Of a stretch of DNA of 57,766 bases, positions 1-57,766 are shown in pieces. Source of the stretch: Deltaproteobacteria bacterium (GTDB taxonomy: Bacteria; Desulfobacterota; Desulfuromonadia; Geobacterales; DSM-12255); contig JAJZTK010000007.1 in the NCBI GenBank assembly GCA_021849045.1, positions 1 to 57,766 of the forward strand. Reading direction: 5' to 3'. The position numbers and the translations under genes are program-made. Each line of letters begins with the position of its first letter. The first letter of the stretch is position 1. The notes under the pieces were generated by a model that did no database searches, was not told the origin of the DNA, and was given only the letters and a program-made list of their open reading frames with translations.

Positions 1-291
1 AATGCCCGGAGCGTGGTGGTCCGCGACCAGTCGGTGCAGTCCGACGAGGCGGTGCGGGTGAAGGCGGACAAGGGTAACCCGAACCATGTCGGCGCGCCCA
101 TGCCGGGCAAGGTGCTGAAGGTCAACGTCAAGGCCGGCGATGAGGTCAAGGCCGGCGATGTGCTGCTGGTCACCGAGGCGATGAAGATGGAGACCAACAT
201 CAAGGCCAAGGTCGAGGGCAAGGTTGCTGAAGTGAAGTTCAGGGAAGGTGACAAGGTGGAGAAAGAGGACCTGGTGATCGTGATGGCGTAG
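1..291 (+). CDS. pyc: Pyruvate carboxylase, C-terminal biotin carrier end (partial)
   Basis: Only the last 96 codons are present; the reading frame is open from base 1, so the start lies outside the window. The visible part is a biotinyl domain: a [17 protein letters not shown] segment leads into the lipoyl-like fold, and the EAMKMET motif carries the lysine that is biotinylated. The [15 protein letters not shown] lead-in is typical of the C-terminus of single-chain pyruvate carboxylase rather than acetyl-CoA carboxylase BCCP. The enzyme carboxylates pyruvate to oxaloacetate in the cytoplasm, refilling the TCA cycle. A strong hairpin terminator follows 20 bases after the stop, so this is the end of its transcription unit. 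A carrier domain of another biotin enzyme is possible but less likely. Confidence 0.9.
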
Positions 292-310
292 CCGAAGCGT
301 CAGGAATAGC

Positions 311-346
311 AACGAAAAAGGGAGCCGTCCGGCTCCCTTTTTCGTT
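311..346. terminator. Perfect 16-bp hairpin terminator shared by pyc and the convergent lipoprotein gene
   Basis: Arms 311-326 and 331-346 are exact reverse complements with a GTCC loop. The stem has a GC core (GGGAGCC) flanked by A-run and T-run ends, so the structure reads as a Rho-independent terminator from either strand. It lies between pyc (+) and the lipoprotein gene (-), which converge here. Confidence 0.9.
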
Positions 347-367
347 GTCCCTTCGAGTTGCTCCTGC

Positions 368-1099
368 TCAATTTCTTGTAAATAGCGCGCTGGTGCTGGA
401 ATAGACCGGTGATACCGGCGACACCGTGCCATCGAGAATAGCCAGCGTGCCTGAGAGCTGATTCTGATTGCCGGTAACAGGCGACAGGCTGCCTGCTACC
501 ATGCTGTCACCGACTGGGCTCTGGGCCTGGAATTTATAGCCGCCGGTTCCGAAAGGCAGGATGTAATTCAAACCGGAACTATCCGCGATCGTCACCAAAC
601 CTCCCGGCAGGACGGAGCATTGAATGGTGCCGAGATAATGGGTGTTGTCGAGCGCCGGGCCGGTAATGGTCATGGTCACGGCTGGAACTATGCCGGCATC
701 GGACTTCCAGACCTGTGGAAACATTCCGCCGGTAACCGTGACCGTTGCCGTGGCGTAGTTTCCGGGATCTGCAGCACTCGTCGCCGTAACGTGGTAGGTT
801 CCCGCGGTCTGCGGCGCCGTGTAGACCCCACCCTGCGTGATGCTGCCGCCATTGGACTCGACGACGCTCCAGATCACACCTCGGTCGGTTGCGCCAATAA
901 CGGTGGCGGAAAAGTTGCTGGTTCCTCCGCCTGCCATGCTTACCGTAGAGGGGGTGATCGTGACGCCAGAGGTCGTGGTGGTGGTCGTGGTCGTAGAGGT
1001 GTGATCGCCCAGGGCATTGTCGACGTTCCAGCCACATCCTGTGATGACCATTAACAGGGTTGCCAGGCAACAGCAGAGGAACAAGCTGCGATCATGCAT
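368..1099 (-). CDS. Secreted lipoprotein with bacterial Ig-like domain
   Basis: This encodes a 243-aa hypothetical lipoprotein. The ATG at 1099 is chosen because a GGAAAGG ribosome site precedes it by 8 bases and because it begins directly at a signal peptide (MHDRSLFLCC...) ending in a lipobox, VITGC. A longer frame to 1213 exists but would bury the signal. After the lipidated cysteine comes a linker with eight consecutive threonines, then an Ig-like (Big_2-type) segment starting VTITPSTVSMAGGG and containing the VYTAPQTAGTYHVTATS pattern. The last 85 residues are not recognised. It is probably anchored in the envelope facing the periplasm or the cell surface. It has its own transcription unit, convergent with pyc. 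Function unknown. Confidence 0.72.
   Translation of the reverse strand: MHDRSLFLCCCLATLLMVITGCGWNVDNALGDHTSTTTTTTTTSGVTITPSTVSMAGGGTSNFSATVIGATDRGVIWSVVESNGGSITQGGVYTAPQTAGTYHVTATSAADPGNYATATVTVTGGMFPQVWKSDAGIVPAVTMTITGPALDNTHYLGTIQCSVLPGGLVTIADSSGLNYILPFGTGGYKFQAQSPVGDSMVAGSLSPVTGNQNQLSGTLAILDGTVSPVSPVYSSTSALFTRN
971..994 (-). repeat. Threonine-codon microsatellite (8 ACN codons)
   Basis: Eight in-frame Thr codons (ACG/ACC only) form a near-triplet repeat inside the linker of the lipoprotein gene. Such a tract can change length by slippage in 3-base steps without breaking the frame, altering linker length between the membrane anchor and the Ig-like domain. Confidence 0.7.
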
Positions 1100-1179
1100 T
1101 ATTGAGACCTTTCCGCAATGTTCGAGTACTAGCCTCATCACTATAACAGCCGGGCAACTATTGAGTAAAGCGGTGAGTT

Positions 1180-2031
1180 TTACTGCTCCAGGAATGCCGA
1201 GATCTCCCTCCACGTCTCAACCGGCTGCTCTTCGTGTGGGTTGTGGCCGCAATCGTCGATGACCGCCAGGCAGGCGTAGGGGATCTCCCGTGCCAGCCGC
1301 TCCCCCATGGCCAGCGGAGTGATCCGGTCGTTCCTTCCCCAGACGATGAGCGTTGGAACCCCGATATTACCGTAGGAGCCCACCAGCCGGTCGTAGTCGG
1401 GGGGAATAATCCGTCGGACCGACTCCCCGAAGGCGTGGCAGATGCCACGACTACTGAACCCCCTGGCGTATCGTTCGATCCGGTCCGGAGTGATGTCGGT
1501 CCGGTTGTGAAAACAGACGCGCAGGACATGCTTGACGATGGTCCGAACCGGGATAAGGGTCAAGAGGAGTGTGCCGGCCAGGGGGTGGGCGAGTAGCCGC
1601 ATGAACCGGGGAAATCTGTGCCGGTAGGCGGCGGCGTCGATGAGCACGAGCCGGCCGATCCGTTCTCTGTCCCGGTCCCGGGAGCTGATGGCGGTGATAA
1701 GGGCGACTCCCCCTCCCAGGGAGTGGCCGACCAGCGCCACATGCCTCAACCCCAGGGTTTCGAGGAAGCCGGCGACCAGCGCTGCCTGGTCAACGGGGGA
1801 GTAGCGGGTGTCGTTCGGTTTGGCTGAAAAGCCGAACCCCTTCAGGTCAAGGAGGTAGAGTGTATGGCGGTCCGGGGGGATGAGCCGTCGCAGGTCGTGC
1901 CAGGTGGCAATGGATGCGGCATAACCGTGGAGGAGGACGACCGGTACCGGACCGGACCCTTCGACCTGGTACGCCAGGTTAATCCCATAGATTGAAATGG
2001 TGCGATACGCTGGAGGGAGATGGCTGCCCAT
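1180..2031 (-). CDS. Alpha/beta-hydrolase fold protein
   Basis: This 283-aa protein is a typical single-domain alpha/beta hydrolase. The oxyanion-side motif VVLLHGYAAS lies near residue 35, the nucleophile elbow GHSLGG has Ser104, and the likely acid is Asp235 (VWGRNDRITP) with His263 (CGHNPHEE). It resembles the esterase/lipase/haloperoxidase-like branch, and its substrate cannot be inferred. It has no signal peptide, so it should be cytoplasmic. The start lies 15 bases behind the stop of the upstream triheme cytochrome gene, so the two are probably cotranscribed; no strong ribosome site is visible in that gap. Its 3' end is 80 bases upstream of the lipoprotein start, on the same strand. Confidence 0.85.
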   Translation of the reverse strand: MGSHLPPAYRTISIYGINLAYQVEGSGPVPVVLLHGYAASIATWHDLRRLIPPDRHTLYLLDLKGFGFSAKPNDTRYSPVDQAALVAGFLETLGLRHVALVGHSLGGGVALITAISSRDRDRERIGRLVLIDAAAYRHRFPRFMRLLAHPLAGTLLLTLIPVRTIVKHVLRVCFHNRTDITPDRIERYARGFSSRGICHAFGESVRRIIPPDYDRLVGSYGNIGVPTLIVWGRNDRITPLAMGERLAREIPYACLAVIDDCGHNPHEEQPVETWREISAFLEQ

Positions 2032-2046
2032 AGTGGCGGCGAGGCC

Positions 2047-2322
2047 CTAACGGTCGTCCGAGTTGAGCTTGTGGCATTCGCGGCAGTGAACGGACGGACC
2101 CTTGCCGACCTTCTTATGGCAGCCGAGGCAGAGTTTGTGGCCGCTCTGCTTATTGATGCCGAACGGTCTCGGCGCCCCTTCGTGGCAATCCTTGCACGGG
2201 AAGAGCCCCATGTGCAGGGAGTGGTCGAAGTCGATATCGCCGTTATAGGCCTTGAGGATCTTGCCCCTGGCCAGCGGGGCAGTGGCCAGCAGCGTAACGA
2301 GTATGATTGTCAGCGTTTTCAT
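2047..2322 (-). CDS. Small periplasmic triheme c-type cytochrome (c7-like)
   Basis: This 91-aa protein has a signal peptide (MKTLTIILVTLLATAPLARG) and three heme-binding CXXCH motifs (CKDCH, CLGCH, CRECH), with extra histidines (FDHSLHMG, SGHK) that can serve as distal ligands. Size, three hemes and the FDH...H pattern fit the c7/PpcA-type or related triheme cytochrome fold used as a periplasmic electron shuttle in Geobacter. The start at 2322 is chosen because the signal peptide begins there; upstream in-frame residues look non-native. It leads a two-gene unit with the hydrolase. The electron partner is not evident from the neighbours. Confidence 0.85.
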   Translation of the reverse strand: MKTLTIILVTLLATAPLARGKILKAYNGDIDFDHSLHMGLFPCKDCHEGAPRPFGINKQSGHKLCLGCHKKVGKGPSVHCRECHKLNSDDR

Positions 2323-2424
2323 CCGTTCACCATTCTTTGGTAGCTTGGTACGGCAAGAAATTACCACAAAGGGACAGCACCACAAAGGCAAAAAAGGGCG
2401 ATCTGCCGGGAGATATCTTCGGGA

Positions 2425-4803
2425 TCAGAAGCCCAGCTCGCGCCTGAACTCTGCCAGGCACTCTCTGATCGCGCTGCTGCTTTCCAGGGTGAGCACCTTC
2501 CGGGCGATCTCTTCGGCCCTGAGGATGTCGACGTTCTGCAGGGCCTGCTTGATGACCGGAATGGCGGGCGACGACATGCTGAATTCCCTGATCCCCATCC
2601 CCAGGAGGATGACGGCGTTGAGGGGATCGGCGGCCATCTCGCCGCAGATGGAGACCTTTTTCCCGGCTGTCATCGCGGCATCGACAACGGTCTTGATGGC
2701 GTGCAGGATTGCCGGATGATGGGGGTCGTAATAGCGGCGGACCTTGGGATTGTTCCGGTCGGCGGCCAGGGTGTACTGGATCAGGTCGTTGGTGCCGATG
2801 CTGAAGAAGTCCACCTCCCTGGCCAGAATGGCGGCGGTCTGGACGGCGGCCGGCAGTTCCACCATGATTCCCAGCGGCATGTCCGGGTCAAACGGCTTGC
2901 CGTGGTGGGTGAGCTCTTCTTTCACCTCCGCTATGATCCGCCGGATCTCCCTGATTTCGTCCACGCAGGAGATCATCGGGAACATGAGACTCGCCCGGCC
3001 GTGGATGGAGGCCATCAGCACCGCGGCCAACTGCTCCTTGAAGATGTCGTGCCGTTCCAGAGAAACCCTGATGGAGCGCCACCCCATGAAGGGGTTGTCC
3101 TCCTTGGGGTACTGGAAGTAGGGGAGCCCCTTGTCTCCGCCGATATCGAGGGTACGGATCGTCACCGGCTGGCCGGGGAATCCCTCCAGCATCTTCCGGT
3201 AAATATGGTACTGCTCGACCCGGTCCGGAAACGACTTGCGGGTCATATAGGGGAATTCGGTCCGGTAGAGCCCCACCCCTTCGGCGCCGTTGGCCAGGGC
3301 CACCCGGATGTCGGAGAGGAGCCCGATGTTGGCGCGGAGAAAGGCCCGACAGCCGTCACGGGTGACCGCCGGCAGGTCCTTCAGCTCCTCCAGTTCTTTC
3401 CGCTTCTGGCCGTAGTCGTGCTGCAGCCTCTCGTATTCACCCTTCACCCGGTCATCGGGATTGATGTATACATGGCCGGAACTGCCGTCGATGATCACCT
3501 CGTCCCGCAGCCCGATGTGTGCCAGGAGCCGGTCGATCCCCAATACCGCCGGTATGCCGAGGGATTTGGCCATGATCGCGGCGTGGGAGCTGACATCCCC
3601 CTTTTCGGTGACAATGCCGGCGATCTTTTCCGGGTCGAAGGTCGCCAGGTCGGACGGAAGGATCTCCTCTGCCACCAGTATCCGCTTCTCCCTGAGCCGC
3701 TTGGGGGTCTTGTCATTCCCCTCCAGGGAGTCGATGATCCGGCGGCCAATGTCCTCCATGTCCGCTGAGCGGCTCCGCAGGTAGGGGTCCTCCATCCGAG
3801 AGAAGGCCGACACGTAGAAGTCGACCACATCCTGCACGGCGCGGGCAGCACCGAAATCGCTGTCGATCAGCTCCTGGATCTTGGCGATGAAGCCACGATC
3901 CTCCAGGATCATCAGGTGGGTGTGGAAGATGGCCGCATCCTCCTTGGAGATCAGCTGGGCCACCCGTTTTTCCATGTACAGGGTCTGGATCTTGGCCTTT
4001 TCCAGGGCCATCTGGAACCGCTTGTGCTCCTCGGGCCGTGGGAGGATCTTCTCCAAAAGGGTAGCACTGCGTGCCCCCCGACGGCTCAGCACATAAAGCC
4101 TCCCCATGCAGAAGCCGGGAGAAACCGCCGCGCCGATCAGGACGAGCGGCTGTTTCCCTTTCTTCCCGGTGGGCACGGCCCGGGACTTGGCCACACTGTC
4201 CTGCTCCATGGCCTGGATCTTTTTCAGCTCCAGTTCGAAAAAGGCCCGTTCCTCCTCCTTCTTGCGAATGGAGTCGAGCAGCTTGGCATTGATGACGATG
4301 CTGCTGATCTGGTAGGCGATGGTGGTGAGGGTGCTGATCTCTGCCGGGGTGAAGATCCGCGACTCACGGGTCTGCACGACGATTACCCCGACCGGGGTTT
4401 TCCGTTCGAAGAGCGGGATGCCGAGGAAGGAGTGGTATTTTTCCTCCCTGGTTTCCTTGAAGTACTTGTAGCGAGGGTGGGCCGGCGCATCGTCGGTGTT
4501 TACCACCCCGCGTTGTTCCACGACCAGACCGGTGAGCCCCTCCGAGGTCTTCATGGTGATCCGGCCGACCGACGCGCGGGAAAGACCCTTGGTGGCCTGG
4601 AGCTTGAGGGTTTCTCCGTCGTCCTCCAGGAGATAGATGGAGCAGACGTCGGACGCCATCCGTTTCGATACCAGCGAGACGATGTTGTCCAGGGTCTCCT
4701 GGAGGTCATGGGAGTGGAGGATCAGGGTGTTGATGTCCTCCAGGGTCCGCAGACCGCTGATTTCCTGCCGGTCTTCGCCGGCTGTCGGTAGAGAAGGTGT
4801 CAT
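2425..4803 (-). CDS. ptsP: Nitrogen-PTS enzyme I, GAF-domain phosphoenolpyruvate phosphotransferase
   Basis: This 792-aa protein has an N-terminal GAF domain (about residues 20-165) followed by a complete PTS enzyme I module. The phospho-accepting His407 lies in DVSSHAAIMAKSLG, the signature DFFSIGTNDLIQYTLAADR marks the PEP-binding barrel, and a catalytic cysteine sits in KVSICGEMA near residue 716. The family moves phosphate from PEP to the NPr carrier of the regulatory nitrogen PTS, not to a sugar. The frame stays open upstream to 5607, but that part is antisense to the TPR gene and is not coding; the ATG at 4803 gives the family's usual length. Its ribosome site is weak. It is divergent from the TPR gene, and no NPr or EIIA partner is nearby. 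Confidence 0.93.
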   Translation of the reverse strand: MTPSLPTAGEDRQEISGLRTLEDINTLILHSHDLQETLDNIVSLVSKRMASDVCSIYLLEDDGETLKLQATKGLSRASVGRITMKTSEGLTGLVVEQRGVVNTDDAPAHPRYKYFKETREEKYHSFLGIPLFERKTPVGVIVVQTRESRIFTPAEISTLTTIAYQISSIVINAKLLDSIRKKEEERAFFELELKKIQAMEQDSVAKSRAVPTGKKGKQPLVLIGAAVSPGFCMGRLYVLSRRGARSATLLEKILPRPEEHKRFQMALEKAKIQTLYMEKRVAQLISKEDAAIFHTHLMILEDRGFIAKIQELIDSDFGAARAVQDVVDFYVSAFSRMEDPYLRSRSADMEDIGRRIIDSLEGNDKTPKRLREKRILVAEEILPSDLATFDPEKIAGIVTEKGDVSSHAAIMAKSLGIPAVLGIDRLLAHIGLRDEVIIDGSSGHVYINPDDRVKGEYERLQHDYGQKRKELEELKDLPAVTRDGCRAFLRANIGLLSDIRVALANGAEGVGLYRTEFPYMTRKSFPDRVEQYHIYRKMLEGFPGQPVTIRTLDIGGDKGLPYFQYPKEDNPFMGWRSIRVSLERHDIFKEQLAAVLMASIHGRASLMFPMISCVDEIREIRRIIAEVKEELTHHGKPFDPDMPLGIMVELPAAVQTAAILAREVDFFSIGTNDLIQYTLAADRNNPKVRRYYDPHHPAILHAIKTVVDAAMTAGKKVSICGEMAADPLNAVILLGMGIREFSMSSPAIPVIKQALQNVDILRAEEIARKVLTLESSSAIRECLAEFRRELGF

Positions 4804-4874
4804 GGCGATAAAATAGTACACGGCGTACCAGATGAACGCAAACCAATATTTTTTAAGCTGTTGCAGCCGTAAGC

Positions 4875-4903
4875 TGGAAAGCTGGTTACCTTCGTGGTAT
4901 AGT
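4875..4903 (+). promoter_or_regulatory. Predicted sigma-70 promoter of the TPR gene
   Basis: TGGAAA at 4875-4880 and TATAGT at 4898-4903 are 17 bases apart, with an extended TGG before the -10. The predicted start near 4910 leaves a leader of about 25 bases that carries the CTGGAG ribosome site of the TPR gene. It lies in the 132-base divergent gap with ptsP. Confidence 0.5.
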
Positions 4904-4935
4904 GCCGGCCAGACTACATTGACTGGAGACAAGCC

Positions 4936-5730
4936 ATGACGAGCGGATTCGAGCAGGAACTGGGAGTGGTCATCGCAGCCCTTGAGGCGGGCGAAGGGGA
5001 AACGGCAGTGGCTGCGGCCAGGCGCTGCATCGAGTTGGAACCGAAGAACCCGGAGGGTCATTTCTGCCTCGGCGAGGCCCTGGCTACGACAGAGAAGCCG
5101 GAAGAGGCCATAAACGCATACGAGACGGGGCTCAAGCTGGAACCTGACGATACGGACGCCCTGGCCGCGCTGGGGGACCTCCACTTCGAACTGGGGCGCC
5201 ACAAGGAGGCGCTGCAGACCTACCGGAAAATCGTCGACCTCAATCCGAAGGATGCGGATGGCTATGTAAATATCGGCCTGGTGTACAATGCCATGGAGCG
5301 GGCCGACGAGGCGATCAAGGCCTACAATACGGCACTCGAACTCGATCCCAACAACGTCTTTGCCTACAATGCCCTGGGGGACGCACTCTACGGCCAGGGT
5401 GAACGGGACCGGGCGGTGGAGGCCTACAAACGGGGGATCGAGATCGATCCGTCCGATGCCGCGGCCCATTTCAACCTGGGGGAGCTGTACTACGATCTTG
5501 GCGAGCACGACAATGCCGAAAAGGAGTGTCGTGAGGCAGTCCGTCTCGATCCCCACTTTACCCTGGCCTACCTCACCCTGGGGAGCCTCTACATGGACCA
5601 GGAGCATGTGCGGGAGGCGCTGAAGTCCCTGAAGCTCTATCTTAAGTACGAAACCTCTCCCCAGGCCCAGGAGATGGTTGCCGAGGTGAAGGCGGTAGTG
5701 GAGGGGCTCGAAGCCGAACTAAAGGAGTAG
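4936..5730 (+). CDS. TPR-repeat protein
   Basis: This 264-aa protein is built almost entirely of 34-residue tetratricopeptide repeats, about seven units. They show the expected pattern of small and aromatic residues (for example AYNALGDALYGQGERDRAVEAYKRG and AHFNLGELYYDLGEHDNAEKE). It has no signal peptide, so it is a cytoplasmic scaffold for protein contacts. The ATG at 4936 follows a CTGGAG ribosome site. It is a single-gene unit with a predicted promoter upstream and a clear terminator downstream. The partner is unknown; being divergent from ptsP does not prove a link. Confidence 0.85.
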   Translation: MTSGFEQELGVVIAALEAGEGETAVAAARRCIELEPKNPEGHFCLGEALATTEKPEEAINAYETGLKLEPDDTDALAALGDLHFELGRHKEALQTYRKIVDLNPKDADGYVNIGLVYNAMERADEAIKAYNTALELDPNNVFAYNALGDALYGQGERDRAVEAYKRGIEIDPSDAAAHFNLGELYYDLGEHDNAEKECREAVRLDPHFTLAYLTLGSLYMDQEHVREALKSLKLYLKYETSPQAQEMVAEVKAVVEGLEAELKE

Positions 5731-5759
5731 TGACCGATATCAGCACGGAACAACGGAAG

Positions 5760-5786
5760 GGCTGCCGGTAATGGCAGCCTTTTTTT
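5760..5786 (+). terminator. Rho-independent terminator of the TPR gene
   Basis: The stem GGCTGCC (5760-5766) pairs with GGCAGCC (5773-5779) around a GGTAAT loop and is followed directly by seven T residues. It starts 30 bases after the TPR stop codon. Confidence 0.92.
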
Positions 5787-5943
5787 ATGGCTACGATAAC
5801 CGGATAAAACGGTTGAACTTCCACTGTGCTAGCGGTTTCCGGCTGGTTTTAATAATTTTTTGCAACTGCTCAAGTTTCTAATGCTCTTGACGATAAAAAT
5901 GTAAGTTTTTGAGAAAATGATAATGAAAACATGGGGGTACGTT

Positions 5944-7581
5944 ATGGGCTGGTTCCGCGATCTGAAGATAGGGATGAAGCTTATTATCGGCTATGCACTG
6001 ATGGTGCTCATCGCGGTGGGAATCGGGGTCGTCGGATTGAGAAGCATTAGTGACTTTGCCCGGCAGCAGAAAGACGCCTATGAGTTCAATACCGTGCCCA
6101 TTGGTATTTTGGGGGTGGCGGGTGGCCACTACCAGCAGATACGGATTGACCTGAGGAATGCCGTTATCGCCAAAGAAAACAGTGACGTGGAAAAATTCGC
6201 TGCCAACGTCCGCAATGAGCATAAGGTGGTGGCGGACAAGCTGGCGGAGATGGACAAGATGGTCCGCCTGCCGGATCAAAGGAAGATTTACGATCAGGTG
6301 GTTGAGGAGTTCAACAGGTATGGCAACTGGGAGGAGAAGATTCTCGGCCTGGCCCGGGAGAACAACAAGCAGGAGGCCTTTGACGTCCTGCAGAGCGATG
6401 CCTACAAAAACTCCACCAAGGTGATCAGTGATGGGCTGGCAAAAGTTCAGGAGATGAAAACAACCAATGCGAAGGGAAAAGCCCTGAAGAGCGACGCAAC
6501 AGCTAACTCCGCCGAGAGGATCATGGTTGTCCTGCTGTTGGCCAGCATGGCCTGTGCTGCCGCTCTGGCCATCTTCCTCGCCGGCATCATCTCCCGACCG
6601 TTGCGGGAAGCGGTGGCCATTTCCAACCGGATGGCGGACGGGGACCTGACGGTCGTTGTCGGCAGGCGAAACAAGGACGAGGCAGGCCAGCTTCTGACGG
6701 CGATGGAGAACATGGCGGAGAAACTCAATGTGCTGATATCCAAGGTGACGCAGAACAGCAGGCGGGTGGCGGACGCCGCGGTGCGTCTCCAATCGAGCTC
6801 TGAGCAGATTGCCGTCGGCGCCCAGGATGCCGCCTCACGGATCAACAACATTGCCGTGGCAGGCGAGGAAATGACGGCCACGTCCTGCGAAATAGCCCAG
6901 AATTGCACCATTGCTGCCCAGGGGGCAGGCAACGCCAATGATTCGGCGGCAACCGGCGCATCGGTGGTCCAGGAAACCGTCATGGTCATGAACAGCATAT
7001 CGGAGCAGGTCAAGGAATCCGCCCGGACCGTCGGCAGCCTTGGAGAGCGGAGCGATCAGATCGGCGAGATTGTCGGTACTATTGAGGATATCGCCGATCA
7101 GACCAATCTTCTTGCCTTGAATGCGGCCATCGAGGCGGCCCGGGCCGGGGAGCAGGGGAGAGGTTTTGCCGTTGTGGCCGACGAGGTGCGTGCCTTGGCC
7201 GAGCGTACCACCAAGGCCACCAAGGAGATCGGCCAGATGATCAAGTCGATCCAACAGGAAACCAGGGTGGCGGTAAGCACCATGGAAGAGGGGGTGCATG
7301 AGGTTGAAAACGGGCGGGACAAGGCGACCAGGTCCGGTAGCGCCCTGACGGAGATACTCGAACAGATCAACAACGTCACCATTCAGGTGAACCAGATTGC
7401 CACGGCCGCCGAACAGCAAACATCCACCACCAGCGAGATAAGCGGCAGCCTGCAGCAGATTACCGAGGTCGTGAATGGAAATGCCGGCCGTGCCCGGGAA
7501 TCATCAGATGCGGCATCAGAGTTGGCAGGACTTGCCGAAGAACTGCAGCAACTGGCGGGACATTTCCGTTTGGTTGGGTGA
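5944..7581 (+). CDS. Methyl-accepting chemotaxis protein (4HB-type sensor)
   Basis: This 545-aa chemoreceptor has TM1 at about residues 10-34, a periplasmic helical sensor of about 155 residues resembling the four-helix-bundle MCP ligand domain, TM2 near 193-216, a HAMP linker, and a long cytoplasmic signalling coiled coil. The conserved hairpin tip that contacts CheA and CheW ([20 protein letters not shown]) lies near residues 382-401. The ATG at 5944 is preferred to 5917 because a GGGGG ribosome site sits 6 bases upstream of it and the transmembrane helix then begins at the usual distance. cheW follows 138 bases later on the same strand, which suggests receptor and coupling protein act together. 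The ligand is unknown. Confidence 0.9.
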
Positions 7582-7719
7582 GGTAGGGAACGCTTTAAAA
7601 ACATATGGGATTTTGTAATTGGCACGTATGAAATGGTTTAAGTTCTAATGATTCGTTACCGATAGTCGTTACATCTAGGTTGGTGACCCAGTCCAATGAC
7701 AAAAGAAGGAGACGGATAT

Positions 7720-8217
7720 ATGAGCAATTTGCCAATGGTTGCGGGGAACACGCTAGCCGGCCAGACACTGCACATGGTTGGCTTCACGGTGGGGAGCGAA
7801 GAGTTCTGTGTCGACATCCTCAAGGTGCAGGAGATCATCCGGATGGTGCCGATTACTGCCATGCCCAATGCCCCCGACTATGTCGAGGGGGTCATCAACC
7901 TGCGGGGCAAGGTCATTCCCATCATCGATTTCCGCAAGCGGTTTCATATCTTCGATACGACCACGGTGGAGGAACAGAACCGGCGGATTGTGGTGGTTTC
8001 CATCGGCAGCGCCACCATCGGCCTGGTCGTGGACCAGGTGTCCCAGGTCCTCAAGCTGAATGCCGACCAGATATCTCCCACCCCGGCCGTGGCCAAGGGG
8101 TACGAGGCCGATTCGATCATCGGCGTGGGGCGGATTGGCGAAAAACTGCTCATCATTCTCGATCTGGAGAAGGTCTTTTCCGATGCGGAACTGAGCGGGA
8201 TGGAGAGTGCCGCATAA
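7720..8217 (+). CDS. cheW: Chemotaxis coupling protein CheW
   Basis: This 165-aa CheW-domain protein shows the characteristic stretches FTVGSEEFCVDILKVQEII, NAPDYVEGVINLRGKVIPII and LVVDQVSQVL. CheW bridges chemoreceptors to the kinase CheA at the inner membrane. The ATG at 7720 is favoured by an AAGGAG ribosome site 8 bases upstream; an in-frame ATG at 7696 lacks one. Its receptor is probably the product of the gene just upstream. No cheA is in the window, so it must work with a kinase encoded elsewhere. A heptamer repeat array and a terminator follow its stop. Confidence 0.93.
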   Translation: MSNLPMVAGNTLAGQTLHMVGFTVGSEEFCVDILKVQEIIRMVPITAMPNAPDYVEGVINLRGKVIPIIDFRKRFHIFDTTTVEEQNRRIVVVSIGSATIGLVVDQVSQVLKLNADQISPTPAVAKGYEADSIIGVGRIGEKLLIILDLEKVFSDAELSGMESAA

Positions 8218-8221
8218 GGCC

Positions 8222-8264
8222 GTGAGGAGTGAGGAGTGAGGAGTGAGGAGTGAGGAGTGAGGAG
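8222..8264. repeat. Tandem heptamer array GTGAGGA x6
   Basis: Six exact copies of GTGAGGA plus one base fill 43 bases immediately after the cheW stop codon. The array runs into the downstream terminator stem. A degenerate four-copy version of the same heptamer lies at 16242-16269. Confidence 0.95.
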
Positions 8265-8290
8265 GCGCCGTTGGGCGCCTTTTCTTTTTG
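8263..8290 (+). terminator. Rho-independent terminator after cheW
   Basis: AGGCGCC (8263-8269) and GGCGCCT (8274-8280) pair around a GTTG loop and are followed by TTTTCTTTTT. It shares its first bases with the end of the heptamer array. Confidence 0.9.
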
Positions 8291-8335
8291 GAGCGTTCGG
8301 CAGGTGCGATACAATGATATCAAGGAGGATATGCC

Positions 8336-10207
8336 ATGAATCCCCACGAAGATGGCAATGCCTTTATCGCCCGGCTGTTGGCGGTGGACCGGGAGCGGCT
8401 GGTGCCGGACGGACGGCCGGATTACAACCGCCTGATATTTTCGGCCAGCCCCTACCTGCTGCAGCATGCGGACAACCCGGTGAACTGGTATCCCTGGGGA
8501 GAAGAGGCCTTTGCCCGCGCCAGGAGTGAGGACAAACCGATTTTTCTCTCCATCGGCTATGCCACCTGCCACTGGTGCCATGTCATGGCAAGGGAATCCT
8601 TTGCCGACCCGGCTGTGGCCGAGATCCTGAATCGCCACTGCATCGCCATCAAGGTGGATCGTGAGGAGCGGCCGGACGTGGATGACTGCTACATGACTGC
8701 GGCCCAGCTCCTCACCGGGAGTGGCGGCTGGCCACTGAACCTCTTCCTGACGCCCGATCGGCGGCCGTTCTTTGCCGCTACCTACATCCCGCCGGTGCCG
8801 CGCCACGGCATGATGGCCTTCCCCGAACTCGTGGAAAAGATCGCCGGCCTCTGGGCTCAGGAGCGGAGCCGGTTGGAGCGGAACTGCGCCCAGGTCCTGG
8901 ACGGGCTCCTGCAGTTTTGCGAACCTTCATTGTTGGAGGACCCGGAGCCGGGACTTACGGACGCAGCCTACCGGCAGCTGGTTGAACTGTACGACCCGGT
9001 CTTTGGTGGCTTCGGCAGCGCTCCCAAGTTTCCCATGCCTGCCTACCACGCCTTTCTGCTCTGGTGTGGGAAGCAGCGCGGCAACCGGTCTGCTGCGGAC
9101 ATGGTCCTGGCGAGTCTCAGGGCCATGCGGGCCGGCGGGATCTTCGACCAGTTGGGCGGCGGGATGCACCGCTACAGCGTCGACCGGGAGTGGCTGGTAC
9201 CCCATTTCGAGAAGATGCTCTATGACCAGGCACTGCTGGCCTGCATCGCCCTGGATGCTCACCGTGCAACCGGCGACCCGCTGTGCCTCGATCTTGCCGG
9301 AGAGATTATTGATTATGTGCTGCGGGACCTGGCAGCACCGGAAGGGGGCTTCTGCGCGGCGGAGGATGCGGACAGCGAAGGGGCGGAGGGGATCTTTTAC
9401 CTCTGGCGCCGCAGTGAGATACTCAATCTGCTTGGCGAGGCGGAGGGGAGCCGTTGCTGCACACTGTTCGGGGTGACCGAGGAGGGGAACTTCGAGGGGC
9501 GAAATATTCTTCATCTCCCCGTTTCCCTGGCGGAGTGGGCAGGGCGGGAGGGGATGAGCCTCAAAGAGGCGGAGACCTTGGCGAGCGGCTGGCGTGAGCG
9601 TCTGCTGGCTGTCCGTGATAGCAGAATACGGCCGCTTCGGGACGGCAAGGTGGTGACTGCCTGGAACGGGCTCATGGTGGCGTCCCTGGCCAAGGGGTAC
9701 GGCATTACCGGAAACAGGGCCTGGCTGGATGCAGGCCGGCAGACCGTGCAGTTCATCACGACCGGACTCACCTCACCGGCAGGCCGCCTGCTCCGCTCCC
9801 GGCACGCCGGGACGACCTCCGGCCCGGCCTTTCTGGAAGACTACGTTGCGCTGGTCCAGGGGCTGTTGGAACTTCATGCCGTTACCGGCGAGGCATCGTT
9901 TCTCGCCGATGCCGCTCGCTACACGCAGGAGATGCTGCGCCTCTTCGGAGACTCGCCGGGAGGGCTTCGCGACGTAGGCTGCGACGACGAACAGCTTCCT
10001 GTGCGGATGATGGGGGGGAGCGATGGGGTGATTCCGGCCGCAAACGGGGTTGCCGCCCGGAATCTTCTGCGCCTGGCAACCCTGACCGGGGACGGTGAGT
10101 ACAGGGAGCGGGCCGAGGGCATTGTCCGGGCCTTTGCCGGGGAAATGACCCGCCAGCCCGCCGGCTATCTGACCCTGATCCGGGTGGCGGAAGAACTCAG
10201 GTCGTGA
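8336..10207 (+). CDS. YyaL/DUF255 thioredoxin-fold protein with alpha/alpha-barrel domain
   Basis: This 623-aa protein belongs to the conserved YyaL/spermatogenesis-associated protein 20 family. The N-terminus is a thioredoxin-like domain recognisable by [25 protein letters not shown] and [14 protein letters not shown] occupies the redox-active position. The rest (from about residue 200) is an alpha/alpha-toroid related to N-acylglucosamine 2-epimerase and glycosidase barrels, with the motifs [11 protein letters not shown] and MLYDQALL. No signal peptide is seen. The biochemical role of the family is not settled. A clear AAGGAGG ribosome site precedes the ATG. The 3' end overlaps the convergent LuxR-type gene by 11 bases. 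Confidence 0.9.
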
Positions 10208-10817
10208 ACTTCAGCGCCAACGGTACCAGTTGTGACCGCGACGTGACATTGGTCTTTCTGAAAATCCGGCTCAGGTGCGCCTTGACGGTCTGTTCGCTGA
10301 TGCTCAGTTTTTCGGCGATTTCCCGATTGCGCAAGCCTTGGGAGATGAAAACGATGATCTCCCGCTCCTTTTTGCTGATGGCTTCATGCCGCTGGTTCCT
10401 GGCAATGGACTCCACGTGGGAGAGGAGGGCCTTCAGTTTGCCGTTGTCGATCCAGACCTGGCCGGAGCCGACAGCATAAAGTGCTTTCCTGAACAGGTCG
10501 GTATCGGTATCGACGGCGATCACCCCGTCGATCCGGTGGGTAAGGAGGAGGTTGATGATCCGTTCTTCCTCGATACCGGTGTCTATGAGGAGTATTTTTG
10601 CCTTGGGCCACCGGGCCAACGGGTTCCTGGCAAGGGTAATGGCGTCAACAAGGATGGTGTCGGGGTTGAAGTCGTCGTTGGCAGTGTCGGCTGCGGCAAT
10701 CTGCGCCCGAAATTCATCCGGGTAGTTGTGCAGGAGCTGGTGCACTGCCTGACAAAGCAGATGATTGGTGAGATTGATCAGGATAAGTAAGCGTTTATTT
10801 CCGCTGTGCCGTTCCAT
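10197..10817 (-). CDS. LuxR/NarL-type regulator with degenerate receiver
   Basis: This 206-aa protein ends in a clear LuxR-type helix-turn-helix at about residues 145-200 ([20 protein letters not shown], then [15 protein letters not shown]). The N-terminal 120 residues have the size and pattern of a response-regulator receiver. However, the acidic pair that binds Mg2+ is replaced by uncharged residues (LILINLTN) and the conserved lysine is not seen, although an Asp remains in DTILVDA. It may therefore act without phosphorylation, as known pseudo-receivers do. GGAGGAT lies 7 bases before the ATG. The upstream gap carries a predicted promoter with a perfect 16-bp palindrome at its start site, suggesting autoregulation. 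No kinase is adjacent. Confidence 0.78.
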
Positions 10818-10893
10818 AACAGATCCTCCCGTTTCCAGGGACTCGATTCCAACGCAACGCGTTTCGTGGGAAACTGCTCACGGGCATGTGCCG

Positions 10894-10909
10894 AGCCTTT
10901 GCAAAGGCT
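10894..10909. promoter_or_regulatory. Perfect 16-bp palindrome, candidate operator
   Basis: AGCCTTTGCAAAGGCT is its own reverse complement. It sits just downstream of the predicted -10 of the LuxR-type gene, overlapping the expected transcription start, where a bound dimer would block initiation. LuxR-type dimers bind dyads of this size, so autoregulation is plausible but unproven. Confidence 0.55.
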
Positions 10910-10913
10910 ATCC

Positions 10914-10941
10914 ATTATAACCATGGAGGATTATTGAGCAA
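10914..10941 (-). promoter_or_regulatory. Predicted sigma-70 promoter of the LuxR-type gene
   Basis: Reading on the minus strand, TTGCTC (10941-10936) and a perfect TATAAT (10919-10914) are 16 bases apart. The transcription start would fall near 10907, within the palindrome at 10894-10909, giving a leader of about 90 bases. Confidence 0.5.
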
Positions 10942-11110
10942 GTAAAAATGTGTCTTTTCTCATTGGTCCACTTTGGGGGATTTGGCTGTGGCTATCTGTT
11001 CACGTGGCTGAAAATGTACGTCCGGCAACGAAAACAGCACGACTAAATTGCCAACATCTCGGCTGATGTGTTAATACACCTAAGCTAACCAACCGCTCAG
11101 ACAGGTGTCC

Positions 11111-12679
11111 ATGTCGGAAAAAAAACAGATCGTCAGGGCTGCCGGTGTTCTCGGCGCAGCCACCATCATCTCCAGGATCATGGGGATGGTCCGGGATATA
11201 ATGGTGGCCCGTCTCTTCGGGGCCGGCTTTGCCACCGACGCCTTCGTTGCCGCCTTCCAGATCCCCAACATGCTCCGCCGCTTCTTTGCCGAGGGGGCGC
11301 TCACCTCCGCCTTTGTGCCCACCTTTTCCGAATGCTATACTCAAAAAGGGACGGCAGAGGCCCGTGAGGTGGCGAACATCTGCTTTACCCTGCTCATCAT
11401 CGTCATGGCCGTTGTGACCCTCCTGGGAATACTGTTTTCGCCCCAGATCGTCCACTGCATGTTTCCGGGGTTTCGGGCGTTTCCGCGCAAACTGGAGCTG
11501 ACGATTCTGCTGAACCGTCTCATGTTTCCGTACATCTTTTTCATCAGCCTGGTCGCCCTCTGCATGGGGATACTGAACACGGTCCGCCACTTTTTTACCC
11601 CGGCTATCTCCACCATCTTCCTCAATATCTCCATGATCCTCTCTGCCTGGTTGCTTCATGACCGCTTCCAGGTCCCCATCACCGCGTTGGCAGTCGGGGT
11701 GCTGGTCGGTGGGGTGATCCAGCTCCTGCTCCAGTTGCCGGTCCTCTGGAAGAAGGGGTTTCCGATCCGTCTCCGCTTTGCCTTCGGCCACCCGGCGGTC
11801 AGGCGGATCGGGCTCCTCATGGGGCCGTCGATTTTCGGCGTGGGGGTCTACTACCTGAACATCACCGTCGGCAATATCCTGGCCTCTCTCCTTCCCCAGG
11901 GGAGCGTCTCCTATCTCTACTACGCCCAGCGCCTCTTCGAGTTTCCCCAGGGGATCTTCATCGTCTCCGTGGCCCAGGCGGTGCTGCCGTCTCTCAGCCG
12001 GCAGGCCGCCGAGGGGGACATGGCTGCCATGAAGGAGTCCCTGGCCTTCGGCCTGCGCCTCACCCTGTTCATAACCATTCCGGCAACCGTGGGGCTGCTG
12101 GTCTGCGCCACCCCCATCTTCAGTCTCCTTTTCATGGTGGGGGAATTCGACTTCGGCAAGGCCCAAAATTGTGCCCAGGCCCTTGCCGCTTACTCCACCG
12201 GACTTTCGCTGGTGGCCCTGGTACGCGTGCTGGTTCCGGCCTTTTACGCTCTCAAGGATACCCGGACCCCGGTTGTGACCGCCTTCGTGGCGTTCCTGCT
12301 GAATGTCCTCTTCAGTCTGGTGCTCATGGGGCCGCTCAAGCATGCCGGTCTGGCCCTTGCCTCCAGCCTGTCGGCCCTGGCTAATTTTACCCTGCTCGCC
12401 TGGCTCCTGCGGCGCAAGATCGGTCCATTCGGCGGCCGGGCCATTACCGGTGCCGGTCTGAAGGCGCTGGCCGCCTCCCTCCCCATGGGAGTCGTTGCGT
12501 GGTGGTTGATGGGGCTGACAGACTGGTCGCTCCACGGACAGAAGCTGGTCCATGCCGTGGTGATGGGGGGGACGGTTATCGTCGGCGCCGGTCTGTTTCT
12601 GCTTGTGGCGACCATGCTGAAAAGCGGCGAGGCGGTGGAGTTGCTGGCCCTGGTGCGGAGAAAATTGGGGCGACACTGA
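11111..12679 (+). CDS. murJ: Lipid II flippase MurJ
   Basis: This 522-aa polytopic inner-membrane protein of the MOP/MviN family flips undecaprenyl-linked peptidoglycan precursor to the periplasm. The family start is clear: an N-terminal amphipathic stretch, ATIISRIMGMVRDIMVAR, FATDAFVAAFQIPNMLRR and FFAEGALTSAFVPTF. About 14 hydrophobic helices follow, as expected. The ATG at 11111 (AGG 5 bases upstream) is preferred to a GTG at 11105. It is a lone gene on the plus strand between the LuxR-type gene and the DUF815 ATPase. The 290 bases upstream hold no other gene. Confidence 0.94.
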   Translation: MSEKKQIVRAAGVLGAATIISRIMGMVRDIMVARLFGAGFATDAFVAAFQIPNMLRRFFAEGALTSAFVPTFSECYTQKGTAEAREVANICFTLLIIVMAVVTLLGILFSPQIVHCMFPGFRAFPRKLELTILLNRLMFPYIFFISLVALCMGILNTVRHFFTPAISTIFLNISMILSAWLLHDRFQVPITALAVGVLVGGVIQLLLQLPVLWKKGFPIRLRFAFGHPAVRRIGLLMGPSIFGVGVYYLNITVGNILASLLPQGSVSYLYYAQRLFEFPQGIFIVSVAQAVLPSLSRQAAEGDMAAMKESLAFGLRLTLFITIPATVGLLVCATPIFSLLFMVGEFDFGKAQNCAQALAAYSTGLSLVALVRVLVPAFYALKDTRTPVVTAFVAFLLNVLFSLVLMGPLKHAGLALASSLSALANFTLLAWLLRRKIGPFGGRAITGAGLKALAASLPMGVVAWWLMGLTDWSLHGQKLVHAVVMGGTVIVGAGLFLLVATMLKSGEAVELLALVRRKLGRH

Positions 12680-13040
12680 CCTGACGGGAGTTCCGAAAGA
12701 GTGGCACTGCTAACTCACCGTGATGCTGAAGGTTTTTTGACCGGTTATGCACAGCTTGCTGACTTTTTTGAAGTTTTTGTTGCCGTGCCCACACGGCTGC
12801 CTTTCAGCTAACCATGCAAAACTATAGCACATAGTGAAACTTATTGAAAATACTGGCATTGTTTTATGCGTACATTTTAGGCAGATAGTGAAAGGGGCCA
12901 TTTTTCGTAACCGTTTCCAAGGTTGTCCACATGTTTATCAACAGATTTTCCACAGATTTTGTGGAAAAGAGCCGTTTTCGTTGAAAATACGTTAATTTTG
13001 CCGACCCGGCAACGCCCGGTCGCCAGAGAGAGGAAGGGTC
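12680..13040. other. 361-base gap with DnaA-box-like cluster
   Basis: No gene is seen here. Five matches to the DnaA box TTATNCACA or near variants occur: TTATGCACA (12745-12753, exact), TTGTCCACA (12923-12931), TTATCAACA (12935-12943), TTTTCCACA (12946-12954), and TTTTCCACA on the minus strand (12968-12960). The last four lie within 46 bases, three in the same direction at 11-12-base spacing, close to one helical turn. The stretch is AT-rich compared with its surroundings. It could be a replication origin element, a DnaA-titration site, or a DnaA-controlled promoter for the downstream ATPase. The sequence shows the boxes; the function is inference. Confidence 0.6.
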
Positions 13041-13928
13041 ATGCTGGATGAAGAATTGAAGGCGCAGTTGCAGCGGGTTCTGACGGCAGTGGAGCAGCTC
13101 CTGCCGAGACCGGTTGCGCCACTTGACTGGTCGACCTGTCCGGCGGCTAACTGGCGCCGCCGCTCCTTCAGCGGTTTCCTTGATCCGATCATGTCGTTTG
13201 CGTCCATCAATCTGGACGACCTGCTGGGGATCGACCGCCAGAAGCAGGTGGTCGAGGAAAACACGCGTCAGTTCCTGGCCGGTTATCCGGCCAACAACAT
13301 CCTCCTCTGGGGGACCAGGGGAACCGGGAAGTCCTCCCTGGTGCGGGCGCTTCTTCAGACCTACGCTCCGCAGGGGCTCCGGGTGGTGCAGGTGGACAAG
13401 AGCGATCTGGTCAACCTGCCAGACATCGTCGACCGGATCAGGAGCGAGCCGTACCGGTTCATTCTCTTTGCCGACGATGTCTCGTTCGAGACCGGCGAAT
13501 CCAGCTACAAGGTCCTGAAGAGCGCCCTTGACGGTGCGGTCTATGCCCCGCCCGAGAACGTCCTGATCTACGTCACCTCCAATCGGCGCCACCTCCTTCC
13601 CGAGTACGAGAGTGACAACCGGGGGGCCATGCTGGTGAACAACGAGATCCACCACGGTGAGTCGGTGGAGGAGAAAATCTCACTCTCCGGCCGGTTCGGC
13701 CTCTGGGTCGGGTTCCACCCCTTTACCCAGGATCAGTACGTGGAGGTCACCCGGCAGTGGCTGGAGCGGCTCTGCCAACAGAATGGCTGTCCGTTCAGTT
13801 GGAATGGTGATGTGGAGAAGGAGGCCATCGACTGGTCCCATGCCAAGGGGGACCGGAGCGGCCGGATCTCCTGGCAGTTCGCCACCCAGTGGGTGGGGCG
13901 AACGTTGCTGAGAAGCGGGGAAAGGTGA
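13041..13928 (+). CDS. DUF815-family AAA+ ATPase
   Basis: This 295-aa protein has an N-terminal region of about 80 residues, then an AAA+ core with Walker A GTRGTGKSS, Walker B-like FILFADDVSF and sensor-1 YVTSNRRHL. The set matches the DUF815 family, found in many proteobacteria with no firmly assigned function. A GAGGAAGG ribosome site is placed 5 bases before the ATG. It sits directly behind the DnaA-box cluster, so its expression may follow DnaA activity, though that is a guess. Downstream, a palindromic repeat element separates it from mazG on the other strand. Confidence 0.86.
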   Translation: MLDEELKAQLQRVLTAVEQLLPRPVAPLDWSTCPAANWRRRSFSGFLDPIMSFASINLDDLLGIDRQKQVVEENTRQFLAGYPANNILLWGTRGTGKSSLVRALLQTYAPQGLRVVQVDKSDLVNLPDIVDRIRSEPYRFILFADDVSFETGESSYKVLKSALDGAVYAPPENVLIYVTSNRRHLLPEYESDNRGAMLVNNEIHHGESVEEKISLSGRFGLWVGFHPFTQDQYVEVTRQWLERLCQQNGCPFSWNGDVEKEAIDWSHAKGDRSGRISWQFATQWVGRTLLRSGER

Positions 13929-13962
13929 TCGGTGACGAGGTTGGGAGCTGGTGTCATGCAGT

Positions 13963-14094
13963 ATTATTCGTTTCGCACAAATCGTAGGTTGGGTTAGCGC
14001 CAGCGTAACCCAACAAATGCGGCTGAGTCGTTGGGTTACGGCGATAAAATCGCCTAACCCAACCTACGTCAGTTAAAGAGTTACAGTGTGCTGG
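13963..14094. repeat. Palindromic dispersed repeat, copy 1
   Basis: Outer arms GTAGGTTGGGTTAG and CTAACCCAACCTAC enclose two further nested hairpins (GGGTTAGCG...CGTAACCC and GTTGGGTTACGGCGAT...ATCGCC). The copy at 20835-20967 matches it closely over about 130 bases, including flanking text outside the outer arms. It lies between the convergent DUF815 and mazG genes, and its right end covers the last codons of mazG. It encodes no protein, so it is a REP/MITE-like element that may also act as a bidirectional terminator. Confidence 0.88.
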
Positions 14095-14884
14095 ACCCCT
14101 GCCGCTCCTTTTCCTTCGCCTCCTGCCAGAGCGCTTCCATCTCGTCCAGCGATGCATCCTTCAGATTGACCCCCCGACCGTGCAGGGTCTCCTCCACGTG
14201 GGCGAAGCGGGTAGTGAAGCGGGCAATGGTCTTTCCGAGGGCATCTTCCGGGTTCACCGAGAGAAACCGTCCCAGGTTGACGATGGCAAACAGCAGGTCT
14301 CCCAGCTCGGCTTCCATCCGCTCCTGGTCCCTGTCCGTCAGGGTCTCCTCCAGTTCGTGGAGTTCTTCCAGTACCTTGGCAAAGACCTGGTCCACGTGCT
14401 CCCAGTCGAACCCCACCCGTGCCGCTTTTTCCGTGATCTTCTGGGCCTTGAGCAGGGCCGGCAGGTGGGGCGGCACCCCGGCCAGGGCCGAACGCCGTTC
14501 CTCACCCTTTTCCGACTGCTTGATCTTTTCCCAGTTTGCCACCTGCTCGTCGCTGGTCCTGATCTGCTCGTCGCCGAATACGTGGGGATGGCGGCGGACC
14601 AGCTTGTCCGCCAGGGTCTCCAGGACATCGTCGATGGTGAAGGCGCCGCGCTCCTCGGCGATGGCGGCATGGAAGAGCGGCTGGAGGAGGAGGTCACCCA
14701 ATTCCTCCCTGAGGAGTGCGTCATCCCTGGTGTCGATTGCCTCGATCACCTCGTAGCACTCTTCCACCAGGTACCGTTTGAGTGAGTCGTGGGTCTGCTC
14801 CGCATCCCAGGGGCAGCCACCTGGTGCCCTCAGGCGGCGCATGATGGTCATGGCGCGGTTGAAACGGTCGGAATTACTGGTCAT
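14081..14884 (-). CDS. mazG: Nucleoside triphosphate pyrophosphohydrolase MazG
   Basis: This 267-aa protein is a two-domain MazG. The first domain shows LRAPGGCPWDAEQTH, a metal-binding EECYEVIEA and EELGDLLLQ; the second repeats the pattern with VLEELHELEE and ELGDLLFAIVNLGR. The enzyme hydrolyses NTPs to NMP and pyrophosphate, cleaning nucleotide pools in the cytoplasm. GGAGAG is 8 bases before the ATG. It is divergent from the aminotransferase gene. The final few codons and the stop lie inside the palindromic repeat, so insertion of the repeat probably replaced the original C-terminus. Confidence 0.94.
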   Translation of the reverse strand: MTSNSDRFNRAMTIMRRLRAPGGCPWDAEQTHDSLKRYLVEECYEVIEAIDTRDDALLREELGDLLLQPLFHAAIAEERGAFTIDDVLETLADKLVRRHPHVFGDEQIRTSDEQVANWEKIKQSEKGEERRSALAGVPPHLPALLKAQKITEKAARVGFDWEHVDQVFAKVLEELHELEETLTDRDQERMEAELGDLLFAIVNLGRFLSVNPEDALGKTIARFTTRFAHVEETLHGRGVNLKDASLDEMEALWQEAKEKERQGSSTL

Positions 14885-15048
14885 GGGTACTCTCCGGATG
14901 GGGATTGCTGAGGTCGTGATTGATGTTGATTTAGACGTTACCGTGCAGGATGTAAAGAGATTTCTCGGCCGGCCGCATCCTCCTTCTCCTTGCCCCCTTG
15001 GCTGTTTCTGTGCTAAAAGTCACAGACCACGTGTGAGGAGGGTTATTC

Positions 15049-16245
15049 ATGGCTATTGCCACCAAAATACAGAACTCCATCGAGAGTGCTTCATGGATCA
15101 GGAAGATGTTTGAAGAGGGAGAGCGTCTCCGCGCCCAATTCGGCGCTGAGAATGTCTACGACTTCACCTTGGGCAACCCCAACATCGAACCGCCGGCCCG
15201 CTACGACGAGGAGTTCAGGAAGCTGGCCAATGAGCCGCTTCCCGGTATGCACCGCTATATGAGCAACGCCGGCTACGAGGAGACCCGGGCCGCGGTGGCG
15301 GCACTGTTGGCCGAGGCTTCCGGTCTGCCGGTCGGCGCGCCCCACGTGGTCATGACCGTCGGGGCGAGTGGCGCTCTGAACGTCGTCCTCAAGACCATCC
15401 TCAATCCGGGCGATGAGGTGATCATCCTCACCCCGTACTTCGTGGAGTACAAATTCTACATCGACAACCACGGCGGGGTCCCCCGCGAAGTCTGGACCGA
15501 TCGCGACACCTTTCAACTGGAACTGCCGGCCTTGGCCGCGGCCATCAACCACAAGACCAGGGCGATCATTATCAATACCCCCAACAACCCGACCGGGGTG
15601 ATCTATCCGGCCGAAACCCTGCAGCAGCTGGGAGAGCTGATCCAGCGCAAGGAACGGGAGCTGGAGCGGCAGATCTATGTCATCTCCGACGAACCGTACG
15701 CCCGGATCGCCTATGACGGCCAGCAGGTACCGAACATCTTCCCGTACATTGACAACGCTGTCATCGTCACGTCCCACTCCAAGGACCTGGCCCTGCCCGG
15801 GGAGCGGATCGGCTACCTGGCTGCCAACCCCCGCATGACCCACATCGACCTGTTCATGGAGGGGGCTGTCTTCTGCAACCGGACCCTGGGGTTCGTCAAT
15901 GCCCCGGCCCTCATGCAGCGGCTGGTCGCCAAGCTCCAGCACGAGTCGGTGGATATCGGTGCGTACCAGGCGAAACGCGACCTGCTCTATGACAGTCTGA
16001 CCGGCCTCGGGTTTAAGATGGTGAAGCCGGACGGCGCGTTCTACCTGTTTCCCAAATCGCCACTTGCCGACGACGTGGCCTTTGTCAGGATGGCCCAGAA
16101 ACACCATATCCTCCTGGTGCCGGGAGCGGGGTTCGGTGCGCCGGGGTATTTCCGGATCGCCTACTGTGTCGATCCGGAGATGATCCGGCGGAGCCTGCCG
16201 GCCTGGGAGGCGCTGGCCGGCGAGCTGGGACTGAAAAGGTCGTGA
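15049..16245 (+). CDS. PLP-dependent aminotransferase, class I/II
   Basis: This 398-aa fold-type I aminotransferase has the cofactor lysine in TSHSKDLALPGERIGY, the substrate-side NTPNNPTGV and the YDE-equivalent VISDEPYARI. Length and motifs match the aspartate-aminotransferase-like group, but the amino donor cannot be assigned. A GAGGAGGG ribosome site is placed 8 bases upstream of the ATG. The stop codon lies at the start of a degenerate GTGAGGA heptamer array. The NtrX-like regulator follows 51 bases on and may be cotranscribed. Confidence 0.88.
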   Translation: MAIATKIQNSIESASWIRKMFEEGERLRAQFGAENVYDFTLGNPNIEPPARYDEEFRKLANEPLPGMHRYMSNAGYEETRAAVAALLAEASGLPVGAPHVVMTVGASGALNVVLKTILNPGDEVIILTPYFVEYKFYIDNHGGVPREVWTDRDTFQLELPALAAAINHKTRAIIINTPNNPTGVIYPAETLQQLGELIQRKERELERQIYVISDEPYARIAYDGQQVPNIFPYIDNAVIVTSHSKDLALPGERIGYLAANPRMTHIDLFMEGAVFCNRTLGFVNAPALMQRLVAKLQHESVDIGAYQAKRDLLYDSLTGLGFKMVKPDGAFYLFPKSPLADDVAFVRMAQKHHILLVPGAGFGAPGYFRIAYCVDPEMIRRSLPAWEALAGELGLKRS

Positions 16246-16269
16246 GGAGTCGGGAGTGAGGGGTGAGGA
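16242..16269. repeat. Degenerate GTGAGGA heptamers (4 units)
   Basis: The four heptamers read GTGAGGA, GTCGGGA, GTGAGGG, GTGAGGA. The first contains the TGA stop codon of the aminotransferase. It is the same unit as the exact array after cheW. Confidence 0.8.
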
Positions 16270-16296
16270 GTTAATCCACGCTGGAAAGGTCATTCA

Positions 16297-17682
16297 ATGA
16301 GCGCAACCATCCTGATCGTCGATGACGAGGAGAGCATCAGAACCTCCCTGGCCGGGGTCCTGGAAGACGAGGGATACCGGACCGTCTTTGCCGTGGACGG
16401 CCTGGAGGCGTTGGCCGCCATCGAGACCGAACTGCCGGACCTGATCCTTCTGGACATCTGGATGCCCCGGCTGGACGGGATGGAGACGCTGCAGCGGCTG
16501 AAGGAAAAAAAACCGAGTCTGACGGTGGTCATGATCTCCGGTCACGGCACCATCGAAACGGCAGTCAGGTCAACCAAGCTGGGGGCCTTTGACTTCATCG
16601 AAAAGCCGTTTTCCCTGGAAAAGGTGCTGGTCACCGTCAGAAACGCCCTCGGCATGACCCGTCTGGCGGAGGAGAACTCATCCCTGCGGACCATGCTCCT
16701 GGGCGACCTGGAGATGATTGGCGAGACCCCGGCCATGCACCAGTTGAAGGAGCATATCGGGCTGGTGGCCGAAACTGCCGCGTCGGTGCTCATTACCGGC
16801 GAGAACGGGACCGGTAAGGAGTTGGTGGCTCGCGCCATCCACTCCCTGAGCCCGCGGCGGACCAAGCCGTTCGTGGAGATCAACTGTGCTGCCATCCCGG
16901 AAGAGCTGATCGAAAGCGAGCTGTTCGGTCACGAGAAGGGAGCGTTTACCGGCGCACTGGCCCAGAAGAAGGGGAAATTCGACCTGGCCGATGGCGGGAC
17001 GATCTTCCTGGACGAGATCGGCGATATGTCCCTCAAGACCCAGGCCAAGGTGCTGCGCATCCTCCAGGAGCGGAAATTCGAACGGGTCGGCGGCACCAGG
17101 ACCATAGACGTGGATGTACGGATCATTGCCGCCACCAACAAGGTGCTCGAAGACGAGATACGAAGCGGTGCCTTTCGGGAGGATCTCTACTACCGGCTCA
17201 ACGTTGTTCCATTCGTTGTGCCGCCGCTGCGGGAACGCAGTGATGATATCCCCCTGCTGGTCGGCCATTTTCTCGACCTTTACTGCCGTCGCGAGGGACG
17301 TGAGCCTAAGACCATGGTTCCGGAAACCATTGAACTATTGAAAGCCTACGACTGGCCGGGGAATATCAGGGAACTGAAAAACCTGATCGAGCGTCTGGTG
17401 ATCATGGCCCCGGGAAACACCATCACCCCTAATCACCTTCCCGATTACCTGGCCACCGCCCAGGTCTGCCGCCATCAAGGCGGCGCCAGGCTGGATTCCA
17501 TGCTGGAGTTTCCGTCGCTGCGCGTGGCACGGGAGGAGTTCGAGAAGGAATTTATCATCCAGAAGCTGGAGGAGTTCCAATGGAACATCAGCAGGACCGC
17601 CGAGGCGATCGAACTGGAGCGGAGCAACCTGCACCGGAAGATCAAGAGCTATGGCATCGATATGGAGCATATCCGCAAATAG
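16297..17682 (+). CDS. Sigma-54-dependent response regulator, NtrX-like
   Basis: This 461-aa regulator has a receiver domain (Asp53 in LILLDIWMP as the phosphoacceptor), a AAA+ sigma-54 activation domain with Walker A GENGTGKE, the intact sigma-54 contact loop GAFTGA and DGGTIFLDEIGD, and a short C-terminal Fis-type DNA-binding helix (ELERSNLHRKIKSYGI). The C-terminal wording is like NtrX. No NtrY-type kinase is adjacent, so it is an orphan here. A GGAAAGG ribosome site precedes the ATG. It may be cotranscribed with the aminotransferase. Confidence 0.9.
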   Translation: MSATILIVDDEESIRTSLAGVLEDEGYRTVFAVDGLEALAAIETELPDLILLDIWMPRLDGMETLQRLKEKKPSLTVVMISGHGTIETAVRSTKLGAFDFIEKPFSLEKVLVTVRNALGMTRLAEENSSLRTMLLGDLEMIGETPAMHQLKEHIGLVAETAASVLITGENGTGKELVARAIHSLSPRRTKPFVEINCAAIPEELIESELFGHEKGAFTGALAQKKGKFDLADGGTIFLDEIGDMSLKTQAKVLRILQERKFERVGGTRTIDVDVRIIAATNKVLEDEIRSGAFREDLYYRLNVVPFVVPPLRERSDDIPLLVGHFLDLYCRREGREPKTMVPETIELLKAYDWPGNIRELKNLIERLVIMAPGNTITPNHLPDYLATAQVCRHQGGARLDSMLEFPSLRVAREEFEKEFIIQKLEEFQWNISRTAEAIELERSNLHRKIKSYGIDMEHIRK

Positions 17683-17784
17683 ACCCGTTTCCCTGCATAC
17701 TGTATTCTCCCCATGGTTGATTGCGCCGCTTTCCTTTTCAGCCCGAGGTGTTTTCCCGTTGCGCCGTGCCTCGCTTACCATTGT

Positions 17785-17813
17785 TTGACGGTATTTATTT
17801 AATTGTTTATAAT
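17785..17813 (+). promoter_or_regulatory. Predicted sigma-70 promoter of the Sel1-repeat gene
   Basis: TTGACG (17785-17790) and a perfect TATAAT (17808-17813) are separated by exactly 17 bases in a locally AT-rich stretch. It should give a leader of about 48 bases before the Sel1 gene. Confidence 0.75.
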
Positions 17814-17867
17814 TCATTTTCGTTATTGACGCCGGACTGGCGTATGTACGATCGGATGGAGGAATGT

Positions 17868-19073
17868 ATGCGGTTTCTACTGCTTGCTGTCGTTCTTGTT
17901 TGCTTCTGGAGCGGTCCTGCCCGCGCTGACGGCACTGCCTCGGCCGATTTCACGACCGGGATGAAGGCGTATGAGGATGGCGATTATGCCACTGCCATTC
18001 GGGAGTTCCGGATCGACAACAGCGCCAGGGCCAATTTCATGCTCGGCCAGATGTATGCCGACGGGAAGGGGGTGCGGCGGGCGGACAAGAAGGAGGCGTT
18101 ACGCTGGTACCGGAAGGCCGCCGAACAGGGGCATGGGCGTGCTCAGTACACCCTGGGAACTGCGTTCTCCATTGGTGACGGTGTCAAGGCCGACAAGCGC
18201 GAGGCGCTGAAATGGTTCCGCAAGGCGGCCGAACAGGGGGGGGCCGATGCCCAGTTTCAGGCCGGCCGACTCTATTCACAGGCCAGAGATATGAAGGAAG
18301 ATCATGCCGAGGCTGCCAAGTGGTACCGCAAGGCAGCGGAGCAGGGGCACGCGGTTGCCCAGGAGGAACTGGCCGAACTGTACGAGAAGGGGGAAGGGGT
18401 TCCCCTGGACAGGAAAGAGGCCATGATCTGGTACCGCAAAGCCGCCGAAGCCGGGAATGTGCGCGCCCAGTTCAGCCTGGGTGAGCTCTACGAGCGGGGT
18501 GGGGAGGGGTTCGGTCAGGACCGCCTGGCCGAGGCCCTTGCCTGGTACCGGAAGGCTGCTGAAAAGGGGTTCGTCAAGGCCCAGTTCAAGGTGGGGTACC
18601 TGTATGACCGTGGCGAAGGGGTTGCCCGAAATGTCAGGGAAGCCCTCAAATGGTACCGGAAGGCTGCCGACAAGGGGTTGGGGGCGGCCCAGTTCAATCT
18701 CGGCCTGCTCCACTATTTTGGGGATGGCACCGGGCAGGACTACAAGGAAGCGGTCAAGTGGTTCCGCAAGGCGGCAACCCAGGGCGAGGTCGATGCCCAG
18801 TATAACCTCGGCCACCTCTATGAGGAGGGGGAAGGGGTCAGGAAAGATCCGAAAGAGGCGGCCACCTGGTATCGGAAAGCGGCGGAGAAGGGGCACGACA
18901 AGGCCCAGTACGCCCTCGGCCTCCTGTACTACAATGGCGAAGGGGTAAAGCTCAACCGGGAAGAGGGTATCCGCTGGTTCCTCAGGGCGGTCGAGCAGGG
19001 AAACGAAGATGCGCGCCGGATCATGGAGACGATCGGCAGGCATATTACCGCGCCCGGAAGCTTGCGCCAGTAA
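17868..19073 (+). CDS. Secreted Sel1-repeat protein
   Basis: This 401-aa protein has a signal peptide (MRFLLLAVVLVCFWSGPARA, cut after ARA) and then about ten Sel1-like repeats of roughly 36 residues with the phrase KWYRKAAEQGHxxAQxxLGxLYxxGEGV. Sel1 repeats are TPR-like and hold partner proteins; this one works in the periplasm. The ATG at 17868 has a GGAGGA ribosome site and begins at the signal peptide. A longer open frame from 17721 overlaps the predicted promoter and is rejected. A very small gene and a pentaheme cytochrome follow. Confidence 0.9.
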   Translation: MRFLLLAVVLVCFWSGPARADGTASADFTTGMKAYEDGDYATAIREFRIDNSARANFMLGQMYADGKGVRRADKKEALRWYRKAAEQGHGRAQYTLGTAFSIGDGVKADKREALKWFRKAAEQGGADAQFQAGRLYSQARDMKEDHAEAAKWYRKAAEQGHAVAQEELAELYEKGEGVPLDRKEAMIWYRKAAEAGNVRAQFSLGELYERGGEGFGQDRLAEALAWYRKAAEKGFVKAQFKVGYLYDRGEGVARNVREALKWYRKAADKGLGAAQFNLGLLHYFGDGTGQDYKEAVKWFRKAATQGEVDAQYNLGHLYEEGEGVRKDPKEAATWYRKAAEKGHDKAQYALGLLYYNGEGVKLNREEGIRWFLRAVEQGNEDARRIMETIGRHITAPGSLRQ

Positions 19074-19082
19074 CCCGGAACG

Positions 19083-19301
19083 TTGGCACGGACTCTTCTC
19101 ATCGGCCTGCTGGCCGTACAATTGATGTCAGGCGGCTGCGCCTCACTCCGGGACGCCGTCATTCGAGGAAGGCTTATGGACCACCGGTATCAACGGAATA
19201 TCCTTCCAACGTTCATGAATTCCTACCGGCTGAAAATGGAGAACAGTGTTACACCACCCCCTCGTATCGAACCGGCCCCGGATGGGATGGACAGGGGGTG
19301 A
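19083..19301 (+). CDS. Possible small envelope protein (TTG start)
   Basis: This encodes 72 residues starting at a TTG nine bases after the Sel1 stop. The first 20 residues form a hydrophobic leader ending MSGGCAS, which resembles a lipoprotein signal but has serine where a leucine-like residue is usual. The rest (RLMDHRYQRNILPTF...) matches nothing I recognise. The ribosome site is weak, so translation would depend on coupling to the gene upstream. Uncertain. Confidence 0.35.
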   Translation: MARTLLIGLLAVQLMSGGCASLRDAVIRGRLMDHRYQRNILPTFMNSYRLKMENSVTPPPRIEPAPDGMDRG

Positions 19302-19353
19302 ATTCGGTGACCGGGGGGCAGCTGGAATTATCTCAAACTGCAAGGGGGCTACT

Positions 19354-20808
19354 ATGACTATGATCGTATCACTGAATCGACTGTTTCTGGGTATGGTTGC
19401 ACTTTTTGCCCTGGCAGGGACGGCGGCGGCCGAATCGGCGGTATTCGACTTCAACCGCGACTTTTATCCCTACTACCCGTCACTTATCCAATGGAACAAG
19501 TCCAACGTGCCGTTCACCCCCCCCCAGACCTGCGGACAGTGCCACCAGCAACAGTATCAGGAGTGGAGCGGCTCGGTGCACAGCCTGGCGTTCCTTGATC
19601 CGATCTATCAGGGTGAACTGAACAAGGCGGTGAAGGCGGTGGGCCACGATATCACCCGCCAGTGCGAAGGGTGTCATTCCGCGGCCGGCATGGTGACCGG
19701 GGAGATCAAGGGCCCGGGCCTGGCGGGGTTGTCACCCATGGCCTTGAGCGGCGTTTCCTGCGATATCTGTCATTCGGTGAGCGGTATCACCCATTGGCAG
19801 ACCCCGTCACACGAGCCGGAAAACGGCTCGCTGATCCTGACCACGGGGGAGCAGGACAAACCGGTGAAGCGGGGGCCGTTTAAACCATCCCCCGAATGCG
19901 GTGGCGGTTTCCACGACTGCGAGCAGACATCGTTTCATCTCAAGGCCGATCTCTGCGCCTCATGCCACCAAGTCTACCACTACGACTCCCACTTTCCGCT
20001 GGAAGAGACCTACAATGAATGGAAGCACGGTCCGTACGCTCAGTTGGATATACTCTGTCAGGACTGTCACATGGTGGACATGAAGACCTTCCGGGAGGCG
20101 GCCGACACCTTCAGAAAGCCGGCACGGGGAGAGTACCGGCACTTTTTCAGTGGAGTCAACTATCTCCTGACCTACCTGTCAGCCGGTGCCGCCAAAAAGA
20201 CCGGCGACCAGCAGCTTGCCAAACGGCTCATGGCCCAGTACGACATGGCGGTGGAGAGGCTGAAGAGCGCTGCGGAACTGGACGTGGAGCCGGTGTACCG
20301 GAATGGGGCGCTGGTGGAGTTGCGGGTGCGGGTGAAAAACGTGCGGGCCGGCCACAATCTCCCCACATCGCTGACCAATGTGCGCCAGATGTGGCTGGAG
20401 GTGACCGCCAGGGACGAGAAGGGGGTTGTGCTGCTGTCGAGTGGGTCGGTCCAGCCCGACGGCACCCTGCCGGAGGATGCCAGGCTCTTCAACTCGGACG
20501 GGATGGGGAGGGATTTCCACTTTGCCGTGGACCCCTGGGTGGTGACCGCCTTTTCTCGCCACGACACGATCCCGCCCCGTGGCTACAAGGATGTTTTCTA
20601 TGGTTTCACGCCGCCCGCCGGGGTGAAGCAGGTCTCCCTGGAGGTGAAGCTTCGCTACCGCCAGGCCGACCAGAAGGTTGCCGAAGCGCTGCTGGGCGCA
20701 GTCCCCAAGGATATGGACCTGAAGGCGATTTACGGGCTGGACAAGGTGCCGCAGTTGCCGATTGTCGACATGGTGGTGAAAAATACCACTGTTGCGGTGC
20801 GCCGGTAG
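19354..20808 (+). CDS. Periplasmic pentaheme c-type cytochrome
   Basis: This 484-aa secreted cytochrome has a signal peptide (LFLGMVALFALAGTAAA) and five CXXCH motifs near residues 60, 104, 136, 202 and 235 (CGQCH, CEGCH, CDICH, CASCH, CQDCH). All lie in the first half; the second half is a heme-free, beta-rich region. The spacing and the CHSAAGM and CDICHSV phrases resemble the cytochrome c554 and multiheme oxidoreductase group. An AAGGGGG ribosome site decides the start at 19354. The role is electron transfer outside the inner membrane; the partner is unknown. It converges on eboC with a palindromic repeat between them. Confidence 0.88.
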   Translation: MTMIVSLNRLFLGMVALFALAGTAAAESAVFDFNRDFYPYYPSLIQWNKSNVPFTPPQTCGQCHQQQYQEWSGSVHSLAFLDPIYQGELNKAVKAVGHDITRQCEGCHSAAGMVTGEIKGPGLAGLSPMALSGVSCDICHSVSGITHWQTPSHEPENGSLILTTGEQDKPVKRGPFKPSPECGGGFHDCEQTSFHLKADLCASCHQVYHYDSHFPLEETYNEWKHGPYAQLDILCQDCHMVDMKTFREAADTFRKPARGEYRHFFSGVNYLLTYLSAGAAKKTGDQQLAKRLMAQYDMAVERLKSAAELDVEPVYRNGALVELRVRVKNVRAGHNLPTSLTNVRQMWLEVTARDEKGVVLLSSGSVQPDGTLPEDARLFNSDGMGRDFHFAVDPWVVTAFSRHDTIPPRGYKDVFYGFTPPAGVKQVSLEVKLRYRQADQKVAEALLGAVPKDMDLKAIYGLDKVPQLPIVDMVVKNTTVAVRR

Positions 20809-20834
20809 ATTTGATCCAAGGGAGCGTTTCTAAT

Positions 20835-20967
20835 ACCATTTATTTCGCATGAATTTGTAGGTTGGGTTAGCGTCAGCGTAACCCAACAAATGCCGCTGAC
20901 TCGTTGGGTTACGGCGATACAACCGCCTAACCCAACCTACGTTAGTTCAAGAGTTACAGGGTACTGG
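20835..20967. repeat. Palindromic dispersed repeat, copy 2
   Basis: This has the same nested-hairpin element as 13963-14094, with a handful of base changes, several of them compensatory or in loops. Again it lies between convergent genes (cytochrome and eboC) and ends 7 bases from the eboC stop codon. Confidence 0.88.
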
Positions 20968-20974
20968 AAGGTTT

Positions 20975-21691
20975 TCAGTCTCCCCGGACATACTTTTGTC
21001 CTGCCTGCGTCAGGATTGCTCCACCGAATCCCACCAACAGCCATATGGGGTTTACCACTACCGTCAGGATGATGCCATCCAGCAGGGAAATCCCTGCCAG
21101 CATCATGGGGATTACGGGAATCGTAAAGGGGGTTGCCCTGTTGTTCTCATAACGGGCGACAAGACTTATGCAGACCACATAGACAAACTGGATACCTGCG
21201 GCGATCAATAGTATGGACGTAAGCGTACCGGTAACTGCCAGAGAGGTTACAACAAAGACGAGGAATCGGCAGGATGCCATCAATAGGACGCTGAACGGGT
21301 TCCGTTTGTGACTGATGTCATACCAGATAATTACAGCTATCAACAGGATGGCAGCATGGAATCCTTCCCGGTAAGGGGCTGACAGAAGCAAGGCCGCGCC
21401 GGCTGCAAAGAGCGTTATGGCAAGGAACAAGGCTCCTTTGGGCGAGACGTTGCCAGAAGGTATCGGCCGGGATGGGCGAGCAATCCGGTCATGTGTGGCA
21501 TCGCAGATGTCGTTCAGGCACATACCTGCCACGTAAAATAACGAGAGCGACAGTGCGGGAAGCAGATATCCCTTCCATGAAAACTGTCCGGCCCCGAGAA
21601 TATAGGCGCAGATGACGTTGGTCCATACAGTAGGCAGGTTAGTTATCCTGCAGAGATTGAGATATCCCTTTATGTTGGAGAGAATGCCCAC
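20975..21691 (-). CDS. eboC: UbiA-family prenyltransferase, EboC-like
   Basis: This 238-aa polytopic membrane protein has the first aspartate-rich motif NDICDATHDR near residue 59 and a second polar site (WYDISHKRNPF), as in UbiA prenyltransferases, which attach isoprenoid chains to aromatic or cyclic acceptors. The GTG at 21691 is chosen because GGGAG lies 5 bases upstream and the preceding gene's stop is only 2 bases away; a longer frame runs antisense-like through eboF and is rejected. It is the last gene of the ebo-type operon. The acceptor is unknown. In characterised ebo clusters the UbiA member is part of a system placing a metabolite outside the inner membrane. Confidence 0.85.
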   Translation of the reverse strand: MGILSNIKGYLNLCRITNLPTVWTNVICAYILGAGQFSWKGYLLPALSLSLFYVAGMCLNDICDATHDRIARPSRPIPSGNVSPKGALFLAITLFAAGAALLLSAPYREGFHAAILLIAVIIWYDISHKRNPFSVLLMASCRFLVFVVTSLAVTGTLTSILLIAAGIQFVYVVCISLVARYENNRATPFTIPVIPMMLAGISLLDGIILTVVVNPIWLLVGFGGAILTQAGQKYVRGD

Positions 21692-21693
21692 GA

Positions 21694-23064
21694 TTACTCC
21701 CTGAAGATATGGTCGAGCAGCAACCCATAGACATCGGTGGCCTTGACGGTGTCGGCATCGAGAAGTCGGGGTTCGCTGGTCATGAACAGGGGGCCGGTGT
21801 CCGGGGCATCCGTGACCCGTCCGTGTGATCCCTTTACCAGTGATGCGTCGAGCGGGATGACGTCCATCAGGTAACGGAACCCCAACATTTTTCTGGCCAG
21901 GGTGCCGGCGATTTTCAGGCGGGGGAACCTGATAGCCGGGTCGAGAAAGAGTTCGCACGGATCATAGCCGGGTTTGGCGTGGATGTTGACCGTGCGGGCG
22001 TAGTCCGGTGCCCGGGCATCGTCCAGCCACCAATAGTAGGTGAACCAGCTGTCAACGGAAGCGACCAGCACCAGTTCGCCGGAACGCTCATGGTTGAGGC
22101 CGCTGGCTTCTTTTCCTTCCCCATCCAGAATCCGCTCAACCCCCGGTACACTCCCCAGCAGTTCCCGGACTGCCCGGATATCACGCTGCTCCCTCACATG
22201 GATGTGGGCCACCTGGTGGTCGGCCACCGCAAAGGCCCTGCTGGTGGCCGGGTCAAGGTATTCCCGTCCCAGGTCCGTCTTCAGGGAGAGAAAGCCTGCC
22301 TGCCGCAGGATACGGTTGGGGTGAACGGGGCGGTTAACCGGGGTGATGCCGTATTCGGAGAGGAGGATGAGGCGGCAGCCACGCTCCCGAAAAAAATCGA
22401 TAAGACGGCCACAGAGCTGATCCAGTTCGGACAGGTCACGGGAAATGTCGCCATCCGGCCCCATCTTCTGCAGGCAGTAGTCCAGATGGGGAAGGTAGAC
22501 CAGTTGCAGGGTCGGCCGGTACTGCTCTTCTATGGCCATGGCGGCCCGGCCGATCCAGTCGCTGGAGGCGATGGTAGTTGCCGGCCCCCAGAACTGGAAC
22601 AGGGGGAACTGGCCGAACTCCCGGTTGAAGCGGTCCCGGAGGTCCGGCGGGCTGCTGTAGCAGTCGGGGAGCTTGCGGCCGTCGGCGCAGTAGAGCGGGC
22701 GGGGGGTCAGGGTGTAATCCGCATCGGTGGCCATGGCGTACCACCAGAAGGTGTTGGCGCAGGTAAAGGACGGGTCGCGCCGTCTCGCCTCGTGCCAGAT
22801 CTTTTCTCCCTGGACCAGCCGGTTGGACTGGCGCCAGAACAGGACCTCGCCGAGGTCGCGGAAATACCAGCCATTTCCGACGATGCCGTGACTGGCCGGC
22901 AATCGTCCGGTCAGATAGGTGGCCTGCACGGAGCAGGTCACAGCCGGGGTGATGGTCAGGATCGGGACGCTGGTCGCAAGCAGGGTGTTCAGATGTGGTG
23001 TCCGGCTGCCACCGAGCAGGGCGCGGGTGAGCCCCACGACGTTAAGGACGACGGTGCGCCGCAT
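21694..23064 (-). CDS. eboF: Alkaline-phosphatase-superfamily protein, EboF-like
   Basis: This 456-aa protein follows the type I phosphodiesterase/nucleotide pyrophosphatase pattern: the nucleophile position is Thr43 (VTCSVQATYLTGR), followed by LPASHGIVGNGWYF, and AVADHQVAHIHV near residue 280. Two metal-ligand sites look altered: the N-terminal Asp-Gly is Val-Gly (LNVVGLT), and the usual SDHGM is SEYGI. It may therefore use one metal, or bind rather than cleave. The start at 23064 has GGAG 7 bases upstream and overlaps eboE by 23 bases. It is part of the ebo-type operon. Confidence 0.83.
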   Translation of the reverse strand: MRRTVVLNVVGLTRALLGGSRTPHLNTLLATSVPILTITPAVTCSVQATYLTGRLPASHGIVGNGWYFRDLGEVLFWRQSNRLVQGEKIWHEARRRDPSFTCANTFWWYAMATDADYTLTPRPLYCADGRKLPDCYSSPPDLRDRFNREFGQFPLFQFWGPATTIASSDWIGRAAMAIEEQYRPTLQLVYLPHLDYCLQKMGPDGDISRDLSELDQLCGRLIDFFRERGCRLILLSEYGITPVNRPVHPNRILRQAGFLSLKTDLGREYLDPATSRAFAVADHQVAHIHVREQRDIRAVRELLGSVPGVERILDGEGKEASGLNHERSGELVLVASVDSWFTYYWWLDDARAPDYARTVNIHAKPGYDPCELFLDPAIRFPRLKIAGTLARKMLGFRYLMDVIPLDASLVKGSHGRVTDAPDTGPLFMTSEPRLLDADTVKATDVYGLLLDHIFRE

Positions 23065-24169
23065 CGGTCTGCTCCTTTAGCCAGGTTATCTCCCGGATGA
23101 TCGAGTCGGTCACGGTCCCGCTGCGGAGCTCCGGCGGGAGCACGTCCCAGGTGTAGGTCTCCACTTCCAGGAGAATCCCCTTGGGTAGGGGCGGCAGAAG
23201 CTCTTCGAGGAAGCGGCGGGTGGTGCCGGGTGTACCGGTTCCGGCCAGGAAGATCGGGACATGGAAGTGGCAGCGCCATTCATCGCCGCTTATCCGCCGG
23301 TGGCCGGCCAGGGCATTCGGCAGATCCGGGTACCTGAGGAGCGTACCATCCCGGCGGCGGATGACAACCTGATGCAGGTAGCACGGCTCATCATAGCTCC
23401 GCAGCATAGCGTCATCCGGATCGACAAGGCGGATGGCTGACGATGCCTGTACCTTGGCGATGGGAATGCCCGCTTCTTGCAGGCGGGAGAGGCATGTTGC
23501 CGGCTCTTCAAACTGGACCGCCTGATGGCAGCAATCCAGGCAGATCCCCAAGTGTAGCTGCAGATCGGGCGGAAATGCCATCTCACCGAAGAGCCGGCAG
23601 AGCTCGTCGGTCGTCTCCAGGATGCATGCCGGTTCCGGCTCCAGGGCCAGAACGATCCGTTTTCCGCGCTCCTGCATGATCCGGGAGAGATGGAGCAGAA
23701 CGGCATGCAACTGTTCCCTGACCAGGAGGAAGTCCTCGGTCAGAACAACCCCCTTGAACCCGATTGGGACGGTGGAGATGGAGCCGGTAATCCCTTCGGG
23801 GAGCAGGTTTGCCAGAAGATCGGCGAGGCAGGTGGTGTAGGCGGCCCGCTTGGGACTCCGCCAGTCGGGGAGGTAGACCTGCTCCTTGACCCTGTTGCCA
23901 TGGAATGAGCCATACGGAAAGCCGTTGATGGTCGGGACAAAGCAGCCATGGTCGCCGAGCCATGCCGAGAGCTGACCGGCGCCCGTGCCCGACAGTTCCC
24001 GTGCCGCACGGTTGGAGAGCCTGAGCCCGATCGGGAATGGGGTGTCGGGCGAGACTGCGGCCTTGACGGCAGGGATATGCCCGGCCAGGGCGGCAAAGGT
24101 CTCAGCCCAGGTCTCAGCGGGGTGGATGTTGGTACAGTAGGTGATCAGGCCGGGGTGAATTTCGGGCAT
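23042..24169 (-). CDS. eboE: TIM-barrel metabolite protein, EboE-like
   Basis: This 375-aa protein belongs to the sugar-phosphate isomerase/epimerase (xylose-isomerase-like TIM barrel) fold. The recognisable parts are LITYCTNIHPAETW at the start, LEPEPACILE, LGICLDCCHQAVQFEEP, which carries likely metal ligands, and a late VETYTWDVLP. This matches the EboE family named as metabolite-traffic proteins. The ATG at 24169 is chosen because the family N-terminus begins there; it overlaps eboB by 25 bases, and the ribosome site is weak, so translation is probably coupled. Substrate unknown. Confidence 0.83.
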   Translation of the reverse strand: MPEIHPGLITYCTNIHPAETWAETFAALAGHIPAVKAAVSPDTPFPIGLRLSNRAARELSGTGAGQLSAWLGDHGCFVPTINGFPYGSFHGNRVKEQVYLPDWRSPKRAAYTTCLADLLANLLPEGITGSISTVPIGFKGVVLTEDFLLVREQLHAVLLHLSRIMQERGKRIVLALEPEPACILETTDELCRLFGEMAFPPDLQLHLGICLDCCHQAVQFEEPATCLSRLQEAGIPIAKVQASSAIRLVDPDDAMLRSYDEPCYLHQVVIRRRDGTLLRYPDLPNALAGHRRISGDEWRCHFHVPIFLAGTGTPGTTRRFLEELLPPLPKGILLEVETYTWDVLPPELRSGTVTDSIIREITWLKEQTDAAHRRP

Positions 24170-24948
24170 TGGCTCATGAACGCACGGGGATTGTCGTAGA
24201 AGACCTTCTGGATCGACTCTTCCTGGTGCCCCCGCCGCCTCATCTCGTTGGCGCATTTCAGGACCGAAAGAGGGTCGCTGACACTCCAGTCGGCAGAGGA
24301 GTTGATGCAGATCCGTTCGGTACCATAGATTTCCACGGCGTCGATGGCCCGTTCCGGGCTCCCCTTGGAATTCGGATACAGGGTCAGTCCGAACCAGAAA
24401 CCGTTATCCTTGATCTCCCTGATAGTATGCTCCTCGGCATGGTCGATCAGCACACGGGCAGGGTCGATACGCGGCTCCGAGAGGATCATCTCCATGATGA
24501 TCCGCGTCCCCTTCAGTTTGTCTTCCAGGTGCGGGGTATGGATCAGGAGCAGCTCATTCCGGTCGACTGCCATGGCCAACTGCCTCTCCAGCACCTTGAT
24601 CTCGCTGCGACTGTTCTTGTTCAGCCCCACCTCGCCGATGCCGATGGCTGTCGGCCGGTCGAGGTATTCGGGCATGATGGACAGAACGTCTTTGGCAAGC
24701 TGCAGGTTCTCCGCCTCCTTGGAGTTGAGGCCGATCCAGCAGTAGTGTCTGATGCCGAACCGTGCAGCCCTGGTCGGTTCCGTGACCGTCAGTTGATGGA
24801 AATAATCCCGAAAGCTGTCTGCCGAATTCCTGTCGAACCCTGCCCAGAAGGCCGGTTCACTGACCGTGTGGATGCCGCTGATGGCAAGCTGCAGGTAGTC
24901 GTCAGTGGTCCGCGAGACCATATGGATATGGGGATCGATTGCCTTCAT
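24145..24948 (-). CDS. eboB: TatD-like metal-dependent hydrolase, EboB-like
   Basis: This 267-aa TIM-barrel hydrolase of the TatD/amidohydrolase type begins MKAIDPHIHM, whose H-x-H pair binds metal; further ligands are Glu in GIGEVGL, His in IHTPHLED and His in LIDHAEEH. TatD-like enzymes are phosphoesterases or amidohydrolases; in ebo clusters this member is EboB. GGAGGAGG precedes the ATG, which overlaps the upstream gene by 4 bases. No signal peptide, so cytoplasmic. Confidence 0.86.
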   Translation of the reverse strand: MKAIDPHIHMVSRTTDDYLQLAISGIHTVSEPAFWAGFDRNSADSFRDYFHQLTVTEPTRAARFGIRHYCWIGLNSKEAENLQLAKDVLSIMPEYLDRPTAIGIGEVGLNKNSRSEIKVLERQLAMAVDRNELLLIHTPHLEDKLKGTRIIMEMILSEPRIDPARVLIDHAEEHTIREIKDNGFWFGLTLYPNSKGSPERAIDAVEIYGTERICINSSADWSVSDPLSVLKCANEMRRRGHQEESIQKVFYDNPRAFMSQCPKFTPA

Positions 24949-25247
24949 TGCCCTCCTCCGTCCCAGGCACCCGCCGCCTTTAGTCCGACTGCCGACTCCA
25001 GAGGCTCGGTGGTCGGATCGCTGAACAGGGTCTGAATGGCGGCGGTGCGGCCTGTGGTATCGCTCGTGAGGATTTCCACGGCGCGCATGAATGCAGTGTG
25101 GCGGTAATCGTTCCGCGCCTCTTCCGCCCCTTGGTAACGATCGAGCCGGTCGAGGAAGGAAGCGATGTCGAGGAGCCTGGCACGATTTTCAATAAAATAC
25201 AACTCCAGGATTTCTCGGGCATTCAAGGGCTGGTACGGAGGCGCCAT
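24945..25247 (-). CDS. Unrecognised 100-aa protein inside the ebo operon
   Basis: This short protein begins MAPPYQPLNAREILELYFIE and contains two helix-rich segments (RLLDIASFLDRLDRYQ and TAFMRAVEILTSD) and a conserved-looking LFSDPTTEPLE. It has no signal peptide and no metal-ligand motif. It occupies the position between eboD and eboB, where eboA stands in some clusters, but EboA is usually more than twice as long and I see no similarity. GGAG lies 7 bases upstream of the ATG. One base separates it from eboD, and its stop overlaps eboB, so it is certainly coexpressed with them. It may be a small subunit or regulator of the pathway. Confidence 0.75.
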   Translation of the reverse strand: MAPPYQPLNAREILELYFIENRARLLDIASFLDRLDRYQGAEEARNDYRHTAFMRAVEILTSDTTGRTAAIQTLFSDPTTEPLESAVGLKAAGAWDGGGQ

Positions 25248-25248
25248 T

Positions 25249-26442
25249 TTATTTCTCCAGTGTTTTCAATGGGTCCAACTCCCGGTTCGGGGGATCCAAT
25301 TTTCGGACAGCCCGTTCAGCAAGGTGGTTTATGCAGCGCTTCATCAGTGGGATGTCGATCTCGTGCGCCTCGATCTTCCGACCGATCCCCTTCAGCAGAG
25401 GGATGGAGAGCTCCCCTCCCAAGTGTTCCTGAAACTCCCGCAGCGCCTTACCTACGTCCAGCCAGGCGAGGGCAGGGTGGTAGAGGGCAAAGCCGAGCTC
25501 TTCGAGCAGCGTCAGGATGCGATGGAGTTCCAGTTCGCTAAGGAGCCCCCGGTGGCGAGAATAGAGGGAGTCCAGGGCAATGCCGATGGCCACGGCCTCG
25601 CCATGCCTGATCTCCCCCTTGACCAGCTCTTCAAGCTTGTGGGCTGCCCAGTGACCGAAATCCAGCGGGCGGGACGAGCCGCTCTCGAACGGGTCGCCGC
25701 CGGTGCCGATGTGCTGAAGGTGCAGTTCGGCACAGCGGATGATCATCTGTTCCATGGAAGGCTGGGCGAAGCGGGCAAGGCCGGCCCGATCAGCATACAG
25801 CGTATCGAAGAAGGACCGGTCCCGGATGAGGGCCACCTTGACCGCTTCGGCAATACCGGCGCGCAGATCGCGCTCCGGCAGGGTTGCCAGGAACTGGAAG
25901 TCGTTGATGACCGCAAAGGGGGGGGCAAAGGTTCCGAGAAAGTTTTTTCGGCCAAAGGCATTGACCCCGTTCTTTACCCCGACGCCGGCGTCATTCTGGG
26001 CCAGCACCGTGGTCGGCAGACGGATCAGGCGAATCCCGCGATGTGCGGTGGCCGCGGCATAGCCGGCAACGTCCAGCACAGCGCCGCCGCCGATGGCGAT
26101 GATGAAAGAATGGCGACAGAGGTTGTGCCGCTCGACGAGAGAGTGGATCTGCTGTACCTCCACTGGCTCGTGTTTGCAGATTTCTCCCCCCCGAATAACG
26201 ACCGGCGGGGCGACGAATTCCAGCAGCGGGCTTTGCCCATCACCGAAGCGGCTGATCTGCTCCAGGAGCGTAGGGTTCTGTCCGGCAACCTCGCTGTCGA
26301 CAACCACCAGTGCCCGATTGTGCGGACGCCCCCCTTGCCTCACCACGTCGGCCAGGACCGGGTTCCCCGTGTCGAAGGCGTTCCGGGTGAAGATGACCGG
26401 GAAATCGTAGGTTACGGTAAATCGTTGCCGTATGGTATGCAT
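25249..26442 (-). CDS. eboD: 3-dehydroquinate synthase-like cyclase, EboD-like
   Basis: This 397-aa protein of the dehydroquinate-synthase superfamily has the NAD-binding IAIGGGAVLDVAGYAAA, LPTTVLAQNDAGVGVK, catalytic/metal residues in GIAEAVKVALI (Glu, Lys), and the two histidine sites DFGHWAAHKLE and IRHGEAVAIG. It is too diverged to be the housekeeping AroB. Relatives cyclise phosphorylated sugars to cyclitol or quinate-like rings, and EboD is the ebo member of this family. The start may be 26442 or 26448; GAGG is better spaced for 26442. It begins 35 bases after the secreted toroid gene and leads the ebo block. Confidence 0.85.
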   Translation of the reverse strand: MHTIRQRFTVTYDFPVIFTRNAFDTGNPVLADVVRQGGRPHNRALVVVDSEVAGQNPTLLEQISRFGDGQSPLLEFVAPPVVIRGGEICKHEPVEVQQIHSLVERHNLCRHSFIIAIGGGAVLDVAGYAAATAHRGIRLIRLPTTVLAQNDAGVGVKNGVNAFGRKNFLGTFAPPFAVINDFQFLATLPERDLRAGIAEAVKVALIRDRSFFDTLYADRAGLARFAQPSMEQMIIRCAELHLQHIGTGGDPFESGSSRPLDFGHWAAHKLEELVKGEIRHGEAVAIGIALDSLYSRHRGLLSELELHRILTLLEELGFALYHPALAWLDVGKALREFQEHLGGELSIPLLKGIGRKIEAHEIDIPLMKRCINHLAERAVRKLDPPNRELDPLKTLEK

Positions 26443-26476
26443 GACCATCCGCCTCGGAATCAGGGACTGAAGACGC

Positions 26477-27634
26477 CTACAGGCCGCGGTGGAGGATCTC
26501 CAGGGTTATTGTTGCATAGGACGTCACGAGATTGGGGTCCTTTTCCCACCATCGGCCGGTCGGGTTTACCCAGGAACCATCTTCGCGCTGCAGGTCGAGG
26601 AGTCTTTTGGCAAGATCCTGACGCCAGTTGACCTTTTTCCCGTCCTTCATGGTAAGGGTGTCGACACCGGCCGCCGAAAGTGCCTTGGCCATGGTGTGGT
26701 AGTAATAGTACAGACCCTCCTGCTTCATGCCGGGGTTTTCGTCAATGGTATAGTTCTTCGAGAGCCAGTCGATGACCGCCTTGACCCGTGGGTCGTTCTT
26801 GTCCACCTGGGCGTAGATGAAGCTGAGGAGTCCGGCATAGCTCATGCTGCCGTAGGAGCGGAGCGCGGTTTTCCCGTCCGCGAGCTTCTGTTCTCCCGCC
26901 TTGCTGTCGGCCGGAAAATAAACAAACCCTCCCCTGTTGGCCGGGTCGTCGCTGGTCCAAGGCTGGTCGTTGGTTGCCTTCAGGTTCTGCGTCCGGCTGA
27001 TGAACTGGATTGCCGCCTTCCAGTTCAGGTCCTTGGCGTCCGGGTCGTTGGCCACGTCGCTCTTCAGGTAGCGGGTGTAGTAGAGCGCTTCCAGGGCAAA
27101 GGTGGTATTGGCCAGGTCCGAGTGTTTGTAGCTGCCGCCGTAGCCGATGCCGCCGTTTAGATGGTCGTTTTCCCCGAGGTTGTCCTGCAGGCCGATCAGG
27201 AACTTGCGCCCTTTCTTGAGGAGCGGTTCGTAGGCCGGGTTGTTGGCCATCAGGAGCGCCATCATGGAGATGGAGGTGTTGTAGTTGGCCAGGTCCTTGC
27301 CGTAGATGCCGCCGTCCGGCTTGGCGCTTTTCACGAGGAAATCATAGCCGGACTTTACGTTCTTCTCGTATTTGTTCCGATAGAATTTTGACGGATCACC
27401 CTGGAAGGCGGTCAGGGCCAGGGCGGTCAGGGCCGGGTATTCAGCCTGGGCCCAGAAACCGCCTGCCTGCTGCTTCGCTGCCAGCCAGGTGAGCCCCTTG
27501 CCGATGGCGTTTTCGAGTTCAAGCTTCAGCGAAAGGTCGGGTTTTGATTTTGCCACGACCTTTTCGGCGGCGACCGAAAAAAGGGGGAGAGAGAACAACA
27601 GGGCAGACATCATTGCAATACACAATTTCTTCAT
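26477..27634 (-). CDS. Secreted squalene-cyclase-like (alpha/alpha-toroid) protein
   Basis: This 385-aa protein has a cleavable signal peptide (MKKLCIAMMSALLFSLPLFS) and then repeated alpha/alpha hairpins with QW-like motifs, for example WLAAKQQAGGFW, YDFLVKSAKPDGGIYG and LLDLQREDGSWVNP. This is the prenyltransferase/squalene-oxidase repeat fold. The catalytic DXDD of squalene-hopene cyclases is not seen, so it may bind rather than cyclise terpenoids. AGGAGAG precedes the ATG. It lies 18 bases after the YdjY-domain gene and 35 before eboD. Its C-terminal part resembles a domain in the 3,090-aa protein nearby. Confidence 0.78.
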   Translation of the reverse strand: MKKLCIAMMSALLFSLPLFSVAAEKVVAKSKPDLSLKLELENAIGKGLTWLAAKQQAGGFWAQAEYPALTALALTAFQGDPSKFYRNKYEKNVKSGYDFLVKSAKPDGGIYGKDLANYNTSISMMALLMANNPAYEPLLKKGRKFLIGLQDNLGENDHLNGGIGYGGSYKHSDLANTTFALEALYYTRYLKSDVANDPDAKDLNWKAAIQFISRTQNLKATNDQPWTSDDPANRGGFVYFPADSKAGEQKLADGKTALRSYGSMSYAGLLSFIYAQVDKNDPRVKAVIDWLSKNYTIDENPGMKQEGLYYYYHTMAKALSAAGVDTLTMKDGKKVNWRQDLAKRLLDLQREDGSWVNPTGRWWEKDPNLVTSYATITLEILHRGL

Positions 27635-27652
27635 AGAAAAAGCTCTCCTTTC

Positions 27653-28393
27653 TTACCGTGCAACCTTGATGGAGACAGTTACCGGCGTGCCGACCGGGGG
27701 TACGGTTTTTTCATTCACAAACCAGATCTTGTCGCTTTCCCCCCCGGTGGAAGCGTTGTCTATCATGGCTGCAGGAACATGCAAAACGGCGATGATGGAA
27801 CCGTCAAGCTGGGCGGCGAACCGGCCGCCGAAAATGACTGATCCGGTGTATACCCAGGAAAGCCCCTGGATGCTCTCGTTTTTTCCGTTAACGATTTTTG
27901 TCATCCACGATTCCGGTGGAACCGTTTTCCCGTCTTTCAGGGTCACGGAAATTGCTACTCCCATACCGTTAGGTGTTTCCGGTGATCCCTGGAAGGCAAG
28001 GGGTGTCTTTGTCGGTTCCAGCCCCAGAAGCAGGCAGGCCACCTGAATATTGTACGGTTCAATCCTGGTGCGGAGCAGGCTTTCGTGGGTCTTCCCACCG
28101 GTTCTCACCAGGACGTATTCCAGAAGTCCCTTGTCCATATTTACTTCTGCCGGGAAAGAAACGGATTTTTCTGTTTTGTTTATGATGATCTCACCAACCC
28201 TGTAGATACCCGGTGATACGGGCTCCACGGAAGATATTTTCATGGTGTGGCGATCTGCCGCATCCGGCGGCGCAGGAGGTACGGGCATGTCCGGCGGCGG
28301 CATGATTACCGGTTGTGGCGAAGAGACCGGTTGGGCGTACAACGCCGACCATCCGGAAAGCATGATGACAACAGATATGATCAAGGTTTTCAT
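27653..28393 (-). CDS. Secreted YdjY-domain protein
   Basis: This 246-aa protein has a signal peptide (MKTLIISVVIMLSGWSALYA), a proline-rich spacer (VIMPPPDMPVPPAPP), and then the YdjY-type domain, recognised by KSVSFPAEVNMDKGLLEYVL and GKTHESLLRTRIEP followed by NIQVACLLLGLEP. The family is of unknown function, often found in secreted proteins. It appears to be the first gene of the operon that continues into the toroid gene and ebo genes: a terminator closes the previous gene about 80 bases upstream. GGGAGG lies upstream of the ATG at a rather long distance. Confidence 0.78.
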   Translation of the reverse strand: MKTLIISVVIMLSGWSALYAQPVSSPQPVIMPPPDMPVPPAPPDAADRHTMKISSVEPVSPGIYRVGEIIINKTEKSVSFPAEVNMDKGLLEYVLVRTGGKTHESLLRTRIEPYNIQVACLLLGLEPTKTPLAFQGSPETPNGMGVAISVTLKDGKTVPPESWMTKIVNGKNESIQGLSWVYTGSVIFGGRFAAQLDGSIIAVLHVPAAMIDNASTGGESDKIWFVNEKTVPPVGTPVTVSIKVAR

Positions 28394-28472
28394 TGTGGTA
28401 GAGGCCTCCCTTGTTTCCCATAGGTTAAACTAGATTGTGTCACAGTCGGAATCGTAGTCAATCCCTGTAAGC

Positions 28473-28497
28473 AAAAGGCGGGGGTTATCCCCCCGCC
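28473..28497 (-). terminator. Terminator after the PEP-CTERM gene
   Basis: On the minus strand GGCGGGGG pairs with CCCCCGCC around a short ATAA-type loop and is followed by TTTT. It separates the PEP-CTERM/giant-gene transcript from the YdjY-ebo operon, whose start is about 80 bases downstream. Confidence 0.82.
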
Positions 28498-28534
28498 CCA
28501 TGTTGTCAATGATCAGGCCACGGACTGCCGTTCA

Positions 28535-29236
28535 CTAACCGTTGCGCCGCCTTTGCACGTAAACCGCGAGTCCGGTCAGTGCCGAACCGAGCAGGACAAG
28601 GGTTGAAGGCTCCGGAATAGGGTTCCCACCGCCGATGCCGCCACTCTCGATCTTCAGGTCACTGGTAAAGTAGACGGAATCGTTAGCGCCATAAGCCTCA
28701 AATTGGCCAATATAAAATAAAGACGATGCCGGTGCATCACTGGCAGTGAAATAGAGGGTTGCCGTTTTGCCGGGATTGAGGTTAAATTTCCAACCCATCC
28801 CCACGGCTACATCGTCCGGTTGTTGCGCAGTTGTAATCCGATTCCCCGTCGTAACGTCGATTGTGCCGATCGTGTTATCAAATCCAGCCGTTCCCTTAAA
28901 ATTGGCATGAAGATCGCCAATCCAATATCCCGGCTCGTCTATCTCCCACGACTGGCCTGCTTTGACTGAATTGAAGGTCTGTCCATACTCATTGAAAAAT
29001 CCGGTTGTCATAAGGCTCAGGTCCAGGTCGAAAAACGAACGAACATCATAGGCACCGGCTGCTGTAAACGTGAAAGTCCTCGTACCAAACCCGGTTATCG
29101 AGTCGATGCCAGTCGTAGCTACGCTGACTCCGTTTACTGAAAACTCGACCTGGGTATTCGTGGGTAGTGCCAGCGCCTGGGCCGCTGATAAGACAAATAA
29201 CAGGCTTGTAATTATCGCAATCAATCTCACCTTCAT
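28535..29236 (-). CDS. PEP-CTERM sorting-signal protein
   Basis: This 233-aa exported protein has a signal peptide (MKVRLIAIITSLLFVLSAAQALA), a beta-rich middle, a glycine-rich break (GGIGGGN) and a C-terminal PIPEPSTLVLLGSALTGLAV followed by YVQRRRNG. That tripartite tail (PEP, helix, basic end) is the recognition signal of exosortase, which cuts the tail and releases or relocates the protein during exopolysaccharide export. No exosortase is in the window. GGAGGG lies 7 bases upstream of the start. It is 65 bases behind the giant gene, with a hairpin between them. Confidence 0.9.
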   Translation of the reverse strand: MKVRLIAIITSLLFVLSAAQALALPTNTQVEFSVNGVSVATTGIDSITGFGTRTFTFTAAGAYDVRSFFDLDLSLMTTGFFNEYGQTFNSVKAGQSWEIDEPGYWIGDLHANFKGTAGFDNTIGTIDVTTGNRITTAQQPDDVAVGMGWKFNLNPGKTATLYFTASDAPASSLFYIGQFEAYGANDSVYFTSDLKIESGGIGGGNPIPEPSTLVLLGSALTGLAVYVQRRRNG

Positions 29237-29261
29237 GTGAATACCCTCCGTGTAATTTCTC

Positions 29262-29285
29262 CGGGCAGAAGAGTCTTTCTGCCCG
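29262..29285 (-). other. Hairpin between giant gene and PEP-CTERM gene
   Basis: CGGGCAGAA (29262-29270) and TTCTGCCCG (29277-29285) form a perfect 9-bp stem with a 6-base loop. No T-run follows on the minus strand, so it is more likely an attenuator or an mRNA-stabilising hairpin that sets the ratio of the two products than a full terminator. Confidence 0.6.
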
Positions 29286-29301
29286 AAGTGTTATCTGACT
29301 G

Positions 29302-32300
29302 TCACAACAGCGCCATCGGCTTACCGGATACCACAATGGAACTGCAGTAACCAGGGGCTGCCGGGGCCAGCGACTTCTCGATCCGGTACCAGTAGGTGGT
29401 GCCGTTGGTCAGACCGGTGTCCACGAAGACCGGATAAAGATTGGTGTATCCACTCCTGATTTTTGTGAAACCGGAAGACGGACCTGCCGTACTGCGGTAA
29501 ATGTCGTACAGTGTGGTCGGCGTATGCTCGGTTGCTGACCAGTTAAGCTGAACCATGCCCGTTTTTGCCCTTGCAGAGAGTGAGGTCAGGCAGGTCGGGA
29601 TGCTGACCATAACCACGGCCGTATTGGAACCAGTACCGCCACCATCGTCCTTTACCGTGACGGTTACGGTATACGATCCCTGCTGTGCGTATGGGTGGCT
29701 GAGTGCGAACGTCTTGTCCGGATTGAGCGTTAGCGGCTGAACTCCCGTTCCGTCACCGTAATCGACGGTTGCCACCCAGCTGTTCTTTCCGGGGTCTGTG
29801 AACGAGCCAGCGGAAATGAATGCCCCACCGGCGTTGATTGATGCGCCAGGCCCGGCATTGACAATCGGCGCGACGTTATTCACCGTGACCAGGGCGCTGC
29901 CTGAGCCAATGCCGCCATCCTTGTCCGTCACGGTGACGGTAACCGTATAGCCGCCGTATCGCGGATAGATATGGCTGAGAGCAAAGGTCTTGCCCGACAG
30001 TGGCAGCGGCTGGACACCGGTCCCGTCGCCATAGTCGACGGTAGCTGTCCAGGTATCCGCGCCAGGATCGGTAAAGGAGCCGGAAGCGGTGTATGTTCCT
30101 CCTTCATTTAGGGTGACCGGTGACAGCGGATTCACTGCCGGCGGCACGTTCAGCACGGTTACCGTGGTGGAGGCAGTGGACTCCAATGCCCCATCGGACA
30201 CTTTGAGACGGACCGTAAAGACGCCATTGTCAGGGCGGCTGAAAGACGGCTTTGCTCCTGCGGTTTCAAAGATGCCGTCATTGTCCAGATCCCAGGCATA
30301 GGTGAGCGGGTTGCCGTCCAGATCGGTCGAAGCGCTGCCGTCCAGCTGTATGGTGCTTCCTTCATTCACCGTATACGGCCCGCCGGCACTGGCCACCGGC
30401 GGGTGGTTGAGCTTGATGGTGATGGTCGTCCACTTCGTATCGGACAGTTTCTGGTTGTTAGGGCTCAAGACACCGTTATCGTAGACCTGCAGACCGATAT
30501 TGTACGTGCCGGGGCTGTTCCAGGTATAAGTCGGCTTGGCGCCGGTGGCATCGGCGAAGTTGTACGGATAGACGTTGTCGAGTTCCCAGCCGTACGATGT
30601 TATGAAGTCGGTCGGATCGATATCGTAGGATTTGCTGCCGTCCAGCTGTACCGGAATCCCGGTGTAGCCGACATACGGCCCGCCAGGGTTGGCAATGGGG
30701 GGATGCGGCGGCACTGCGACGATGACCGTTATGGTGTTGGTGTCGTACTTGGGCGGAACATTGTTATCGGTTACCCGCAGGGTGACCTTGTAGGTCCCGA
30801 GCTGCGCGTAGGTATGGGTTGCGGTCGGCTGGTCGCTGCTGGAGTCATAGATGCCGTCGCCGTCAAAATCCCACTCGTACTTGACGATCTTCCGGAACGG
30901 GTCGAGATGGTACGACTTGGACCCGTCGAAGGTCAGGGGCCAGTTGATCCCCCATACCATGTTGTTGCCGGCTATGGCCACCGGAGGCAGCACGAACAGG
31001 GTCTTGGTGAGGATGATGACCCCCCAGGCGGTCCTGAAGCCCCCCTCCACCCACTTGGACCCGCCACCGCCGGTGAACATCCCGTTGGCGTCCTGCTGAT
31101 TCACGATGGTGCGGGCCACGCCACGGGTCGGGTCGTTGTACCAGTCGATGGCGTTGGCGGTCCCCTCGCCGAGGATTGTTATCTCCTTAGGTTTTGCTGT
31201 TCGCATCGCCTTGGCAAGGGCGTACAGGGCGTAGTAGTTGCCGGTGCCGTTGTACCAGTTGTTCCAGTAGGATGCGAGGAAGTTTTCCGCCTGTTTCCAA
31301 CGGGAATCGGTGGTAGGGATCTTATCGAATGCCACCTGGGCAAGTCCCGAAGGGGTAGTTGCCTCGCCATTGCCAGGACCGGCATAGCCGTAGCCGTTGC
31401 CGTCCCCATTGCGGCTGTAGGCGAGCCAGACAATGTTCCTGTCCCGCACCCATTGGGGCACCTTGATCCAGCTCTGCTCCTCGGCGGCCTCGAGTCCGAG
31501 GGCCGCCCACTGGCTCGCCGAGTTGTCTCCCTGACCCTGCCAGCCGTAGCGCCAGCCACCTGCACCGTACCCCCACTCATCGTCGCCCTGGCCCCAGTAA
31601 TACATCTCGGCCATATCTTCGACGATGTCGCGGTATGTTCTGCCCATAATGCCGGCGCCGCCGATCGGTGCCTTCATGTTCGGCGTTCCCGAGGCGACCA
31701 GGGCCATCATGACCTGGCCCCCCTGATAAATGGGGTTCCCGTCGACCACTTCGATACCGATGCCGTTGCCGTTCTGGTCAGGGTCTCCGTATGCCTGATC
31801 CGTTATGGCAGCCTGGCGGATGGATTTAAGCATGGCGCTCATCCCGCGCCAGACATCCTCAACATAGGGGTCGTTGCTAAAGTCGCCGATTTCCAGATGT
31901 CCGTTGATCTCCATTGCATGGAGAGCGGACGCCGTTGGGGATGAGTAGTAGCTGCTGTATCCTGACCACCGACCGTCGGTTGCCCCTCCGGTTCTGTCCT
32001 GGGATGTGTGGATATACCAGAGTGCATCGTCGATGGCCTTGTTCACCTCGACATTCAGAGTTTTCGGCCGGACGATGATCGGGAAGGTGTCGGATGAACT
32101 CTTGCCGTCAGCGTCGGTGACCGTGATACGGGCGGTGAAGGGGGTCCCGTCCATAGCGGTATAGGTATGCTTTGCCGAGAGGTTGTAGCTGTCGGTAACG
32201 GTGGCAGGGGCCGAGGATGTGCCGTCTCCAAAGTTCCAGCTGTAGGTGATCGGGGCCCTACCGGACTTGACCACGGCCTTCAGGGTGACCTCTGCGCCGC

Positions 32301-35300
32301 TCCAGGTATCATGAGGCACTTCCAACCCGCCGGAAATCTGCCAGGGGAGGGTGATGACCAGTGGATCACTGCTGACTGTCAGGGTGGAGGAGGCAATGCT
32401 TGACTGTCCCGCGCCGTCCCTTACGGTCAGTTGTACCGGCAAGACCCCTACTGCCGTGGGGACGACGACCGGTTTTTCTCCGTACAGTATCTGTTGTCCA
32501 TTGGTAAGAGATAAATTATCGATGACAAACGTGCCGCCGTAGTAGGAGACGCCGGCCTTGAATGTGGCAGATGCAGGGACATAGTTTGAATCATAGACAA
32601 GTATCCAGGTGGGAGACGAAGCCTGTTTGTAGTAATATTTCGCCCCGCCGATCCCTCCGTTGTACGACGTTTTCAGTTCCACTTTCACATCATACAGTAC
32701 GTTCAGCGAGTAGGACCCTCCCTGGACACGATAGCTGCCATTTTCGTAAATCTGGAAGGTTCCATTGGCAAAGTAGAGCGCGTACGGCATCTGATCGTAG
32801 CTGAAATTGGTGTTCGTGTTCTTGAAGCCGAACATTAGATACCCGTCGGCGGTTTGTATGACCTGACCGGTGACGACCGCAATCCCGTCGAGGGGGAAAT
32901 CATTCTTACTGAACAGGTAGCGTGAGCCCCAGCCGCCACCGCCGGTTAGTGTCACTGCACCGTTCTGGGTCACTCCTGATGCAGGGAAGAGCCAGTTGGC
33001 CGTATCGATGACCGTTCCGGTGAAACTGTCCTTGAGCAGGCTGTTGGCCGCACCGACAGCCCATTCGTAGCTCGCGATCCCGTAATCATCCGTAGAGCCC
33101 GACCCATTGAGTCTGACCGGGACCCCCACATTGGATTTGTAAGGTCCACCGGCATTGGCAACAGGCGGATTACCGACAACAACGGAAACAGCGGCGGTGG
33201 CGGTGGCGGTCTGGAGAGCCGTATCCGGTACCGTCAGGGTGACGGTGTAGCTGCCTGTGGCGCTGTAGGCATGGACAGGTGTCGCCCCTTTCCCGGTGGT
33301 GCCGTCACCGAAATTCCAGCGGTAGGAAAGGATGCCGGTGTTGTCAGTGGAGGCTGAACCATCAAAATTTACAGGGGTATTCGGTTCAGTAACATACGGG
33401 CCGCCGGCGTTGGCTGTCGGAACTCCGGTCCCTACGACGGATGTCGTGGTCGTGGCGGTACTGGACTGGTTGGCGTGATCCGTTACCTTCAGTGACACCG
33501 TGTAGGTTCCCGGAGTAGCGTAGGTATGGGGTGTGATCTTGGTTGTCGCCACTGGGGACCCGTCGCCGAAGTTCCACTCATATTTCCAGATCCCCACGTC
33601 ATCGGTCGATGCGGAAGCATCCGCATTAATGGTCCAGTGCCTGTTGACGACCAGATTTTCGGTGACGTTGTATGGACCGCCGGTGTTGGCGACAGGAGGG
33701 GCGTTCCCCTTTGTTGTCACGGTGGTGGTCTTCGTGTTGCTCTGCCCGGACCTGTCGGTAACGGTGAGGGTAACGGCGCGGGTGCCTACGCCGGTATAGA
33801 TGTGAGACGGTTTAACCCCGGTTCCGGTAGCACCGTCGCCGAAGTCCCAGCTGTAGAACTCGATTCCGGTATCGTCGGTGGAACCGGAGCCATCGAAGTT
33901 GATGGTCCAGGTATTGGCATTTGCCTTGGTCTCGTCCTGTACGTACGGGCCACCGGGATTTGCAACCGGCGGATTCCCTTTGATGGCCGATACCGTGGTT
34001 GTGGCAGTCGCTTTCTGACCCGCCTTGTCGGTAACCGTCAGCTTCACATTGTAGGTACCTTCAAGATAGATGCGGGTCGGTTTCGCTCCGGTCATGAACG
34101 AATTGACCTTGAGGTTGTCGAACTTGGCGCTCGTGCGGTACGTGGAGAAGCCGACCATGCCATTGCTGAACTCGGTCGCGTAGCCGTAGTCGATTGCCAG
34201 AGAGTCGTTCACATAGAGCCGGATTTTGCTGCCGTATGCCTCGATCTTCAGGTGATACCAGACATTGTTCTGGATCGCGAAGGGGAGATAGTATTGGGCA
34301 AGTTGTGCAAATCCCCCGTTTTGCTGACGGTACAGCAGCACGTCGTTGATACCGCGCCCTCTGAGAATGAATTCGTAGTGGTTGTTCGCATCAGCGCCGC
34401 GAAACAGGAGCTGGGCCTCCTGACCCGTTCCGGATAACAGCATCACATCCGCCTCAATGGTGTAGTCACCCGATTTCGGGCTGCCAGTGAAGGTGTCGGT
34501 CCGGTCGACGTTGATGTCGCTCTGCAGGTAGGCACCTCCGCTTACGCTCCATGCCCCCCCCGCAGGGGTCCAGCCATTGGCATTGCCGGCGTTGAAGTTG
34601 TCGTAGAGAGGGGCCTCCATCTCCCACTCATACGACACGATGCCGTAATCGTCGGTGGAGGCTGAGCCGTCGAGGTTCACCGTGTAACGGCCGCCGGTGG
34701 CGCTGGCCTCGCCCACCAGATACGGCCCGCCGGCGTTGGCGACCGGTGGATTCCCCTTGACGATAACCTGGGCGGAATCCGTGTTCTTTTTGCCGTTGTT
34801 ATCCGTCACACTCAGCGTTGCCAGGAAACGACCCTCGGTTGCATACGGATGGGTCGCCAAGGCGCCTGTGGTCGAGGTGCCGTCGCCGAAATTCCAGTTG
34901 TAGGCCGTAATGGTGCTTTTCGGATCGTACGAGTATGAACCGTTCAATATTGCGTTGGCTCCAACAGCCACGGTCTGGCTCTTTGGCTGTGCATCGGCAA
35001 CCGGGAAGCCGGCAGCCCTGTTGCTGGTGGGAGGAGCAGATACGGCAAGCAGGGTTCCGCGTGTGGCGGCTGGGCTGATCGCCGTACGGGGGCCGAAGGT
35101 GCCGTTGCCGTTTCCGGGATAGAACCATAGCTTGTTGTTGGAGCCGTAATTCCCCATGACAATATCGACGTTCCCGTCATTGTTGAGGTCATAGGCGTCC
35201 ATTGAGCTGTAGTATTTGTCGTTATTCAAAGAGGGGACCAGCACCCCGGGCTGGAAGGTGCCATCGCCGTTCCCCTTGAAGAAATAGGCATCGCCGTTCG

Positions 35301-38300
35301 AGCTGCCGCTGACGATGATGTCCGGCTTGCCGTCGTTGTCGAAATCGGCCGCTGCCAGGGCGTAATTGTCACTTGCCGACGTCGTGGCGGTACCGATCTT
35401 GGCCCCGACAAATTTCCCTGTCCCGTCTCCAGTGTATACCCAGACGTCGTTGGTTCCTGATAACGATACGGCAAAATCGAGGTTGCCATCACCATTGAAG
35501 TCGGCGACATCGAGGCCGCGGCCGTAATAGGGAAGGGTTATGGTCGAACGGGTGAACCCGCCCTTGCCGTCGTTGATGAATACGGCGAGGACGTTACTGT
35601 TGCCATTGGCGATGAAGTCAGGCAGTCCGTCGTTGTTGAAGTCGCCGGCAGCCATGTCCATGATATAACCACCAGGGTTTGGATGGGTTGCGACTATCCC
35701 TTTGTTGATGAAATTGTCGTTGCCGTCATTGAGGAACAGGAACAGGGAGCCGTCGCCGCGGCCGGCAATGAAGTCGAGGTAGCCGTCGTTGTTGAAGTCT
35801 TCGATGGTGATGCCGCGTGAATAGTAGCTCCCCAGATAGTCCAGGGTCCGGTAGTTGCTGAAGGTGCCGTCGCCGTTGCTCTTGGCGTAGTAGATCCAGG
35901 AGGCGTCGTCGATGCCGAGGACAAAGCTCTTGGACCAGTTGTCCGGAGTGGCCGGATTGCAGTCGTCGTCCTTGCCGTTGTTCGGGATCTCCTTCATACC
36001 CGGGTTGATGAACGGGTTGGCGTCGTTGCAGTCGAGACCATTGGCGACATAGCCGGCAGGGGCCAGGCAGGCCAAGATCGTGTTGTGCGGATCACCGAAG
36101 CCGTCGCCATCGGCATCGCGGTAGTAGGTCGTCTTGTTGTTGCCTATCGTGGGGTCATGGTCGTTGCAGTCGAGATTGTTGGCCACATAGCCGGCAGGCG
36201 CGGAGCAGGCGATCACCCAGACGTTCGGATCACCGAAACCGTCGCCGTCGGCATCGCGGTAGAATTTCTGCGTTGCCGGGCCGATCAACGGATTGCTGTC
36301 ATCGCAGTCGAGGTTGTTGGCCACATAGCCGGCAGGTGCGGAGCAGGCGATCACCCAGACGTTCGGGTTTCCGTAGCCGTCATTGTCGGCATCGCGGTGG
36401 AATTTCTGCGTTGCCGGGCCAATAGCAGGATTGCTGTCGTTGCAGTCGAGGTTGTTGGTCACATACCCCGCTGGCTGCGAACAGGCCAGGGTGGTGATGT
36501 TCGGATTACCGAAACCGTCGCCGTCGGCATCGCGGTAATAGGTGGTCATAGTCGTCGGGTCACTGGGGTCGCAGTCTATGTACATGGTGACAAGTCGCCC
36601 GTCGATGGCTGCCCTGTTGTTCGGCTGATTGTCACGCACTGCCACCATGACGCGCTTTGTCCCCTTGGTGTTTGCCGGGGGGGTAAAGGTGAAGCTGGTG
36701 CCGGTGCCGGCAGAGACGCCGTCAACCGTCCACTCGTACGTCAGAGGCCCCCCTTCCGGATCGATGGCCGTCACGCTGAGGGTGAGCGGATGGAGTACGC
36801 TGGCCCGCGGGTTCGTTTCTGACGGCGAGAAGGAGGTGATGACCGGCGGCAGGTTGCCGGCGGTAATGGTTACCTTGGCATAGCCGATGGAGCTGTTGCC
36901 GGCCGGGTCGGTCACCTTGAGCCCGATCAGGCCGGTGAAGGGCTTGTTCCAGGTGTAGAGGACCACCTTGCCGAGAGCATCGGTGAATATGCCGTCGCCG
37001 TTCAGGTCCCAGGCATAGGTGAGGGTGACCCCCACATCAGGATGGGTCGAGAGACCTCCGTCAAGGGTTATCTGGGAGCCGGTCACACCGGTGTAGGGGC
37101 CACCGGCACGGGCGGTGGGATAGTGGGGCGTGAAGTCTTTAACCATCGTGGCCATGGCTGTCTGGGCATTGGTGTTTGCCGTCTGGATCGCGGCAATGGT
37201 CTGATCTGTCTTCAACACCAGGGTGTCGATTGAATTGCCGAGGGTGTAGTTTGCCGGTGGAACGGCCATCACCTTGGTGTAGTCGACGAGCAGGGCGATA
37301 CGCGCATCGCTGAAGCCGACAGCCTTGAGAGATGCGATTTCCTCCGGGGTGATGCCGGTGGTGTTCATCCGGTCCTTGAGGGCCTGCAGCCCGCTCACGT
37401 CGATGACCTTGTCCGCCATCCCCTGGGTGATGAGCACCGCTTTGAGGTTCAGCAGGTCAGCCTTGTAGTCCGCAAGATTGGCGGCCAGCAGGTCGCCATA
37501 GCTCCTGGCGGCCTCAAGCTGACGGTAGGCGAACTCATAATTGGTGACCGCTGCGGCGCCTTGGTACTTCTCGTAGGACTGGCGCATCGCCTTGACCAAT
37601 GCCCCCTGTTCGATACCCCGGTTGGCAATCCTGATCAGTGCAGCCTCGCGCGGGTTGCTGCCGAGCGGTTGGATAGGATAGGCATCCGGATAGGTGCCGG
37701 GAATCGAGGTGGCCTTCAGTTCAGCCATGATTGCAGCTGTATCGAGTGGAGCGAATACTTTGAAGTTGGCATCCGGCGGGTCGGCAGCAAGGTCGGCCCA
37801 ATGTTTGGCCATGTTGCCGTATATGCCGCTCGCTTTCTTTGGAGTGCTGTTAGGATCATAGCCGCCGATCATCTCGGTTGCATAATAGATCACCCAACCG
37901 TTGTAATCGGTAGGGACACCCGTAAAGTGGCTGACGACGCCGATTGCTGCGCCGATGACATCTCCTGACATGAGGCTTAACCCGATACTGGCGGCGTCTA
38001 GGATCGCCATGGCATCGTTCCATTGCTGAATGGCGTTTGAGTATCCCATCCCAATGCTGTTTGCGGCATTCTTGAGCGGCGACATATCAACGGGCGGATG
38101 CCCCAGGTCAACAACTTCGAAGGCCCACCCCGGTCCGGGGTTCTCGACCGTTTCCCATGGGTCCAGCTTGGCGTTCTGGTTCGTGTCCATGATCAGGTCG
38201 AACCTGCCCACCTTGACTTTCGGCGGCAGGGCGATCACCTCATCAAAAAAGGCTCCGCCGAGTAACATGCTGCAGATCCTGTTCGGTACCCCCATGGCGT

Positions 38301-38574
38301 CGGTGAACGTATCGCCGACACTCCAGCTCTTGTTGTCAACAATGTAGACATCGGCGCACGGGAAGAAGTCAAAGGGGTTGATCTTGTTATTAACCGTCCC
38401 TGATACGCATATCGTCTCGTTCTTGTCGAAAACGGATTTCGGCACCACCAGGTTGGTGCAGTCGCTGGTGTAAATGCTGTCGGCAATTGCGGCAGACGTA
38501 CCGAGCAACCCGATTATCAACGGCAGGGCCAACATGAGGGAACATATCCTGGAGAACCGAATTCGCAGATTCAT
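29302..38574 (-). CDS. Giant secreted multidomain protein (PKD, MopE-type, FG-GAP, LamG-like, toroid, FN3)
   Basis: This encodes about 3,090 residues. The start at 38574 has AAGGAG six bases upstream; an ATG at 38580 is too close to it. Order, by rough residue: signal peptide 1-32; a unique helical region to 480; two PKD/Ig-like domains 487-665; four DADGDGFG-type MopE repeats 670-860; five FG-GAP/VCBS repeats 910-1160 (DFNNDGYLDFIAG type); PKD domains 1190-2170, two of them interrupted by LamG/concanavalin-like domains at about 1323-1493 and 1845-2031; a squalene-cyclase-like toroid 2175-2528; five more PKD-type domains to 2990; an FN3-like end. It has about 14 PKD-type units in all. No membrane anchor or sorting signal is seen. 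Such proteins are usually surface adhesins or matrix scaffolds; calcium-binding repeats are plausible. Confidence 0.9.
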   Translation of the reverse strand: MNLRIRFSRICSLMLALPLIIGLLGTSAAIADSIYTSDCTNLVVPKSVFDKNETICVSGTVNNKINPFDFFPCADVYIVDNKSWSVGDTFTDAMGVPNRICSMLLGGAFFDEVIALPPKVKVGRFDLIMDTNQNAKLDPWETVENPGPGWAFEVVDLGHPPVDMSPLKNAANSIGMGYSNAIQQWNDAMAILDAASIGLSLMSGDVIGAAIGVVSHFTGVPTDYNGWVIYYATEMIGGYDPNSTPKKASGIYGNMAKHWADLAADPPDANFKVFAPLDTAAIMAELKATSIPGTYPDAYPIQPLGSNPREAALIRIANRGIEQGALVKAMRQSYEKYQGAAAVTNYEFAYRQLEAARSYGDLLAANLADYKADLLNLKAVLITQGMADKVIDVSGLQALKDRMNTTGITPEEIASLKAVGFSDARIALLVDYTKVMAVPPANYTLGNSIDTLVLKTDQTIAAIQTANTNAQTAMATMVKDFTPHYPTARAGGPYTGVTGSQITLDGGLSTHPDVGVTLTYAWDLNGDGIFTDALGKVVLYTWNKPFTGLIGLKVTDPAGNSSIGYAKVTITAGNLPPVITSFSPSETNPRASVLHPLTLSVTAIDPEGGPLTYEWTVDGVSAGTGTSFTFTPPANTKGTKRVMVAVRDNQPNNRAAIDGRLVTMYIDCDPSDPTTMTTYYRDADGDGFGNPNITTLACSQPAGYVTNNLDCNDSNPAIGPATQKFHRDADNDGYGNPNVWVIACSAPAGYVANNLDCDDSNPLIGPATQKFYRDADGDGFGDPNVWVIACSAPAGYVANNLDCNDHDPTIGNNKTTYYRDADGDGFGDPHNTILACLAPAGYVANGLDCNDANPFINPGMKEIPNNGKDDDCNPATPDNWSKSFVLGIDDASWIYYAKSNGDGTFSNYRTLDYLGSYYSRGITIEDFNNDGYLDFIAGRGDGSLFLFLNDGNDNFINKGIVATHPNPGGYIMDMAAGDFNNDGLPDFIANGNSNVLAVFINDGKGGFTRSTITLPYYGRGLDVADFNGDGNLDFAVSLSGTNDVWVYTGDGTGKFVGAKIGTATTSASDNYALAAADFDNDGKPDIIVSGSSNGDAYFFKGNGDGTFQPGVLVPSLNNDKYYSSMDAYDLNNDGNVDIVMGNYGSNNKLWFYPGNGNGTFGPRTAISPAATRGTLLAVSAPPTSNRAAGFPVADAQPKSQTVAVGANAILNGSYSYDPKSTITAYNWNFGDGTSTTGALATHPYATEGRFLATLSVTDNNGKKNTDSAQVIVKGNPPVANAGGPYLVGEASATGGRYTVNLDGSASTDDYGIVSYEWEMEAPLYDNFNAGNANGWTPAGGAWSVSGGAYLQSDINVDRTDTFTGSPKSGDYTIEADVMLLSGTGQEAQLLFRGADANNHYEFILRGRGINDVLLYRQQNGGFAQLAQYYLPFAIQNNVWYHLKIEAYGSKIRLYVNDSLAIDYGYATEFSNGMVGFSTYRTSAKFDNLKVNSFMTGAKPTRIYLEGTYNVKLTVTDKAGQKATATTTVSAIKGNPPVANPGGPYVQDETKANANTWTINFDGSGSTDDTGIEFYSWDFGDGATGTGVKPSHIYTGVGTRAVTLTVTDRSGQSNTKTTTVTTKGNAPPVANTGGPYNVTENLVVNRHWTINADASASTDDVGIWKYEWNFGDGSPVATTKITPHTYATPGTYTVSLKVTDHANQSSTATTTTSVVGTGVPTANAGGPYVTEPNTPVNFDGSASTDNTGILSYRWNFGDGTTGKGATPVHAYSATGSYTVTLTVPDTALQTATATAAVSVVVGNPPVANAGGPYKSNVGVPVRLNGSGSTDDYGIASYEWAVGAANSLLKDSFTGTVIDTANWLFPASGVTQNGAVTLTGGGGWGSRYLFSKNDFPLDGIAVVTGQVIQTADGYLMFGFKNTNTNFSYDQMPYALYFANGTFQIYENGSYRVQGGSYSLNVLYDVKVELKTSYNGGIGGAKYYYKQASSPTWILVYDSNYVPASATFKAGVSYYGGTFVIDNLSLTNGQQILYGEKPVVVPTAVGVLPVQLTVRDGAGQSSIASSTLTVSSDPLVITLPWQISGGLEVPHDTWSGAEVTLKAVVKSGRAPITYSWNFGDGTSSAPATVTDSYNLSAKHTYTAMDGTPFTARITVTDADGKSSSDTFPIIVRPKTLNVEVNKAIDDALWYIHTSQDRTGGATDGRWSGYSSYYSSPTASALHAMEINGHLEIGDFSNDPYVEDVWRGMSAMLKSIRQAAITDQAYGDPDQNGNGIGIEVVDGNPIYQGGQVMMALVASGTPNMKAPIGGAGIMGRTYRDIVEDMAEMYYWGQGDDEWGYGAGGWRYGWQGQGDNSASQWAALGLEAAEEQSWIKVPQWVRDRNIVWLAYSRNGDGNGYGYAGPGNGEATTPSGLAQVAFDKIPTTDSRWKQAENFLASYWNNWYNGTGNYYALYALAKAMRTAKPKEITILGEGTANAIDWYNDPTRGVARTIVNQQDANGMFTGGGGSKWVEGGFRTAWGVIILTKTLFVLPPVAIAGNNMVWGINWPLTFDGSKSYHLDPFRKIVKYEWDFDGDGIYDSSSDQPTATHTYAQLGTYKVTLRVTDNNVPPKYDTNTITVIVAVPPHPPIANPGGPYVGYTGIPVQLDGSKSYDIDPTDFITSYGWELDNVYPYNFADATGAKPTYTWNSPGTYNIGLQVYDNGVLSPNNQKLSDTKWTTITIKLNHPPVASAGGPYTVNEGSTIQLDGSASTDLDGNPLTYAWDLDNDGIFETAGAKPSFSRPDNGVFTVRLKVSDGALESTASTTVTVLNVPPAVNPLSPVTLNEGGTYTASGSFTDPGADTWTATVDYGDGTGVQPLPLSGKTFALSHIYPRYGGYTVTVTVTDKDGGIGSGSALVTVNNVAPIVNAGPGASINAGGAFISAGSFTDPGKNSWVATVDYGDGTGVQPLTLNPDKTFALSHPYAQQGSYTVTVTVKDDGGGTGSNTAVVMVSIPTCLTSLSARAKTGMVQLNWSATEHTPTTLYDIYRSTAGPSSGFTKIRSGYTNLYPVFVDTGLTNGTTYWYRIEKSLAPAAPGYCSSIVVSGKPMALL
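35990..36560 (-). repeat. Tandem MopE-type repeats in the giant gene (4 units of about 130-140 bases)
   Basis: Four units, each encoding YRDADGDGFGxPN, a CS.PAGYV segment and LDCNDSNPxIGP. Units 2 and 3 are nearly identical at DNA level, which indicates recent duplication. Each unit has two cysteines and an acidic loop of the EF-hand/thrombospondin-3 kind that binds metal, as in the surface protein MopE. Copy number could vary by recombination. Confidence 0.85.
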
Positions 38575-38929
38575 GGCCATCTCCTTTCTGGAGTCCGCAA
38601 CAGCAAACTGAGTTCGTTTGGCAAGCCATGTACGGTACGGCTAAAATTACCGGCGTTGAACGCACTTTGTAAGTCAGGCGCTTTCTGCGGGCGCATCCCC
38701 TCGACCAAGCAGGTCGGTACAGCGAGTGCCTTCTTTTCTGGGGTCGCGTAAAAAATGACTACAGTTCTCCTTTAATTAGAGACGCAACTTGCGTGCCCAT
38801 GTGTAACACTTCTAAATGATTGGTGTTTTTCTTCGCGTGGCGACGGGTGTAAATATTATCGACATCAGGAAAGGTGGTGGTCACAGTTTTTCTTGTTGAA
38901 TTTGTTAAAAAGTAAATGATATTTGAGTG
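38575..38929 (-). other. Leader and promoter region of the giant gene (355 bases)
   Basis: No gene is visible between the batD stop and the giant gene start. It contains a sigma-54-type promoter (separate entry) that predicts a leader near 200 bases. Within the leader, CGACC/GGTCG around 38702-38716 and a GCGC-ended stem around 38680-38695 can fold. I do not recognise a known riboswitch; in particular the GEMM c-di-GMP core is absent. The half next to batD is AT-rich. Confidence 0.5.
38783..38798 (-). promoter_or_regulatory. Sigma-54-type promoter of the giant gene
   Basis: On the minus strand GGGCACG (38798-38792), four bases, then TTGCG (38787-38783) matches the consensus TGGCACG-N4-TTGCW with the diagnostic GG-N10-GC spacing. 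Start would be near 38773. Sigma-54 needs an enhancer-bound activator; two are encoded in this window, but any link is unknown. Confidence 0.62.
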
Positions 38930-40255
38930 TTATCTCGGAAGGTGGTCGGGATGGAGTACGGATTGCATCAGGGAGAGGTCTGCCCGCATCTCTTCTTCCC
39001 GGGGGACGAAGCGGCCGAACCTGATCCGGTCGCACCGGGTGAAGAGGTGCGTCAGCGCCACAGACTGGTTGGACGGGGTGTCAGGGGGGGGCGGCTGGAG
39101 ACCGGTAACAGCGGCGGGAGAAATGTTGCCTTCAACTCCAACCAGCTCCTGCAGGAGCCGAAATAAAACCGTGTAAAATTTTTCGACATCACCATCAATC
39201 AATGACTGTTCTAACCTGGCAAGGGATTGCTTGATAGAGGGTGGCACCGCAACGGCCCGCTCCCCGGAAGGTATTATAACGGCGTGTCGCCGCAAGGATA
39301 GGGTCATACAGATAGCAACCGTCAGGCCAATAAGGGCGATAAGCAGCATAAGGGCAGATGCCCCCTGGACGTGGGAGGGAACTGACGAAGCAGGGGGAAC
39401 AGGGGCGGTTGTAGCCGCATTCCGTCCGGACGAAGGGGCAACATCCGGCAGGTTCTGCCGCAGAGTGCAGTACCGGCCGGGTTCGGGGTCGAAATAGCTC
39501 CAGACAACCGGGGGAAGGTGGCCGGCAGCAGCCGGAATAACAACCTGCTCGCAGACGAGACCTTTGTCCTTGTTCCTGACCGTGGGGGGGTAGCTGCGGA
39601 GATTGTCCCCGGCTATCCGGGGGCAGCGGGCACTGTTCAAGGTGCCGGCGCCGCTGATGGTGGTGGTAATGGTCAGGGGATCGCCGGGGGATGGCGTCTC
39701 GGGACTGCTTGTCGCCTTCATGGAGAAGCTGCCGATGGCGCCGCTGAAGGAGGCTGGCCGGTCAGCCGGCAGCGGTAGTACGGTCAATGTCACCGGTGCT
39801 GTCACCAGGGACTGCGGCCGCGGTTCGATGGCACCGAAAAACGCGTCGCTCCCTTTGGCGGCCTCTATGATCTCCAGATCGAGGCTGGCCGGCCCCACGG
39901 CCAACTGTCCCGGTGTGATGCTGCTGATCCGGCCCGAAAAGCGATATAGCGCAACATTCGGGTCGCTGGCGTCGGCATCCTGAACCGGCGGAGCGAAGGC
40001 GACCGAACCGCCAGCGGGTGCGGCAAGGCGTGGGTAGCCGATGTTGCGCACTCTGACGTCGCTGACCCGGAGGGTTACGGTTACCGGCACCGATTCTCCC
40101 GGATAGATTTTCTCCCTGGCGAGCTTCAGCTCGAGCGAAACCGCCGCAGCCGCGTTAACGAAGAACCCGGCGGCCAGCAGCAGGGCCGTGCCGATACAGC
40201 GCCAGATGGTTGCGGCGCGCAGGAGCAACCATATGTTGAACGGCGGCCTGCTCAT
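38930..40255 (-). CDS. batD: BatD-like oxygen-tolerance protein
   Basis: This 441-aa protein has an N-terminal signal/TM segment (LLLAAGFFVNAAAAVSLELKL), periplasmic beta domains of the BatD type (REKIYPGESVPVTVTLRV, then PGDPLTITTTISGAGTLNS), a second TM near residue 300 (ALMLLIALIGLTVAICMTLS), and a cytoplasmic helical tail. The ATG at 40255 follows AGGA and starts one base after the batC stop. It is the last gene of the MoxR/Bat operon. The family is tied to envelope stress and aerotolerance, but its molecular job is not settled. Confidence 0.85.
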   Translation of the reverse strand: MSRPPFNIWLLLRAATIWRCIGTALLLAAGFFVNAAAAVSLELKLAREKIYPGESVPVTVTLRVSDVRVRNIGYPRLAAPAGGSVAFAPPVQDADASDPNVALYRFSGRISSITPGQLAVGPASLDLEIIEAAKGSDAFFGAIEPRPQSLVTAPVTLTVLPLPADRPASFSGAIGSFSMKATSSPETPSPGDPLTITTTISGAGTLNSARCPRIAGDNLRSYPPTVRNKDKGLVCEQVVIPAAAGHLPPVVWSYFDPEPGRYCTLRQNLPDVAPSSGRNAATTAPVPPASSVPSHVQGASALMLLIALIGLTVAICMTLSLRRHAVIIPSGERAVAVPPSIKQSLARLEQSLIDGDVEKFYTVLFRLLQELVGVEGNISPAAVTGLQPPPPDTPSNQSVALTHLFTRCDRIRFGRFVPREEEMRADLSLMQSVLHPDHLPR

Positions 40256-40256
40256 T

Positions 40257-41021
40257 TCACCAGTCCTTTTCCGGCGGTGCCGGCTTTTCATGTCGGCTGC
40301 CGGCTGTCACAGCCGAGCGCAGTACTTCCCGGCCCCGGGCTTCATCCAGCATCCGCAGAGCCTGCTCCGGCGTCAAGGCCGGTGCGGCACGCCTTTGTCC
40401 TGCCGGCGTATCGAGGTCCGTGGCGGCTCCGGCCTTTCCGGTCTTCGTACCGGCCCGCCCCGGCTGCTTCGATGCAGCAGTGCCGTGCCTTGCCATGTCG
40501 TGCGGCTTTTGCGTTGGGGCCGCTCCCGGTCGACCCGATGCCAGGGCCATCAGCCTGGCATCGGCCAACGCCTTGTTGTGGCCAGCGTCACTGTCCGCGG
40601 GATTAAGGTCCACCGCCGCCTGCAACTGGCGCACCGCCTCCGTCAGTATTCGTTCTGCCCCTTCCCGATCTGCGGCAATGTTCTTCTGCTCCATTGCGAG
40701 CAGCGTAGTTCCGAGATTGTAGAGCGCCAGCTGGCGGACGGTCGGGTCACCGGCCGCCGTGGCGGCCCGGAAATCGGTGCTGGCGGCAACCAGTTCGCCG
40801 AGTCGGTAGCGGGCGACGCCCCGATTGAGGAGCGCCAGATGGCGTGAAGACCGATTACCGGCGGCTGAAGACCATGATGCAATGGCGCCACGCAGGTCAT
40901 TGTTGCGAAGCGCCCGGTCTGCCCTTGCCAGTTGCCACTGCGACAGATCGTAGCGGATGGCAGAGACTGCGCAAACGAGGGGCAACAGCAAAAGGGCGCT
41001 GGTGCGCAGCCACCGGCTCAT
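40257..41021 (-). CDS. batC: BatC-like TPR protein
   Basis: This 254-aa protein has an N-terminal hydrophobic anchor (MSRWLRTSALLLLPLVCAVSA), two to three TPR-like units (HLALLNRGVARYRLGELVAA, QLALYNLGTTLLAMEQ), and a low-complexity basic/alanine-rich C-terminus. It overlaps batB by 4 bases (ATGA), so translation is coupled. It probably scaffolds the VWA proteins at the membrane. Confidence 0.78.
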   Translation of the reverse strand: MSRWLRTSALLLLPLVCAVSAIRYDLSQWQLARADRALRNNDLRGAIASWSSAAGNRSSRHLALLNRGVARYRLGELVAASTDFRAATAAGDPTVRQLALYNLGTTLLAMEQKNIAADREGAERILTEAVRQLQAAVDLNPADSDAGHNKALADARLMALASGRPGAAPTQKPHDMARHGTAASKQPGRAGTKTGKAGAATDLDTPAGQRRAAPALTPEQALRMLDEARGREVLRSAVTAGSRHEKPAPPEKDW

Positions 41022-41992
41022 GGTCGCCTCCCGCTGCGCGGCAGCAGCATTATGGTGCAGAGAACCAGCGCGGCCGCCAATGGGTACTGAAAACGGTCGG
41101 CGAGCCTCTGGCGGTGCCGCTGCCGGGCACTCTCCCGACCTTTGGCCCGAGCCCGCTCGATAAGCGGCTTCAGGCCGTTGCCGTCAGCATTCAGGCTGAT
41201 GAAAGCAGTAGTCAGCCTTTGTAACGTATCCGGCGTGGCGCGGCTCTTGACCACGGCGCCGGCACGGTCCTTGACAAAGTCGCCACCGGGGAGCGGGATC
41301 ACCCCCCCTTCCGGGGTCCCGGCTTGGGCTGCAATGACGGTGACGCCATCACGTCGCAGCCGTTCCAGGCCAGAGGCGATGCCGCCGGCGTGGTCTTCGC
41401 CGTCGCTCACCACCACCAGCACCCGTCCTCCCGGCGATGTGCCGCGAAACGCCGGCTGCGCCTCAGTCAGGGCTGCGGCCAGGGAGCTTCCCCCTTTAGG
41501 GATGCTGTCCGGGTCGAGTTCAGCCAGCATTTGCCGGGCAAGGGCGTAATCGGCGGTCAGCGGGCAGACGAGAAATGCGCTGCCGGCAAAGGCCACCAGT
41601 CCGATTCGGTCCCCTGCAGCTTTGTCGAGCAGCTGCGTCACCCCCTTCTTGGCAACGGCAAGTCGGCTGGGGACCAGATCATCGGCCAGCATGCTGCGCG
41701 AAACGTCCAATGCCACGATGATGTCCAGGCCGACGATTGTTTCCTGCTCTTCAATAGTACCCCACTGGGGGCGCATCAACACGGCAACGAGAAGCAGCAT
41801 GCAAAGGAGCGGCAGCAGCAGACTGGCCCATCGCCTGCCCGCCGGTTGTTCCGGTGCCAAGGGGGCATGGAACTGCGGCTCTGCCAGCCGGAGCAGGTCG
41901 TTTCGCCGGTTCCGTTCAGCCCGCAGCGCCAGCAGGAAGGCCACGATTACCGGGATGACCAGCCAGCCGTATGCCGGGTCGGCGACTATCAT
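41018..41992 (-). CDS. batB: BatB-like VWA-domain membrane protein
   Basis: This 324-aa protein has two TM helices at the N-terminus, a von Willebrand A domain with the metal-ion site DVSRSM and later VVSDGEDHAGG, and a C-terminal TM (YPLAAALVLCTIMLL). VWA domains bind partners through Mg2+; with BatA it is thought to form a complex acted on by the MoxR ATPase. It starts one base after the batA stop. Confidence 0.9.
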   Translation of the reverse strand: MIVADPAYGWLVIPVIVAFLLALRAERNRRNDLLRLAEPQFHAPLAPEQPAGRRWASLLLPLLCMLLLVAVLMRPQWGTIEEQETIVGLDIIVALDVSRSMLADDLVPSRLAVAKKGVTQLLDKAAGDRIGLVAFAGSAFLVCPLTADYALARQMLAELDPDSIPKGGSSLAAALTEAQPAFRGTSPGGRVLVVVSDGEDHAGGIASGLERLRRDGVTVIAAQAGTPEGGVIPLPGGDFVKDRAGAVVKSRATPDTLQRLTTAFISLNADGNGLKPLIERARAKGRESARQRHRQRLADRFQYPLAAALVLCTIMLLPRSGRRP

Positions 41993-41993
41993 G

Positions 41994-42986
41994 TCAGGGA
42001 ACTCCTCTCAGCCAGGTGCAGCGCACGGTCTGGACGAACAGGAGCAATAGCAGGGCGGCCAGGGCCAGGGGCGGATAAAGCTCCCGCACGCTCCTGCTCC
42101 GTTTTTCCTCGATCAGCCGCTTTTCAAGTCGATCGATCTCGGTGAAGACTGAGCGCAAGGTCGCAGTATCGTAGGCACGGAAGTATGCGCCACCGGTGGT
42201 TGCGGCAATCTCCCGCAGTGCCGCCTCGTCCAGATCAGCGCTGACCTTGCGCCAGATGGTCCCGCCAAGGGGGTCTTCCACGGGAAACAGTGCCGGAGTG
42301 GTGGCCCCGATACCGATAGCGTGGATTCTGATCCCGAGTGCCTGCGCTGCTGAGGCAGCCGCGCGAGGGGTGGTCTGCCCGACATTGGAACGTCCGTCAG
42401 TCATGATGATCACGGTACGGCTGCCTGCCGGGGAGGCGCGCAGCCGATTCACCGCTGCCAGAATGCCGTCGCCCAGCGCTGTCCCGTCCTCGATGTTGCC
42501 GATCTCCAGCCGGTCGAGCATTGTTGCCAGCCAGTCGTGGTCGAGCGTTAACGGCGCAACCGGGTAGGGTCTGGCAGCAAAGGCAACAAAGCCGATCCGG
42601 TCGCCGGGACGCCGCGCAATGAATTCGTGGGTAACTTCCCGGGCGATGACCAGCCGGGAGCGGTTGTGCCCGGTTACATCCCTGTCAACGGCCAGCATGC
42701 TGGTGGACAGGTCCAGGGCAATGACGATATCCACCCCACGCGAGCTGACCGTGGTCTCTGTCCTGGCCAGTTGCGGCCGGGCAAGGGCAAAGATCATGAA
42801 AAGCAGGGCTGCCGCCTGCAGCCAGGGGAGCAGTTGGCCCAATCGCTGGCGCATGGTCTTGGGCAGGAGGGAGATGGCGGCAATCCCGGGGAACGGGATC
42901 GCCTGGTCAGGGCGGTGTTTACGCAGCACCAGGATGACTGCCAAAGGAATGAGTGCCAGCAAGGCAAGGGGAGAATGGAATGTCAT
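41994..42986 (-). CDS. batA: BatA-like VWA-domain membrane protein
   Basis: This 330-aa paralogue of BatB has N-terminal TM segments (LALLALIPLAVILVL, LQAAALLFMIFALARPQ), a VWA domain with DLSTSM and IIMTDGRSN, and a C-terminal TM. The ATG at 42986 overlaps the upstream stop as ATGA; a start at 43007 lacks support. Confidence 0.9.
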   Translation of the reverse strand: MTFHSPLALLALIPLAVILVLRKHRPDQAIPFPGIAAISLLPKTMRQRLGQLLPWLQAAALLFMIFALARPQLARTETTVSSRGVDIVIALDLSTSMLAVDRDVTGHNRSRLVIAREVTHEFIARRPGDRIGFVAFAARPYPVAPLTLDHDWLATMLDRLEIGNIEDGTALGDGILAAVNRLRASPAGSRTVIIMTDGRSNVGQTTPRAAASAAQALGIRIHAIGIGATTPALFPVEDPLGGTIWRKVSADLDEAALREIAATTGGAYFRAYDTATLRSVFTEIDRLEKRLIEEKRSRSVRELYPPLALAALLLLLFVQTVRCTWLRGVP

Positions 42987-43546
42987 GGGGCAGCCCCGGA
43001 TCGGCACTCGAGCAGTTGCTGCACTGAAGCAAACGCCTCAGCCACGGTGGCGGTATCCGGCAGGCAGGCGCCAAACCGCACCCGGTCGCACAGGGCGAGC
43101 AGTGCCGCTGCAACGGCGACTGTCTCCGCTGGAACTTTGTCAGCGGCTGCTTTGAGCAGTTCCTGGCTGGTCATGGCTGAGCAATCACTCCGGATCAACC
43201 GCGAACGGGCAATAGCTGCCAGTTGCTCGAACAGCAGCATTGCCGGTAGTTCCCCCCGAGTGTATGCCTCCCGTAGTGTGGCAAGGTCGTCCATCTCCGG
43301 TAACGGCATTGGTGGTGGGGCAGCCGTGTGGCCCTTTCCCTTCCTGGCCCTTGCGGTCGCTGCCAGACCCAGGCCGGCAACGAGCAGCACCAGAGCCGTG
43401 GCGGTGAAGGGGGGCGGCCCAGTCGGTGGCAGCGGGCCGTGGATCTCCCTGATTGCCGTAGAATCGGCAGTCGGCGCCGACAGAGCGTTTGGCGGGCGGC
43501 AGGCCAGCAGAATCAGGGCGAAGAGTACGGCCATCAGCCGATTCAT
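42983..43546 (-). CDS. DUF4381-like membrane protein of the Bat operon
   Basis: This 187-aa protein has a signal/anchor at the start (MNRLMAVLFALILLACRPPNA), a central TM (ATALVLLVAGLGLAAT) and a cytoplasmic helical end with CDRVRFG, a phrase also found near the end of batD (CDRIRFGRF). The position between DUF58 and BatA is usual for DUF4381 proteins. It overlaps both neighbours by 4 bases. Exact function unknown. Confidence 0.72.
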   Translation of the reverse strand: MNRLMAVLFALILLACRPPNALSAPTADSTAIREIHGPLPPTGPPPFTATALVLLVAGLGLAATARARKGKGHTAAPPPMPLPEMDDLATLREAYTRGELPAMLLFEQLAAIARSRLIRSDCSAMTSQELLKAAADKVPAETVAVAAALLALCDRVRFGACLPDTATVAEAFASVQQLLECRSGAAP

Positions 43547-44454
43547 GTGCGCCGCCTTTGCTGCCGGTTGCGAAAAAAACGCATCAGCGGATACAGCGGC
43601 GGGGTCTGGCTACCAAGCTCCAGCAGCGCTGTGCCCGTTGAGGTAAGTGCATCCCGGCGCTCAGTCAGCCGTCTGGCGGCCTGGCGCCGGTAGTCGGCCC
43701 GAACGGCATCGCTGTCGGTATCGACCATGTGCAGGTCACCGGTTTCTGCGTCAGCCAGACGGAGCAGCCCCGCAGGCGGCAGGTCGTGTTCTGCCGGGTC
43801 AGTTACGGCCACGGCCACGGTGTCGTGCCGGGCAGCAACCGCCGCGACGGGCCTGGCCGGCAGGGTGTCGATGAAGTCAGAGAAGATGCAGGTCAGCACT
43901 CGCCCCCGGACCGCATGGATCAGGTGATCGAGGGCGTCGGTAAGGTTAGCGACCGGTGCCCCGGTAGTCGCCGGTGTCATGGCGGTGCGGATAAGCCGCA
44001 GGAGATGATGCTTTCCCTTTCCCGGCGGCAGATAGCGAAGTTCCCCATCGCCGAACGTGAGCAGGCCGATGCGGTCGTTGGAGCGGAGTGCCGCAAAAGC
44101 CAGCAGCGAACATGCCTCGATGGCTGTTTCCAGCTTGGTGGCCCGGACCGTGCCGAAATCCATCGAGGCAGAGCGGTCGAGGAGCAGGAGCAGCGTCAGT
44201 TCTCGCTCTTCGACGAAGCTCTTTACGAAGGTGCGTCCCTGGCGTGCGGTGACGTTCCAGTCTATCGAACGGACATCGTCGCCCGGCTGATATTCCCGCA
44301 CCTGGTCGAATTCAATGCCGCGGCCACGGAACGCACTACGGTATTCGCCGGCAAAGTCGGCGGTGGTGAGGCGCGAGGAGGTGATCTGCAGCCGGCGGAC
44401 CGCCCGGGCTGTTGTCAGCTCCTCGCCGGCAGGACTTGGGGGGCTCGCCGGCAT
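43543..44454 (-). CDS. DUF58 protein of the MoxR operon
   Basis: This 303-aa protein has the DUF58 signature around GDDVRSIDWNVTARQGRTFV and EERELTLLLLLDRSASMDFG, a degenerate VWA-like domain. It has no TM helix, so it is cytoplasmic, likely the bridge between MoxR and the membrane VWA proteins. The start is 2 bases after the MoxR stop. Confidence 0.9.
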   Translation of the reverse strand: MPASPPSPAGEELTTARAVRRLQITSSRLTTADFAGEYRSAFRGRGIEFDQVREYQPGDDVRSIDWNVTARQGRTFVKSFVEERELTLLLLLDRSASMDFGTVRATKLETAIEACSLLAFAALRSNDRIGLLTFGDGELRYLPPGKGKHHLLRLIRTAMTPATTGAPVANLTDALDHLIHAVRGRVLTCIFSDFIDTLPARPVAAVAARHDTVAVAVTDPAEHDLPPAGLLRLADAETGDLHMVDTDSDAVRADYRRQAARRLTERRDALTSTGTALLELGSQTPPLYPLMRFFRNRQQRRRT

Positions 44455-44456
44455 GA

Positions 44457-45449
44457 TCAGGGGACCCGGACTGAGGCGAGGATTTCAGCGATCATCTGAT
44501 CGGTGGAGATGCGGTCGATGTCGGCCTCATAGGTGGTGATGATCCGGTGGCGCAGCACATCAGGCGCTATCTCCTTGATGTCCTGGGGGACCACATATCC
44601 CCGACCGCGGATGAACGCCAGGGCACGGGAGGCGATTGCCAGAAATATGCTGGCCCGCGGCGACGCCCCGAACTCGATATAGGGGGCGAGGTGCGCCAGG
44701 CCGCACCGGGCTGGGTCCCGGGTGGCGAAGACGATGTCGAGGATGTACTGCTCAATTTTCTCATCCTGGTAAATGGAGTCAACAATGGTCCGCGCTCGCT
44801 GGATCTCTTCCGGATGCATGATCGGCAGCAGTGATGGCCCTTTTGCCGTGCGGGCGGTGCGACGGATGATCTCGCGCTCCTCATCCCAGGTTGGATAGTC
44901 GATGGTGACCTTCAACATGAAGCGGTCCATCTGGGCTTCAGGGAGAGGGTAGGTCCCCTCATGCTCGATCGGGTTCTGGGTGGCCATGACCAGGAACGGT
45001 TCGGGCAGGAGGTGTGAATTGTCACCGATGGTTACCTGGCGTTCCTCCATTGCCTCCAATAGCGCGCTGTGGACCTTGGCCGGTGCCCGGTTCACTTCAT
45101 CGGCCAGGACGATGTTAGCAAAGATGGGCCCCTTCTTCGTAGTGAACACCCCGTCCCGCGGGTTGTAGATGAGGGTTCCGACCAGGTCGGCGGGCAGGAG
45201 GTCGGGAGTGAACTGGATCCTCTGGAAACGGGCGTCGATCAGGCTGGCCAGGGTCTTGACAACGGTGGTCTTTGCCAGGCCCGGGACTCCCTCGATGAGG
45301 AGGTGGCCGTTGGCGAGGAGTGCCACGAGAATCCGCTCCAACAGATGCTGTTGACCAACAATAACGGTTTCGACCGAAGAGATGATCTTTCTGATGAATG
45401 CTCCTTCGGACCGGACCTTCTGGCTTACGGCTTCGATGTGTGCGTTCAA
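44457..45449 (-). CDS. moxR: MoxR-family AAA+ ATPase
   Basis: This 330-aa AAA+ chaperone-like ATPase has Walker A GVPGLAKTT, Walker B NIVLADEVNRAP, sensor-1 MATQNPIEHEGTYPLPEAQ and the arginine finger region DRFMLKV. It starts at TTG, supported by GGAG six bases upstream and by the family's usual N-terminus (VSQKVRSEG...). It is the first gene of seven in the Bat operon and probably remodels the VWA complex encoded behind it. An extended -10 promoter lies about 30 bases upstream. Confidence 0.93.
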   Translation of the reverse strand: MNAHIEAVSQKVRSEGAFIRKIISSVETVIVGQQHLLERILVALLANGHLLIEGVPGLAKTTVVKTLASLIDARFQRIQFTPDLLPADLVGTLIYNPRDGVFTTKKGPIFANIVLADEVNRAPAKVHSALLEAMEERQVTIGDNSHLLPEPFLVMATQNPIEHEGTYPLPEAQMDRFMLKVTIDYPTWDEEREIIRRTARTAKGPSLLPIMHPEEIQRARTIVDSIYQDEKIEQYILDIVFATRDPARCGLAHLAPYIEFGASPRASIFLAIASRALAFIRGRGYVVPQDIKEIAPDVLRHRIITTYEADIDRISTDQMIAEILASVRVP

Positions 45450-45479
45450 TGGTTACTCCGTGCGCAGTTTTGATCATGT

Positions 45480-45509
45480 ATTATACCAAAACAGTTCCCA
45501 AGTACAGAA
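45480..45509 (-). promoter_or_regulatory. Predicted promoter of the MoxR/Bat operon
   Basis: On the minus strand a perfect TATAAT (45485-45480) with an extended TGG, and TTCTGT (45509-45504) at 18-base spacing. The leader to the moxR TTG would be about 25 bases. The HAD gene is divergent, in the same 143-base gap. Confidence 0.6.
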
Positions 45510-45592
45510 CTGGGGCTGCCGGATTCGGAATAGGGCAAAAGAGATGTTCGATCCGTCTTGCCCCGTACACGAAAAAACAGTATCCTCCACCC

Positions 45593-46198
45593 ATGGACAG
45601 GTTACGTGAAAACAATTACTGGGTATTCGACATGGATGGCACCCTGACCCAGCCGGTGCATGATTTTGCCGCTATCCGGAGCGAGTTGGGGATTCCGTCC
45701 GAGGCGGACATCCTCGACTTCCTGGCTGCGCTTCCGGAAGCTGAGGCTGCCAGCCGGCATGCGCGGCTGAACGAGATCGAACTGGAGCTGTCGGCGCGGA
45801 CCGTCGTGGCTCCGGGTGCGGTCCGGCTGGTGGAGTGTCTGGCGCTGCGCGGCGCACGTCTCGGCATTCTTACCCGCAATACCAGGGAAATCGCCCTGGT
45901 TACCCTGTCGCACCTCGGCCTTTTGGACTATTTCGAGCCGGCGGCTATTGTCGGTCGTGACGAAGCCCTTCCCAAGCCTGAACCGGACGGTATCCACAGG
46001 CTCGCTGGCCAGTGGGGTGCGGACCCGACGGCAACGATTATGGTGGGCGATTATCTGTTCGATCTTCAGGCCGGCAAGGCTGCCGGAGCAACCACGATCC
46101 ATGTGGACCGGACCGGCAGCTTCCGTTGGCTGGAGTTTGCCGATCTGGCCGTAGTCTCCCTCGACGAACTGCTCCCGTTGATCGAACCGGCACTATGA
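45593..46198 (+). CDS. HAD-superfamily phosphatase
   Basis: This 201-aa protein has motif I DMDGTLTQ (nucleophile Asp), motif II ILTRNTRE, a lysine in DEALPKPEP and motif IV MVGDYLFDLQAG, with a small helical cap, like phosphoglycolate phosphatase or phosphoserine-type enzymes. Substrate not assignable. The start at 45593 is chosen because motif I then falls at the normal distance; the ribosome site is weak. It is divergent from moxR and followed 34 bases later by the YdcF gene. Confidence 0.86.
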   Translation: MDRLRENNYWVFDMDGTLTQPVHDFAAIRSELGIPSEADILDFLAALPEAEAASRHARLNEIELELSARTVVAPGAVRLVECLALRGARLGILTRNTREIALVTLSHLGLLDYFEPAAIVGRDEALPKPEPDGIHRLAGQWGADPTATIMVGDYLFDLQAGKAAGATTIHVDRTGSFRWLEFADLAVVSLDELLPLIEPAL

Positions 46199-46232
46199 GC
46201 CCTTTCCGGGGTAGACTGCACGGGATCTTGCC

Positions 46233-46988
46233 ATGTTCGCGCTGAAAAAGCTCATCGCTCCCTTTCTGCTGCCACCCGGCATCTTTGTGTTCATCCTAGT
46301 CGGTTACGGGTTTTGGTGCTGCCGGCGCCGCCGGTACGGAGCAGGTCTGGTGACCCTGCTACTCGGGGCGTTTCTCTGGCTGTTGGCCACGGCCCCTGTC
46401 GGCAGCCTGCTGATGCGGGGGTTGGAGGGGCGTTTGACGATACCTCGGCCACTCCGGGGGGATGTTATCATCCTGCTCGGTGGTGGCATCAATGGCTTTG
46501 TCCCTGACCTGACCGGCACCGGTACGCCGTCGGAAGACATGAACGGTCGACTGCTGACGGCCGTGCGTGCCCAGCGGCAACTGGGAGTGCCGGTGATCGT
46601 CTCCGGCGGGGCGGTCTTTGCCGGTCAGCCGGCCGAGGCGCCGGTGGTGCGGCGCTTTCTCCTCGACCTCGGGGTGCCGGCGGAGCAGGTAATCGTCGAG
46701 GCCCAGAGCCGGGACACAATGGAAAACGCCCGCTACTGCCGGGAGATCATCAACCGAAGCGGGTTTCGGCAGCCGTTGCTGGTCACGTCCGCCTACCACA
46801 TGCCACGCTCTCTTGCCGCGTTCCGCAAGGCAGGGGTGACAGTAACCCCTTTGCCGGCCCAATTTGCCACCGGTGGCGGCGAACCGTTCCTCTGGGTGCA
46901 TTGGCTGCCCGAAGCCGGGGCGCTGCATCGTTCGTCAAAGGCGTTGCACGAGTACCTGGGGCTGCTCTGGTACCGGTTGTCCGGGTAG
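46233..46988 (+). CDS. YdcF/ElyC-like DUF218 membrane protein
   Basis: This 251-aa protein has two N-terminal TM helices (FLLPPGIFVFILVGYGFW and GLVTLLLGAFLWLLATAP) followed by a periplasmic DUF218 domain with VIILLGGGING, VSGGAVFAG, EAQSRDTMENA and VTSAYHMPRSLAAF. ElyC-type proteins influence lipid-carrier use in peptidoglycan and polysaccharide synthesis. It is probably cotranscribed with the HAD gene. Confidence 0.88.
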   Translation: MFALKKLIAPFLLPPGIFVFILVGYGFWCCRRRRYGAGLVTLLLGAFLWLLATAPVGSLLMRGLEGRLTIPRPLRGDVIILLGGGINGFVPDLTGTGTPSEDMNGRLLTAVRAQRQLGVPVIVSGGAVFAGQPAEAPVVRRFLLDLGVPAEQVIVEAQSRDTMENARYCREIINRSGFRQPLLVTSAYHMPRSLAAFRKAGVTVTPLPAQFATGGGEPFLWVHWLPEAGALHRSSKALHEYLGLLWYRLSG

Positions 46989-47064
46989 CCTTGCAGGAAA
47001 CGCTGCATGGTGCCGGCGATATGATACACTTTTGCCAGATGTATACATTGAAAGGAGAACGTAT

Positions 47065-47514
47065 ATGGCAATACAGTCAATGGTTTGTCGGTTGCTGGTG
47101 GCTGGCATCGTGACGATGACGGCTGTTCCGGCGATGGCGGGAGGCCCTGCGTGGGAACTGCTGGATTCGGCGCCGAACCATTCGGAGTTTTTCTACGACA
47201 AGGCCGGGGTGAAAAAGCTGCCGGCAGGCATCGTAACGGTAACCGCCAAGGTAGCCTATGCTCCCGAGGGGCGGCAGGAGGTAGTTGATACCCTCAAGAA
47301 CGAGAAGTACGAAGCCCTTTCCTATTCCCTCTATTCCTATGAGATCAACTGTGCCAAAGGGGAGAGCAGGCTTGTGTCGGTGAAACATGCCAACGCACAA
47401 GGTGGGGCGATTGCCGAGTTCAGCCTGGCGGGCAAGGCAGAGTGGGAGGAGATACCGATCGGGTCGCGGCTCGATATGGTGGTGGACGAAGAGTGCCCGG
47501 TCCCTGCTCGTTGA
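47065..47514 (+). CDS. Small secreted protein, surface-adhesin-E-like
   Basis: This 149-aa protein has a signal peptide (VCRLLVAGIVTMTAVPAMA) and a single beta-rich domain beginning WELLDSAPNHSEFFYDKAGV, which resembles the surface-adhesin E family. AAAGGAG eight bases upstream fixes the start. It probably sits in the periplasm or outer membrane. It is convergent with the chemoreceptor gene, and both end at a shared hairpin. Function unknown. Confidence 0.68.
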   Translation: MAIQSMVCRLLVAGIVTMTAVPAMAGGPAWELLDSAPNHSEFFYDKAGVKKLPAGIVTVTAKVAYAPEGRQEVVDTLKNEKYEALSYSLYSYEINCAKGESRLVSVKHANAQGGAIAEFSLAGKAEWEEIPIGSRLDMVVDEECPVPAR

Positions 47515-47539
47515 CCGATGCCAGTCGGTAAGGGTGGTA

Positions 47540-47580
47540 ATGTAAAAGGCCCCGGCAGCTTCTGCCGGGGCCTTTTACAT
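47540..47580. terminator. Perfect 19-bp bidirectional hairpin terminator
   Basis: Arms 47540-47558 and 47562-47580 are exact reverse complements with a 3-base loop; a GC core (GGCCCCGGCAG) is flanked by TTTT/AAAA on the outside, serving the adhesin-E-like gene (+) and the chemoreceptor (-). Confidence 0.92.
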
Positions 47581-47599
47581 GGACGGGACGAATGCTCGG

Positions 47600-49297
47600 C
47601 TAGAGTCGGAACCGTTTCACCATCTCCTGCAGCTCAACCGAAAGCTTGGAGAGCTGCGACGAGGCGAGGGATATCTCATTGGAGCTGTGGGCGCTTTGCT
47701 GAACCGTGTCCGATATCTGATGGATGTTGTTGGAAATTTCCCGGGTGGTTGCCGTCTGTTCCTCGGCAGCGGTGGCGATCTGGTTGATCTGGCCGGTCAC
47801 CTCGTTGATCTGGGACAGGATCTCCTCCAGGGCCTGACCCGACCTGGCAGCCTCCGACGTTCCCCGTTCCACCTCGTTGACCCCCTCCACCATTGCCGAT
47901 ACCGCCAGTTTCGTCTCGCCCTGGATGCTCTTGATCATTTCGCCGATTTCCCGGGTCGCCTTGGTGGTCCGTTCTGCCAGTGCCCTGACTTCGTCCGCCA
48001 CCACGGCAAAGCCGCGCCCCTGCTCGCCGGCCCTTGCCGCTTCGATGGCGGCGTTCAGGGCCAGCAGGTTGGTCTGGTCCGCAATGTCCTCAATAGTGGC
48101 AACAATGGCGCCGATCTGATCGGAGCGGGTGCCGAGTTGCTCCACCACACCTGCTGAACTGCGCACCTTGTCGGCGATCCGGTTCATCCCTTCGACCGTA
48201 TTCCTGACGATGACCGCACCGTTCTGGGCCGCCTGGCTGGCATGGCTGGAGCTTTCGGCAGCATGGTGGCAGTTGTTGGCGATGTCCGAACTGGTCGCCG
48301 ACATCTCTTCGCTGGCCGTGGCCACGGTCTCCGCCTGGCTCACCACCTCGTGGGAGCCATCCGCTGTGTTCTGGGCGTTGGCGTGGAGTTCGACCGATGC
48401 TGCCGAGACCTCTTGGGCGCTCTTGTTAACCATGTCCATGATCTGTCGCAGGTTTTCCACCATGGTCTTCATCGCCCCGTAGACACCGCCATTTGCCTTG
48501 TCGAAGCGGACGGTCAGGTCACCTTCGGCCACCAGCTTGGCAATCTCCTCCAACTGCTCCGGTTCGGTGCCGAGGCGACCAATCAGGCGCTTGGTCGTGA
48601 CGAGGGATATGACGGCAATAACAATTAGCAAAGTTATGGTTGCCCCGACGATCAGATAAACCCCTTCGATCAGATGCCTCCTGTTGTCATCAGAGGCTTT
48701 CTTGATGATCGCCTCCAGGTCGTCCACGTAATTGCCGGTGCCGATAACCCAGCCGAAGGGCTGGAATTGCAGCGAGTAGCTCCGTTTGGGGAACGGCTTG
48801 GGGTCGCCCGGTCTGGGGAACCAGTAATCGGTGAAATCGCCCCCCGGCTTCATGCCGTTCCTGATGATCTCCTGAATAAAATACTTCCCTTTGGCATCCT
48901 GAAGGTTGTAGCGGTTCTTCCCCTCTATCTCCTTCCCCATCATTGCCACGTTGACCCCTTCGGTGGTGTCGGCCCAGAAGTAGCCGTCCTTGCCGAACTT
49001 CATGTTCCGGAGCAGATCGGCTCCCTGTCTTTTCGCCTCGTCCAGGGAAAATTCGCCTTTCTGGTGGCGCTCGAAGATCCGCTGCAGCATGCTGACCGCC
49101 GCTTCCACCTGGCTCCTGGCCTGGGTGTCGAAGTCGCTGTAGAGCGTTTTTCGATACGAGTCGACGAAGGAGTTGAAGACATCCAGGTTTTCCTTCATGG
49201 CGAGGAGGCTGGTGACCACGGCCAGGGTTATGCAGCTGGCAAGGACCAGGGCAAGGATCTTGGCGCCAAAACCGAATTGTGTGCGTGATGATGTCAT
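47600..49297 (-). CDS. Methyl-accepting chemotaxis protein with sCache domain
   Basis: This 565-aa receptor has TM1 near residue 15, a periplasmic single Cache domain (sCache_2 type; [41 protein letters not shown]) to about 205, TM2 at 212-236, HAMP, and a signalling coiled coil with the tip [20 protein letters not shown]. Cache domains usually sense small organic acids or other metabolites. The ATG at 49297 has GGAGG seven bases upstream. Its signalling half is closely similar to the receptor at 5944, while the sensor is unrelated. Confidence 0.92.
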
Positions 49298-49640
49298 AAT
49301 AATGCCTCCATAAAACAAGATTTCATTTCTGTGACGACGTTGTATCTACTTGGTTGGAATAGTTGGCTAGTGAGTAATTACTTAATAATTTCACGCTAAA
49401 CTAAGGATGTTGTCTGAGTTTTTGTATACTATTGGCCAATGGCTCGAGAGCTTTAATGTTCTGAGAAAAATGTATACAAATTCAAAAAATCAAATATATG
49501 GTTGGTGTCGAGGGCGTTTGTATCGTCGCATGTGGAGGGGGTGCAAGCCAGATCGGGGTAGCGTGTTGACGGTCAATTCATATATTCTGAATGACATTAT
49601 GGGCGGGAGGGCACGCAACACCGCGAAACTGGTAATGAAC
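49298..49640. other. AT-rich gap, no gene seen
   Basis: This part of the gap between the divergent chemoreceptor and response-regulator genes is AT-rich compared with its neighbours. A 95-codon open frame (49407-49694) has no ribosome site, odd composition and no recognisable family, so I do not call it. A 10-base palindrome ATTGGCCAAT lies at 49431-49440. Confidence 0.5.
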
Positions 49641-49669
49641 TTGACACCTCCCAGCCTTTGTGCTAGCTT
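49641..49669 (+). promoter_or_regulatory. Predicted sigma-70 promoter of the response regulator gene
   Basis: Exact TTGACA (49641-49646), a 17-base spacer, then TAGCTT (49664-49669) with an extended TGC. It gives a leader of about 65 bases. Confidence 0.65.
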
Positions 49670-49740
49670 TTCCGGGCCTGTCCCGTCTAATTGAGCGGTC
49701 GTTTGGGGGCGGTGTGTCACAGAACAGCCAGGGAGGCTAC

Positions 49741-50925
49741 ATGAGCAACAAACTGCTCCTCGCCGATGACAGCGTCACCATTCAAAAAGTTGTTGGGATT
49801 ATCTTTTCAAACGAAGATTACGAGCTTGCCGTTGTTGACAACGGCAACGCCGCCCTGGAAAAAGCCCGGGAGTCTCACCCCGATATTATGCTGGTGGATG
49901 CCCTTATGCCGGGAATTAACGGCTACGAGGTCTGCCAGGAGATCCGCCGGGATCCGGCACTGAAAAACACCCCTCTGTTGCTCCTTACCGGTGCCTTCGA
50001 ACCGTTCGACGAGGACAAGGCCCGCCAGTGCGGTGCCGATGATTTCATCAGCAAGCCATTTGATTCCCAGAGCCTCATCGAGAGCGTCAAGAAGCTGATT
50101 GCTCTCGGTCGGGAGCGTGCCACGGTTACTGGTGAACAGACGCCGCCGGTTCAAGTCGCTGCACCGGCATCAGATTGGGCAGTACAGGAACTTGTCGAGC
50201 TTCCCCCCGAGCCGTTGGCTGCCGCAGTATCACCTGCGACCGGGGCTGTTGCCGAGCCGACCCCGGCGGCGGCAGAGGATGATCTGTGGGGCGCTTTCGA
50301 GCTTGAGGCGGGCGGTGCCGAACCGGTCGTTGAGACTGTCGGCGAAGAGGCGGTCGAGGCCGGGTTCGAGGAACTGTCTGCCGACGACGCCTTCTCATTT
50401 GCCGAGCCTGGACCGGTTCCCGAACCGGCAGCAGTCGACTTCGGGTCGAACTGGGTGCCGGTGGGGGAACAGGAGTTCGGCCGCGACGAACCTTCTCCGG
50501 TCCAACCGGCCCCATCGCTCGCTTCAGTACCATTGGCTGCGGTTTCCGTTGATGCCGTGGAACCAAGCTCTTTTCCCGAAACATCCTTTACCGCCAGTGT
50601 GGTGGAGCCATCTGCTTTTGGCGGCTTCGAGGGGGGGGGCGAGCCGGTATCCGCAGCCATTCCTATGGAGCCGCTTTTTACCCCTGAAGAAGAATTCGTA
50701 CCCGCCCCTGCGGCCATGGTGTCCACTGAGCCGGCAGCCGAGCCCGCGGCGGTGTCGGCCATTCCGGCTACGGTAGCCCTGGACGAGGGTCAGCTCAAGG
50801 CTCTTCTGGCCAGTGTTTCCCGTGAGGTGATCGAAAAGATCGTCTGGGAAGTGGTGCCCGATCTGGCCGAGACCATCATCAAGGAAGAGATAAGGAAGAT
50901 CAAGGAAGGGCTTGGTAACCAGTGA
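49741..50925 (+). CDS. Response regulator with long acidic tail
   Basis: This 394-aa protein has an N-terminal receiver domain (residues 1-120; Asp53 in LVDALMPG, Lys in ISKPF), a low-complexity Pro/Ala/Glu-rich linker of about 220 residues, and a conserved-looking C-terminal helix (EVIEKIVWEVVPDLAETIIK). It has no DNA-binding or enzymatic domain. The arrangement is common in delta-proteobacterial regulators that act by protein contact. AGGGAGG precedes the ATG. A terminator follows. Confidence 0.85.
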   Translation: MSNKLLLADDSVTIQKVVGIIFSNEDYELAVVDNGNAALEKARESHPDIMLVDALMPGINGYEVCQEIRRDPALKNTPLLLLTGAFEPFDEDKARQCGADDFISKPFDSQSLIESVKKLIALGRERATVTGEQTPPVQVAAPASDWAVQELVELPPEPLAAAVSPATGAVAEPTPAAAEDDLWGAFELEAGGAEPVVETVGEEAVEAGFEELSADDAFSFAEPGPVPEPAAVDFGSNWVPVGEQEFGRDEPSPVQPAPSLASVPLAAVSVDAVEPSSFPETSFTASVVEPSAFGGFEGGGEPVSAAIPMEPLFTPEEEFVPAPAAMVSTEPAAEPAAVSAIPATVALDEGQLKALLASVSREVIEKIVWEVVPDLAETIIKEEIRKIKEGLGNQ

Positions 50926-50965
50926 ACTCGTAACTGGTGACTGGTACAATCGTTACCCAAAAGAG

Positions 50966-50993
50966 CGGGGGATTTCGTATCCCCCGTTTTTTT
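50966..50993 (+). terminator. Rho-independent terminator before valS
   Basis: CGGGGGAT (50966-50973) pairs with ATCCCCCG (50979-50986) around TTCGT and is followed by seven T residues. It closes the response-regulator unit only 35 bases before the valS start. Confidence 0.92.
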
Positions 50994-51027
50994 CATACAT
51001 TACATAGATACGATGAGAGGTCGGACG

Positions 51028-53757
51028 ATGGAGCAGCAGGAACTGGCAAAGGTCTACGAACCCCGGGCCGTTGAGGAGAAATGGTACGGGGTCTGGGAGC
51101 AAAGCGGCTATTTTCGCGCAACGGCACCATCCGAGAAGAAACCGTACAGCATTGTCATCCCTCCGCCGAACGTCACCGGCGCCCTGCACATGGGGCATGC
51201 TCTGAACAACACCCTGCAGGATATTCTCTGCCGCTGGAAGCGGATGCAGGGCTACAATGTCCTCTGGATGCCCGGCACCGACCATGCCGGCATTGCCACG
51301 CAGAACGTGGTGGAGCGCCAGCTGGCGGCCCAGAAGAAGGATCGCCATGAACTCGGCCGGGAGGCGTTCATCGAGCGGGTCTGGAAGTGGAAGGCGGAGT
51401 CCGGCGGGCAGATCATCGGCCAGTTGAAGCGTCTGGGCGCCTCCTGCGACTGGGAACGGGAACGTTTCACCATGGACGAGGGGCTTTCCAGGGCAGTACG
51501 TACGGTCTTTGTCAGGCTGCATCAGGAAGGTCTGATCTACCGCGACAACCGGCTGATCAACTGGTGCCCCCGCTGCCACACCGCCCTCTCGGATATCGAG
51601 GTCGAGCACGAGGATAAGAAGGGGCATCTCTGGCATATCCGCTACCCGGTCGTCGGCGCCCCGGGCCGGTTCGTGACCGTGGCCACCACGAGGCCGGAGA
51701 CCATGCTGGGAGACACGGCCGTGGCCGTGCATCCGGATGACGAGCGGTATTGCGACCTGGTCGGGAAGACTGTCGTGCTCCCCCTGATCAACCGGGAGAT
51801 CCCGGTGGTGGCCGACGAATACGTCGACCGGGAGTTCGGTACCGGGGTGGTGAAGATTACGCCGGCCCATGACTTCAACGACTTCGAAGTGGGGGTCCGG
51901 CACGGGCTGGACAAGATCAACGTCTTCGACGAGTCCGGCATCATCAACGCCGCCGGCCGGCAGTACGAGGGGCTTGACCGGTTCGAGGCCCGCAAGAGGA
52001 TCGTTGCCGATCTGGAGGAGGCGGGGCTGCTGGTGAAGATCGACGACCACGCCATGGCGGTCGGCGGCTGCTACCGCTGCAAGACGGTGGTCGAGCCGTA
52101 TCTGTCGCTGCAGTGGTACGTCAAGGTCGGCCCGCTGGCCGAGCGGGCACTGGCTGCAGTCAGGGATGGTCGGACCCGCATCCTTCCCAAGCAGTGGGAG
52201 AATACCTATTACGACTGGATGGAGAACATCCGCGACTGGTGCATCTCGCGCCAGATCTGGTGGGGCCACCGGATTCCGGCCTGGTTCTGCGATCACTGCG
52301 GTGAGGTGACCGTAGGGATGGATGATCCGACGACCTGCTGCAAGTGCGGCAGTGACGAGATCCGCCAGGAGACCGATGTGCTGGACACCTGGTTTTCCTC
52401 GGCCCTCTGGCCGTTCTCCACCATGGGGTGGCCGGACAAGACCCCGGAATTGGCGGCGTTCTACCCCACTTCCTGCCTGGTGACCGGGTTTGATATCCTC
52501 TTCTTCTGGGTCGCCCGGATGATGATGATGGGTCTGCACTTCATGGACGAGGTGCCGTTCAGGGACGTCTACATCCATGCCCTGGTGCGGGACGCCCAGG
52601 GGCAGAAGATGAGCAAGTCCAAGGGGAACGTCATCGATCCGCTGACGGTCATCGACCAGTACGGCACCGATGCCTTCCGCTTTACCCTGGCCGCTTTTGC
52701 CGCCCAGGGGCGTGACATCAAGCTGGCCGAGGAGCGGATCGCCGGCTATCGGAACTTTGCCAACAAGATCTGGAACGCTGCCCGCTTTGCCCTGATGAAC
52801 CTGCAGGGATTCGATCCGGAGAGTGACGACCCGGCCATTGCCCAACTGCGCCATTTCTTCTTCACCGCGACGCCGGGCAAGGAGTATCCGGAGGAGGAAG
52901 CGCGTCTGCCGCTGGCCAATGCGGATCGCTGGATACTGTACCGCCTCCACAACGCGGCGATTGAAGTCAACACCTCTCTGGAGGGGTACTATTTCAACAG
53001 CGCCGCCAATGCGCTCTACCAGTTCACCTGGAGCGAGTTCTGCGACTGGTACATCGAGCTGATCAAAAATGACCTCTACGCCGGCAGTCCGGAGCGGAAG
53101 GCGACCGCCCAGTATGTTCTCTGGTACGTACTGGAGCACCTGCTCAGGCTGCTCCACCCCTTCATGCCGTTTGTCACGGAAGAGATCTGGCAGGTGCTGC
53201 CGGGAAACAAGGCGAACGAGAGCATTATGCTCGCCCCCTATCCCGAGCCGCAGGCGATCTGGGACTTTCAGGGAGAGGCAACGGCCATGGAACTGGTCAT
53301 GGATGTCATCCGGGCGATCCGGACCATCCGCGGCGAGATGGAGGTGGCGCCTTCCAGGGAGATTGCAGCCATCCTTGAGTGCGGTTCCGACGCCAGTCGG
53401 AGTCTGCTCAAGCAGAATGAGGGGTACATCGTTTCCCTGGCCCGCCTGGCGAGCCTGGCCATCGGCAGCGGGCTGGATCTGCCCGAAGATGCGGCACTGC
53501 AGGTTGCCGGTGATGTAAAGATCGTGGTGCCGCTCAGGGGGCTGGTGGACGTGGAGGAAGAGGAAAAGCGTCTCCTCAAGGAGATCGGCAAGGCAGACAA
53601 GGATATCGAGTTCCTGGAGAAGAAGCTGGCCAACCCGAGCTTCGTCGAGCGCGCCCCTGCCGATATCGTGGCCAAGGAGCAGGAAAAGCTGGCCGAGTTC
53701 GGGGAGAAGAAGCGACTGCTGGAAGAGAGCCTCGTCAAGATCCGCAAGTTGAAATAA
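51028..53757 (+). CDS. valS: Valyl-tRNA synthetase
   Basis: This 909-aa class I aminoacyl-tRNA synthetase has the HIGH-type motif PPPNVTGALHMGHAL near residue 45, the CP1 editing domain with TTRPETMLGDTAV, a zinc-like cluster (CDHCGEV, CCKCGSD), the KMSKS loop in GQKMSKSKGN, and the C-terminal coiled coil (VDVEEEEKRLLKEIGKADKD) characteristic of ValRS. The ATG at 51028 has GAGG at good distance; an in-frame ATG at 51013 lacks one. Confidence 0.97.
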   Translation: MEQQELAKVYEPRAVEEKWYGVWEQSGYFRATAPSEKKPYSIVIPPPNVTGALHMGHALNNTLQDILCRWKRMQGYNVLWMPGTDHAGIATQNVVERQLAAQKKDRHELGREAFIERVWKWKAESGGQIIGQLKRLGASCDWERERFTMDEGLSRAVRTVFVRLHQEGLIYRDNRLINWCPRCHTALSDIEVEHEDKKGHLWHIRYPVVGAPGRFVTVATTRPETMLGDTAVAVHPDDERYCDLVGKTVVLPLINREIPVVADEYVDREFGTGVVKITPAHDFNDFEVGVRHGLDKINVFDESGIINAAGRQYEGLDRFEARKRIVADLEEAGLLVKIDDHAMAVGGCYRCKTVVEPYLSLQWYVKVGPLAERALAAVRDGRTRILPKQWENTYYDWMENIRDWCISRQIWWGHRIPAWFCDHCGEVTVGMDDPTTCCKCGSDEIRQETDVLDTWFSSALWPFSTMGWPDKTPELAAFYPTSCLVTGFDILFFWVARMMMMGLHFMDEVPFRDVYIHALVRDAQGQKMSKSKGNVIDPLTVIDQYGTDAFRFTLAAFAAQGRDIKLAEERIAGYRNFANKIWNAARFALMNLQGFDPESDDPAIAQLRHFFFTATPGKEYPEEEARLPLANADRWILYRLHNAAIEVNTSLEGYYFNSAANALYQFTWSEFCDWYIELIKNDLYAGSPERKATAQYVLWYVLEHLLRLLHPFMPFVTEEIWQVLPGNKANESIMLAPYPEPQAIWDFQGEATAMELVMDVIRAIRTIRGEMEVAPSREIAAILECGSDASRSLLKQNEGYIVSLARLASLAIGSGLDLPEDAALQVAGDVKIVVPLRGLVDVEEEEKRLLKEIGKADKDIEFLEKKLANPSFVERAPADIVAKEQEKLAEFGEKKRLLEESLVKIRKLK

Positions 53758-53840
53758 CAGCGGGAACGGGATAAGGGCACCGGGATTGGCAATGCTTCTG
53801 TTGTCCCCGGCCCCTCGTCCCCGGTCTCTGGAGTAATACA

Positions 53841-54617
53841 TTGCCGCTGCCGGTGCAGTTCTACATCTTTGCCTTCCTCTTCGGTGCCGTGGTCGGTTCA
53901 TTCCTGAACGTCTGCATCTGCCGCCTTCCGGAAGGGAGATCGGTGGTGTTTCCTCCTTCCGCCTGTCCTTCCTGCGGGGCTGGTATCCGCTGGTACGACA
54001 ATATCCCCATCGTCAGTTATCTCGTTCTCAGGGGGCGGTGCCGTTCGTGCCATGTAGCCATTTCCTGGCGCTATCCCCTGGTGGAGGCCTTGAACGGCCT
54101 GCTGACCCTGGTACTGTTCCTCCGCTTCGGACCGTCCCTGACCTTCCTGGCGCTGTTTTTCTTCTGCTCCGCCCTGGTGGCTATCACCTTCATCGATTTC
54201 GATCACCAGATCATTCCGGACGTCATCAGCCTTCCCGGCATCGTGGTCGGTTTTGTCTTCTCCTTTTTCCTCCCCTGGCTCGGGTGGCGGTCGTCGCTCA
54301 TCGGCATCGTCGCCGGCGGCGGGGTCATCTGGCTGATCATCGAGCTCTACTACCGGCTGCGGAAGGAAGAGGGGATGGGGGGAGGCGATGTCAAGCTCCT
54401 GGCGATGATCGGTGCCTTCCTCGGCTGGCGGGCCATCCTGTTCACCCTCTTCGCCGCGTCCCTGGTGGGGTCGGTCGTCGGCGTATCCCTCATGTTCCTG
54501 CAGAAAAAGGACGGCAAGCTGGCCATCCCCTTTGGGCCGTACCTTGCGCTGGGCGCTGTTCTGTATATATTTTACGGGAAGCAGATCATTTTCTGGTATC
54601 TGAACATCGGCAGGTAA
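53841..54617 (+). CDS. pilD: Prepilin peptidase/methyltransferase
   Basis: This 258-aa integral membrane protein has the N-methyltransferase zinc site (Cys42, 45, 67, 70 in CPSC and CRSC) and the two catalytic aspartates of type IV prepilin peptidases (FIDFDHQIIPD and MGGGDVKLLA). It cleaves the leader of type IV pilins and methylates the new N-terminus. The TTG start is supported by GGAG seven bases upstream. The sensor kinase follows 15 bases later, so they may form one unit. Confidence 0.93.
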   Translation: MPLPVQFYIFAFLFGAVVGSFLNVCICRLPEGRSVVFPPSACPSCGAGIRWYDNIPIVSYLVLRGRCRSCHVAISWRYPLVEALNGLLTLVLFLRFGPSLTFLALFFFCSALVAITFIDFDHQIIPDVISLPGIVVGFVFSFFLPWLGWRSSLIGIVAGGGVIWLIIELYYRLRKEEGMGGGDVKLLAMIGAFLGWRAILFTLFAASLVGSVVGVSLMFLQKKDGKLAIPFGPYLALGAVLYIFYGKQIIFWYLNIGR

Positions 54618-54632
54618 CCTTATGGGGGGTGC

Positions 54633-56159
54633 ATGAAGCCGTTCCGTGTCAACCTGTCGGTTGCCATTCTCACCTCACTCGCTGCCCTCCTCCTCCTCTC
54701 CTGGCTGTTACTCAGCATCATCTCATTCACCACTGCACGCAAGGACCTGGTTGCCCAGAAAAACGAACAAGCCAGGATACTCCTGGCCACGTTCGTCAGT
54801 GCGCTTCCGCCGCGCCTGCAGTTGCCGGCCGATCCCGCGCCGACCCCTGCCGGTCGTATATCCGCAACCATCGGCCGGGAGCGGGACTTCCTGGATCTTC
54901 TGGTGACCGATGCCAATGGGGCGCCGGTCTATTATAAGAGCGCGAAGGGGAGCAACCGGCCCCTAAACGAGGTCGAGATGCGGGAGACCGTGCGGAGCGG
55001 CAAGAAATCGTTTGTCGTTGCCGACAACGGGCAGGCGGTGGTCCGCTATGCACCGATCGTCGAGTCGGGGGAGGTGGTCGGCGCAGCGCGGTTGTCCCTG
55101 GCCTTCGGCAGCGAGTTCGAACGGCTGGAACACTCGCGGCGCATCTTTTTTGCCTATTTTGTGCTTGATTTTCTCCTGCTGTTCGGTCTGGGGAGTTTCA
55201 TGCTCCGCAGGATTGTGGTCCTGCCGGTGTCGCGGCTTCTGGCGGCCACCGAGCGGATCACCGCGGGCGATTATTCCCACCCGGTGCATGGTGCCGGAAG
55301 TAAAGAGATTGGCGATCTTGCCGATGCGTTCAACCTGATGGTTCATTCCCTCAAGGTGAATAAGGATGAGGTCGAGCAGCATGTAGCCTCACTGGAGGAG
55401 GCGAACCGGGCGTTGCAGGTGGCACGGGAAGAGACCATACGTTCCGAAAAGCTGGCGTCGGTGGGGGTGCTGGCCGCCGGCATGGCCCACGAAATAGGCA
55501 CTCCACTCTCGGCGATCATCGGCTATGCCGGCATGTTGAAAGACGACCTGGCCGATGAGCCGGACAAGGCCGATCACGCTGATCGGATCGAACGGGAGGC
55601 GCACAGGATCGATCGGCTGGTGCGGGAGCTTCTCGATTATGCCCGTCCCCGACGGCCGGAATGCGAACGGTTCGCTATTGGTCCGTTCCTTGCCGAGACC
55701 GTGGCCATGCTCGACCGCCAGGGACTGTTCAAGCGGGTCAAGGTCAGCCTTTCGGTTGCAGAAGGGATACCTGAGCCGTTTATTGACCGGCACCAACTCC
55801 TTCAGGTGCTCATTAATCTGCTGGTGAATGCCCGTGATGCCATGCCCGAAGGAGGGACTATTTCGGTCTCTGCCGTACATACTTTGAACGCTCCGGGAAT
55901 GAACCGGGCTGTTACCATAACTGTCCGGGACTCGGGTGAAGGTATTGCCCCGGAGCACCTGGACAAGGTGTTTGATCCGTTCTTCACCACCAAGGACCCC
56001 GGACGCGGGACCGGCCTCGGTCTTGCCATCTGTGCGCGGATCATGGATGGGTTTGGTGGGAAGATCACAGTCCGGAGCCGACGGGGGGAAGGGACGGAGT
56101 TCGTCATCTGGCTTCCGGTGGCAGAACCGGATTATGAGGGGGAACCGGGTGGGAAATAA
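54633..56159 (+). CDS. Membrane sensor histidine kinase
   Basis: This 508-aa kinase has TM1 at 10-33, a periplasmic domain of about 140 residues, TM2 near 168-190, HAMP, the H-box GMAHEIGTPLSAIIG with phospho-His, an N-box LINLLVNARDAM, and the G-boxes VRDSGEGIAP and GTGLGLAI. GGGGG precedes the ATG. It overlaps the regulator gene by 10 bases, so the two form a two-component pair of the NtrB-type class. Confidence 0.93.
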   Translation: MKPFRVNLSVAILTSLAALLLLSWLLLSIISFTTARKDLVAQKNEQARILLATFVSALPPRLQLPADPAPTPAGRISATIGRERDFLDLLVTDANGAPVYYKSAKGSNRPLNEVEMRETVRSGKKSFVVADNGQAVVRYAPIVESGEVVGAARLSLAFGSEFERLEHSRRIFFAYFVLDFLLLFGLGSFMLRRIVVLPVSRLLAATERITAGDYSHPVHGAGSKEIGDLADAFNLMVHSLKVNKDEVEQHVASLEEANRALQVAREETIRSEKLASVGVLAAGMAHEIGTPLSAIIGYAGMLKDDLADEPDKADHADRIEREAHRIDRLVRELLDYARPRRPECERFAIGPFLAETVAMLDRQGLFKRVKVSLSVAEGIPEPFIDRHQLLQVLINLLVNARDAMPEGGTISVSAVHTLNAPGMNRAVTITVRDSGEGIAPEHLDKVFDPFFTTKDPGRGTGLGLAICARIMDGFGGKITVRSRRGEGTEFVIWLPVAEPDYEGEPGGK

Positions 56160-57528
56160 AGCGCATAACAAACGGATTCTCGTGGTGGATGACGAAGAGA
56201 GTCTGCGCCATATGTTGTCGGTCCTCCTCCGAAAACAAGGATATACCGTCGATACGGCGGAAAACGGCAAGGAGGCCCTGGCAAAGGTCGGCAAGGTCCG
56301 GTACGAGTTTGTTCTCAGCGATATCATGATGCCGGAGATGGATGGCAAAGCCTTTCTTCAGGAGGCGGTCCGGCAGGGAGTTCCCGCGACAACCATCATG
56401 ATGTCCGCCTACGGGACTGTGGATACGGCCATTGAATGCATGAAACTGGGGGCATACGACTATGTTTCCAAGCCATTCAAAAACGATGAAATAATCCTGG
56501 TGCTGAAGAAGGCGGAGGAGCGGGAACGGCTCAAGGAGGAGAATACCCGGTTGAAAGCGGAAATTAACCGGGAATATACCTTTGCGGATATCATCAGCAG
56601 GGCTCCACGGATGCAGGAGCTGTTCGGCCTGGTCCGAAAGCTGTGCGACGTCAAGACCACGGTGCTGGTGCAGGGGGAGTCAGGTACCGGCAAGGAGCTG
56701 ATCGCCCGGGCGCTGCATTTCACCGGTAGCCGGCGCCATGCCCCCTTTGTGGCCGTCAATTGCGGTGCCATCCCGGAAAGTCTGTTGGAGAGCGAACTGT
56801 TCGGCCACGTGAAAGGGGCATTCACCGATGCCGCTGCGGACAAGGCCGGTCTGTTCGAGCAGGCGGATGGCGGGACCCTGTTCCTTGATGAGATTGGTGA
56901 GATGCCGCTGTCTCTCCAGGTAAAACTCCTGCGGGTGATTCAGGATGAGGAGATCAAGCGGGTAGGGGGGACGACGGCAAAAAAGGTGAATGTCAGAGTT
57001 GTTTCGGCCACTGCCAGGCGGTTGGACGAGGAGGTGGCGGCCGGACGTTTTCGGGAGGATCTTTTTTTCCGTCTCAATGTCTTTACCATTTCCCTGCCCC
57101 CGCTCAGGGAGCGGGTGGAAGACATTCCGCTGCTGATTGATTTTTTCATCGGCAAGTACGCCCATGCCTTTGGCAAATCTGTGGGCAATTGTACTGCCGA
57201 GGCCCGCAAGGCTCTGGCTGCCTACACCTGGCCGGGCAATGTTCGGGAACTGGAAAACGTGGTGGAGCGGGGGGTTATTCTTTGTGACCATGATTTGTTG
57301 GGGCTGGAGTGCCTGCCGCCTCAGATAGCCGGTGACAATGATCTGCTCGGCCACTTTGCCCTTGCTGCTGATTCGCTGTCGATCAAACAATCCGAGATTG
57401 TTCTGGAGAGGGAACTGATCAGGCGTGCCCTGAACAAGACCAACGGTAACCGGACCCATGCGGCCCGGCTGTTGGAAATAAGTCATCGGGCATTGCTGTA
57501 TAAGCTGAAGGAATATGGTATCGAATAG
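56150..57528 (+). CDS. Sigma-54-dependent response regulator with GAFTDA loop
   Basis: This 459-aa partner of the preceding kinase has a receiver (Asp58 in VLSDIMMP), a AAA+ domain with Walker A GESGTGKE and DGGTLFLDEIGEM, and a C-terminal Fis-type helix (RTHAARLLEISHRALLYKLK). The GTG at 56150 is chosen because AGGGGG is placed six bases upstream and it overlaps the kinase; an ATG at 56135 is the alternative. The sigma-54 contact loop reads GAFTDA instead of GAFTGA. Confidence 0.9.
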
Positions 57529-57766
57529 TCGATCTGGTGTGGGCACAGCTGACGGCTACGGTGCTAGCCTTGAAAATTTTGCATAGCAGCAGCTCGTTGC
57601 TCGCTGCTAACCATGAACTATTTGCGCAATGATGGTGTTGTTTCTTAAAATGCGCTGCAATTACGGCTGATTCCCTTTAGCTGGTCGACGGCATCCTAAT
57701 TGCTTGACTTTGTTGCACCTTGCCGATGCCGGCGCTGGATGTAGGGCAATGAAAGAGCCGCTTAGA
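57529..57766. other. Downstream end of window, no gene seen
   Basis: The last 238 bases hold no convincing open frame, and I see no terminator with a T-run after the regulator. Only a weak GCAGC/GCTGC hairpin around 57584-57608 is visible. Confidence 0.5.

Follow-up and report, generated by a model that had tools for sequence, protein, structure and literature searches.

A secreted YdjY–toroid pair that accompanies ebo genes and may be an exported partner module of their pathway

Why do two secreted proteins, one of them folded like a squalene cyclase, stand at the head of an ebo cluster, a set of genes widespread among bacteria? One chemical proposal for the ebo product comes from Yurchenko and colleagues. 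Their paper, in the excerpt available, proposes an isoprenoid-cyclitol and describes eboG as well as inserted genes that were not analysed (PMC5133447). In the available excerpt of another study, ebo mutants retain the scytonemin monomer in the cytoplasm, ebo is tied to the periplasmic transfer of this monomer, and the proposed product is a prenylated cyclitol-type carrier (PMC6282210). We analysed a stretch of 57,766 nucleotides (the window) from a 4.33-Mb draft genome of 271 contigs, whose near relatives are Geobacter-type bacteria. The features that matter here are given in order of transcription.

38930..45449, minus strand: Bat-type operon encoding MoxR, DUF58, two VWA proteins (one of them BatA), a TPR protein and a BatD-like protein (Pfam; the last named by position alone, with no family match)
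29302..38580, minus strand: giant protein of 3092 aa with PKD and FG-GAP repeats (Pfam)
31006..32061, minus strand: second toroid-like domain, aa 2174–2525 of the giant protein (toroid profile, whole-protein E 5e-7)
28535..29236, minus strand: PEP-CTERM sorting-domain protein (PF07589, 23.5 bits; TIGR02595)
28480..28493, minus strand: terminator-like hairpin followed by GCCTTTTG, between the PEP-CTERM gene and YdjY (consensus match)
28434..28461, minus strand: promoter-like site 5' of YdjY, TTGACT-16-CACAAT, 9/12 matches (a consensus match, which is not evidence of function)
27653..28393, minus strand: YdjY-domain secreted protein, 246 aa (NF040466, E 9.4e-41, 139.5 bits, cut-off 50)
26477..27634, minus strand: secreted alpha/alpha toroid, 385 aa (Pfam PF13243 SQHop_cyclase_C, E 2.1e-6, 27.4 bits, cut-off 26.1)
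25249..26448, start probably at 26442, minus strand: eboD, sugar phosphate cyclase-like (NF004852, 568.7 bits, cut-off 333)
24945..25247, minus strand: orf100, a small conserved reading frame, probably eboG (by position; relatives have it too, placed between eboD and eboB)
24145..24948, minus strand: eboB, TatD-like hydrolase (TatD_DNase, PF01026, 34.3 bits)
23042..24145, minus strand: eboE, TIM-barrel protein (NF035939, 422.9 bits, cut-off 250; the reading frame extends to 24256, the family match starts near 24145)
21694..23064, minus strand: eboF, type I phosphodiesterase (PF01663, 200.4 bits; named from gene order and family)
20975..21958, minus strand: reading frame of eboC, UbiA-family prenyltransferase, with the domain from about residue 95–111 (PF01040, 70.2 bits)

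Set beside the published ebo cluster (eboA–F, with an eboG variant), the window contains eboD, eboB, eboE, eboF, eboC and a small gene at a position that eboG may occupy, whereas no eboA was recognised in it and two exported proteins stand at its head that the available excerpts of PMC6282210 and PMC5133447 do not describe as ebo. The assignments differ in firmness: eboC scores 84 bits against the EboC equivalog NF035940, under the cut-off of 250, and orf100, which matched no family in the profile libraries searched, is probably eboG by its placement. Relatives of orf100 with 38–42% identity precede eboB at the Verrucomicrobial loci L055, L056 and L061.

The N-termini of both head proteins combine basic residues at the start with a hydrophobic stretch and an A-x-A-like site, and we read them by eye as signal peptides, in agreement with the first-pass annotation, which had described two signal-peptide proteins in these reading frames. 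It had also given spacers of 18 and 35 bases. The YdjY–toroid gap is indeed 18 nt, but the toroid–eboD gap depends on the start chosen for eboD: 34 nt with the ATG at 26442, whose GAGG is better spaced, and 28 nt with the one at 26448. The terminator that it placed before the pair is matched by the hairpin and short T run listed above, and among the listed consensus matches there is no terminator-like or promoter-like site on the minus strand between YdjY and eboD. Consensus matches of this kind occur in the region 20500–29400 at 13 against 7.6 expected (terminator-like) and 6 against 3.8 expected (promoter-like). By eye, a hairpin followed by CTTTT also lies 5' of YdjY in the related loci L013 (where the YdjY start used is a guess), L015 and L016, and the picture is unclear in L014, L018 and L021. 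Ebo-linked relatives with the same gene order have gaps of -4 to 30 nt between YdjY and the toroid and of 7 to 162 nt between the toroid and eboD, with starts chosen by script; the exceptions are L022, L080 and L081, where YdjY does not adjoin the toroid. The simplest reading is that a single transcript probably runs from YdjY through the ebo genes, as had been proposed from the letters of the window.

The first-pass annotation had passed over the upstream neighbours: the PEP-CTERM protein, the giant PKD protein and the Bat operon. The toroid-like domain of the giant protein went unreported in the Pfam search; when seven such domains were aligned against the small toroids, hhalign returned a probability of 99 and an E-value of 5.8e-18. 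Large PKD proteins at L015–L019 have a similar domain (whole-protein E<1e-3 with the toroid profile), and weaker matches occur at L014, L021 and L022. Bat-operon matches are found at L014, L017, L018, L020, L021 and L022, and also at L080, L081, L083 and L084, some of which are the same genomes as the L014–L022 set. The PEP-CTERM protein adjoins YdjY in the window, a placement that recalls ScyD–F, which accompany ebo in scytonemin-making cyanobacteria according to the available excerpt of PMC12188702. That excerpt links exosortase and PEP-CTERM proteins to late steps of scytonemin synthesis and describes exported PEP-CTERM proteins beside ebo in the Nostoc scyDEF locus, with ScyE needed for a late periplasmic step; in the window, the toroid and YdjY take the place of those exported proteins.

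If the pair belongs with ebo, the arrangement should not be peculiar to one genome. In a set of 58 genomes that includes the host of the window, the toroid occurs in 11, twice in one of them; eboD follows it in 12/12 copies and YdjY precedes it in 10/12 (within 4-kb loci). Across 141 genomes of the order, we found EboE in 20 (19 over the cut-off and one, G072, in pieces), the full-length toroid in 14 (of 18 genomes with a toroid match, the four whose match is weak and partial, G035, G093, G094 and G097, E 1e-13 to 6e-5, were excluded) and YdjY in 29. Full-length toroids are present in 14 of the 20 EboE-positive genomes and in none of the 121 EboE-negative ones (Fisher 5e-15). In all 14, some 2 to 14 kb separate the toroid from an EboE gene of the same contig, and YdjY is inside the cluster, directly upstream of the toroid in 12; in G043 and G055, YdjY instead lies between eboB and eboE, preceded by the genes for the giant PKD protein and the PEP-CTERM protein. 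EboE occurs without a toroid in six of the 20 genomes. Four of these have a plain eboD-orf100-eboB-eboE-eboF-eboC series (whole by tblastn in G022, G026 and G039, partly in pieces in G072), and in G057 and G067 eboE sits in a reduced setting. The order therefore has ebo clusters both with and without the exported module. A neighbourhood survey had been suggested as a check on the pairing; its outcome is that YdjY, toroid and ebo recur together, and this recurrence is stronger than the window alone could reveal.

Scanning a single genome of each species gave 38 loci, which extend the picture beyond the order. At L013–L022 the toroid stands together with ebo genes, and at L023, from a proteobacterial MAG, a YdjY–toroid pair accompanies eboB-, eboC- and eboF-like genes, with no match for eboD. 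At L024–L050, from Verrucomicrobia and two Planctomycetes, tblastn detected no ebo gene in the flanks searched. Of the 23 Verrucomicrobial loci with more than 1 kb of upstream sequence (L033 and L042, which are cut off, are left out), 19 have YdjY upstream of the toroid; in the 18 Verrucomicrobial loci where it could be measured, the spacing is 2–58 nt or an overlap of 4. Neither of two planctomycete loci has YdjY there. It is absent upstream at L031, L044, L047 and L050, also by profile at E 10, in searches that recovered it at three control loci (L024, L045 and L081). Since YdjY and the toroid stay together without nearby ebo genes, the pair is a unit of its own. The genomes behind L024–L050 encode EboE all the same, in 24 of the 26 searched (23 over the cut-off; the genome of L041 was left out).

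Two of the loci are oddities. L019 has at 9372–13337 a second, decayed ebo copy in which the matches to YdjY, toroid and eboD cover the greater part of each and eboB, eboE and eboC are fragments. L017, in a MAG labelled Hydrogenophilales, has YdjY-toroid-eboD with a toroid of 73% identity, and EboE was not found in its genome; we read this locus as a transfer or a misplaced contig.

The Verrucomicrobiota offer a setting in which gene linkage and co-occurrence come apart. Among 194 genomes, EboE is present in 66 (one of them, G290, under the cut-off), the EboD model over its cut-off in 66 (65 in common), the toroid at E<1e-50 in 80 (of 90 toroid genomes, the 10 whose E exceeds 1e-50 are left out) and YdjY in 70 (60 over the cut-off, some in longer frames). 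We take NF004852 to be the EboD model because it accompanies EboE in 65 of 66 genomes; EboD and EboE keep company to this extent though other ebo genes often went unrecognised near EboE in 20 Verrucomicrobial or planctomycete regions (L051–L070). Toroids occur in 63 of the 66 EboE genomes and 17 of the 128 others (both 63, toroid only 17, EboE only 3, neither 111; Fisher 4e-31), and the counts against the EboD model are identical. Judged by gene positions, no more than 10 kb separates toroid and EboE in three of the 63 double-positive genomes (G186, G295 and G323), and the distance is 43 kb in G176; in the others the toroid is on a different contig, which in a draft may be a neighbour, or more than 280 kb off. 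Genomic linkage does not explain the co-occurrence in Verrucomicrobiota, and co-occurrence of genes that are mostly unlinked argues for a common function.

Because related genomes are not independent, we repeated the comparison on a LepA protein tree (one gene, midpoint root, draft genomes) of 140 of the 194 genomes, drawn from about 150 full LepA among the matches listed, with ten that have neither EboE nor toroid left out; 14 EboE genomes and 21 toroid genomes are absent from it. By parsimony, EboE changes 14 times on the tree and the toroid 11 times. Dependent evolution of the two was favoured over independent evolution (LR 42.2, p 1.5e-8), in a test whose result a small number of events can sway; the largest LR among 60 independent trait pairs simulated at the fitted rates was 12.9. 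Other pairs on the same tree gave LR 31.3 (EboE and YdjY) and 76.4 (toroid and YdjY), and the close tier of YdjY-adjacent toroids alone, which includes the split match in G265, gave LR 11.6 (p 0.02). YdjY adjoins the toroid in 15 of 15 genomes with toroids of 460 bits or more, and stands mostly apart from the more distant Verrucomicrobial toroids, which were not counted throughout. Regions around distant-tier toroids and around YdjY showed no common neighbour (20 regions, 10 genomes), in a comparison where reading frames were called by a simple procedure that lost the toroid or YdjY gene itself in several regions. Three distant-tier YdjY regions (L225, L227 and L229) have two unnamed gene families in common.

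Planctomycetota are weak support at most, because toroid paralogues blur the family there: 185 of 199 genomes match the toroid at E<=0.001. At E<1e-50 the toroid is present in 150 genomes, and EboE, counted at E<1e-25, in 132 (154 match at E<=0.001 and 129 are over the cut-off). The two are associated, with 116 genomes that have both, 34 with the toroid alone, 16 with EboE alone and 33 with neither (p 2e-8), but the association fades as the toroid threshold tightens: p is 0.004 at 1e-80 and reaches 0.12 at 1e-100. These counts cover the order, Verrucomicrobiota and Planctomycetota; ebo itself was studied in Cyanobacteria, Bacteroidota and Pseudomonas.

What kind of protein is the toroid? An AlphaFold2 model built from 39 sequences (pLDDT 85.8) has the alpha/alpha fold and matches (VIA) squalene-hopene cyclase (SHC; 2sqc, Z 25.3, 3.2 Å over 282 residues), 8pak (25.2), SsDMS (24.5), a cellobiose 2-epimerase (23.1), MstE (22.7), GH76 (22.3) and AprG (21.9); the class II terpene cyclases SHC, SsDMS and MstE share the fold at Z 22.4–25.3. 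By sequence profile the nearest PDB relative is SHC (E 3.8e-17), which, with the Pfam match, bears out the earlier description of a squalene-cyclase-like toroid. The profile alignment places the D-V-D-D motif of SHC, and that of SsDMS at residue 303, onto D173-L174-A175-N176 of the window protein. Across 39 members, positions 173 and 176 are always D and N, and position 175 is S in 26, A in 7, N in 2, D in 2, T in 1 and V in 1. The middle Asp of DxDD is thus missing in 37 of 39 toroids and kept in two, and the third is replaced by Asn in all. The middle Asp has the catalytic role in SHC and is the residue mutated in the D303A and D303E entries of SsDMS. Its loss argues against cyclisation of the DxDD type, and by its sequence the toroid is a diverged SHC relative without that Asp.

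Among 45 residues invariant in the 39 members, 25 are polar or Tyr, including D107, Y111, Y118, T120, N217, R259, Y261, Y266, N300, Y311, K317, R361, E364 and Y373; if they sit in the cavity where the fold would put them, they point to a polar ligand. Beside SHC, SsDMS and MstE, the window toroid therefore differs in having a signal peptide, D-x-(mostly S or A)-N for DxDD, and largely polar invariants. The idea that the product is bound because it is prenylated is not supported by these observations, to which the presence of the same fold in sugar enzymes adds. The broader proposal of a periplasmic binder or modifier of an exported prenylated product is supported as to a periplasmic partner, through recurrence and co-occurrence, and unsupported as to recognition through the prenyl group.

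YdjY is harder to place. Its AlphaFold2 model (pLDDT 89.5) consists mostly of strands, and neither its fold (Foldseek best E 0.25; VIA best Z 3.0) nor its sequence (best E 0.25) has a convincing match in the PDB. Residues E92, H103 and E104, invariant in 29 aligned rows, may serve as a functional lead only. E. coli YdjY belongs to the same NF040466 family, and E. coli is alone among 14 control genomes in having it; unlike that protein, the window YdjY adjoins a toroid.

As an exported pair that follows ebo across genomes, YdjY and the toroid fit best as a periplasmic handler of an exported product, which agrees with the periplasmic export attributed to ebo in the available excerpt of PMC6282210. 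We put at about even the chance that the two form an exported partner module serving the ebo pathway. In this model Ebo enzymes of the cytoplasm and membrane would make a small molecule, prenylated and cyclitol-type in the published proposals, that reaches the periplasm, where the toroid, aided by YdjY, would receive or modify it, probably through its polar headgroup. On this evidence the toroid likely binds or modifies the exported product in the periplasm; we infer that YdjY and the toroid touch, that the ebo product is the ligand and that its polar part sits in the pocket. More tentatively, ebo may make a carrier, either diffusible or linked to lipid, that has a cyclitol headgroup, and YdjY and the toroid would together be its dedicated periplasmic receptor. 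The toroid, a former cyclase now acting as a binder or a new enzyme, would take the headgroup, and YdjY would aid its release or its transfer to surface proteins, for example the giant PKD-toroid proteins.

The pair and ebo might instead merely have hosts and niches in common and, in the Geobacter group, travel as one moving block with no direct functional link. We think this unlikely: the block is so tightly clustered in the order that its 14 genomes are not independent, and Planctomycetota show little specific association, but in Verrucomicrobiota correlated evolution appears between mostly unlinked genes with the tree accounted for, and YdjY is still within the cluster in G043 and G055 despite their altered order. 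A rather doubtful reading, though not a fanciful one, is that the toroid acts on or binds carbohydrate, serving exopolysaccharide or surface glycans while ebo serves the same surface trait indirectly. Cellobiose 2-epimerases and GH76 match it almost as well as cyclases do, by fold similarity only, its invariants include Tyr, Asn, Asp and Arg, and PEP-CTERM and PKD proteins adjoin the pair, yet sequence profiles retrieve cyclases and not glycosidases.

Least probable, in our judgement, is a role as a class II (meroterpenoid) cyclase in the periplasm, where the toroid would cyclise the prenyl chain that EboC attaches, much as MstE does for prenylated dihydroxybenzoate. SHC, drimenyl-diphosphate synthase and MstE are among its best fold matches, the neighbouring EboC is a UbiA prenyltransferase, and the EboC-type enzyme Ubi-297 farnesylates 8-hydroxyquinoline-2-carboxylic acid (8-HQA) in the available excerpt of PMC9235831; the replaced Asp residues of the motif speak against it, although another acid is possible, given that D109, MstE's own acid, cannot be aligned on the toroid.

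A search of open-licence literature found no paper that links YdjY or a toroid with ebo, and the exported partner module looks new to the literature searched. A pair that tends to co-vary with ebo in two bacterial groups gives a handle on what the pathway makes. A soluble exported partner is easier to purify and check for a ligand than a membrane prenyltransferase pathway and, if the partner module is real, the ligand of the toroid would identify the ebo product, and the toroid would be a case of the squalene-cyclase fold put to a different use outside the cytoplasm.
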